Source: an uncultured Alphaproteobacteria bacterium | Lineage (GTDB): Bacteria; Pseudomonadota; Alphaproteobacteria; Bin95 | DNA length: 37,511 nucleotides | NCBI GenBank assembly: GCA_938083135.1 | Contig: CALLKY010000069.1 | Coordinates: 1-37,511, forward strand | Direction: 5' to 3' | Part shown: one piece after another, positions 1-37,511 of the stretch | Layout of the letters: every line of letters starts with the position of its first letter | Position numbering within the stretch: the first letter of the stretch is position 1 | Translations under genes and position numbers: made by a program | The notes under the pieces: model-generated | Told to the model about the DNA's origin: nothing | What the model saw: only the letters and a program-made list of their open reading frames with translations | The model's database searches: none

Positions 1-45
1 ATCTACGACGCGACGGCGAAGATCGACAGAGAGGGCTTTGGCCAT
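1..45 (-). CDS. IS630-family transposase, N-terminal fragment
   Basis: Fifteen codons starting at an ATG (plus positions 43-45) give MAKALSVDLRRRVVD, the characteristic opening of alphaproteobacterial IS630 transposases, which begin with a helix-turn-helix DNA-binding domain. A strong Shine-Dalgarno sequence lies nine bases upstream. The rest of the gene, including the DDE catalytic domain, is outside the window. The C-terminal fragment at 37392-37511 is on the same strand and could belong to another copy of the same element, but the two fragments do not overlap and cannot be compared. Confidence 0.7.
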   Translation of the reverse strand, partial: MAKALSVDLRRRVVD

Positions 46-109
46 GCAGGCTGGCCTCCTTCACCAGCCCTCATGATGAATCACAAAATAACGCCAAACG
101 GAATCCCTA
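1..109 (-). mobile_element. Right-hand end of an IS630-family insertion sequence, cut by the window edge
   Basis: The first 45 bases encode the start of an IS630-type transposase on the minus strand, preceded by a strong ribosome binding site (AAGGAGG read on the minus strand, plus positions about 55-61). The element therefore runs off the left edge. IS630 elements insert at TA; candidate TA junctions lie at 89-90 and 108-109. The terminal repeat is not certain: both this end and the element at 37379 carry GATTC-type sequence near the tip, but I could not fix one boundary, so the end coordinate is an upper limit. Beyond about 109 the reading frame looks like an unrelated RTX-type protein, which supports a junction here. 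Confidence 0.65.
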
Positions 110-321
110 ATGATTCAATTGCCGCTCAATCCGCTCTAGACTTCAGTACAGAAGACGTCCTTGATGTGCAGGCGCACAGCTTTGCAAACCATGCCGCGAT
201 CCGCGCGCTCATGGCGGATACCGCTGAAGGCCTGCTGATCACGTTGAACAGTGACGGCGACAGCTTGCTCCTGACGGGCGTGCAGGAGGCCAACTTGTCG
301 AACGCGAGCGTCCTGATCTAG
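109..321 (+). pseudogene. C-terminal remnant of a large calcium-binding/RTX-type secreted protein
   Basis: The frame open to the TAG at 319-321 encodes about 70 residues ending in DGDSLLLTGVQEANLSNASVLI-like sequence. This acidic, beta-rich pattern (a leucine-rich strand after a DGDS turn, then LTGV and a hydrophobic end) is typical of the extreme C-terminus of RTX, VCBS or haemolysin-type calcium-binding proteins secreted by type I systems. A methionine at 73 would give 82 residues, but the first dozen codons probably derive from insertion-sequence DNA. I read this as the tail of a large gene separated from its 5' part by the IS630 insertion on its left. No glycine-rich nonapeptide repeats remain, so the assignment rests on the C-terminal pattern alone. 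Confidence 0.5.
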
Positions 322-330
322 CCCGAAACG

Positions 331-355
331 AAAAAGGGAGGCCCGAAGACCTCCC
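331..355 (-). terminator. Rho-independent terminator of the cyclase gene
   Basis: On the minus strand an 8-bp stem (arms at plus 348-355 and 336-343, GGGAGGTC pairing with GGCCTCCC including one U-G wobble) is closed by a UUCG tetraloop and followed directly by five U residues (plus 331-335). On the plus strand the wobble becomes an A-C mismatch, so it serves the minus-strand gene ending at 383. Confidence 0.85.
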
Positions 356-382
356 CTTAACGTCACAGAATTTCAGTCCGTA

Positions 383-1333
383 TCACCACATGGCGACCGG
401 ATTAATGATCATCTGAACGGTGCCTTTGACCCGGGCTTGGCCAAGAACGAACATGAACTCGTTCACGCCTTCTTTGGCGAGGCGGCCTGTGTTCATGGTT
501 TCCAGAATGTAGATGCCGTTTTCCTTCAACAGCGTGACGTGGCCGTAGAAGACCTTGTCGCCCTTCTTCGGCGGTACAACATCAACGCCCCAGGTATCAG
601 CGCCAACGGCCATCACATTCTGCCGGGCGAGATATACGGCGGCTGCATTGTCGATGCCCGGTTCGCCAGAAACCCAAGCCTTCGGATCGCTTGCCAGCAT
701 GCTATCGGTCCAGCCGGTGTGGAACAGCACAATGTCACCTTGGCGGATCTCGACGCCCTGTGCTTTTGCTGCGGCCTTAATGTCATCTGGGCCGAAGCTT
801 TCGCCAGCGTCTAGAACGGTTTTGCCGCGATGCTTGGCCATGTCGATCATGACGCCGCGACCGATCATCGGCGGAATATTATGAACGCCAAGCGCTTTCA
901 GGCCTGAAATATCGGCGAAATCAACGCCCATATTGCAGTTGTAGTACATGTCTTCTTCGCCGAGATGGCCAAGACCATCAATCTGCGGGCCTGTACCCCA
1001 CCAAAGCTGGGCCACATCATCATTATAAACGATATTCCAGCCAAATTCGGTGCGGAAGCGACCAGATTGCTGGCCGGGCTGTACAATCTGCAGCATCATT
1101 CCGCGCGGCGGGAAGGAAGGCATGTTCGGGTCAACAACAATGCCGAGCGGATGGCTCTCCCCCTTCTTGACGAGCTTCGTTGCCATCAGCACCTGTTCAG
1201 GCGTGACGTAGTTGGCGGCACCAATCTGGTCGTCCTTACCCCATTTGGACGGCTTGCACTCTACCGCTTGGGCGGCGGTGCCAATGCCAATAACCGCTGT
1301 CATGACAGCGGCGGCCAATGTAAATCGTTTCAT
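383..1333 (-). CDS. Secreted cyclase-family (kynurenine formamidase-like) metal-dependent hydrolase
   Basis: The 316-residue product belongs to the cyclase family (PF04199), whose members hydrolyse amide or ester bonds using a metal bound by a histidine- and aspartate-rich motif. Visible here is WWGTGPQIDGLGHLG, the counterpart of the HxGTHxDxPxH metal-binding region in the subfamily that reads GTQIDGLGH. The N-terminus (MKRF, a hydrophobic stretch, then AAQA before VE) is a signal peptide, so the enzyme should be periplasmic. A longer open frame extends to 1960 but runs antisense across dapB; the start at 1333 is preferred because GGGAGGAG lies just upstream and the signal peptide begins there. 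The gene is divergent from dapB and ends in a clear terminator. Substrate unknown. Confidence 0.8.
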   Translation of the reverse strand: MKRFTLAAAVMTAVIGIGTAAQAVECKPSKWGKDDQIGAANYVTPEQVLMATKLVKKGESHPLGIVVDPNMPSFPPRGMMLQIVQPGQQSGRFRTEFGWNIVYNDDVAQLWWGTGPQIDGLGHLGEEDMYYNCNMGVDFADISGLKALGVHNIPPMIGRGVMIDMAKHRGKTVLDAGESFGPDDIKAAAKAQGVEIRQGDIVLFHTGWTDSMLASDPKAWVSGEPGIDNAAAVYLARQNVMAVGADTWGVDVVPPKKGDKVFYGHVTLLKENGIYILETMNTGRLAKEGVNEFMFVLGQARVKGTVQMIINPVAMW

Positions 1334-1495
1334 AGAAGTCTCCTCCCAGAGAGTTGGTTTTGCCGGGATTTGCTCTTCCATTTTGCCCCCAGCATCAAAA
1401 GCTTCGCCGAAATTCCGCGCGCGGACAAGTTTCCGCGCACGCTGGAATGCATTAAGACAGAGTTCGGCAGGCATTTTTGCGAGGGAATTGGGCTG

Positions 1496-2302
1496 ATGAA
1501 GGTAGGGATTGTGGGCGCTGGCGGGCGCATGGGGCGATTGCTGGTTCAATTGGCACATGAGGCTGAGGGCATGACCGTTGCCGCGGCGTCTGAACTGCCG
1601 GATTCCCCCTTGCTGCACCGCGATGCCGGCGACCTGGCCGGCATTGGCCCAATCGGTGTGGTGGTTGGCGATTCGGCGGAAGCTGTATGTGAAGCAGCAG
1701 ACATCGTGATCGAGTTTTCCGTACCCCAAGCGACGGCGGACCATGCAGCCCTCGCGGCCAAGCATGGTGCATCCTATGTAACCGGTACGACGGGCCTCGA
1801 CCCCGCCCAGGAAGCGGCATTGGCCGAAGCAGGTAAAACCGTACCGATCCTCTATGCGCCGAATATGAGTGTCGCGGTCAATCTGTTTATGAGCCTGGTG
1901 CAGCAGGTCGCTGGCGTGCTTGGGCCGGACTACGACATCGAAATTATGGAAATGCATCACAAGTATAAGATTGATGCGCCTTCAGGCACTGCTGTTGGCC
2001 TTGGTAAGGCGGCGGCGAAGGGCAGAGGGGTTGATCTGGATGATGTGGCGATCTGGTCCCGCGAAGGTGAAACCGGCGTGCGCCCAGACGGCGCTATTGG
2101 TTTTGCGACCCTGCGTGGCGCCGATGTGGTCGGTGAGCACACTGTGATGTTCGCCAGCGCAGGGGAGCGGATGGATTTCACCCATCGCTGCACGGACCGT
2201 AGCCTGTTCGCACGAGGGGCCATTCGAGGTGCCCAGTGGATATCCGATAAACCGCCTGGGCTTTATGCCATGGCGGATGTGCTTGGTATTGAAGGCACTT
2301 AA
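1496..2302 (+). CDS. dapB: 4-hydroxy-tetrahydrodipicolinate reductase
   Basis: DapB carries out the NAD(P)H-dependent reduction step of the diaminopimelate/lysine pathway, feeding peptidoglycan synthesis, in the cytoplasm. The 268-residue product has the N-terminal nucleotide-binding motif GAGGRMG (residues 7-13), VTGTTG (95-100) and the catalytic and substrate-binding segment HHKYKIDAPSGTA (154-166), matching the canonical HHRHKVDAPSGT with the conserved histidine and lysine retained. Length is normal for the family. The ATG at 1496 follows GAGGG about 11 bases upstream and begins exactly at the Rossmann strand; the open frame continues upstream to 965, but that part is antisense to the cyclase gene. 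Probably co-directional with the downstream transporter. Confidence 0.95.
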   Translation: MKVGIVGAGGRMGRLLVQLAHEAEGMTVAAASELPDSPLLHRDAGDLAGIGPIGVVVGDSAEAVCEAADIVIEFSVPQATADHAALAAKHGASYVTGTTGLDPAQEAALAEAGKTVPILYAPNMSVAVNLFMSLVQQVAGVLGPDYDIEIMEMHHKYKIDAPSGTAVGLGKAAAKGRGVDLDDVAIWSREGETGVRPDGAIGFATLRGADVVGEHTVMFASAGERMDFTHRCTDRSLFARGAIRGAQWISDKPPGLYAMADVLGIEGT

Positions 2303-2458
2303 CCCAACCCAATGAAACGCATATATCGCGCATCTTACCGTGCCGCATTTGCGGATCGCGGCTTGCTTCCGTCATTTTGGGCGGATGGTCAGCTCTGCGT
2401 GGGCGTTGGCCGGAGACCACGATGGGCGCGGAAAAGCTCAGCCTCAATCGTTGGCGAT

Positions 2459-3715
2459 ATGAAGTTGGCACCTTTGGAAACACCGTCAGCCGCGACGGCC
2501 TCCGGGGCTAGCGGCATTGGGTTTGCTGCTTGGGCAGCAATCACGGCGGCTTGCATGATCATGCTTCTGTCGACGGGCCTCCGCTCCACCATGGGGCTAT
2601 TCGCGGAGCCGACGAGCACATCGCTTGCCATCAGCATCGGCGCATTCTCATTCGCTGTCGCTTTGCATCAATTGCTCTGGGGCCTGCTCCAGCCGTTTGC
2701 GGGCGTCATTGCAGACAAGATGGGACCGATCCCGGCCTTGTTGTTAGGTGCGGCGGCCTATGGCGCTGGATTCGCCATCATGGCGCTGGCGGAAGGCGGT
2801 GGGATGCTCATCCTGGGTGCTGGCGTTGCCATTGGCCTCGGTCTCGCCTGCACCAGTTTCGGTGTAATGGCGGGCGCGGTCGCGCGCCTTGTGCCACCAA
2901 AAGATCGGTCAACGATGTTCGGCATCATCGCGGCTGCAGGCGCTATGGGCCAGGCGACGGTTGTTCCGGGCGCACAGCAGGCGCTGGAATTCTTTGATTG
3001 GCGCACGGTCACATGGGTGCTGGCGGCAGTTGCCTGCGCCATCGGACTGCTGGCCTTGGCATTCCGGGGCCAAGGCGGCAGCGCTGGCACGGCGTCCAAT
3101 GAGCCAGATATTGGCGTGCGCGCAGCCATTGCAGAGGCGATGCGGCATCCAGGATATCTGATGCTAATGGCGGGGTTCTTCGTCTGCGGCTTCCAGTTGA
3201 TGTTTATCGTCAACCACCTGCCAAACTTCCTCGCACTCTGCGGCCTGCCGTCTTCCGCTGCCGGATCGGCCATTGCGCTTATCGGCGTCTGTAATGCTAT
3301 CGGCTGCTACAGTTTTGGTCGGCTAGGTGCTGTCTACAGTCGGCGAAGGCTATTGGCGTTGATTTATATTGTCCGCGCTGTCGCCATTGCGATTTATATG
3401 TCCATGCCGATCACGGTAACGTCCACGCTGATTTTTGCGGCCGTTATGGGCTTCTTCTGGCTGGGTACTGCACCGCTCACATCTGGCCTCGTTACGCACA
3501 TGCTGGGTGCCCGCTATCTTTCCAGCATTTACGGGCCGGTGTTCCTGAGCCACCAGCTTGGCGCCTTCCTTGGCGTATGGCTTGGCGGCGTCGTGTTTGA
3601 CCTGACAGGCGGCTACGACAATATGTGGTTAGCGGCGGGCGTTATCGGCCTGATCGCAGCTGCGTGGCACATGTTCCTGCCAGATCGGCGGGTCACACGC
3701 TTGCAGTTTGTCTGA
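2459..3715 (+). CDS. Major facilitator superfamily transporter
   Basis: A 418-residue polytopic membrane protein with about twelve hydrophobic segments. The N-terminal half shows the MFS pattern RxxxGLFxxP followed by WGLLQPFAGVIADKMGP, which holds the loop 2-3 D-x-x-G-type signature. It resembles the YbfB/YjiJ and monocarboxylate/oxalate-type branch. Substrate cannot be read from sequence; the next gene, an RraA/HMG-aldolase-like protein, suggests a carboxylate, which is inference. An in-frame ATG at 2312 would add 49 residues of arginine-rich, non-membrane sequence unlike MFS N-termini, so the ATG at 2459 is preferred, although its ribosome binding site is weak. The 156 bases after dapB contain no clear terminator. 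Confidence 0.8.
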   Translation: MKLAPLETPSAATASGASGIGFAAWAAITAACMIMLLSTGLRSTMGLFAEPTSTSLAISIGAFSFAVALHQLLWGLLQPFAGVIADKMGPIPALLLGAAAYGAGFAIMALAEGGGMLILGAGVAIGLGLACTSFGVMAGAVARLVPPKDRSTMFGIIAAAGAMGQATVVPGAQQALEFFDWRTVTWVLAAVACAIGLLALAFRGQGGSAGTASNEPDIGVRAAIAEAMRHPGYLMLMAGFFVCGFQLMFIVNHLPNFLALCGLPSSAAGSAIALIGVCNAIGCYSFGRLGAVYSRRRLLALIYIVRAVAIAIYMSMPITVTSTLIFAAVMGFFWLGTAPLTSGLVTHMLGARYLSSIYGPVFLSHQLGAFLGVWLGGVVFDLTGGYDNMWLAAGVIGLIAAAWHMFLPDRRVTRLQFV

Positions 3716-3771
3716 TCTAGGCCTATTCCTCCGCCCAATCTTCAAATTTCTGCCGAAGGACGCCCGCTGCC

Positions 3772-4479
3772 ATGAGCGCTGATATCACGCCTGAACTTCT
3801 CGCTGCTCTGACTGAGCTGGACACGCCAACCGTATGCAACGCGCTGGAAGAAATTGACCAGCGTTCCCGCGATGGCGGCTTTACGACAGAGCCTCTGGTC
3901 TGCCCATTTCCGCACCTCAAATCCATTGTGGGTGTTGCGAAAACGGGTCTCATCCGCTCCGTTAATCCGGGCATGCTGCAGGGCGATGCGGCCGCGAAAA
4001 AGCGTGTCGATTATTATGAATATGTCAGCCAGGGCGATACGCCGAAGATCAGCATTCTGCAGGATCTGGACGGTGCCCGCGCAGGTACTGGCGCTTTCTG
4101 GGGCGAAGTGAATTCCAATATCCACAAAGCGCTTGGCTGCCTTGGTGTCGTCACCGATGGCTGCATCCGGGATATTCCAGATTGGGCGGAAGGCTTCCAG
4201 GCTATCGCCGGATCAATCAAGCCCAGTCATGCCCATGTTCACATGGTCGAATTCGGCGTGCAGGCGAACATCGCTGGCATGATCGTCAACGATGGTGATC
4301 TGGTGCATGCGGACCAGCACGGCGCTGTCGTGGTGCCGATGAAGTTCGCCCATGAAGTCGTGGCCGCTGCTGGCCGCGTCGCCGACAAAGAAAAAGTCAT
4401 CCTCGACATCTGCATGGGCGATGGTTTCACCTGGGCAAAGCTCAAAGCCGCCATGGTCGGCCCCAAAGATATCCACTAG
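3772..4479 (+). CDS. RraA / HMG-aldolase-like family protein
   Basis: A 235-residue member of the RraA-like fold (PF03737). The family includes 4-hydroxy-4-methyl-2-oxoglutarate aldolases, oxaloacetate decarboxylases and, in enterobacteria, the RNase E inhibitor RraA. Conserved features seen are DTPTVCNALE near the N-terminus (residues 17-26), GAFWGE (107-112), the GCIRD segment with the R-D pair used for substrate and metal binding (R133, D134), and the C-terminal VNDGDLVHADQHGAVVVP block. Given the adjacent transporter, a catabolic aldolase or decarboxylase role is more likely than RNase regulation, but this is inference. The start has only a modest GAAGGA about 12 bases upstream. It precedes the queuosine transporter by 11 bases. 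Confidence 0.8.
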   Translation: MSADITPELLAALTELDTPTVCNALEEIDQRSRDGGFTTEPLVCPFPHLKSIVGVAKTGLIRSVNPGMLQGDAAAKKRVDYYEYVSQGDTPKISILQDLDGARAGTGAFWGEVNSNIHKALGCLGVVTDGCIRDIPDWAEGFQAIAGSIKPSHAHVHMVEFGVQANIAGMIVNDGDLVHADQHGAVVVPMKFAHEVVAAAGRVADKEKVILDICMGDGFTWAKLKAAMVGPKDIH

Positions 4480-4490
4480 GTCGTATCAAA

Positions 4491-5045
4491 ATGTCCCTGC
4501 TTCCGGAAAATCGGGTGTCTCGCCAGCGGTTCGTGCTGGGCGTGATTGCGATGGTCGTGCTGATCGCGGCCTCCAATGTGTTGGTCCAGCATCCAATCAA
4601 TGATTGGTTGACCTGGGGCGCGCTCACATATCCAGTCACGTTCTTGGTGACGGATCTGCTGAACCGGACGGAGGGGCCAAAAGCCGCTAATCGCGTGATC
4701 TATGTGGGCTTCGCCGTTGCTGTTGTCGCCTCAATCGCGCTTGCGACGCCAAGGATAGCGATTGCATCCGGCACGGCGTTCCTCATGGCGCAATTGCTGG
4801 ATGTGCGCGTGTTCGACCGCCTTCGTGCGGGCAGCTGGTGGAAAGCGCCGTTGGTCTCCTCCACCATCGCGTCTGGGGTGGATACGGTGCTGTTCTTCTC
4901 CATCGCCTTTTATGGAACGCAGGTTCCCTGGCAGACGCTGCTGGTGGGTGATTTCCTGGTGAAGTTAGCGATAGCGTTTATCCTGCTTGGCCCATTCCGT
5001 ATTATGGCGCGGCAAGCGATTACTGCCGCCGGGACCGCTCGATAA
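4491..5045 (+). CDS. yhhQ: Queuosine precursor transporter (VUT/YhhQ family)
   Basis: A 184-residue integral membrane protein of the vitamin-uptake-transporter-like family (PF02592). YhhQ imports preQ0 or preQ1 for the queuosine tRNA modification. The conserved blocks are present: WGALTYPVTFLVTDLLNR, with the T-D pair in the second membrane segment, FLMAQLLDVRVFDRLR and WWKAPLVSSTIASGVDTVLF. Length and six hydrophobic segments fit. Its 3' end overlaps the convergent YdbH-type gene by 26 bases, so the two transcripts would be antisense at their tails. No queuosine biosynthesis gene or preQ1 riboswitch was recognised nearby. Confidence 0.88.
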   Translation: MSLLPENRVSRQRFVLGVIAMVVLIAASNVLVQHPINDWLTWGALTYPVTFLVTDLLNRTEGPKAANRVIYVGFAVAVVASIALATPRIAIASGTAFLMAQLLDVRVFDRLRAGSWWKAPLVSSTIASGVDTVLFFSIAFYGTQVPWQTLLVGDFLVKLAIAFILLGPFRIMARQAITAAGTAR

Positions 5046-8000
5046 GATCCTCCACATCAGGCGGTAATTGCGGCGGGGCCAGATTTTCTTGAATGATCTG
5101 GCGGATCGGCCCTTCGACCTTGATGTTGAACTCGAACGGTAGGCCGCCGTAAAGCTCAACGCTCTTGCCGGAAATCTTAATGTCGAGCCGCAAATCCTCC
5201 GCCTCAATTTCATTGATGCGGATGGAGATTTCGTCATAGGCGAAGTTGGATAAGGCTTTCACGGCAAGCCCCGTGCCTTCGTTTGCATCTTCCAGTGCTT
5301 TGTCGAGCGCGCGCGGTTTGTATTTCAGCACGCCGCCCTTAGCCCCTGTCCGCAGCAGGCCGTCATGCACGGTCAATTCGCCATTGCGGTAGCTGATCGG
5401 TATCACGCCTTCCAGCGTGCCAGTAGCACTCAACTCGCCGAACTCTGCGAACGCTAAAATGCTGGCAAGGTCGATATCAGTGACTTTCAGCACCGCTTCG
5501 AATTCTTGCGCTGTCGGATCAATCGAAAGCTTCTGGCTGGAAATGAGGCCGCCAAACAGCTCAAATCGTTCGATATCCACATCCACTTGCTTCGGCGATT
5601 TTACATCAAGCAGAAGAATGCCGTGCGTCAATGGTACGCCCACATCCAGGCGCCCAATGCGAATACGCTGCGGCCCAGTCGTTCGCGGCGGAAACAGGCT
5701 TGAGAACTCGATCTTAGCCTCTGCCTGCTCCACTGTGGCTTCGCCTGTGCGGAGTTTATCAATGGAGAGTGTCGCCGCACCCGTATGGTGCCGCATACCT
5801 TCTGGCCCCCATGCGACGCGCGCGGAGGAGGATACTTGGCCGATGGTTTCAAGCAGCAAACGATAGAGTGGTGGTGCGAAATCCTGGGGCTGCACAACGC
5901 CGGGCGCGAAGACGACGGGGCCGAGCTGAAAGCGCGCATCGCCAGCGCCGGTCCCCAGATGATGGGATCCTTCAATCGCCAATGTCGCTTTCTCTGCTGC
6001 AGCTTTAAGCGCGCCGGAGAATTTGATCACTTCCCCGTGCCCTTTCAGTCCAACCTTTAGGGAAAGTGGTGCGAAGGCTGGTTCGGCACCTGTGTGCCGG
6101 ATGCGGCCTACAGTCAGGCTGCCATTCTGGGGGGCCGATGCACCAAGCCGGACCCTGGCGTCCACGTTCTCAACAGCTAGGTCATAGGCAGGTAGAACAC
6201 CTGAAGCATCCAAAAGCGCCATATCAACGCCAGCCGGGCTTATCGCGGCAGACGCACTGCCAAGCGCCAGGGTGAATGGCGTGTTCGTATCCTCTGAATT
6301 TAGCAACGCGCGTGTTTTAAACCCGGCAAAGCTCAGGCTTAGATCGAGCCGGTTTTTGATCCTGTCATAGATAATCCGCCGTTGCCTGGCCTTAGTGAGT
6401 GTCAGGCGCACCGGGTGCAGGAATGTCAGCAAGGGGCCGGAGAAGCCCCGCACCTGAATGCGCCCGCCGGGCCTAGGGGCAATGGTTGCGCGCTCTGGCG
6501 TTAGGTTAAGCGGTCCTGAAACGTCAATGTCGGCGCTCTTAACTGCATAGCCGCCAACTTTGCCGCGCGCCTTGAGGGATAGCTTGGCGTCGGCGGAGAG
6601 TGTTTCGCCGGACCCTTTGACGTCCCGCAGTTCCACCCGCCCACTAACGACGGCTGGCCCAAACGCACCATCAACGAGGCGGAGCGTCATCTCCTGGCTG
6701 TCGAGTTCCTGCACCCGTCCAGCCGCGGTCAGCAACATCGCTGCGTCGCCTTCCAGAAAAAGCGCGATTTTGGGGTTGGAAAGACCCAGGCCAAGCTTGC
6801 CCGTGGCAGCAAACCCACCCGTGGGATCTTGGGATACGGTAATCGCTGTCCCGTTGAGCCCTGGGCCGCCCATGCGCAGAAACGCGGGATCGCGAAAGGC
6901 GCGGCGGATATCCGGCGGCAGGCCCGCCAAGATATCTGGCGATAACTGCACGCCGCTGACGATCAGGCCAGGTGAGGTCAATGTCGCACCGGTTCCTGCA
7001 AGGGCTAAGTCGATTTGCCCGCGCGCACCGCCATCTTGGATGAGGTCTCCGTAACTCAGCTTCGGGATAGCAAATTTGATTTCCGCACGCCCGCCACTCT
7101 CGCTGATCACCTGGTTTAGGGCGGCACCGGTCATCAGCGGGGTGATGGGCACATTCATGTCCATGTTGAATAGAGCCTGCCCCTCGGCCTTTAAGTCTGG
7201 CAGGAACATGGCTGCGAGGGCGGCATTGATATCGCCTTTGGCACCCATGGCGACGAAACGGCGGTCCTGGGCCATATCTGCTGTCAGGCCAATAAAGCCA
7301 AAACTGCCAACGCCATCGACGCTTAAACTGACCGCGCCATGGCTGAACTCACCCGCAATAGTGACGATATCCGCCTCTACTGCTCGGGCTTCCACGCCGG
7401 AGAGTTGCACATCTGCCTGGATGCTCGGCGGACGGCCCGGCCGAAGTTTTGTGATGATGCGCCCGCGAATATCCTGAACCGCAGTCGATCCATCGGCGGT
7501 GGCGTCTGTGTTCGTGATGATCGACACCGTATCGCTGACGCCAGCCGGGGTCATTGTGTGATCGAGCCATAAGCCAAGTTTAGCCGTGAGCTTTAGGGAC
7601 GGCTCCTCGACCGTAAGCCGTGTGCCGCCAACCGCCTGCAGCCGCTCCGGCGTATAAGTGAGCGCCAGTGCGGGGGCTGAGATATCAATGGCGCGGCCGT
7701 CTGTGTCTTCAAGATAGCTGTTCAGCTGCACTTTGAATGCGTCTGGCCCCGTGCGTGTTGCCAAAGCTTCGAATGTGCCGGACGCGTTGAGTGCGGCGGT
7801 TTCGAGCCGGATGGTACCGTCAATGATCTCAAGCTTGTCGAGGTCGGGGAGCGCGGGGAAGGTTTCCGCACCTGTCCTATTGCCTTCTGTCGTGGAAGCA
7901 GTCTCGCTGTTGCCGCCGAAATTAGGCATGCCTGCGATGCTCATTGCGCCATCAGCGTCTTCAATGATTGTCATGCTTGGCTGGACGAGGCGGAGCGCGC

Positions 8001-8298
8001 GCAATTCCCCGTTCATCAACCCGCCGGGGGAAAATGTGAGCGTCGCTGCTTCTGCGCGCGGGCCATTGTCGCCGATGCGCAGGTTCTCCAACCGAACTCG
8101 GTCGGCCTCAACCTCCGCAATATCGAACGCAATGCCGTCCAAGCCCATGAACCGCAGGCTCTGTTCTGCCGCCATTTCGGCCACGCTGATGCGGAAACGC
8201 CATGTCAGTGCTGCTGCAATCACCAGCAACACCACAAGCGCCAACAGCACATATGGCCATCGGCGGCGTCTGGTAGCTGCAGGCTGTGCGATGTTCAT
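5020..8298 (-). CDS. ydbH: YdbH-type AsmA-like envelope protein
   Basis: A 1092-residue protein with one N-terminal membrane anchor (about residues 14-34, after an arginine-rich stretch) and a long periplasmic region of repeating beta-strand pattern. The C-terminal part has the YdbH signature block: VIPISYRNGELTVHDG followed by GVLKYKP (PF11739). In Escherichia coli, YdbH belongs with TamB and YhdP to the AsmA-like proteins that form hydrophobic grooves for moving phospholipid between inner and outer membranes. There it works with YnbE and YdbL; neither partner is next to this gene. A 10-bp stem terminator lies only 17 bases upstream of the start, so the gene probably has its own promoter within or beside the end of coxM. 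The start codon is supported by AGG three bases upstream and by the membrane anchor. Confidence 0.82.
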   Translation of the reverse strand: MNIAQPAATRRRRWPYVLLALVVLLVIAAALTWRFRISVAEMAAEQSLRFMGLDGIAFDIAEVEADRVRLENLRIGDNGPRAEAATLTFSPGGLMNGELRALRLVQPSMTIIEDADGAMSIAGMPNFGGNSETASTTEGNRTGAETFPALPDLDKLEIIDGTIRLETAALNASGTFEALATRTGPDAFKVQLNSYLEDTDGRAIDISAPALALTYTPERLQAVGGTRLTVEEPSLKLTAKLGLWLDHTMTPAGVSDTVSIITNTDATADGSTAVQDIRGRIITKLRPGRPPSIQADVQLSGVEARAVEADIVTIAGEFSHGAVSLSVDGVGSFGFIGLTADMAQDRRFVAMGAKGDINAALAAMFLPDLKAEGQALFNMDMNVPITPLMTGAALNQVISESGGRAEIKFAIPKLSYGDLIQDGGARGQIDLALAGTGATLTSPGLIVSGVQLSPDILAGLPPDIRRAFRDPAFLRMGGPGLNGTAITVSQDPTGGFAATGKLGLGLSNPKIALFLEGDAAMLLTAAGRVQELDSQEMTLRLVDGAFGPAVVSGRVELRDVKGSGETLSADAKLSLKARGKVGGYAVKSADIDVSGPLNLTPERATIAPRPGGRIQVRGFSGPLLTFLHPVRLTLTKARQRRIIYDRIKNRLDLSLSFAGFKTRALLNSEDTNTPFTLALGSASAAISPAGVDMALLDASGVLPAYDLAVENVDARVRLGASAPQNGSLTVGRIRHTGAEPAFAPLSLKVGLKGHGEVIKFSGALKAAAEKATLAIEGSHHLGTGAGDARFQLGPVVFAPGVVQPQDFAPPLYRLLLETIGQVSSSARVAWGPEGMRHHTGAATLSIDKLRTGEATVEQAEAKIEFSSLFPPRTTGPQRIRIGRLDVGVPLTHGILLLDVKSPKQVDVDIERFELFGGLISSQKLSIDPTAQEFEAVLKVTDIDLASILAFAEFGELSATGTLEGVIPISYRNGELTVHDGLLRTGAKGGVLKYKPRALDKALEDANEGTGLAVKALSNFAYDEISIRINEIEAEDLRLDIKISGKSVELYGGLPFEFNIKVEGPIRQIIQENLAPPQLPPDVEDLIERSRRQ

Positions 8299-8314
8299 CG
8301 CCTACATAAAGAGA

Positions 8315-8343
8315 GAGGCGCGGCCTTTTGCAAGCCGCGCCTC
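8315..8343 (-). terminator. Terminator after the cox operon
   Basis: Perfect 10-bp stem, GAGGCGCGGC pairing with GCCGCGCCTC, around a 9-base loop, followed on the minus strand by TCTCTTTATG. It lies between the coxM stop (8378) and the ydbH start (8298). The T tract is short and interrupted, so termination may be partial. On the plus strand it is followed by A-rich sequence and would not terminate. Confidence 0.65.
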
Positions 8344-8377
8344 AAACAATTCCGTGATTTCAATGGCGTTATGCGCC

Positions 8378-9172
8378 TCAGCCGCAGGCGGCGACTGCTC
8401 GTTTAGCCATTACGCCGATCAGGTGTGCGCGGTATTCTGCGCTGGCGTGAATGTCCTTGTTGAGGCCGTCTGCTGAAACGGAAATGCCATCGAGTGCGGA
8501 CGGGGAGAAGTTGGCGTTCAGCGCCGCTTCCATTTCCGTCGCCCGGAAAGCTGTGCCGCCAGCGCCTGTCACGGCGACACGAACGCCGTCAGCCGTCTGT
8601 GCCACGAACACGCCAACAATGGCATAGCGGGAGGCTGGGTTCGGGAACTTTGTGTAGGCGGCTTTGGTCGGTACGGGAAAATCGATCCGCGTGATGATCT
8701 CGCCTTCGTCCAGCGCGGTTTCGAACATGCCGGTGAAGAAATCATCACCTGCAATTTCACGCTTGTCGGTAACGACCGTGGCACCAAGGCCAAGGACAGC
8801 ACCTGGATAATCCGCTGCTGGATCATTATTGGCGACGGACCCGCCCATGGTGCCGCGATTCCGGACCATTGGATCACCGATGCCGGACGCAAGCACCGTC
8901 AGTGCTGGGATGGCGCCTTTGACATCGGCGGAATTGGCAACCGTGTCGTGGGTCGTCATGGAGCCGATGGAAACCTTGCCGCCTGCAACGCTAATACCCT
9001 GCAGGTCTGCCAATTGGCCAATGTCGACCACATCGCTTGGCATGGCCAGGCGTTGCTTCAGGGTTGGGATCAGCGTCATGCCGCCGGCCATTAATGTGCC
9101 GTCGTCAGCGCCTGCAACCTTGGCCGCTGCGTCTGCAACGGAACCGGCCTTCTGATAATTAAACTCATACAT
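8378..9172 (-). CDS. coxM: Molybdenum hydroxylase FAD-binding medium subunit (CoxM-like)
   Basis: A 264-residue FAD subunit of the carbon-monoxide-dehydrogenase / xanthine-dehydrogenase family. It passes electrons from the iron-sulfur subunit to the acceptor. Both FAD-binding motifs are visible: AGGMTLIPTLKQRL (near residue 28) and GTMGGSVANNDPAADYP (around residue 107), plus VRNRGTMGG. It is the last gene of a coxG-coxS-coxL-coxM order on the minus strand, 12 bases after coxL, and is followed by a terminator. The enzyme substrate is not known; see coxL for why this is form II. Confidence 0.9.
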   Translation of the reverse strand: MYEFNYQKAGSVADAAAKVAGADDGTLMAGGMTLIPTLKQRLAMPSDVVDIGQLADLQGISVAGGKVSIGSMTTHDTVANSADVKGAIPALTVLASGIGDPMVRNRGTMGGSVANNDPAADYPGAVLGLGATVVTDKREIAGDDFFTGMFETALDEGEIITRIDFPVPTKAAYTKFPNPASRYAIVGVFVAQTADGVRVAVTGAGGTAFRATEMEAALNANFSPSALDGISVSADGLNKDIHASAEYRAHLIGVMAKRAVAACG

Positions 9173-9184
9173 TCCGGGTTCTCC

Positions 9185-11548
9185 TTAAGACGCGTGCAGC
9201 GCCGCCCATACCTTTGAAGGCGTGGCGGGCATATCAATGGGTTTGGTGACGCCAGCGGCGCGCAGGGCCCCGGTGACGGCATTCATAACGGCAGCAGGCG
9301 CAGCAATCGCACCGGCTTCACCGCAGCCTTTAACGCCAAGCGGGTTGTGGGGGCAGGGGGTGACCTGCGTATCCACAGTGAAGTTCGGCAGGTTATCGGC
9401 CCGTGGCATGGCGTAATCCATGTAGGAACCAGTCACGAGCTGGCCGTCCTCATCATAGACGCAGCCTTCCAGCAGGGCTTGGCCAACGCCCTGTGCGATG
9501 CCGCCATGGACCTGGCCTTCGACAATCATCGGGTTGACGATATTGCCGAAATCATCCGCCGCCACGAAATTCGCCAAGGTGACAGTGCCGGTTTCAGGAT
9601 CAATTTCGACTTCGGCAATGTGACATCCAGCCGGGAAGGTGAAGTTGGCGGGGTCGTAGAACGCCTGCTCCTCCAGCCCTGGCTCAAGCTCATCATGGGG
9701 GAAGTTGTGGGGGACATAGGCTGTCAGCGCTACATCACCGAAGGCTACGGACTTATCCGTCCCGGCGATGGTGAACTGGCCGTCCTTGAACTCCACATCC
9801 GTATCGGATGCTTCCATCAAATGCGCTGCAATCTTTTTGGCTTTGGCTTCTACCTTGTCCAGCGCCTTAGCCAGGGCCGAGCCGCCAACCGCGAGGCTGC
9901 GAGAGCCATAGGTGCCCATACCAAACGGTATGTTGTTGGTATCGCCATGGACGACATCAACATTTTCGATGGGTACGCCAAGCCGTTCAGCGATGACCTG
10001 AGCGAACGTTGTCTCATGGCCTTGACCGTGGCTGTGAGTGCCGGTGTGCATGGTGACGGAACCGGTGGGATGGACCCGAACGTTCGCGACCTCATACAGC
10101 CCTGCCCGCGCACCGAGTGAGCCAACAACAGCGGAAGGTGCGATGCCGCACGCTTCGATATACGCTGAGAAACCAATGCCGCGAAGCTTGCCCGCTGCTT
10201 TGGACGCGGCTTGTCGCGCGGCAAAACCATCATAGTTGATGGCCTGCTTCGCCATTTCCAACGTGCCTGCGTAATTGCCGGAATCGTATTCCAGCGCTAC
10301 GGGCGTCTGGTATGGGAACGCATCTGGGGAGATGAAGTTTTTGGCGCGGAGGTCTGCTGGGTCCATGCCGATCTGGCGGGCTGCTTCTTCAACAATCCGC
10401 TCGATGACATATGTGGCTTCGGGGCGACCAGCGCCGCGATACGCATCCACGGGCACCGTGTTGGTGAACCACGCACGGACATTCGCGTAGACCAGCGGCG
10501 TTGTATATTGCCCGGCCAGCAATGTCGCATACAGATATGTCGGCACAGCAGGTGCGAAGGTGGAGAGATAGGCCCCCATATTCGCATCCGTCTGGACTTT
10601 GAGGGCCAGGAACTCGCCATCAGCGTCAAGCCCAAGCTTGGCGACCGTTTCATGGTCGCGGCCATGGGCGTCCGTCATGAACGCTTCGGAGCGGTCTGAC
10701 GTCCATTTGATCGGGCGACGCACTTTCGCGGCGGCCCAGGTCACAATGGCTTCTTCGGCATAGTGGAAGATTTTGGTGCCGAACCCGCCGCCGACATCAG
10801 GGGCAACGACGCGGAGCTTGTGCTCCGGCAAGCCCAGCACGAATGCGCCCATCAGCAAGCGAATCACATGGGGATTTTGGCTGGTGGTGAAAAGTGTGTG
10901 CTCACCCGTCGCCGTATCGTAATCGCCAATAGCCACGCGCGGTTCAATCGGGTTCGCGATCAGGCGGTTGTTGACGAGCGGCAGCTCGACCACATGGGCG
11001 GCTTTGGCCATGGCGGCGTCAATTTCCGCCTCATCGCCAAGTTCCCAGTCGTAGCATTGGTTGTTCGGCGCTTCTTCGAAAAGCTGCGCCTTGCCGGATT
11101 TGGCTGCTGTCATGTTGCCGACAGCTGGCAGCACGCCATAGTCGACCTCAACGGCTTCAGCGGCAGCGCGGGCTTGGCCCAGGGTTTCCGCAATCACGAC
11201 AGCGACAGCGTCGCCCACATAGCGGACTTTGCCTTGGGCGAGTGCGGGATGCGCTGGCTCGACCATCGGCTCCCCATCTTTGGAGTGCACTTGCCAGCCG
11301 CAGGGCAGGCCGTTCACTTCGGCGTCCAGCAAATCCTGGCCAGTAAAGATGGCAACCACACCATCCATGGCAGCAGCGGCAGATGTGTTGACGCTATTCA
11401 GTGTCGCGTGCGCGTGCGGGCTGCGCACGAATGCAGCGTAGGTCTGGCCTTGGCGGTTCAGGTCATCCGTGTAGGAGCCTTGGCCGGTGACAAAGCGGAA
11501 GTCTTCTTTGCGCCGGACTGAGGCGCCGATACCATCATCTCTAGGCAT
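9185..11548 (-). CDS. coxL: Molybdenum hydroxylase large subunit, form II CoxL-like
   Basis: A 787-residue molybdopterin-cytosine-dinucleotide subunit. Seen are GGGFGTK (residues 253-259), AYRGAGR (369-375) and GVKGCGEAG with the catalytic glutamate at about residue 744. The active-site loop decides the type: true aerobic CO dehydrogenases (form I) read AYxCSFR with the copper-binding cysteine, whereas AYRGAGR marks form II. Form II enzymes have uncertain or other substrates. The S-L-M gene order agrees with form II, since form I operons are M-S-L. The gene lies 17 bases after coxS and 12 before coxM and is surely co-transcribed. Molybdenum-cofactor genes are at 25283-26532 in the same window. 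CO oxidation should not be inferred from the name. Confidence 0.93.
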
Positions 11549-11565
11549 GTTTATATCCCCCGGCT

Positions 11566-12033
11566 CTAAGCGTTCATGGCGCGCGCGCCGGCCATAACGG
11601 CCTTCACGATGTTGTGGTAGCCGGTGCAGCGGCAGAGATTGCCTTCCAGCCAGTGCCGTACATCGGCTTCGCTGGGCGAAGGATTACGCTTGGCAAGTGC
11701 AGTGGCGCTCATAATCATGCCTGGGGTGCAGAAACCACACTGCAGGCCATGATGCTCGCGGAAGGCTTCCTGCATCGGGTGCAGCTCATCGCCATTAGCG
11801 AGGCCTTCGATGGTGGACACCTCTGCGCTATCCGCCTGGACAGCCAACATTGTGCAGCTTTTAACGGCTTCGCCATTCATATGAATGGTACATGCCCCGC
11901 ACTGCGTCGTGTCGCAGCCAACATGCGTGCCGGTCAGCCTTTGGTGTTCGCGTAGGAATTCAACAAGCAGGGTACGGCCTTCAACTTCGCCGGAAACTTG
12001 CTTGCCATTGATCGTCATTGAAACGCTCGCCAT
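11566..12033 (-). CDS. coxS: Molybdenum hydroxylase [2Fe-2S] small subunit (CoxS-like)
   Basis: A 155-residue two-cluster iron-sulfur protein carrying electrons between the molybdenum subunit and FAD subunit. The N-terminal plant-ferredoxin-type cluster is ligated by C40, C45, C48 and C60 (CDTTQCGAC then a later C). The C-terminal cluster uses C99, C102, C134 and C136 (CGFC and CRC). All eight cysteines are present. It is the first gene of the S-L-M run; a possible promoter lies at 12100-12127 and coxG lies upstream on the same strand. Confidence 0.95.
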
Positions 12034-12099
12034 GGCGCCTCTCTCCCCTTGAATGTGACCCGCAAGCTTTGCGCCACGAGTCTTTGTTCTTAGGAGAGA

Positions 12100-12127
12100 G
12101 GATTACGCCCATCAGCGGCGCGGTCAA
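12100..12127 (-). promoter_or_regulatory. Possible sigma-70-type promoter for coxSLM
   Basis: Read on the minus strand, TTGACC (plus 12122-12127) and TAATCC (plus 12100-12105) are separated by 16 bases, about 70 bases upstream of the coxS start. The -10 match is weak. A GC hairpin at about 12142-12161 precedes it and could partly end coxG transcription. Inference only. Confidence 0.35.
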
Positions 12128-12178
12128 CAAAAGAAACTTTGGCGCGCTCATTCTTGCGCGCGCAGCCCGGGCGTTTTT

Positions 12179-13060
12179 CTAGCCCATTAAGGTGAACAAC
12201 AGGATCGCCACAAGCAGGCCAATGCCGGCAACCCACATCAATCCGGGCATTCCGCCACTAGGATCGGGCCGGATCGTCGGGCGCGTCGCCTCTGCTGCAG
12301 CGTCTTCAGCAATCAAAGCTTCTGTGGATGATGTCGCTGCTTCCTGCACAGGGTCTGGTTGTTGCGCCACTGGCTGAGGCCTTGGAGCGGGATCTGCCTG
12401 GGCAGCAGTTTCAGTGACTGACGCTTCAACCCGAACAGGCGCTGGCGTTGCAGTGGCGATTGGGGCTGTGGCTGGGGCTGCGGCAGAAACTTGCACAGGC
12501 GGTGTCCACTGGGCTGCCGATTGAGCGGGTTCAGCTGGCGGCGGGCTGAATTGCTGAGGTGCGGCCGCCGCTGCTTCAACGACAGGTGCGGCCGCGCTGG
12601 AGGCGGATGCAGCGGCGCGTTCGGCTGTAATGGCCCCGAACTTCGTGAAAAAGTCATCCGCCATCTTACGCGCCGCGCCATCAATCAGCCTGGAGCCGAT
12701 TTGCGCGAGCTTACCGCCGACTGATGCGTCAACTTCATATTTCAATAATGTGGCATCTGGACCATCGGCCTCAAGCCTGACAATGGCACCGCCTTTTGCG
12801 AATCCAGCAGCACCCCCCGTACCTTCGCCAACAATTCGGTAGCTGTGCGGCGGGTTCAGGTCTTGCAACTCAACACGGCCGCCAAAGCGGGCACTAACGG
12901 GACCAACCTTCGCACGGACGCGGGCCGTGAAGGCATTTTCCCCGTCGCGTTCAAGTTCTTCACAGCCAGTGATCGCTTGCTTTAGTGCTTCGGGGTCATT
13001 CAGGGCGTCCCAAACGACCGCTTGCGGTGCTGGGATGCGCGCTTCGCCATTCATATCCAT
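12179..13060 (-). CDS. coxG: CoxG-type SRPBCC protein with C-terminal membrane anchor
   Basis: A 293-residue protein. Residues 1 to about 150 are a CoxG (PF06240) START/SRPBCC-like domain, beginning MDMNGEARIPAPQAVVWDAL and containing DASVGGKLAQIGSRLIDG. A long alanine- and proline-rich linker (about 155-255) follows, and a C-terminal hydrophobic segment (GLMWVAGIGLLVAILLF) would anchor the protein to the membrane. In Afipia (Oligotropha) carboxidovorans, CoxG helps hold CO dehydrogenase at the membrane, so a tether for the downstream hydroxylase is a reasonable inference. The start at 13060 is chosen for GAGAAGG eight bases upstream; an open frame continues 13 codons further. It is separated from coxS by 145 bases. 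Confidence 0.85.
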   Translation of the reverse strand: MDMNGEARIPAPQAVVWDALNDPEALKQAITGCEELERDGENAFTARVRAKVGPVSARFGGRVELQDLNPPHSYRIVGEGTGGAAGFAKGGAIVRLEADGPDATLLKYEVDASVGGKLAQIGSRLIDGAARKMADDFFTKFGAITAERAAASASSAAAPVVEAAAAAPQQFSPPPAEPAQSAAQWTPPVQVSAAAPATAPIATATPAPVRVEASVTETAAQADPAPRPQPVAQQPDPVQEAATSSTEALIAEDAAAEATRPTIRPDPSGGMPGLMWVAGIGLLVAILLFTLMG

Positions 13061-13336
13061 ATTGATAGCCTTCTCGAATAGTCTGTGCCGCCACCCCAAG
13101 TGCTTTAAATCGTAGGGGCTTCCGGGCTTTGTTTCAATGGCGGAAACGCGGCAGGTATATGGCGGAAGTTATGAACCGTATGTCCATGGTTTCGTTATAA
13201 GCTTGGCGGAGCGAACGAGGTTAGGCATACTCGGGCAAATAATTGGACGGTTCCCGATTTGGCGAATCATTCTTATAAGACTTAACGCAGCGGGCTTGCC
13301 GTTCGCTGCTAACGGTAATTTGGCGGGGGTTATGGC
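13061..13336. other. Divergent intergenic region between coxG and the antiporter gene
   Basis: About 276 bases, more AT-rich than the flanks. It contains a 19-base motif at 13093-13111 that recurs at 28098-28116, and a 6-bp inverted repeat (GCAGCG at 13287-13292, CGCTGC at 13304-13309) close to the antiporter start. It must hold promoters for both divergent genes, but no strong -35/-10 pair was identified. A plus-strand open frame at 13137-13355 looks non-coding. Confidence 0.4.
13093..13111 (-). repeat. 19-base promoter-region motif, copy 1
   Basis: ACCCCAAGTGCTTTAAATC on the plus strand, 33 bases upstream of the coxG start. It differs by one base from the copy at 28098-28116, which also lies in a divergent promoter region. 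Read toward coxG it is GATTTAAAGCACTTGGGGT. Function unknown; an operator or promoter element is inferred. Confidence 0.45.
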
Positions 13337-14788
13337 ATGGGGCGATTGGCGATGAGCGGATCAAAGGCTTTGGTCGTGTCAATTCTGGCGGTGCTGGCGA
13401 CAAGTATTGCAGCACCGGCACTGGCGGCTGGCGGTGGCGCACCGCACCTTGATGGATCGAAGCTTGGGCTTGTCTGGGTTATCCCGTTTGCTGGCATCCT
13501 GCTTTCAATCGCGATATTGCCGCTGGTGGCACCAGATTTCTGGCACCATCACTTCGGCAAAATCAGCGCTATGTGGGCGGCTGCTTTTCTGATTCCGTTT
13601 GCGATTGTTTTCGGCCCGGAAATTGCGATTTTTGAAGTCATCCACGTTCTGCTCCTAGAATACATTCCGTTCATCATCCTGTTGCTATCCTTGTTCACAG
13701 TCGCGGGCGGGGTTCGGTTGCGTGGTCGGCTGGTTGGGTCGCCGATGCTGAACACCGGCATTTTGCTGCTTGGTACGTTCATGGCGAGCTGGATGGGGAC
13801 CACGGGCGCAGCCATGTTGCTGATCCGCCCGCTCATGCGCGCTAATGAACGTCGGCGCTATCGTGTTCACACGATCGTATTTTTCATTTTCTTGGTCGCG
13901 AATATCGGCGGCTCTTTGACCCCGCTTGGCGATCCACCGCTCTTCCTCGGGTTCCTGAAGGGCGTGAGCTTCTTCTGGCCGACAACCCATATGTTCCTGC
14001 CAATGCTCATGCTTTCCGTGATCTTGTTGGCGCTCTATTTCGTGGTCGATACCGCGCTCTTGAAGAAAGAGGGCGGCCTTCCCGAAGCGCCTGCTGATGA
14101 ACAGCATGAGGCGCTTGGCCTTGATGGCAAGATCAACTTCCTGCTGCTTGGCGGCGTTGTTGCAGCAGTGCTTATGAGCGGCGTTTGGAAGCCAGGGGTC
14201 GAGTTCCTGATCTACCATGTACATTGGGAACTGCAGAATATCGCCCGTGATGTGTCGCTCGTCTTCATCGCCTTCCTGTCCTGGAAGCTGACGCCGATGG
14301 TCAATCGGGAAGCCAACGGCTTCACTTGGTTCCCCATTATGGAGGTGGGCAAGCTATTCGTCGGCATCTTCCTGACAATCGTTCCCGCGATCGCAATTTT
14401 GAAAGCAGGGACGGATGGGTCGCTTGCGGGCATCGTCTCACTGGTGACGTCGGATACCGGCGAGCCTGTGAACATCATGTATTTCTGGATGACGGGTATT
14501 CTCTCCAGCTTCCTGGATAACGCGCCCACATATCTCGTGTTCTTCAACACGGCGGGCGGTGACGCAGAGCAGCTTATGGGGCCAATGGCCGAAACGCTGT
14601 TGGCGATCTCTGCCGGTGCCGTGTTCATGGGGGCCAATACCTATATCGGCAACGCGCCAAACTTTATGGTGCGCGCCATTGCTGAAGAAGGCGGGGTGCG
14701 TATGCCTAGCTTCTTTGGCTATATGATCTGGTCTGGGTTTATCCTGATACCGTGCTTCGGCTTGGTAACGCTTGTGTTCTTCATGTAG
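13337..14788 (+). CDS. Sodium:proton antiporter-like membrane protein (CitMHS_2 / NhaD-like)
   Basis: A 483-residue polytopic protein of the ion-transporter superfamily (COG1055-like, PF16980). It starts with a signal-like hydrophobic segment ending ALAAGGGAP and has about twelve membrane helices. Conserved blocks are GGSLTPLGDPPLFLGFLKGV in the middle and, near the C-terminus, SSFLDNAPTYLVFFN and GANTYIGNAPNFMV, the paired re-entrant motifs of this superfamily. It probably exchanges Na+ (or Li+) for protons across the inner membrane, although citrate-type substrates occur in relatives. An ATG at 13352 with GGGGCG upstream is an alternative start. The gene is divergent from coxG across a 276-base region. 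Confidence 0.82.
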   Translation: MGRLAMSGSKALVVSILAVLATSIAAPALAAGGGAPHLDGSKLGLVWVIPFAGILLSIAILPLVAPDFWHHHFGKISAMWAAAFLIPFAIVFGPEIAIFEVIHVLLLEYIPFIILLLSLFTVAGGVRLRGRLVGSPMLNTGILLLGTFMASWMGTTGAAMLLIRPLMRANERRRYRVHTIVFFIFLVANIGGSLTPLGDPPLFLGFLKGVSFFWPTTHMFLPMLMLSVILLALYFVVDTALLKKEGGLPEAPADEQHEALGLDGKINFLLLGGVVAAVLMSGVWKPGVEFLIYHVHWELQNIARDVSLVFIAFLSWKLTPMVNREANGFTWFPIMEVGKLFVGIFLTIVPAIAILKAGTDGSLAGIVSLVTSDTGEPVNIMYFWMTGILSSFLDNAPTYLVFFNTAGGDAEQLMGPMAETLLAISAGAVFMGANTYIGNAPNFMVRAIAEEGGVRMPSFFGYMIWSGFILIPCFGLVTLVFFM

Positions 14789-14890
14789 CGATGATCGCTA
14801 GAACCAAGTAAACAACGACCATGTTGCGGGGCGAATCTAGGGGGGCGCACCGTCATACGAAACAGGCCCGACCGGGCTTATGGAGTTATG

Positions 14891-15313
14891 ATGCGCCAAT
14901 TGAATGAGATGCCCACACCACGTTCGTGGCGCGCGCCATTGATCGCGCTTATAGGTGCGGTGACGTTGAGCTTCGCCGCAGGTGCCGCTGAAGCGCGATG
15001 CAAATCACTGGAAGTGCTGGATGCAGTGAGTGTCTGTAACAGCGGTGAATGCCCGCCGGGAGAGTACATTTACAGCATCACACTACGCAACAAAGCGACG
15101 AAACGGCTCTATGTCGCTTATCGGTTCAAAGGTCCCGATGGCAGGTTGACCCGTGGTGGGCTTGATATTGCACCGGAAAGCGACATCAAACGTCCCATCG
15201 GCTTTGGGCGTGTGGCGATTACAGATGATGAACCTGTAGCGACGCGGCAAGGCCGTTTTCGCTCAGCCAAATGTGGCTTTAATGAGCGGACCAAGTTTTC
15301 CTGGAGAAAGTAA
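14891..15313 (+). CDS. Hypothetical secreted protein
   Basis: A 140-residue protein I do not recognise. It has a signal peptide: a polar N-terminus, then APLIALIGAVTLSFAAGAAEA, with probable cleavage after AEA. The mature part of about 105 residues is basic, contains four cysteines (CKS, CNSGEC and AKCGF) that could form two disulfides, and ends FSWRK. Its pattern suggests a small beta-rich periplasmic domain. The ATG at 14891 is preferred over that at 14888 because GGAG at 14882-14885 is then five bases away. It is convergent with the histidine kinase, 23 bases apart. Confidence 0.6.
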   Translation: MRQLNEMPTPRSWRAPLIALIGAVTLSFAAGAAEARCKSLEVLDAVSVCNSGECPPGEYIYSITLRNKATKRLYVAYRFKGPDGRLTRGGLDIAPESDIKRPIGFGRVAITDDEPVATRQGRFRSAKCGFNERTKFSWRK

Positions 15314-15336
15314 GGGCACCGTGCCGCATGGTGAAC

Positions 15337-17379
15337 TTAGGCGCTTTTTGGGCCTGTCTTAAGCGGTCGAACTAACGTGGCTGGAAGACGAACCGTTACG
15401 GTCGTCCCACTGCCTTCCTTCGACGCAATCTTCAATTTGCCGCCATGCAATTCAACCAGGCTGTGGGCGATTGAAAGCCCAAGCCCGGCACCCTTAAGCG
15501 CTTGGCTGCCGGATCGGCGCGCTTGGGTAAACGGCTCCATGACCTGTCCAACCATATCAGCCGGAATGCCATCGCCCGTATCCACGATCGTTACTTCCAG
15601 TCCACTGCCTGTGCCTGCAGCCGTCAAAGCAACCTGGCCGCCTTGTGGCGTGAACTTGATGGCGTTGGTGAGGAGATTGATCAGCACCTGGAAGAAGCCG
15701 TGATGGTCTACATTGATCTCCACAGACGGTGCCATTGGGGCTGAAAGGCTGATGCCCGCCTTCTTTGCGATTGGCTGCATCATCCGGGCGGCTTCTGTCA
15801 GCACTTGCTGGAGGCTGCGCCATTCTGGGTCAATTGCATAACGCCCCGCAGTCAGCCGGGCGTGGCTCAATAAATGCTCGACCATTTCCAGCATGTGATG
15901 GCCCGCTGTGGCGATATCTTGCAGGTATTCGCCTTGCCGGGTGTTGATGGGGCCGAACGATTTAGCAAGCAGCACATCCGTGAAGCCCAACACGGCATTC
16001 AATGGCGTGCGCATTTCATGGCCAAGCTCACCGAGCGCCTGAATGGCGGTTTCAGCCCGGCTGAAGGCGACAGTATCTGGCGCTTTCTCGGCAGCATTTG
16101 CTTGCTCTGCGTTCGGCATATCGTCCATAGGGGCCAAAATCACGAGAACTTGGCCATCCCCGAATGGCTTGGCACGTGCGGCAAGCCTGGAGCCACCACT
16201 ACGGGCGCGGCCGACTGTACGCCATTGGTCAGGGCCGTCGCCTAAGTCCAGTTTGCCGAGCCGACCGAGCCGCCGGCCAATCAGGTCATCTTGCTCCACG
16301 CCGAGCATTCTGGCGGCAGCACCATTGCAGTCCTCGACGCGCCCCTTTTTGGTCAACACAATCGCCCCAAGGGAGAACGCTTGCCATGCGGCTTCGCGGG
16401 CGTCCGCTACGCGCGTTGCGGCATGAAGCTTCTGGCGCGCCTGGGCTGCTGCAGCGATTTCGCCGCCTGCGGGCGTTTGGATAATTAGCTCATCGCCATT
16501 CGCGATGCGTTGCCTGGACAAACGCAGCCATTCACCGCTTGCGGACAGCGCCAGTTCGGCCCCGTCATCGGCATCATTGCGGAGGTCACGGGCAAGCAGC
16601 AGCGGGCCGAAGCCATCATGGCTCCGTTGCAGGATTTCTTCGAGTGTCAGGTTTTTTAATGCTGCGGATTCAGCGCCGTGGGCTTTAGCGAAGGCCGCAT
16701 TGGCAGTGATCAGCCCGCCCTCTTTGCCGAATAAGGCAACCCCGTCTGAGTGGCTCGCCAGGGCCAAGTTCAATCGCTCGGACACGGCGGAGCGCTTGCG
16801 GGTAGGCTTTTGGTCTGCCTCTGCGCCAATTAGCATATCCGCCACGCAATCGCGGAGCAGCGCAATGCCGCCTGGCGCATCGGCATCCGCGGGCCTGATA
16901 TGCGGTAAGGCGATGGCGAGCGCGCCGATTATTTTGTCGCTTTGATGCAATGGCGTTGCAAAAAGTGCTGCCCGCGCACCAGCGTTCGTATCAATAGCCT
17001 CAGCGCGGGACGTGGGTTTGCCTGTCGTCAGGGCTTGCTTTGCGATACGAAGCAGACTGCGCCGTTCAGCCTTTGCGATGTTAAGGCCCATGGTTTCAGC
17101 AGAAGCTGAAGCAATCACACCGTGCTTGATCGCAAGCACGAGCGCTGCATAGCCATTGATCTGGGGTAGGGCAGCGGCAAGAACTGAACTAACGGCAACA
17201 TCAGAATCCGCCAAATGCCGGCTGCGTGCCGCTGAACGCGCGATAGCGCTAGCGAAGGTGATGGGATCAAGTGTCTGGGCGCGCACTTTCGCCTTATCGC
17301 TCGGGACATGCCCCGTAGCGACGGCTGCGACGCGCGTGCCTGCGCGTCTGCTGCTTCGGTGGGTTTCTGGTCCCCGCAT
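15337..17379 (-). CDS. Sensor histidine kinase with GAF- and PAS-like input domains
   Basis: A 680-residue kinase without an obvious membrane segment, so probably cytoplasmic. The C-terminus has a HisKA domain with the phospho-acceptor in GELGHEMRTPLNAV (H454), then an HATPase domain with an N box (LINLLTNAIKFTP), G1 box (DTGDGIP) and G2 box (GAGLGLSIAHSLVELHGG). The region before it looks like one GAF-type domain (about 55-185) and two PAS-type domains (about 200-300 and 325-415). The HisKA sequence resembles the PleC/DivJ/PdhS group that controls alphaproteobacterial cell cycle and differentiation, but that is a family resemblance only. No response regulator adjoins it. The start is supported by AGGAGG ten bases upstream. 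Confidence 0.85.
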   Translation of the reverse strand: MRGPETHRSSRRAGTRVAAVATGHVPSDKAKVRAQTLDPITFASAIARSAARSRHLADSDVAVSSVLAAALPQINGYAALVLAIKHGVIASASAETMGLNIAKAERRSLLRIAKQALTTGKPTSRAEAIDTNAGARAALFATPLHQSDKIIGALAIALPHIRPADADAPGGIALLRDCVADMLIGAEADQKPTRKRSAVSERLNLALASHSDGVALFGKEGGLITANAAFAKAHGAESAALKNLTLEEILQRSHDGFGPLLLARDLRNDADDGAELALSASGEWLRLSRQRIANGDELIIQTPAGGEIAAAAQARQKLHAATRVADAREAAWQAFSLGAIVLTKKGRVEDCNGAAARMLGVEQDDLIGRRLGRLGKLDLGDGPDQWRTVGRARSGGSRLAARAKPFGDGQVLVILAPMDDMPNAEQANAAEKAPDTVAFSRAETAIQALGELGHEMRTPLNAVLGFTDVLLAKSFGPINTRQGEYLQDIATAGHHMLEMVEHLLSHARLTAGRYAIDPEWRSLQQVLTEAARMMQPIAKKAGISLSAPMAPSVEINVDHHGFFQVLINLLTNAIKFTPQGGQVALTAAGTGSGLEVTIVDTGDGIPADMVGQVMEPFTQARRSGSQALKGAGLGLSIAHSLVELHGGKLKIASKEGSGTTVTVRLPATLVRPLKTGPKSA

Positions 17380-17495
17380 GCGCTGTTAGCCTCCTGCCAA
17401 AATGCGCAAAGTTAATACGCGATCTGCCCCCACTAAATACCTTAACGCAAAGCAGGCCCAATAGGAAAGGCTCGATTACCCGAAGATTAGGCGCA

Positions 17496-17513
17496 AAACC
17501 TTATGCGGCAAGG
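17496..17513 (-). terminator. Weak terminator-like hairpin after ettA
   Basis: Immediately after the ettA stop, the minus strand reads CCTT, a 7-base spacer, AAGG and then TTTT. The stem is only 4 bp, extendable by two A-U pairs with a bulge, so the call is tentative. Confidence 0.25.
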
Positions 17514-17514
17514 C

Positions 17515-19197
17515 TTACGCCCGTGCGAGCGGCTTGTATTTGATGCGATGTGGCTGGTCTGCATCTTTACCAAGACGGCGCTTTTTGTCCGCCTCATAGT
17601 CCTCATAATTGCCTTCAAACCACTCCACATGGCTATCGCCTTCAAAGGCGAGGATGTGGGTTGCGATGCGATCCAGGAACCAGCGATCATGGCTGATGAC
17701 CACGGCGCAGCCAGGGAATGTCAGCAGAGCTTCCTCCAAGGCGCGGAGCGTATCGACGTCCAGATCATTGGTCGGCTCATCGAGCAGTAGAACATTCGCA
17801 CCTGTTTTCAGCATCTTAGCCAAATGCACCCGGTTGCGTTCACCACCGGAAAGCTGGCCAACGCGCTTTTGTTGGTCTGGACCTTTGAAGTTAAACGCAC
17901 CGACATAGGCGCGGCTTGGTGCTTGGCGTTTGCCAAGCTCAATCATATCCAACCCGTCGGAAATTTCTTCCCATACGGTCTTCTCAGGGCTTAGCGCATC
18001 CCGGTTCTGGTCAATATATCCAAGCCGGACTGTCTCGCCGATTTTCATCGTGCCGGCATCGGGTTTATCGAGGCCATTAATCATGCGGAAAAGTGTGGTT
18101 TTACCCGCACCATTGGGGCCAATCACGCCAACAATGCCGCCGGGCGGCAGACGGAAGGTCAAACCGTCCACAAGCAGCTTGTCGCCAAATGCTTTGGATA
18201 CACCTTCAGCTTCAATGACATTGGCACCCAGGCGTTCGCCCGCTGGGATAACGATCTGGGCTGTGTCCAGGGACTCATTGCCTGCTTCTGCGACCAGCGT
18301 GTCATAGGCCTGGATACGCGCGCGGTTCTTGGCTTGGCGGGCGCGGGGGCTTTGGCGCACCCATTCCAGTTCCTGCTGCAAGGTGCGCTGGCGGGCTTTC
18401 TCTTGGCGTTCTTCCTGCTGCAGGCGCTTTTGCTTTTGCTCCAGCCAGCCAGTGTAATTGCCCTCGTAAGGGATGCCTCGACCGCGATCCAGCTCCAGAA
18501 TCCAGCCCGCTACATTATCCAGGAAGTAGCGATCATGGGTGACGGCCACAACGGTGCCGGGGAAATCAGCCAGGAAGCGTTCCAGCCATGCGACGGATTC
18601 GGCGTCCAGATGGTTAGTCGGCTCATCCAGCAGCAGCATGTCAGGGTTTGAGAGGAGGAGGCGGCAGAGGGCGACGCGGCGGCGTTCACCGCCTGAGAGA
18701 TGCTCAACAGATGCGTCGCCCGGCGGGCAGCGCAGCGCATCCATTGCGATCTCGACCTTGCGCTCAATCGACCAGCCGTCGACGGCGTCAATTTTTTCCT
18801 GAAGCTCGCCCTGTTCGGCGATGGCCTCATTCATTTCGTCGTCGCTCAGCTCTTCAGCGAATTTCATGGAGACTTCATTGAAGCGGTCAATCAAGGATTG
18901 GACTTCACCAACGCCTTCCATGACATTGCCCATGACGTCTTTGTCGGCATTCAACTCCGGCTCTTGCGCCAGGTAGCCGATATTCACACCGTCGGCAGCC
19001 CAGGCTTCGCCGTTAAATTCGGTATCGACGCCAGCCATGATTTTCAGCAGCGTTGATTTACCCGCACCATTCGCACCCAGTACGCCGATCTTGGCACCGG
19101 GTAGGAAGGACAGCCAAATGTTCTCGAGTGTTTTCTTGCCGCCAGGATAAACCTTGGTCAGCTCTTTCATCACATAGATATATTGATAGGAGGCCAT
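17515..19197 (-). CDS. ettA: Energy-dependent translational throttle protein EttA (ABC-F)
   Basis: A 560-residue ABC-F ATPase that binds the ribosomal E site and, in E. coli, gates entry into elongation according to the ATP/ADP ratio. Two ATP-binding cassettes are complete: Walker A GANGAGKS (41-48) and later GPNGAGKT; signatures LSGGERRR and LSGGERNR; Walker [12 protein letters not shown] and [11 protein letters not shown]. The inter-domain linker has the EttA-type arginine- and glutamine-rich helix. There are no membrane segments. The full-length opening [20 protein letters not shown] is the standard EttA start. It is flanked by same-strand genes with gaps of 135 and 81 bases. Confidence 0.95.
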
Positions 19198-19278
19198 GGC
19201 TGCACCGCCCTTCCGCTAAAACTGAATATGGGATTTCGCCCGGTTCTACAGCGGGTGCGGGCGCGGCGCAATCAGGCG

Positions 19279-19884
19279 TTATGCCGCCCGCTCAATTGCA
19301 GCGCGGATAAGTTCCAGCCGGTCATTGCCGAAATACATGTCTTCGTAGTCCAGGAAGAACGTTGGGGAGCCGAATACGCCGCGCGCAATGGCTTCATCCG
19401 TAGCGCTGAAAAGCTTCTGTTTGTAGTCCTCGTCATTGATCGCAGCCAGAAACCCTTCACGGTCAAGGCCAGCGTCAGCTGCCAGATCACCCAGGAGATC
19501 CTGCTGGGAGATGTCTTTGTCGTGCAGCCAATAGGCTTCGAAGCAATTGCGGGCATAGGCGCTGATTTTGCCCTGGTCGATTGCATAGAAGCAGCCGCGC
19601 ATGGCACGCACGCTATTCACCGGGAATACGCTTGGGGAGACGATTTCCAGGCCCTCATATCGAGCCCAGTCCGCCATGTCCTTCTTATAGTAACCGTCCT
19701 TGGCCGGAATTGGGTTGTCCCGGCGCTGGTAGACGGACGGGTTTACTTTGTTGAACACGCCGCCCAGCAAAAACGGACGGAACACAAGTTCCGCCCCAAC
19801 GTCTTCCGCAAATGCCTCAATCCGGTGGAACGCAAAATAGGTCCAGGGACTTGAGACGTCGAAGAAGAATTCGAGACGGGGCAT
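19279..19884 (-). CDS. 2-hydroxychromene-2-carboxylate isomerase-like DsbA-family protein
   Basis: A 201-residue thioredoxin-fold protein of the HCCA isomerase / GST-kappa group (PF01323). The N-terminal FDVSSPWTYFAFHRIEAF contains the serine-proline-aromatic motif; the serine activates glutathione in this family. The C-terminal GVFGSPTFFLDYEDMYFGNDRL has the cis-proline loop (GSPTF) and the family-specific GNDRL ending. In naphthalene degraders the enzyme isomerises a chromene carboxylate, but many genomes carry such genes with no aromatic pathway, and none is seen here. The ATG at 19884 is preferred over an upstream TTG five codons earlier. It lies 28 bases after the quinone oxidoreductase gene, probably in the same transcript. 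Confidence 0.85.
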   Translation of the reverse strand: MPRLEFFFDVSSPWTYFAFHRIEAFAEDVGAELVFRPFLLGGVFNKVNPSVYQRRDNPIPAKDGYYKKDMADWARYEGLEIVSPSVFPVNSVRAMRGCFYAIDQGKISAYARNCFEAYWLHDKDISQQDLLGDLAADAGLDREGFLAAINDEDYKQKLFSATDEAIARGVFGSPTFFLDYEDMYFGNDRLELIRAAIERAA

Positions 19885-19912
19885 TGTGTGCGCCTTTTTC
19901 AATAGCTCGGGA

Positions 19913-20893
19913 TCAGGGAATGAGGATCGTCGAGCCTGTGGTTTTGCGGCCTTCGAGATCCCGATGCGCTTGCGGCGCTTCTTTCAGCGCGTAACGCTGG
20001 TTGATCTCAATTTTCACATCGCCATTTGTGACCATCTTGAAAAGCGCACGCGCGGATTTTTCAAGTTCCTGGCGGGTGGCTGTGTAAGCCATCAGCGACG
20101 GGCGCGTGACGTAAAGAGAGCCACGGCTTGCCAATTCACCAAGGTTGAAATCTGCAACCGGGCCAGATGAATTGCCGAAGCTGACCATCATGCCCCGTGG
20201 CTGCAGGCTGTCCAGCGACTGGGTCCAGGTGTCTTTGCCTACACTGTCAAAAACCACTGGCACGCCTTCGCCCTTGGTGAGCTTGCGCACGCGGTCTGAA
20301 ATATTTTGAGTTTTCTTGTAGTCGATGACCTGCTCATAGCCATGCTCTTTCGCGAGCTTGACCTTTTTCGGGCCGCCAGCTGTACCAATCGCATGTGCGC
20401 CAATGGCGTTCAGCCATTGACCTGCGATCAACCCAACGCCGCCAGCTGCAGCTTGGAACAGCACCCATTCGTCTTTTTTGACCTTGTAGGTGCGGTTGAT
20501 GAGGTATTCGACCGTCATACCCTTCAGCATCATTGCTGCTGCGGTTTCATCATCAACGCCTTTGGGCAGTTTGATGAGGGTTGCGGCCGGCATGATGCGG
20601 GCTTCGGAATATGCGCCAAGCGGGCCGGAGCCATAGGCAACGCGGTCCCCTTTTTTAACGTGGGTAACACCTTTGCCGACAGCTTCAACAACGCCAGCGG
20701 CTTCAAGACCAATGCCGCTTGGGAACTCAATCGGGTACAGGCCGGAGCGGTGATATGTGTCGATGTAGTTCAAGCCAATTGCCGTATGCCGGACCAGGGC
20801 TTCGCCTGCTCCCGGGTCGCCAAGTTCCTTGATACGCCACTTCATAACCGTTGGTGGGCCGGCCTTCTCAAAAACGAACGCATGCACCTGCAT
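19913..20893 (-). CDS. qor: Zinc-independent NADPH:quinone oxidoreductase (MDR family)
   Basis: A 326-residue medium-chain reductase lacking the structural and catalytic zinc cysteines of alcohol dehydrogenases. Features are NYIDTYHRSGLYP near residue 42, PSGIGLEAAGVVEAVG and the nucleotide-binding AAAGGVGLIAGQWL. This matches QorA-type quinone reductases, which reduce quinones with NADPH. It is divergent from the selenoprotein gene across a 95-base region and upstream of the glutathione-dependent isomerase-like gene, so a detoxification or redox role for the pair is plausible but inferred. Confidence 0.88.
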   Translation of the reverse strand: MQVHAFVFEKAGPPTVMKWRIKELGDPGAGEALVRHTAIGLNYIDTYHRSGLYPIEFPSGIGLEAAGVVEAVGKGVTHVKKGDRVAYGSGPLGAYSEARIMPAATLIKLPKGVDDETAAAMMLKGMTVEYLINRTYKVKKDEWVLFQAAAGGVGLIAGQWLNAIGAHAIGTAGGPKKVKLAKEHGYEQVIDYKKTQNISDRVRKLTKGEGVPVVFDSVGKDTWTQSLDSLQPRGMMVSFGNSSGPVADFNLGELASRGSLYVTRPSLMAYTATRQELEKSARALFKMVTNGDVKIEINQRYALKEAPQAHRDLEGRKTTGSTILIP

Positions 20894-20988
20894 CTAGCGA
20901 ATTCCCCCGAAAGATTTATGTTCGCCGCATTATTGCGTCGGGTAGACAGGGCGACGAACTTTTATAAGTGGATGAGTAAGATTACGAT

Positions 20989-22314
20989 ATGAATCAACGC
21001 AACGCAATAAATCCAGCCTCCCGCCAGACGCAATGGCGCTATGCTCTGGACGCATTGCAGACCTGCATTTCACGATTGGGAGCGACCAAATTGGCGCGAA
21101 TTGAAGACATGCCGGAAGGGTTGGCCAAGCATATGCGCCACCTTCCATTACCAGAGTTCCCGGAGACTCCTTACGTCTCTGGCCCGCCCGTAGCGGAGCG
21201 CCGTGTGGCGCTTGTGTCCACGGCTGGGCTTTCTATGCGCGGCGAGGCACCGTTCGGAATGGGCGGGGCGGATTACCGGGTCATTCCAGGTGATGCCGGT
21301 CCTGGCGACATTGTGATGAGCCATATTTCCGTGAACTATGATCGCACAGGGTATCAGCGCGATTGGAATGTTGTCCTGCCCTTGGACAGGCTGCGGGAAA
21401 TGGCAGTGGATGGCGCAATTGGCAGCGTTGCGGATCATCACTACAGCTTCATGGGGGCGACTGATCCGGCGGAAATGGAATCCGCTGCAAAAGATATCGC
21501 AGGCCACATGGCGGCTGAAGGCGTTGACGCCGTTCTGCTCCTGCCGGTTTGACCAAACTGCACGCGCGCCGTGAGCGCGCTTGCCCATTACTTTGAAACC
21601 GCGGGCATCCCGACAACCTTGTCGGCCCTTGTGCGCGAGCACGCCGAGGCCATGCACCCGCCGCGCGCGCTCGCTGTGCCGTTTGAACTTGGCCGCCCAC
21701 TGGGTGCGCCTGAAGATGCAGCTTTCCAGCGTCGCGTGATCACTGCAGCGCTGGCGCTACTGGAGCGGCCTAGCGGACCGATCCTGGAAGACTATCCAGA
21801 AGATGCGCCAGCAGACGGTGCTGCATCTGAAGCGGATGAAGGTTGGGCGTGTCCAGTGAGCTTCGCCCAGCCGAAAGCGGATGCGCCTAAGACACTCGCG
21901 GCGCGACTTCAGGCGGAAGTCGCGCAGATGAAACCGTGGCACGAGGCCTGGAAACGCCGGAAAGGCTTCTCCGGCATTGGTGCTGCAGGTGCGGAAGTAG
22001 AGGCGCTGGCAGATTACCTTGGCCAGTTCGCAGATGGCGCGGATGTTTCCCCGCCTGTTGCTGCCGCTCAACCGGCAGACGGCATGAAGCTGGCGATCAA
22101 TGATCTGATGACGTTCTATCAGGAGGCCGCGAATGCCCAGCCGGGTACAGCAGGCGGTATCCAGCAGATCAGCGATTGGTTCTGGACCGAAACGGTTGCG
22201 GGTGAGGTGCTGCTTGCAGCGCGAAAGGTCAGCAAGACGGGAGATGATAAGCGGGTCGCGTTTGTACTGGACCGCTTAGCACTTCCGCATATTGCGGCGG
22301 CGCATGATCGCTGA
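20989..22314 (+). CDS. GrdB/PrdB-family selenoprotein with UGA-encoded selenocysteine
   Basis: Conventional reading stops at TGA 21550-21552, but the same frame continues open to 22314. Upstream (187 residues) and downstream sequence together match the glycine/sarcosine/betaine/D-proline reductase selenoprotein B family (PF07355): MSHISVNYDRTGYQRDWNVV, then DAVLLLPV-U-PNCTRAVSAL, then REHAEAMHPPRALAVPFELG, which are the family blocks in order. Read through, the product is 441 residues with Sec at 188 and Cys at 191, a U-x-x-C redox motif. A SECIS-like hairpin follows (21561-21583). The last 200 or so residues, beyond the core domain, contain GWACPV and MKPWHEAWKRRKG. Proteobacterial relatives are not part of Clostridium-type glycine reductase operons, and their substrate is unknown to me. 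The start is the ATG at 20989 with a poor ribosome binding site. The alternative is an authentic stop with a decayed gene, less likely given the intact motifs. Confidence 0.88.
21561..21583 (+). promoter_or_regulatory. Candidate bacterial SECIS element
   Basis: The stem GCGCGC (21564-21569) pairs with GCGCGC (21575-21580) around the loop CGTGA; below a C/T mismatch the stem resumes with C-G and A-T pairs (21561-21562 with 21582-21583). The apical loop begins 17 bases after the UGA and has G as its second base. This fits the bacterial SECIS rule as I recall it: a loop about 16-37 bases after the UGA with a G in its first two positions. It lies inside the coding sequence, as expected in bacteria. 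Confidence 0.65.
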
Positions 22315-22338
22315 GGCGGATTTGAGTGTGATGGTCGG

Positions 22339-23358
22339 CTATCTGACCGTCACCTCAACCCGCCTGTTGCGGCGTTCAGCAACACCGTCTCCGGTTGCGA
22401 CCAGGGGCCTGGCTTCACCACGGGCGTAGATCAAGAAAGAGTCTTCCGGCACGTTGAGGCCGGAGAGTGCTGCGCGCACGGCCTCTGCCCGGGCTTCACT
22501 GAGCGTCAGGTTTGTTCGATCATCGCCGGCGCGATCTGCAAACCCTAGAATTTCTACATCTGGGGCGGGTCTGTCGAGCGCGTCAGCGGCGGCTTCTGCC
22601 AGCGTTGTGCGCGCTTCGTCCGTTAATGCTGCGGAGCCGGATGCAAAAAAGACTGTGAAAACCGCAGCAGGTTCGGGCAGCAAGGAAATTGCGCCCTTGG
22701 CGACTTTTTCGTTTTCGCGCCGGGTCAACTGAGCATCGCGTGATTCGCCGCGCTCATGCACAAATCCCGCAGCATTCGGCTTGTCGAGCAGGGTTTTCTT
22801 ACCGTCACTGCCACCAAGCTCCACCGCGCCGACATGTCCGTCAGCGCTTCGCATGACCAAGCTCCAGTCGGCATCAAGCCCAGCTTCCCGGCGTGTGCCT
22901 TTCACGGCTTCAATGAACCGGTCGCGGCACCAGGTTAAATCTGCGTCCTGGTGGCCTTCCTCCGCTTCCTCAAGCCAGCACTCAAATGCGCCATGAGCGC
23001 GTGCCAGATCCTTCGGTGCGCGAAGCTTGCCACCATCCAGCAGTGTCATCAGCTGGGCGCGGGCTGACGTTAATTCATCCACAAACTGCGGCTCGATATC
23101 ATAAGCGGTTAGTTCGTGAGGATAGATCGTGACGGCGCGGGCGGCTTCCACAGAGCGAGCAAGAAAGCGCTTCGCATCCAGATGATCATTCTGGGCCGCT
23201 TCTTTGTCCGCCATCAGCAGGAATTCCTGCTGTAACTGGGCGCGGTAAGGCTCAGGGTAAGGCGGGATCGCGTCTTGGCGTTCAATCTGCTCCTGGCTGG
23301 TGCACCCAACCAAAGCTGCCGTAGCAACCAACAGCATACAACGCATGTGAAACGTCAT
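22339..23358 (-). CDS. OmpA-family outer-membrane lipoprotein
   Basis: A 339-residue protein. The N-terminus has a lipoprotein signal (MRCMLLVATAALVGC, lipobox LVGC), so the mature protein is probably lipid-anchored in the outer membrane. The central region of about 200 residues is helical and charged with no recognised domain. The C-terminus is an OmpA domain (PF00691) that binds peptidoglycan: VFFASGSAALTDEA, then GFADRAGDDRTNLTLSEARAEAV, with the diaminopimelate-binding Asp and Arg positions present, ending RRNRRVEVTVR. The start is set at 23358, five bases after GGGGG; 23361 and an upstream 23421 start are alternatives. It follows a FecR-domain gene by 118 bases on the same strand. Confidence 0.8.
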   Translation of the reverse strand: MTFHMRCMLLVATAALVGCTSQEQIERQDAIPPYPEPYRAQLQQEFLLMADKEAAQNDHLDAKRFLARSVEAARAVTIYPHELTAYDIEPQFVDELTSARAQLMTLLDGGKLRAPKDLARAHGAFECWLEEAEEGHQDADLTWCRDRFIEAVKGTRREAGLDADWSLVMRSADGHVGAVELGGSDGKKTLLDKPNAAGFVHERGESRDAQLTRRENEKVAKGAISLLPEPAAVFTVFFASGSAALTDEARTTLAEAAADALDRPAPDVEILGFADRAGDDRTNLTLSEARAEAVRAALSGLNVPEDSFLIYARGEARPLVATGDGVAERRNRRVEVTVR

Positions 23359-23476
23359 CATAGCCCCCAAGCCTGAAACATGCGGCGCAAATTCGGACGA
23401 ATCAGCGCGCGCATTCGTCATCAGCTAGAGACTAGCCGTGATGTGTGCCCAAGCCAAAGCACACTTTCCAGGCGCA

Positions 23477-23944
23477 CTATTTGTCGAGCGGCACATCTGT
23501 CAGCGCGACAAAAGTCGTGCCACGCACACCCAGAATGGCGCTTGGCGTACGGACCTGCATGGCACCGGGCTTACGTTTTGTGACGCGGCCCGAAACAAAG
23601 GCGGCGAGGCCTTTCTTTAAATCCGTGCGCATTTCGACAGAGCCGTCGGTCTTGCCGGGCTCAAACACAAATTTCGAAATTGCGAGCTTTGCATTCGGAC
23701 CGACAGACACCCGGCTATTGTCGCGGAAGGTCAGGCCAGCGCCGCTGCCTGCACCCGTTACGACGACATCATCCTTTGCCAGACGGTCGCCGACTTTGGC
23801 GGGACGCAGCGCCCCGTCACGTTCGATAGAGACTTCACCAGCTATGCGTTTGATGCGGGCTGCCCAATCAGGATTGGCATTTGCTAACGCGGCCACTGGG
23901 CTAAGAGCCAGGGCAGCGACGGCGGCGATCAATAATGCGCGCAT
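23477..23944 (-). CDS. Periplasmic FecR-domain protein
   Basis: A 155-residue secreted protein: signal peptide (ALLIAAVAALALSPVAALANA) followed by one FecR domain (PF04773), recognised from GEVSIERDGALRPAKVGDRL, DDVVVTGAGSGAGLTFRDNSR and the closing VRTPSAILGVRGTTF. It lacks an N-terminal cytoplasmic anti-sigma region or membrane helix, so it is a free periplasmic FecR domain rather than a sigma-factor regulator. Free FecR domains are often encoded beside OmpA-type or adenylate-cyclase genes, and here an OmpA lipoprotein follows. The start follows GGAGAA seven bases upstream. Confidence 0.85.
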   Translation of the reverse strand: MRALLIAAVAALALSPVAALANANPDWAARIKRIAGEVSIERDGALRPAKVGDRLAKDDVVVTGAGSGAGLTFRDNSRVSVGPNAKLAISKFVFEPGKTDGSVEMRTDLKKGLAAFVSGRVTKRKPGAMQVRTPSAILGVRGTTFVALTDVPLDK

Positions 23945-24092
23945 ATGACAGTTCTCCGTTTAGTGTTGTTCCAGCCCCGAAGCGCCTACCGAGATATTGT
24001 ACCATAAGGCACGTGTCTCATTGGGAGAGAAGTGAGGACTCCCTGTCCGTCTTCAAGCAATAACTGGGCCGCGATTTAGCTCAATATCAGAT

Positions 24093-24121
24093 TTGACGAA
24101 TTAAGGCATTGATTTTGTAAT
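24093..24121 (+). promoter_or_regulatory. Sigma-70-type promoter for the DUF3237-pgsA-moa operon
   Basis: TTGACG (24093-24098) and TGTAAT (24116-24121) are separated by exactly 17 bases; each matches the consensus at five of six positions. Transcription from here would leave a 5' leader of about 130 bases before the DUF3237 start. Confidence 0.65.
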
Positions 24122-24171
24122 AAAAAACTTCGCTCTTGGCCGCCGACTGCTAGGGATTCATTCCATTTGAA

Positions 24172-24187
24172 TGTGACGAAGGTCACA
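24172..24187. promoter_or_regulatory. CRP/FNR-type operator
   Basis: TGTGACGAAGGTCACA is a perfect TGTGA-N6-TCACA palindrome, the classical CRP half-site arrangement. It lies about 50 bases downstream of the promoter -10 and 74 bases upstream of the DUF3237 start. If 24093-24121 is the only promoter, binding there would repress it; with an unseen downstream promoter it could activate. Confidence 0.6.
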
Positions 24188-24261
24188 CAGGCCGCTTGGC
24201 CTTGGGCCGGTGCTGGTGTAGCGATATTCACAAATGCGACACGGCAAAAAGGTCCGTTCTG

Positions 24262-24729
24262 ATGTCTACATTGCCGAAACCATCTTTCCGTCTCCTGTTT
24301 GACTGCGTGCTGCAGGCTGAGCCGCCGAAGGTTATCGGTGAGACGCCCCATGGCCTGCGGCGGGTGATCGCGATCACTGGCGGCTGGTTCGACGGGCCGA
24401 ATATGTCCGGTGAGGTTCTACCCGGCGGGTCCGACTGGCAGCTTATCCGGCAGGATGGGGTCGTTAGCGTTGAATCCCGATACATGCTGCAAACAGGTGA
24501 TGGCGCTTTGATCTTTGTGCATAACCGTGGTGTCAGGGTCGCGAACCCAGAAATCAGCGCCAAGCTGGATGGCGGTGAAGATGTGGAACCGTCAGAATAT
24601 CGGTTCCGGACTACGCCAACATTTGAAACCGGCGCTGAAGAATACATGTGGCTGAATAGTGTGGTTGCCGTTGCGTCTGCCGCCCGACGCCCGCGCGGTG
24701 CTGAACTTGCTGTGTTTGAAGTCCTTTGA
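24262..24729 (+). CDS. DUF3237-domain protein
   Basis: A 155-residue cytoplasmic protein of the DUF3237 family (PF11578), recognised from GGWFDGPNMSGEVLPGGSDWQ, VVSVESRYMLQTGDGALIFV and the C-terminal FETGAEEYMWLNSVVAVA. The family is a beta-barrel of unknown function, sometimes next to aromatic or hydroxyacid catabolic genes. The ATG at 24262 is chosen for AAGG nine bases upstream; the open frame reaches back to 24196. Its stop overlaps the pgsA start by four bases, implying co-transcription with the phospholipid and molybdopterin genes, an odd partner set. Confidence 0.8.
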   Translation: MSTLPKPSFRLLFDCVLQAEPPKVIGETPHGLRRVIAITGGWFDGPNMSGEVLPGGSDWQLIRQDGVVSVESRYMLQTGDGALIFVHNRGVRVANPEISAKLDGGEDVEPSEYRFRTTPTFETGAEEYMWLNSVVAVASAARRPRGAELAVFEVL

Positions 24730-25286
24730 ATTTTCCAACCTGGCTCACTTTGGCGCGCATCTTGGCGACGCCTATTGTTGCATTTCTGATGGCCATGGAC
24801 GGGCCACGGGGCAGCATTTTGGCCGCAGCACTATTCGCACTGGCGGCTGCGACCGATTGGCTGGACGGCTATCTGGCCCGGAAATGGAACCAAACATCTA
24901 CGTTAGGTGCGATGCTTGATCCGATAGCAGATAAGCTGATTGTCGGCATCACGCTGGCGATGCTGCTTTGGCTCGGTGCGGTTAGTGGGTGGCACGTAGC
25001 ACCTGCGATCATCATCTTGGGCCGCGAAATTCTGGTGTCCGGCTTGCGGGAAGCCATGGCCGGTATGAATGCGCCGCGCATTCCGTCGTCATTTGCTGCA
25101 AAGCTAAAAACGGCTGCTCAGATGGTTGCACTGACACTGCTGACCCTCGGGCCTGCAAGCGGCATTCTGGGCATCGTCCAGGTTGGACAGGCGCTGCTTT
25201 GGGTGGCCGCAGGGCTCACGGCTTGGACGGGGGCGGCATATCTCCGCGCGGCCTTAACGGCGGTCCGCAAGGCGGATGCGGCATGA
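24726..25286 (+). CDS. pgsA: CDP-diacylglycerol--glycerol-3-phosphate 3-phosphatidyltransferase
   Basis: This enzyme makes phosphatidylglycerophosphate, committing CDP-diacylglycerol to phosphatidylglycerol and cardiolipin synthesis at the inner membrane. The 186-residue protein carries the complete CDP-alcohol phosphatidyltransferase motif: D44, D47, G48, A51, R52, G61, D65 and D69 (DWLDGYLAR, then GAMLDPIADK). The N-terminal NFPTWLTLARILATP matches the family start, so the TTG at 24726 is the likely initiator, inside the stop of the preceding gene. Its TGA overlaps the mobB ATG. pgsA next to moaD/moaE is a known arrangement in Alphaproteobacteria. Confidence 0.93.
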   Translation: MNFPTWLTLARILATPIVAFLMAMDGPRGSILAAALFALAAATDWLDGYLARKWNQTSTLGAMLDPIADKLIVGITLAMLLWLGAVSGWHVAPAIIILGREILVSGLREAMAGMNAPRIPSSFAAKLKTAAQMVALTLLTLGPASGILGIVQVGQALLWVAAGLTAWTGAAYLRAALTAVRKADAA

Positions 25287-25804
25287 AAGCAATTGGCGTC
25301 GCGGGTTGGAGCGGGTCCGGCAAGACCATGCTGGTTTCGGGCATTGTTAACGCCTTAACGGCGGCTGGCGTCAGCGTTTCCACGATTAAGCATGCGCACC
25401 GGCGGTTTGATATGGACCGTGAAGGCAAGGATAGCCACCGCCATCGCACAGCAGGGGCCGGCCAAGTGTTAGTGATTTCGCCCGAACGCTCCGCCTTGCT
25501 GACAGAACATCGGGGGGCAGCCGAGCCATCGTTGCAGGACGCGCTCAAGATGCTGAACCCGGTGGACCTGGTTGTTATCGAAGGCTACCGGGGTGCGGGC
25601 ATTCCAAAAATCGAAATCTGGCGGAGCGGTCGTGGTGGTGATCCACTATGGCCGGATGATCCAAATATCATCGCAGTCGCAAGCGATGTTGCGGAAGATG
25701 CATTGCCGGCCCCGCTGGGCGCGCTACCTTTACTGGACCTGGACGATCACGCCGCCGCCGCTGCATTCGTGCAGCGTCAGATGGCTTTGCTGATAGAGAG
25801 TTGA
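25283..25804 (+). CDS. mobB: Molybdopterin-guanine dinucleotide biosynthesis adaptor MobB
   Basis: A 173-residue P-loop GTPase that assists MobA in nucleotide attachment to molybdopterin. The Walker A motif is GWSGSGKT (residues 8-15), followed by VSTIKHAHRRFDMDREGKDS, the family switch region (KHxHHxxDxDxxGKDS), RTAGAGQVLV and VIEGYRGAGIPKIEIWR. The start at 25283 overlaps the pgsA stop (ATGA); the frame is open much further upstream, but that is antisense or out-of-frame to pgsA. Four bases separate it from moaD. Confidence 0.92.
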   Translation: MKAIGVAGWSGSGKTMLVSGIVNALTAAGVSVSTIKHAHRRFDMDREGKDSHRHRTAGAGQVLVISPERSALLTEHRGAAEPSLQDALKMLNPVDLVVIEGYRGAGIPKIEIWRSGRGGDPLWPDDPNIIAVASDVAEDALPAPLGALPLLDLDDHAAAAAFVQRQMALLIES

Positions 25805-25808
25805 TCCG

Positions 25809-26060
25809 ATGAAGATCCTGTATTTCGCATGGCTCCGAACTGAAATTGGCATGGCAGAGGAAACGGCCAGTCCGCCTGAGACCGTCACGACCGCCGGTGC
25901 TTTGATCGACTGGCTCGCGGCCCTTAGCCCGCGCCACGGGACTGCTTTTGAGAAGCGGAATAGTATTCGGGTCGCGATTGACCAGGAATTTGCTGAAACG
26001 GATTCGGTAATTACTGGCGCTAATGAGGTCGCATTCTTTCCGCCGGTAACGGGGGGCTAA
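25809..26060 (+). CDS. moaD: Molybdopterin synthase small subunit
   Basis: An 83-residue ubiquitin-fold sulfur carrier. It begins MKILYFAWLRTEIG and ends FFPPVTGG; the terminal Gly-Gly is thiocarboxylated by MoeB and donates sulfur to cyclic pyranopterin monophosphate within the MoaD2-MoaE2 synthase. It lies four bases after mobB and four before moaE. Confidence 0.93.
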   Translation: MKILYFAWLRTEIGMAEETASPPETVTTAGALIDWLAALSPRHGTAFEKRNSIRVAIDQEFAETDSVITGANEVAFFPPVTGG

Positions 26061-26064
26061 CGCC

Positions 26065-26532
26065 GTGGCTGTTCGGGTGCAGAGTGAAGCGTTTGATCTT
26101 GGTGTTGAGACCGCAAGGCTCACCAAGGGACGGCATGATGTTGGTGCCGTCGCAAGCTTCGTTGGCATAGCGCGCGAAAATAATCCCGATGAAGGGGCCG
26201 AGCCTGTCATTGCCATGACGCTGGAACACTATCCCGGCATGACGGAACGTCAGCTTGAGGCGATCGAAGCCGAAGCCCGCGAGCGCTGGCCGCTACTGGA
26301 TTGCCTGATCGTGCATCGCTATGGCCGGTTTGAGCCGGGCGATCCCATTGTTCTGGTGATGACGTTATCCAGCCACCGGCAGGCGGCGTTTGACGCTTGT
26401 CAGTTCCTAATGGATTGGCTGAAAACAAAAGCACCATTCTGGAAGCAGGAAGAAACGGCATCTGGCCAGCGCTGGGTGGCCGCCCGTAAAAGCGATGACG
26501 CCGCCGCCAAAAAATGGAGCAAGCCCGCATGA
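26065..26532 (+). CDS. moaE: Molybdopterin synthase catalytic subunit
   Basis: A 155-residue catalytic subunit that converts cyclic pyranopterin monophosphate to molybdopterin with sulfur from MoaD. Family marks: GAVASFVGIAREN, LEHYPGMTERQL, HRYGRFEPGD, SSHRQAAFDAC and APFWKQEETASGQRWV, the last carrying the conserved lysine next to the active site. The GTG at 26065 is the start, with GGGGGG upstream at the moaD stop. The stop overlaps the next gene as ATGA. Confidence 0.93.
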   Translation: MAVRVQSEAFDLGVETARLTKGRHDVGAVASFVGIARENNPDEGAEPVIAMTLEHYPGMTERQLEAIEAEARERWPLLDCLIVHRYGRFEPGDPIVLVMTLSSHRQAAFDACQFLMDWLKTKAPFWKQEETASGQRWVAARKSDDAAAKKWSKPA

Positions 26533-26993
26533 CCTCAATCTCACTTGAAGCCGCCAACACAATTGTCGCGACTGCTTTGGCCGAAGGCCGTCGTCATAGC
26601 TTTATGCCGTTGACGGTTGCTGTTCTGGACGCGGGCGGGTGCTTAGTGGCACTGCAACGGGAAGATGGCTCCGGCATCCTGCGTCCGGACATTGCCATCG
26701 GCAAGGCCTGGGGGGCGCTTGGGATGGGCGTGCCGTCACGATTGCTGCGGGACAGGCTGTCGGACAGGCCAGCATTTCAGGCGTCGCTGGCGGTGGCGTC
26801 TGGCGGTAAGTTTGTGGCGGTGCCCGGCGGGATACTATTGCTGGACGCTGATGAAGCCGTGATTGGCGCAGTTGGCGTGAGCGGCGATACATCAGACAAA
26901 GATGAAGTCTGCGCCATCGCGGGGGCCAAAGCTGCGGGCATTGCTTCCTGGCCAGCGGAACCGCCGGAGAATTGGGCGGGCTCGAAGCTTTAG
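26529..26993 (+). CDS. GlcG/HbpS family protein
   Basis: A 154-residue protein of the GlcG/HbpS-like family (PF03928), seen from LTVAVLDAGGCLVALQREDGSG, RPDIAIGKAWGALGMG and the glycine-rich VPGGILLLDADEAVIGAVGVSG. Members bind haem or haem breakdown products (HbpS) or sit in glycolate and propanediol loci; the role here is unknown. No signal peptide, so cytoplasmic. Its start overlaps the moaE stop by four bases, making it the last gene of the operon. Its stop codon interlocks with that of the convergent response regulator. Confidence 0.82.
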   Translation: MTSISLEAANTIVATALAEGRRHSFMPLTVAVLDAGGCLVALQREDGSGILRPDIAIGKAWGALGMGVPSRLLRDRLSDRPAFQASLAVASGGKFVAVPGGILLLDADEAVIGAVGVSGDTSDKDEVCAIAGAKAAGIASWPAEPPENWAGSKL

Positions 26994-28036
26994 GCTGCAG
27001 GTTCGGCGGCTGCTTCGGCACCTTCTTGCTCAGCCACCGCTGCGGCGATCGCTGGGAAACGGGCGTCAATCTGGCCAAGCAGATCTTCGGTCAATGCAGA
27101 AATGTCATCCGGGCGGCCTTTTAGCGTGCGGGCGACGGCATCTGCCATTTCAGCTGTGAGCGCGGCGGCGCGGCTAGCGTCTATTTCACCGAACTGCGCC
27201 AAATCCACCAATGCGTTTAAGCGCAAGATGACCGGCAGAAGCTTCACATGGGGCGAACCTTCGACGGCAGACCGCACGGTAGCGCCCGTTTGTTTGAGCT
27301 TTCCGGTCAGGGTCGTGGCTTCGGCCTGATCTTCGCCGTCAATCGCGTCTTTCAGGGAGAACGCGTAGGCGCTGAATTTTGCCGCCGCTGTCTCAATGAT
27401 CGCGGCAGAGACGTTTTGATTGGCTTCAGAAAGCGCCTTTTTCAGTGCGGCCGAATCCAATGGCTTGCCAATTGCGGTTGCTTTGAGGGTATTCGGCGGT
27501 TCAAATTGCTCAGCGCTCGATAAATCCGTACTCATTTGAGCACGTATCGGGCCAATATAGCCTTCTGCGGCGATGTAGGGTTTTCGCCTGTCGCACAGTA
27601 ATTTCATGCGGGTGGCGACGGCCATGGCGGCGATTGGCTTGGCGATGAGGTCATCGGCGCCGGACTGCAGCGCGGCATCGACGTCTGCCTTGCCGGGCTG
27701 CCAGCGCAAAACGGCGAGGCAAACAAACGGATTTTCCCCAATTTCGCCGCGCCGGAGCTTGCGAACAAACTCAAGTGCATCGCCGCCTGGCAATTGTTGG
27801 TCGATCAGAACCAGATCAAACAAGCTGTCTTCAAGGGCTTCTTCCATGCCCGAGATATTCCGCCGCCACGTCACTTCGCGCGCGCCCTGGAATATGAGAA
27901 TCGACCGCGCGGACCCAGCAGGCTCATCCTTAGACTCGCCAAGCAGGACACGTACACCTTCCAGCGGCCGGCGCTTTTTGGCACCGGGCTCATTGCCGAA
28001 TGGCAGCGTTAGTTTTGGTTTCAGACCGGTGTTCAT
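26990..28036 (-). CDS. Response regulator receiver protein with helical C-terminal domain
   Basis: A 348-residue protein. Residues about 24-150 form a CheY-like receiver: phospho-acceptor D79 in DLVLIDQQLPGGD and the conserved lysine K133 in DLIAKPI. The acidic pair is reduced to GES near residue 33, and the usual Thr/Ser switch position reads as valine (CLAVLR), so signalling may be atypical. The receiver is followed by the YIGP-type segment common in a two-domain alphaproteobacterial family, then about 180 alanine-rich, mostly helical residues without a DNA-binding motif. A TTG at 28087 would add 17 residues; the ATG at 28036 is preferred. The 19-base motif at 28098-28116 lies upstream. The kinase at 15337-17379 is not adjacent, so no pairing is claimed. 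Confidence 0.75.
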   Translation of the reverse strand: MNTGLKPKLTLPFGNEPGAKKRRPLEGVRVLLGESKDEPAGSARSILIFQGAREVTWRRNISGMEEALEDSLFDLVLIDQQLPGGDALEFVRKLRRGEIGENPFVCLAVLRWQPGKADVDAALQSGADDLIAKPIAAMAVATRMKLLCDRRKPYIAAEGYIGPIRAQMSTDLSSAEQFEPPNTLKATAIGKPLDSAALKKALSEANQNVSAAIIETAAAKFSAYAFSLKDAIDGEDQAEATTLTGKLKQTGATVRSAVEGSPHVKLLPVILRLNALVDLAQFGEIDASRAAALTAEMADAVARTLKGRPDDISALTEDLLGQIDARFPAIAAAVAEQEGAEAAAEPAA

Positions 28037-28097
28037 GCCCGCACTTGTGGCAGAAATATATTGCGGCCTGTTTAATGCCGCCAGCAATTCCCATCTA

Positions 28098-28116
28098 ACC
28101 CAAAGTGCTTTAAATC
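28098..28116 (-). repeat. 19-base promoter-region motif, copy 2
   Basis: ACCCAAAGTGCTTTAAATC, one mismatch from the copy at 13093-13111. It lies 61 bases upstream of the response-regulator start and 28 bases upstream of the divergent flippase-like gene, so it could regulate either. Function unknown. Confidence 0.45.
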
Positions 28117-28144
28117 AAAAGCCGACGTAGCGGGACCGAACACG

Positions 28145-29131
28145 ATGGGGCGCAAGCCGACCCAATATTTGACAGGCCTGGTAGCGCTCGCCGTTCTAGG
28201 CGCGGCTGGATGGGTGCTGAGCGAGAAGCTGAGCGACCTCCAGTTCGACCAGATTATGGAGCGCCTGCACGCGACAGCGTTAGCGGATGTGGGCTTGTCT
28301 CTGCTGTTCACAGTCGGTGCTTATCTGGTGCTAACCGTCTACGATTCCACCGCATTCGCCTATATCAAGCGGCCAATGCGGTTTATGCGCGTTATGTATG
28401 TGTCCTTTATCGCCTATGCGTTCAGCCACACGCTGGGCTTTGGCGCTGTATCCGGTGGTTCTGTGCGCTACCGATTTTATACCCGTTGGGGTGTTAGCGC
28501 CTACGATATCGCGACGGTGCTGATTTTTGGCGGCATGGCCTATGTGTTGGGCATTGTCGCTGTCGCTGGATTTATCGTGTTCATCAATGCGGATGATTTG
28601 GCCCGCGCCGTTGATGCGCCTATATGGGCGTCGCATTTGGCAGGTGCGGTGGCCGTAATTGTTGGCAGCAGCTACTTGATCTGGAGCATAATCGGCAAGC
28701 CATCCTTTGTGCTGAAAGGCAGGCGGTTTTACCCGCCATCGCTGAAAATCGGCCTGACCCAAGTAGCGTCGGCTTGTTTGGAATGGGGCTTTGCCTCCGC
28801 CGCCTTGTATTTCCTGCTACCCCAAGACCTTGGCGTGTCCTACTGGGGTTTCATCGGGATTTATGTGATCGGCTATATCGCCGGGATGATGAGCCAAGCG
28901 CCAGGCGGCATTGGTGTGTTCGAAGCAGCACTGCTTCTGCTACTGCCAGAAACCGCGCCGAAGGATGCAGTGCTGGCGGCGATGCTGGTCTACCGCGCGC
29001 TATATTTCCTGCTGCCGTTCATAATCGCGCTCACCATGATGGGCTGTTCCGAAGCCCGTGGTGCAGCGCGGGCCGCCCGCAAAGGTGTGATCATCAAACG
29101 CCGAAAAGACCGGGCTATTGAAGGCAAATAG
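28145..29131 (+). CDS. Lysylphosphatidylglycerol synthase TM-domain (MprF flippase-like) membrane protein
   Basis: A 328-residue polytopic protein of the UPF0104/LPG_synthase_TM family (PF03706). It corresponds to the flippase half of MprF without the soluble aminoacyltransferase domain. Seen are about eight hydrophobic segments, SHTLGFGAVSGGSVRYRFY (family block with G-G-x-x-R-Y) and the C-terminal SQAPGGIGVFEAALLLLLP, the most conserved motif, followed by AMLVYRALYFLLPF. Role probably in lipid translocation; substrate unknown. It converges on the DoxX-NDH-2 gene with two bases between stops. Confidence 0.85.
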   Translation: MGRKPTQYLTGLVALAVLGAAGWVLSEKLSDLQFDQIMERLHATALADVGLSLLFTVGAYLVLTVYDSTAFAYIKRPMRFMRVMYVSFIAYAFSHTLGFGAVSGGSVRYRFYTRWGVSAYDIATVLIFGGMAYVLGIVAVAGFIVFINADDLARAVDAPIWASHLAGAVAVIVGSSYLIWSIIGKPSFVLKGRRFYPPSLKIGLTQVASACLEWGFASAALYFLLPQDLGVSYWGFIGIYVIGYIAGMMSQAPGGIGVFEAALLLLLPETAPKDAVLAAMLVYRALYFLLPFIIALTMMGCSEARGAARAARKGVIIKRRKDRAIEGK

Positions 29132-29133
29132 CG

Positions 29134-31314
29134 CTAGCCACCGGTGATCAGACGCGTGCTGCGCCGGAAGGTCAGATAGGCCCAGGCCCATTCCATAGCT
29201 ACGGCGAAGCGACTACGGGCACTGCTCAAGAACAGCACATGCACGACGCTCCAAAGCCACCATGCAGGTGCACCCGATAGCTTGATCCAACCAAAGTCCG
29301 CCACGGCTGCTGACCGGCCAATGGTCGCCAGTGATCCGCCATGTTTGTATTTGAAGGGTCCTGGCGCGGGCCTCCCGGAGAGTTTCGCTGCGATCACACT
29401 GGCCGCGTAGGTGCCGCCCTGTTTTGCGGCTGGGGCGAGGCCGGGGACGGGGTTGCCATTCCAGGCGTCGCTGGAGGCTGTGTCCCCAACGACGAAAATA
29501 TTGTCCGCGCCTTCTACTGTCAGGTCCGCGCCAACGATAACGCGGCCTGCCCGGTCTCTGTCCGTGTGTAGCCATCGCCCGGCAGCAGACGCAATGACGC
29601 CAGCGGCCCATACGACTGTTCCCGCGTCAATCCGCTCCTCACCGATAGAGAGGCCGCCGGCGTCGATATCCGTCACGCGGGCGCCGGTCATAACCTCAAC
29701 GCCAATAACCTCAAGCTCACGCTTTGTGGCAGCGGAAAGGGATTCTGGGAAAGCTGGTAGCAGCCGGTCACCAGACTGCACCAGGATCACGCGTGCAGAT
29801 TCGGGCGATACATTGCGAAACTCGCCGCCCATGCCGTGGTGGGCGAGCTCAGCGATAGCACCCGCAAGTTCAACTCCGGTTGGCCCGCCGCCGACCACGG
29901 CGAAGGTTGTCAGCGCCTTGCGGCGGTCCGTGTCTTCCTCATTCTCTGCGCGCTCGAAGGCGAGCAGGATGCGCCGACGGACATCGGTCGCGTCCTCAAT
30001 TTTTTTGAGGCCGGGGGCGAATGGCTCCCAGGATTCATTGCCGAAATAGCTGTGCCTAGCACCCGTCGCGATCACAAGATGGTCATAGGCGAGCGCGCGT
30101 CCGTCTTCCAGCACGACACAGTTTTCGTCCCGCTGCACATCCGTGACCCGGCCCATCAGGACCCGTGCGTTCGGCTGGTCACGAAAGAGTTCACGGATCG
30201 GCGCGGCGATGTCCGCAGGGGAAAGGCCAGCGGTCGCGACTTGATAGAGCAGTGGTTGGAACAGGTGATAATTGTGCCGGTCTATCACGGTGACCCGGCA
30301 CGGCGCGTTCTTGAGTGCGCGTGCAGCCGCCACGCCACCGAACCCGGCACCAACAACAATTACGTGAGGAAGCGTGTCATTCCGCCAGATTTCCCGGTCA
30401 AACAGCAGCGGTAAGCGGGCATTCAGCCAGCGCTCGACCAGTGCATCCAATGAGAAGCGGCTGGGACCCCAGGTCAGAATGAGGCCAAGCAGCAATATCC
30501 AATAGAGGTGATTGACGTGATCCAGATAGGTGAACTGGATGACCGCTGTCATAACAATCAGCGGCAATGTGGCAAGGCGGGTCAGCAAGCCACCAATCAG
30601 CAGTACAGGCATGGCCAGTTCGAATACGGTAGCCGACCCAGCGGCAAACCATACGGGCAGAAATGGCGTTTGATATTCATGCTCAAAAAGAAACAGGGTT
30701 GATTGCCAGTCTGCGATTTTGGTCAGGCCAGAGGCAAAGAAAATGGCACCAATCCAATAGCGGATGAACAGCATCCAAGCAGGTGCGGCCCAGGCCTTTA
30801 GCCAATCAAAGAGGCTGCCAAATTGCGCCGCAAACGGCAGGGCTGCGCCGCCAAGCCCGCGCCTGATCAAGGCATCGACACTGATTGGCCCAGCACCGGC
30901 CAACAGAAACCAAACCCCCAACACGGCCCAGTGCAGGTTCAAATCCAGCGGCTGATAGACCGTCTGGATGACCATCGCCATGGCAGCTAATAAAGCGCCC
31001 GCCAACCGCGTGAATAATCCGAGCGACAGCAGCAATCCAGCGCCAAGCTCCACGCTGATGCCTAAGATTGTCGCGACAGCGGGGGATGCCCATGAAACTG
31101 GGTATTCATTCGCTGCCAGGAACATCGCCTGGTCCAGATTGCTGAGCTTGATAATGCCAGACGCTATGAACGGCTGGGCCAGCAGCACCCGCAGAAGAAG
31201 GTCAAACCCAGGCCATACGGTGAGCTCTGCGACGCGCCGGAACCCTATCAAATTACGGGCTCTGCCAGTCCAGAACTGTCCGATATGGTTTGGCGCTTTG
31301 GATGCTGTCGTCAT
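29134..31314 (-). CDS. DoxX-DoxX-type II NADH dehydrogenase fusion
   Basis: A 726-residue fusion. Two DoxX-like four-helix membrane domains (about 37-155 and 178-300) share the pattern R-x-x-x-x-x-x-F-x-x-SGxxKxxx (FIASGIIKLSN and FFASGLTKIAD). From about 315 follows a complete NDH-2-type flavoprotein: FAD motif VVGAGFGGVAAA (322-327 core), NAD motif VVGGGPTGVELAG (475-480 core), the quinone-site block PGLAPAAKQGG and the C-terminal WWLWSVVHVLFLSSARSR membrane-surface helix. NDH-2 oxidises NADH and reduces quinone without pumping protons; DoxX subunits occur in thiosulfate:quinone oxidoreductase and mycobacterial redox complexes. The fusion should be an inner-membrane quinone reductase with an added membrane module of unknown job. 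The start follows GGGGGGA. Confidence 0.88.
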   Translation of the reverse strand: MTTASKAPNHIGQFWTGRARNLIGFRRVAELTVWPGFDLLLRVLLAQPFIASGIIKLSNLDQAMFLAANEYPVSWASPAVATILGISVELGAGLLLSLGLFTRLAGALLAAMAMVIQTVYQPLDLNLHWAVLGVWFLLAGAGPISVDALIRRGLGGAALPFAAQFGSLFDWLKAWAAPAWMLFIRYWIGAIFFASGLTKIADWQSTLFLFEHEYQTPFLPVWFAAGSATVFELAMPVLLIGGLLTRLATLPLIVMTAVIQFTYLDHVNHLYWILLLGLILTWGPSRFSLDALVERWLNARLPLLFDREIWRNDTLPHVIVVGAGFGGVAAARALKNAPCRVTVIDRHNYHLFQPLLYQVATAGLSPADIAAPIRELFRDQPNARVLMGRVTDVQRDENCVVLEDGRALAYDHLVIATGARHSYFGNESWEPFAPGLKKIEDATDVRRRILLAFERAENEEDTDRRKALTTFAVVGGGPTGVELAGAIAELAHHGMGGEFRNVSPESARVILVQSGDRLLPAFPESLSAATKRELEVIGVEVMTGARVTDIDAGGLSIGEERIDAGTVVWAAGVIASAAGRWLHTDRDRAGRVIVGADLTVEGADNIFVVGDTASSDAWNGNPVPGLAPAAKQGGTYAASVIAAKLSGRPAPGPFKYKHGGSLATIGRSAAVADFGWIKLSGAPAWWLWSVVHVLFLSSARSRFAVAMEWAWAYLTFRRSTRLITGG

Positions 31315-31462
31315 TGGTGATCCCCCCGGACCTGAACATTGCTATGCATCAGAGATAGCTGTCCTGGTGCCCAGGCGCTCATCACGCCTCCGCGATGGCG
31401 GCGTGAGGGATGCTCGGGGTATAGTGCAACGAAACCGCCCTTAGATCCGTTTGGAAACCATA

Positions 31463-32695
31463 ATGACTTCACCCGCTACAAATCCCCGCCCCATGGATGG
31501 CATCCGTGTTCTTGATATTGCGACGTTTATTGCTGCACCGATGGCGGCCTCGATCATGGGCGAGTTCGGCGCGGACGTGATCAAGATCGAGCAACCCAGC
31601 AAAGATGGGCAAGCTGGCGGCGATCCTTGGCGGCGCTATGGCACGGCATCCAAACGGGACGATTCAAGCCTTGCATGGCTAACAGAAGCGCGGAACAAGC
31701 GCTCGATTACGCTGAACCTGCGGGCACCAGAAGGGGCCGAAATATTCAAACGCCTTGTCGCTGAGGCTGATGTCGTGACAGAGAATTTTCGCCCCGGCAC
31801 CTTGGCGAAATGGGGCCTGGGCTATGACGTGTTGGCGGAAATCAACCCGCGCTTGGTGATGTTAAGCGTATCTGGATATGGCCAGACGGGACCGTACAAA
31901 GACCGCCCCGGGTTCGCGCGCATCGCCCATGCATTTGGCGGACTGACGCATCTGGCAGGCATGCCTGGCGGCCCGCCGGTAACACCGGGCTCAACTTCAC
32001 TCGGCGACTATATGACGGGGATGTACGGGGCGATTGGCGTTCTGATGGCTCTGCGGGAGCGGGACAAGTCGGGCCTTGGGCAAACGGTGGACTTGGCGCT
32101 CTATGAAAGCGTGTTCCGCGCGCTGGACGAATTGGTTCCAGCCTATGCAGCAACCGGATATGTGCGCGGGCGGGAAGGCATCGGCACCGCCAATGCTTGC
32201 CCCCATGGCCACTTTGAATGCGGGGACGGGCGCTGGGTCGCCATCGCCTGCACCAATGATAAAATGTTCGACCGTCTGTCTAAAGCGATGCAGCAGCCGG
32301 ACCTTGCGAGTGCAGCCCAATATGGCCGCGTCGCCAATAGGTTGGCGGAGCGCGAAATCGTCGATGGCCTGGTCTCAGATTGGACGAAATCCATGGACCG
32401 CGATGGGGTTGTCGCCGCATGTGTTGCGTCAGAAGTGCCGATTGGTGCCGTGAACGCTATCGATGAGATATTTGAAGACCCGCATTTCAAGGCGCGGGGG
32501 AACTTGGTCATCGTTGATGATCCTGCGACCGGGCCTGTAACTGTGCCCGGTGTCGCACCGCGCTTGTCCCGCACACCTGGGCGTATCGACAATTTGGGTC
32601 CAGCGTTGGCCAATGCGAATAGTGCGGTCTACAGCGACTTACTGGGTTTGTCGGCGGATGAAATCGCAAAACTGCAGGAGAAGGGCATCATCTGA
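31463..32695 (+). CDS. CaiB/BaiF (family III) CoA-transferase
   Basis: A 410-residue family III CoA-transferase moving CoA between carboxylic acids. The N-terminal Rossmann part reads GIRVLDIATFIAAPMAAS and GADVIKIEQP; the acylated catalytic aspartate is D182 in LGDYMTGMYGAIG; a GRWVAIACTNDKMFDRL block follows. Substrate unknown. The ATG at 31463 is preferred to a TTG four codons upstream. The stop overlaps the start of the MgtC-like gene by one base (TGATG), so translation may be coupled. Confidence 0.88.
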   Translation: MTSPATNPRPMDGIRVLDIATFIAAPMAASIMGEFGADVIKIEQPSKDGQAGGDPWRRYGTASKRDDSSLAWLTEARNKRSITLNLRAPEGAEIFKRLVAEADVVTENFRPGTLAKWGLGYDVLAEINPRLVMLSVSGYGQTGPYKDRPGFARIAHAFGGLTHLAGMPGGPPVTPGSTSLGDYMTGMYGAIGVLMALRERDKSGLGQTVDLALYESVFRALDELVPAYAATGYVRGREGIGTANACPHGHFECGDGRWVAIACTNDKMFDRLSKAMQQPDLASAAQYGRVANRLAEREIVDGLVSDWTKSMDRDGVVAACVASEVPIGAVNAIDEIFEDPHFKARGNLVIVDDPATGPVTVPGVAPRLSRTPGRIDNLGPALANANSAVYSDLLGLSADEIAKLQEKGII

Positions 32696-33201
32696 TGGAT
32701 GCAGCCAATGTTGGCGAGATTATTCCGTTTGATACGTTTGCACTGCGCGCTGGCGCTGCGCTTGTGCTTGGCGTGTTGGTTGGCCTGGACCGCGAATTTA
32801 AACGCAAGCCTTTGGGTGCCCGTGCCTATGCACTGATCGCCCTTGGATCAGCGTGTTTTATGATGGTCACATTGAACTTTGCGCTTGGGCCAACGGCGCT
32901 TGAGCGCGGAATCGGCATTGACCCGAGCCGGTTGATCCAGGGCCTGGTTGGCGGCATCGGCTTCCTTGGGGCCGGTGCCATTATCGGCGGCGGCAGCGAC
33001 GGGCGTTTGCGCGGTGTTGGCAGTGGTGCTGCAATCTGGGTCGTCGGCGGCGTGGGCATTGCCTGCGGCCTTGGCTATTTGGCGGAGGCGGCGCTGATGG
33101 CCGGATTGACCTTCCTGATCCTTTTCGTAGGTGATTGGTGCGAAGCGAAAGCAGGTATCAAAGACGCCGTGGATACGGCGGCGGAAAAGGACGATGGATA
33201 A
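32695..33201 (+). CDS. MgtC/SapB family membrane protein
   Basis: A 168-residue inner-membrane protein of the MgtC/SapB family (PF02308). Conserved: LVLGVLVGLDREFKRKPLGAR, GLVGGIGFLGAGAIIGGG and VGSGAAIWVVGGVGIACGLG. It lacks the C-terminal ACT-like domain of pathogen MgtC, as do many environmental relatives. In Salmonella, MgtC inhibits F1Fo-ATP synthase and aids growth at low Mg2+; the role here is unknown. Translationally coupled to the CoA-transferase with no obvious functional link. Confidence 0.87.
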   Translation: MDAANVGEIIPFDTFALRAGAALVLGVLVGLDREFKRKPLGARAYALIALGSACFMMVTLNFALGPTALERGIGIDPSRLIQGLVGGIGFLGAGAIIGGGSDGRLRGVGSGAAIWVVGGVGIACGLGYLAEAALMAGLTFLILFVGDWCEAKAGIKDAVDTAAEKDDG

Positions 33202-33274
33202 ACCCCTTCGGGCAAAAGGCTTCGATACTTGAACGTATTGCACTCTTCCATCTTCCCGACGCATGCTTTTGCCC

Positions 33275-34090
33275 ATGAGTAGATGGCTTGCTTATCAGGG
33301 GCCGACCCTGGCGTTGGATGCGCTTTTAATCCATCCGGAAAATGCGCTGGTCCGGCAAGCGTTGGCAGCGCGCCATGGGGTGACGCCTGTGAATGGGGAC
33401 GGGTTTGGGCTGGCCTGGTGGGGCGATAAGTCGGAGCCGGGCCTATTCCGAGATACACTTCCAGCCTGGAATGATGCCAATTTGTTGAGCTTGGCTGAGC
33501 AGATCACCGCCCGCCAGTTTTTCGCCCATGTGCGGGCATCTACGGGCACCGAAACCAGCCGCAGTAATTGTCATCCTTTCCGGTCTGGCCGGATCGCCTT
33601 CATGCATAACGGGCAGATTGGCGGGTGGAGGCAGGTTCGGCGCGGGATCGAAGCTGCGATCCCTGACGCCCTTTATGGTCAGCGCACTGGCACCACGGAC
33701 ACCGAAGCGCTGTTCTTGTTGGCACTGGCCCATGGTGCCGATACAGACCCGGCAGGCGGCCTCGCTAAAGCCGTTGGGTTTGTTTTGGAGCAGATGCACG
33801 CAGCTGGCGTAGATGCACCGTTCCGCATGACAGCCGCGTTTGGGGATGGTGACAGCATGGTCGCCGCGCGGTGGTCATCTGATGGAAAGTCACCAAGCTT
33901 GCATTACTTGGCTGGCGGCAGTGTCACCAGCGATGAAGGCCGCATTGCGATGGCTCCGGGGGCGGGTGCCGCCGTCATTCTTTCAGAACCGTTGGATGAG
34001 GATGAAGACGGGTGGCCAGAAATCCCGGAAGGCTCCCTGTTGGTCGCTAATTCAGGCGGCGTCTCGATATCATCCTTCGCTCCTGCCTGA
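33275..34090 (+). CDS. Class II glutamine amidotransferase-like protein with Ser in place of the catalytic Cys
   Basis: A 271-residue Ntn-hydrolase of the YafJ/EgtC-type group (PF13230). Conserved blocks: RWLAYQG, VNGDGFGLAWWG, FAHVRASTGTETSRSNCHPF, FMHNGQIGGW and TGTTDTEALFLLALAHG. The family starts Met-Cys, the cysteine becoming the N-terminal nucleophile; here the start at 33275 reads Met-Ser (MSRWLAY, codon AGT at 33278-33280). Serine can serve as nucleophile in other Ntn hydrolases, so the protein may be altered in chemistry, or inactive. A start at 33263 would add four residues and bury the serine. No ergothioneine genes (egtB, egtD) are in the window. It stands 73 bases after the MgtC-like gene. 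Confidence 0.8.
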   Translation: MSRWLAYQGPTLALDALLIHPENALVRQALAARHGVTPVNGDGFGLAWWGDKSEPGLFRDTLPAWNDANLLSLAEQITARQFFAHVRASTGTETSRSNCHPFRSGRIAFMHNGQIGGWRQVRRGIEAAIPDALYGQRTGTTDTEALFLLALAHGADTDPAGGLAKAVGFVLEQMHAAGVDAPFRMTAAFGDGDSMVAARWSSDGKSPSLHYLAGGSVTSDEGRIAMAPGAGAAVILSEPLDEDEDGWPEIPEGSLLVANSGGVSISSFAPA

Positions 34091-34142
34091 GTTCACCTTG
34101 CTGACATTGGGCTGAAGCAAGCGCAGTTCCGGCGGCTCAGCC

Positions 34143-34265
34143 ATGCCAAAATTGCAGAGCGATCTGCTTGCTCTGCTGCGGCTTATGGGCCATGTACTCA
34201 TTTGGGCTGCGTGCGCCGCCAAAGCTTCCTTTGGCAGGTGCCGGCTTGGAGAGATCAGACCATGA
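34143..34265 (+). CDS. Possible 40-residue leader peptide before the nitrilase
   Basis: A short frame begins ATG at 34143 and ends TGA at 34263-34265, overlapping the nitrilase start as ATGA. The peptide has a hydrophobic middle (LLALLRLMGHVLIWAACAA) and a basic end. There is only a weak GGCGG upstream, and the nitrilase has its own good ribosome binding site, so this could be chance. Confidence 0.2.
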   Translation: MPKLQSDLLALLRLMGHVLIWAACAAKASFGRCRLGEIRP

Positions 34266-35242
34266 CACCATTCGCAATTGCGGGCGTGCAGATGCACGTT
34301 TCCGCCGTGCACGACAACATCGCGGCTATGGAACAGCGCCTCGCCGTGCTGATGGCACGCTTTCCCTGGACACAGATGGTGCTGTTCAGCGAACTGGCAC
34401 CTTACGGCCCACTGCCGCAATACGCTCAGACATTCCCGTGTGAGGCTGAGACTCGGTTTCAAGAGATGGCGCAACGCTACGGCGTTTGGCTGCTGCCAGG
34501 CTCGATCTTTGAAAAGGCTGAGGATGGCAAGCTCTACAACACCGCCAGCGTAATCTCACCTACGGGCGAGGTGGTGAAGCGGTACCGCAAAATGTTCCCT
34601 TTCCGCCCGTATGAATCCGATGTCGCAGGCGGGACGGAATTCTGTGTATTTGATGTGCCGAATGTTGGACGGTTTGGTCTGTCGATTTGCTATGATATCT
34701 GGTTCCCAGAAACGACCCGGCATCTAACCGCACAGGGCGTTGAAGTGCTGCTGCATCCCGTCCTGACAGGCACTGTTGATCGCGATGCTGAGCTGGCAAT
34801 TGCGCGGGCGACGGCGGCGCAGTTCCAGTGTTATGTGATTGATGTCAATGGTTTAGGTTCTGGTGGCGTTGGCCGTTCCTGTGTGGTTTCGCCTTCCGCA
34901 CATGTGCTGCATCAGTCCGCTGGGCAGGAGGATATGTTCCCCGTCGAGGTTGATTTTGATGCCGTGCGCCGCCAGCGTGAGTACGGGATGATGGGCCTTG
35001 GACAGGTGCTGAAAAGCTTCCGCGACCGTGAGGCTGAGTTCCCGGTTTATGACCGCGCAAGCGGTGCCGACGCTTATCTTCAATCCTTAGGGCCGCTGGC
35101 AATGCCGCAGCAAGGACATGTCGTTGGGGCGCATGGCGTCGGGCCAGGCCAAGCTGCAGCTAATGTTTACCAAGGGCCAGACGCCGACGAGGCATTGGCT
35201 GGGATTGCGGCACCAGGCCCACTCGCCCCAAAGGGTTCCTAG
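34262..35242 (+). CDS. Nitrilase-superfamily carbon-nitrogen hydrolase
   Basis: A 326-residue amidase/nitrilase-fold enzyme (PF00795) with the complete Glu-Lys-Cys triad: E44 in FSELAPYG, K110 in KRYRKMFPFRPYE and C143 in SICYDIWFPE. The start at 34262 follows GGAGAG by eight bases. The C-terminus (about 270-326) extends past the catalytic domain with a low-complexity proline- and glycine-rich tail. Aliphatic amidase or omega-amidase-type activity is possible; the substrate cannot be read. The downstream gene was once an amino-acid decarboxylase, which might hint at polyamine metabolism, but this is speculative. Confidence 0.87.
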   Translation: MTPFAIAGVQMHVSAVHDNIAAMEQRLAVLMARFPWTQMVLFSELAPYGPLPQYAQTFPCEAETRFQEMAQRYGVWLLPGSIFEKAEDGKLYNTASVISPTGEVVKRYRKMFPFRPYESDVAGGTEFCVFDVPNVGRFGLSICYDIWFPETTRHLTAQGVEVLLHPVLTGTVDRDAELAIARATAAQFQCYVIDVNGLGSGGVGRSCVVSPSAHVLHQSAGQEDMFPVEVDFDAVRRQREYGMMGLGQVLKSFRDREAEFPVYDRASGADAYLQSLGPLAMPQQGHVVGAHGVGPGQAAANVYQGPDADEALAGIAAPGPLAPKGS

Positions 35243-35300
35243 GCCGCGCAATTATGGTTATGGTGCTTGCTTAAGAGCTGGTCCCTTGGTCGCGGAGCTG

Positions 35301-35322
35301 CTCGTTTACGGTGTTAAACGAG
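35301..35322 (+). promoter_or_regulatory. Inverted repeat overlapping the decarboxylase ribosome binding site
   Basis: CTCGTTTA (35301-35308), six bases, then TAAACGAG (35315-35322): a perfect 8-bp inverted repeat whose last two bases belong to the AGGAGAG ribosome binding site at 35321-35327. It could be a DNA operator or an RNA hairpin limiting translation. Confidence 0.5.
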
Positions 35323-35334
35323 GAGAGCGTCGAT

Positions 35335-37377
35335 ATGAATTCGCCGACGACAAGTGGATCGATTAGCGATTACTACAGCGCTGTACAATTGCGCCAGGAT
35401 CGGTGGAGTACACTCCGCGATACCTGTGAACAGCTTGCACGGTTTTCAGAATCGAATGCGCCTGAGGCGAAAGTCGCTAAGGCCGTGGGAAAGGCATCTG
35501 GCCTGCTCGCGGCTTTGTCTCCGATTAAAATGTACTGGGCCTTTCCGGGCCGCACGGCGTTTGAGCATTTGCGCAAGGTGCTGGACAGCAAGCAATATGA
35601 TGATCTCGCATTCTCTGTCCGCCGAATCTCCCGTGCACTGACAACGGGTGCCTATCGCCGCCGCGCCGTGCCGCTTGCCCGCAGCGATGGTGAGTTCGAA
35701 GAGTCCGATGACGATCTGCATGCTTCTATCGAGTCGCGGACGATGCAGAAACCGTATTTTGAGGTCCTGATCGTCGATCAGACGACGGACTATCAGGAAC
35801 GCTTTCAGCGCCAGAGCCTGCAGCGCCTGCGCCGGGAAGAAGACGCATTTATCTATGAAGCCGTGGTGACGCCGAGCTTGGAAGATGCGCTGATCGCGAT
35901 TCTGTTCAATCACAATATCCAGGCCGTCGTCGTCCGTCCTGGGTTGACCCTGAAATCCAAGAACCAGTTACCGGTTTTGCAACGCTATCTAACGCGCTTG
36001 CAGGGGGATGGTGTCGATGACCTGGACCCGCAGCACTATGGCCCTGAACTCTGCCGCCAGATCGCAAAGGTTCGCCCGGAATTAGACGCCTATCTGATAA
36101 CAGACAGGTCAGCAGAGGATGTCGCTGGCCTTGATCTCGGCCTTTGCCGCCGGGTTTTCTATAATCAGGAAGATTTCCTAGAGCTGCACCTGAACATTCT
36201 GCGCGGCGTTGCCGCCCGGAATAAGACACCGTTTTTCAGTGCGCTGGTGGAATATTCCAAGCAGCCGACTGGTGTCTTCCACGCTATGCCGATCAGCCGC
36301 GGCAAATCCATTACACGGTCCCACTGGATCCAGGATATGGGCGCGTTTTATGGCCCAAACATCTTCCTGGCCGAAACCTCGGCTACGTCAGGCGGGTTGG
36401 ATTCACTGCTGGAACCCCATGGGCCGATTAAGGAAGCGCAGGAGCGAGCGGCCGTCGCTTTTGGCTCCAAACAAACATTCTTCGCGACCAATGGCACATC
36501 GACCTGTAACAAAATTGTTGTGCAGGCCTTGGTCCGTCCCGGCGATATCGTGCTGGTCGACCGCCACTGCCATAAATCCCACCATTACGGGATGGTTCTG
36601 GCGGGCGCGCAAGTGGTCTATCTGGAAAGCTAAGCCTTGGATGCGTACTCCATGTACGGTGCCGTGCCGCTGTCTGAGATTAAGGAAAAGCTGCTGGCCT
36701 TGAAGGCAGAAGGCAAGCTGGACCGGGTGCGCATGCTATTGCTCACCAACTGCACGTTTGACGGCATTGTCTACAATGTTGAGCGGGTCATGGAGGAATG
36801 CCTCGCGATTAAGCGCGACCTGGTGTTCCTTTGGGATGAGGCTTGGTTCGCCTTCGCGCGCTTTGGCCCCACGTATCGCCAACGCACCGCCATGAACACA
36901 GCCAATGTGCTGCGGGATAAATTGCGCATGCCAGAGCACCGTTCCGCCTATGAGGCACAGCAGGCAGAACTTGAAGATGCGGATGACGAAACGCTTCTGA
37001 AAACCCGCTTGATCCCGCCGCCAAATGCACGGGTGCGGGCCTATGCAACGCAGTCCACCCATAAAACCCTGACATCACTGCGCCAGGGTTCGATGATCCA
37101 TGTGAATGACCAGGACTTCAAAGGCGAGGTCGAGCAGGCATTCCATGAAGCCTACATGACCCATACGTCTACTTCGCCCAACTACCAGATCATTGCGTCG
37201 CTAGATGTGGGCCGCAGGCAGGTCGAGCTCGAAGGCTTCGAGTTCGTGCAGCGCCAGGTCGAGGCTGCCATGGGCATGCGCCGGGCTATCTCCACCCATC
37301 CGCTGCTGCAAAAGTACTTCAAGGTATTGACGGCGGGCGACATGATCCCAGAGGCGTATCGCGAAAGCGGCGTCTCT
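35335..37377 (+). pseudogene. Orn/Lys/Arg decarboxylase, broken by a nonsense codon and an IS630 insertion
   Basis: A PLP-dependent decarboxylase of the Orn/Lys/Arg group (PF01276), good over about 680 codons: wing-type N-terminal domain, MPISRGKSITRSHW, VDRHCHKSHHYG, FLWDEAWFAFARFGP and the PLP lysine in QSTHKTLTSLRQGS (codon 577). Two lesions are visible. Codon 433 (36631-36633) is TAA within VVYLES-stop-ALDAYSMYGAVP, where relatives have an aromatic or similar residue; the same frame resumes at once. The 3' end is cut after about EAYRESGV at a TA dinucleotide (37377-37378), where an IS630 element begins, removing the C-terminal domain. The ATG at 35335 has AGGAGAG seven bases upstream. A sequencing error could explain the TAA, but not the insertion. 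Confidence 0.85.
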
Positions 37378-37378
37378 A

Positions 37379-37511
37379 GAGCAGATTCCCATCATTCTGG
37401 TTCATAGCCTGCAGCTGTGAAGTAGCTCCTGCAGTCGTTTGGCGTGAGGTCGTCGATGGCGTCTCGGATGGCGTCCCAGAGATCTGGGAGATTACGGGCG
37501 GCGGCTTTTCT
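37379..37511 (-). mobile_element. Left-hand end of an IS630-family insertion sequence, cut by the window edge
   Basis: Directly after the TA at 37377-37378 (within CTAG, a preferred IS630 context) begins GAGCAGATTCCCATCATTCTGG, the probable terminal repeat. It is followed by the 3' end of a transposase gene on the minus strand. The element continues beyond the window. Its orientation is the same as that of the fragment at 1-109. Confidence 0.75.
37392..37511 (-). CDS. IS630-family transposase, C-terminal fragment
   Basis: Forty codons ending in TGA (plus 37392-37394) encode RNLPDLWDAIRDAIDDLTP followed by NDCRSYFTAAGYEPE. The LWDAI...F/LTP..C..YF..AGY pattern is the standard C-terminus of IS630 transposases. 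The DDE catalytic region lies outside the window. Confidence 0.8.
   Translation of the reverse strand, partial: RKAAARNLPDLWDAIRDAIDDLTPNDCRSYFTAAGYEPE

What the first reader, a model, noticed from the sequence alone, without database searches (positions are those of the whole stretch)
20989..22314. In-frame UGA in a GrdB/PrdB-family gene reads as selenocysteine
The sequence shows a single TGA at 21550-21552 splitting one continuous reading frame. Both halves carry successive motifs of the same family, and the UGA sits in LLLPV-U-PNC, a U-x-x-C redox motif where family members carry Sec or Cys. Standard annotation would yield two truncated genes. Members in Clostridium work in glycine or proline reductase; this one stands alone beside a quinone reductase gene in an apparently aerobic alphaproteobacterium, so its substrate and electron partner are open questions.
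Basis: partly seen in the sequence, partly recalled or inferred. Interest (0 to 1): 0.88.

Follow-up and report, generated by a model that had tools for sequence, protein, structure and literature searches.

The report
Stand-alone PrdB-like selenoprotein gene
The gene almost certainly reads a UGA stop codon as the rare amino acid selenocysteine; it belongs to a known but uncharacterised ocean selenoprotein family, here in a form that carries an extra helical domain and seems to lack the partner its fermentation relatives need.

Summary
Confirmed, with corrections. The TGA at 21550-21552 lies in one continuous gene and is almost certainly selenocysteine (Sec). The genome has selA, selB, selC and selD; its five GrdB/PrdB-like copies each carry one TGA; 79 of 80 related loci have TGA at this codon. 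Three homologues have Cys, in genomes where no selA and no selB over cut-off was found. A SECIS-type hairpin follows the UGA; its stem differs by paired changes between long and short subfamilies. Corrections: the start is most likely TTG 21091, not ATG 20989 (407 aa, Sec154), and Sec-containing "PrdB" was already among the commonest selenoproteins in surface seawater in 2005 and 2008. Not found described: a fused C-terminal helical domain without a Pfam match; no PF09338 subunit in 33 class-sample carriers; the gene within 15 kb of selB in 12 of 28 TGA carriers with selB, directly beside selD in 8 of those 12; a divergent quinone reductase conserved in 13 of 14 family genomes. Likely role: a stand-alone Sec/Cys (UxxC) reductase of unknown substrate.

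The parts
21091..22314 (+). Long PrdB-like selenoprotein gene, 407 aa with read-through; most likely start TTG 21091
   Evidence: Start aligned to start codons with Shine-Dalgarno-like sites in 12 of 12 homologues inspected; closest relative has a TAG just upstream; continuous frame; family matches
20989..21090 (+).
   Evidence: In-frame TAG in L103 two codons before the aligned start; residues 1-35 have pLDDT under 50
21078..21081 (+). Probable Shine-Dalgarno GGAG before TTG 21091
   Evidence: Read from the sequence
21550..21552 (+).
   Evidence: 79 of 80 genome-contig loci TGA, 1 TAA; Cys in 3 homologues whose genomes gave no selA match and no selB over cut-off
21559..21561 (+). Conserved Cys of the UxxC motif
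   Evidence: Invariant in the 38-sequence alignment (C191)
21564..21580 (+). SECIS-type apical hairpin: six-pair stem, loop CGUGA beginning 17 nt after the UGA
   Evidence: Fold of the 42 nt after the UGA -15.4 kcal/mol; stem and loop counts over 106 unique sequences; synonymous codons constrained at Arg-Ala-Val
21184..21816 (+). Rossmann-like PrdB-type domain carrying Sec (model residues 66-276)
   Evidence: NCBIfam TIGR04483 and Pfam PF07355 matches; model mean pLDDT 87.1; fold rows span 66-276
21850..21852 (+).
   Evidence: 34 of 38 aligned sequences
21877..22311 (+). C-terminal helical domain without a Pfam match
   Evidence: Model of the domain alone, mean pLDDT 92.9; Pfam: no match for the window's domain, three single chance-level hits among 38 members
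19913..20893 (-). Divergent zinc-type NADPH:quinone oxidoreductase / MDR gene
19279..19902 (-). DSBA-like thioredoxin-fold gene directly behind the quinone reductase, same strand
   Evidence: Pfam DSBA 143 bits; conservation of this neighbour not tested
22339..23421 (-). OmpA-domain gene, convergent; no evident link
   Evidence: Pfam OmpA

Best explanation
A single selenoprotein gene. The mRNA hairpin just after the UGA, with SelB and tRNA-Sec, inserts Sec at residue 154; comparative genomics supports this strongly (I put Sec decoding at about 0.97), though there is no direct proof. The product is a stand-alone PrdB-like enzyme. The selenolate is the nucleophile; Cys157 of the UxxC motif resolves it as a selenenylsulfide, which cellular thiols (thioredoxin-type, perhaps through the linker Cys254) re-reduce (inferred). 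Unlike glycine or D-proline reductase, it appears to work without the pyruvoyl subunit that polarises amino substrates, so it probably attacks a small electrophile that needs no Schiff base (inferred). The C-terminal helical domain takes the place of a partner or shapes the site (inferred).
For: Sec machinery: selC (67 bits; ARAGORN tRNA-SeC, anticodon tca), selB 451.8 bits, selD 289.4 bits, selA 531.5 bits next to selB. Five paralogues with exactly one TGA each. In 14 family genomes, 42 of 45 match rows carry one TGA; the other three are fragments that do not reach the codon. Class sample of 385: 33 of 36 long copies TGA; selB over cut-off in 28 of 30 TGA genomes against 26 of the 355 others, p about 2e-25 with kinship ignored. 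Three Cys copies, in genomes with no selA match and no selB over cut-off, form one clade inside the Sec forms. SECIS pairing and synonymous constraint. PF09338 has no match in the 33 class-sample carriers, while the same search rings in 6 of 40 other carriers, where the hit fetched does not overlap the long-gene locus (6 of 6). UxxC invariant in 38 of 38.
Against: No protein-level evidence. PF09338 may not catch every PrdA-type partner, and no PrdA-specific model was run; one of the six carriers with PF09338 (L120) is itself titled Alphaproteobacteria, so the class is not free of it. G275 has a TGA copy but neither selA nor selB over cut-off was found; the copy sits on a 5,967-base contig and may be mis-binned. 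The selB search scored only three candidates per genome, and the Cys genome G149 is 83% complete. Stem pair 14-26 is broken in 37 of 95 unique long forms, and sliding the pairing by two columns still pairs 62-70% of cells, because the long-form stem is GC-alternating. One TGA copy (G047) has a further TAG in its downstream half. The thiol mechanism and the type of substrate are inference.
Confidence: 0.56

Rival explanations
1. It is a true amino-acid (D-proline-, glycine- or betaine-like) reductase whose carbonyl-bearing partner is encoded elsewhere by a divergent gene not recognised by PF09338.
For: The Sec domain aligns to PrdB across positions 26-219 of 238. Paralogues lie beside genes of amide or hydantoin metabolism: HyuA and HyuB directly upstream of the short copy on C97, an amidase beside the second long copy on C33.
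Against: PF09338 has no match in the 33 class-sample carriers and in 34 of 40 others; GrdE-like proteins from the six positive genomes find nothing at E <= 1e-8 in the 80 long-form loci, of which 33 exceed 14 kb; the equivalog cut-off for PrdB is missed by a wide margin.
Confidence: 0.17
2. It cleaves a carbon-heteroatom bond (reductive dehalogenation or similar) by direct selenolate attack, as proposed for the GrdB-like FarB acting on fluoroacetate in Synergistota.
For: FarB precedent: an operon with a GrdB-like Sec protein is strongly induced by fluoroacetate, with which no Schiff base can form (PMC10838667, passages read). In 8 of 80 loci a HTH protein lies beside the long gene; the one scanned has a MEDS (DcmR sensory) domain, DcmR being, from recall, the regulator of dichloromethane dehalogenase.
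Against: FarB has a GrdE-like partner, FarE; the HTH neighbour was seen only in desulfobacterial-type loci; no dehalogenase gene was recognised among the neighbours scanned.
Confidence: 0.13
3. It serves selenium metabolism itself, for example as a selenium carrier or redox partner of SelD, rather than an independent pathway.
For: Within 15 kb of selB in 12 of the 28 class-sample genomes with a TGA copy and selB over cut-off. In 9 of these 12 islands a selD over the TIGR00476 cut-off is present, and in 8 it is the direct neighbour, under about 150 bases away.
Against: Not linked to sel genes in this genome, where selD is on C35 and selAB on C138; of 54 class genomes with selB over cut-off only 28 have a TGA long copy; Cys forms persist in three genomes without detected selA or selB; in the 80-locus set only 2 have selA and selB and 4 have selD nearby.
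Confidence: 0.12
4. The TGA is a true stop or an assembly error, and two truncated products (or a pseudogene) result.
For: A GTG-started ORF of 247 aa begins at 21571. The window holds another in-frame stop, a TAA at 36631-36633 in a decarboxylase gene, so errors or decay do occur.
Against: TGA kept in 79 of 80 loci and in all five paralogues; the residues between the UGA and that GTG are conserved as protein; Cys is found only in genomes where selA and selB were not detected.
Confidence: 0.02

Closest known systems
PrdB selenoproteins of the Sargasso Sea and GOS surveys (PMC1088965, PMC2398784)
   Same: Same named family and UxxC motif; Sec or Cys at the site; marine (42 genes in 2005; 235 Sec and 110 Cys in 2008; passages read).
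   Different: The surveys' sequences were not compared here, so whether they are the long or the short form is unknown; the passages read do not mention a fused helical domain, lack of the pyruvoyl subunit, or linkage to selABD.
PrdB of D-proline reductase (Clostridium; NCBIfam TIGR04483)
   Same: UxxC motif; profile match across positions 26-219 of 238.
   Different: Cut-off 300 missed (100.6 bits); no PF09338 family member found in the genome; extra C-terminal domain of about 145 residues.
GrdB of glycine reductase (Pfam PF07355; NCBIfam TIGR01917 and TIGR01918)
   Same: PF07355 over cut-off (40.6 bits against 22) in the stretch leading to Sec.
   Different: Only profile positions 275-344 of 347 match in Pfam; TIGR01917 and TIGR01918 cut-offs missed.
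FarB, GrdB-like fluoroacetate reductase component (PMC10838667)
   Same: Sec protein of the GrdB group proposed to attack carbon without a Schiff base (passages).
   Different: Has a GrdE-like partner and an operon with an antiporter and a radical SAM protein; no sequence comparison made here.

Membership tests
Bacterial selenoprotein | Sec machinery (selA, selB, selC, selD) in the genome | tested here: met
Bacterial selenoprotein | In-frame UGA conserved in orthologues, replaced by Cys in others | tested here: met
   TGA 79 of 80; Cys in 3 class-sample genomes
Bacterial selenoprotein | SECIS hairpin directly downstream, with G in the first two loop bases (rule recalled) | tested here: met
   Loop CGUGA or similar beginning 17 nt after the UGA; six pairs
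Bacterial selenoprotein | Selenium shown in the protein | not testable with these tools
   Needs 75Se labelling or mass spectrometry
PrdB of D-proline reductase (TIGR04483 equivalog) | Profile score over the curated cut-off of 300 bits | tested here: not met
   100.6 bits
PrdB of D-proline reductase (TIGR04483 equivalog) | UxxC redox motif | tested here: met
PrdB of D-proline reductase (TIGR04483 equivalog) | Partner subunit PrdA with pyruvoyl group | tested here: inconclusive
   PF09338: no match in 33 of 33 class-sample carriers; a PrdA-specific model was not run
GrdB (PF07355) | Score over Pfam's gathering cut-off | tested here: met
   40.6 bits against 22, profile positions 275-344 of 347 only
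GrdB / selenoprotein B subfamily (TIGR01918) | Score over the curated cut-off of 65.45 bits | tested here: not met
   57.7 bits
GrdB of glycine reductase | GrdE subunit (PF09338) in the genome | tested here: not met
   No match in G000 and in 32 other carriers; the same search rings in 6 of 40 other genomes
GrdB of glycine reductase | GrdA and GrdCD in the genome | not tested
   No search made

The most novel reading that the evidence does not exclude
The long form is a separate selenoenzyme family that has left amino-acid reductase chemistry: a pyruvoyl-independent Sec enzyme fused to a new helical domain, spread from sulfate reducers to aerobic Alphaproteobacteria, Actinomycetota and Chloroflexota, often carried beside selD and selAB, and in some aerobic lineages the client that keeps the whole selenocysteine trait.
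Probability: 0.3. Interest if true: 0.75.

Novelty: new variant of a known kind. Interest (0 to 1): 0.5.

Why it matters
Two surveys place PrdB among the commonest ocean selenoproteins, yet the passages I read take its function from the clostridial enzyme. If most marine members lack the pyruvoyl partner, that name is misleading, and a common selenium-dependent reaction of surface waters is unknown. Mechanical ORF calling splits the gene in two, so it is easily missed. Cys homologues in genomes without detected selA and selB, and five Sec paralogues in one genome, give a natural system to ask why selenium is kept in a cell that uses oxygen.

Tried and rejected
Pseudogene or sequencing error: rejected. 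Second gene starting at GTG 21571: rejected, because the residues before it are conserved as protein and no ribosome site is evident to the eye. Start at ATG 20989: rejected.

Structure by sequence: no PDB sequence matches the 38-row profile at E <= 1. Fold searches of the whole model gave a generic Rossmann-like arrangement (best Foldseek E 2.4e-3, photocobilins; best VIA Z 8.3, 142 residues at 3.6 A, an allulose transcriptional regulator). The C-terminal domain alone gave no Foldseek match under E 3.5 and best VIA Z 4.4 (98 residues at 5.2 A, 14-3-3); this does not show that the fold is new. Pfam on 38 C-terminal domains: three single chance-level hits.

Universal partner gene: not found. 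The quinone reductase occurs in 10 of the 80 loci, all ten being contigs of this same family's genomes. By tblastn with four TauD queries, TauD genes lie directly behind two of three Cys forms and beside two short Sec paralogues, but directly beside none of the 80 long-form loci; the nearest are about 1 kb upstream in L109 and L120. sel genes near the 80 loci: selA 2, selB 2, selD 4; only 33 loci exceed 14 kb.

Literature: five answered searches; no listed title or abstract start describes a stand-alone long form, but the listings were capped and the library holds open-licence papers only. Passages were read in PMC1088965, PMC2398784, PMC13188914, PMC5322559, PMC8124441 and PMC10838667; all other papers were seen as listings only.

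The selD adjacency made me raise the selenium-metabolism rival from 0.08 to 0.12 and lower the best explanation from 0.6 to 0.56.

Full report
Observation. The frame 20989-22314 is open except for TGA 21550-21552, and its true stop is also TGA. Pfam GRDB matches residues 116-184 over its cut-off; NCBIfam PrdB (TIGR04483) matches residues 67-259, across the UGA, at 100.6 bits, under its equivalog cut-off of 300; TIGR01918 scores 57.7 against 65.45. I looked at the region before the UGA in 12 of the 80 homologous loci. A start codon lies exactly 153 codons before the UGA in all 12: ATG in 10, TTG in the two closest (L103, L104), behind a GGAG-like purine stretch. In the window this codon is TTG 21091, preceded by GGAG; the closest relative, L103, has a TAG two codons upstream. 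I take the gene as 21091-22314, 407 aa, Sec154.

Sec machinery. The window's genome (4.15 Mb, 163 contigs, 99.99% complete by its table) holds tRNA-Sec (67 bits; ARAGORN tRNA-SeC with anticodon tca), selB (451.8 bits), selD (289.4 bits) and selA (531.5 bits, directly before selB).

Paralogues. A search of the genome with the protein finds five copies at E <= 1, each with exactly one TGA: this one, a second long copy on C33 (46% identity) and three short copies on C97, C99 and C106 (31-35%). The TGA sits in the same motif in all five. The two long copies fall in different clades, so the second does not look like a recent duplicate. In 14 genomes of the family, 42 of 45 match rows carry one TGA; the remaining three are fragments that do not cover the codon.

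Wider conservation. In 385 genomes of the class, 33 have a long copy at E <= 1e-30: 36 copies, 33 with TGA in 30 genomes; one of these, in G047, has a further TAG in its downstream half. The three others have Cys (TGC, TGT, TGT) at the codon, and their genomes give no selA match and no selB over cut-off (that search scored three candidates per genome, and one of the three genomes is 83% complete). selB is over cut-off in 54 of the 385 genomes and in 28 of the 30 TGA carriers (Fisher p about 2e-25, kinship ignored). Of the two TGA carriers left, G348 has selA and a selB fragment at a contig end; G275 has neither, its TGA copy being on a 5,967-base contig. A scan of named genomes with patterns lying before the codon returned the best 80 of 570 relatives in a capped list: 79 have TGA and one, a degraded Geobacteraceae copy (L144), has TAA. 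The 80 sequences are all different; 14 are contigs already met. The titles include Alphaproteobacteria, Gammaproteobacteria, Betaproteobacteria, sulfate reducers, Geobacter, Acidimicrobiaceae and Dehalococcoidia. In a quick tree of 109 rows the three Cys forms make one clade (support 100) inside the Sec forms.

SECIS. A hairpin begins 11 nt after the UGA: six pairs and loop CGUGA, starting 17 nt after the UGA. Over 106 unique sequences (95 long, 11 short; 134 before removing identical ones), the six pairs form in 93% of cells; slides of one or three columns give 14-33%, slides of two give 62-70%, because the long-form stem is GC-alternating. The short-form stem is not repetitive, pairs in all 11, and differs from the long-form stem by changes on both sides of several pairs, with the loop kept. 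Pair 14-26 is a G-G mismatch in 37 of 95 long forms. Synonymous choice is constrained: Arg CGC 73 of 75, Ala GCC 69 of 77, Val GTG 60 of 77, against 0.36, 0.42 and 0.36 elsewhere in the same genes (p-values there ignore kinship). The three Cys forms break two, one and four of the six pairs and differ in the loop, by one base in G155.

What the protein is. AlphaFold gives a confident model (mean pLDDT 87.1): a Rossmann-like domain (66-276) carrying Sec and a C-terminal helical domain, the latter confident on its own (92.9), with no Pfam match of note and no close solved fold found. In an alignment of 37 of 75 full-length relatives plus the window protein, U188 and C191 are invariant; C288 in a GWACP linker motif is kept in 34 of 38.

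Partner subunit. PF09338, the pyruvoyl-bearing B subunits as I recall, has no match at E <= 1e-5 in the 33 class-sample carriers; none of the 14 control genomes rings, but the same search in 40 carriers taken from the 80 loci rings in six. One of the six (L120) is titled Alphaproteobacteria, so the class is not free of the family. In all six the fetched hit does not overlap the long-form locus, and GrdE-like proteins from these six find nothing at E <= 1e-8 in the 80 loci, many of which are short. PrdA was not searched with a model of its own.

Neighbours. The divergent quinone reductase is at the same place in 12 other genomes of the family (two genera, 62-99% identity), is not seen in the fetched flanks of both long copies of G009 or of the second long copies L028 and L046, and among the 80 loci occurs in ten, all of them this family's own contigs. 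It is thus a conserved local partner, not a universal one. In 12 of the 28 class genomes with a TGA copy and selB over cut-off, the two lie 216 to 14,096 bases apart (expected within 15 kb by chance: 0.2 of 28), in seven families, four of the twelve in one family. Nine of these twelve islands hold a selD over its cut-off, and in eight it is the direct neighbour, under about 150 bases away. In 8 of 80 loci, desulfobacterial-type, a HTH protein lies on the same strand, six downstream and two about 1.1 kb upstream; the one scanned has a MEDS domain.

Interpretation. Sec decoding is as well supported as sequence can make it. The function is not. The best reading is a stand-alone UxxC selenoenzyme: selenolate attack, resolution by the neighbouring Cys, reduction by thiols. 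The missing PF09338 family argues against classical amino-acid reduction. FarB (PMC10838667, passages) is a GrdB-like Sec protein proposed to attack carbon without a Schiff base, though it has a GrdE-like partner. The selD adjacency keeps a role in selenium metabolism open. An oxygen-using setting is supported by a P450 and TauD-type dioxygenase genes beside the paralogues.

Prior art. Sargasso Sea 2005 lists 42 Sec-containing PrdB genes with UxxC (PMC1088965); GOS 2008 lists 235 Sec and 110 Cys (PMC2398784); a 2026 review, in the passages read, describes the family through the clostridial enzyme (PMC13188914). The gene-context survey PMC5322559 picked YedE, YedF, LysR and DUF3343 as selenium genes; its passages do not name this family. 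So the kind is known; the form, the lack of partner and the sel linkage are what I did not find described in five answered searches, seen as listings.

Noticed in passing
L013 (G000:C97) 3200-8200: A short Sec paralogue lies directly behind HyuA and HyuB (hydantoinase/oxoprolinase) genes, with a cytochrome P450 gene convergent. Its motif is U-x-x-D, lacking the resolving Cys.
   Followed up: partly
L014 (G000:C106) 2489-4177; L102 (G000:C99) 6622-10801: Two short Sec paralogues sit beside TauD-family dioxygenase genes, the second also near CoA-transferase and PhyH genes. In L188 and L190, Cys long forms are followed at once by TauD.
   Followed up: partly
window 36631-36633: In-frame TAA splits an Orn/Lys/Arg decarboxylase gene (35311-37407) into two ORFs of one frame: decay or an assembly error.
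   Followed up: no
L115 5059-5790 and seven other loci of the 80: A HTH protein beside the long selenoprotein gene, same strand, in desulfobacterial-type loci; the one scanned (L115) has HTH_17 and MEDS (DcmR sensory) domains.
   Followed up: partly
L023 (G000:C35) 328-2514: The genome's selD is the second half of a 728-residue fusion with a pyridine nucleotide-disulfide oxidoreductase-type domain (NCBIfam TIGR03169), as in seven of nine selD genes scanned from relatives.
   Followed up: partly
window 8378-13099, minus strand: Molybdenum hydroxylase genes of the aerobic CO dehydrogenase type (FAD, molybdopterin and 2Fe-2S subunit domains) with a CoxG-like gene.
   Followed up: no
L080 / L191 (G275:C98): A TGA long copy on a 5,967-base contig of a genome in which no selA and no selB over cut-off was found: mis-binning or a stranded selenoprotein gene.
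   Followed up: partly
L144 (Geobacteraceae) 8421-8423: TAA in place of TGA in a copy with further stops: probably a decayed gene.
   Followed up: no
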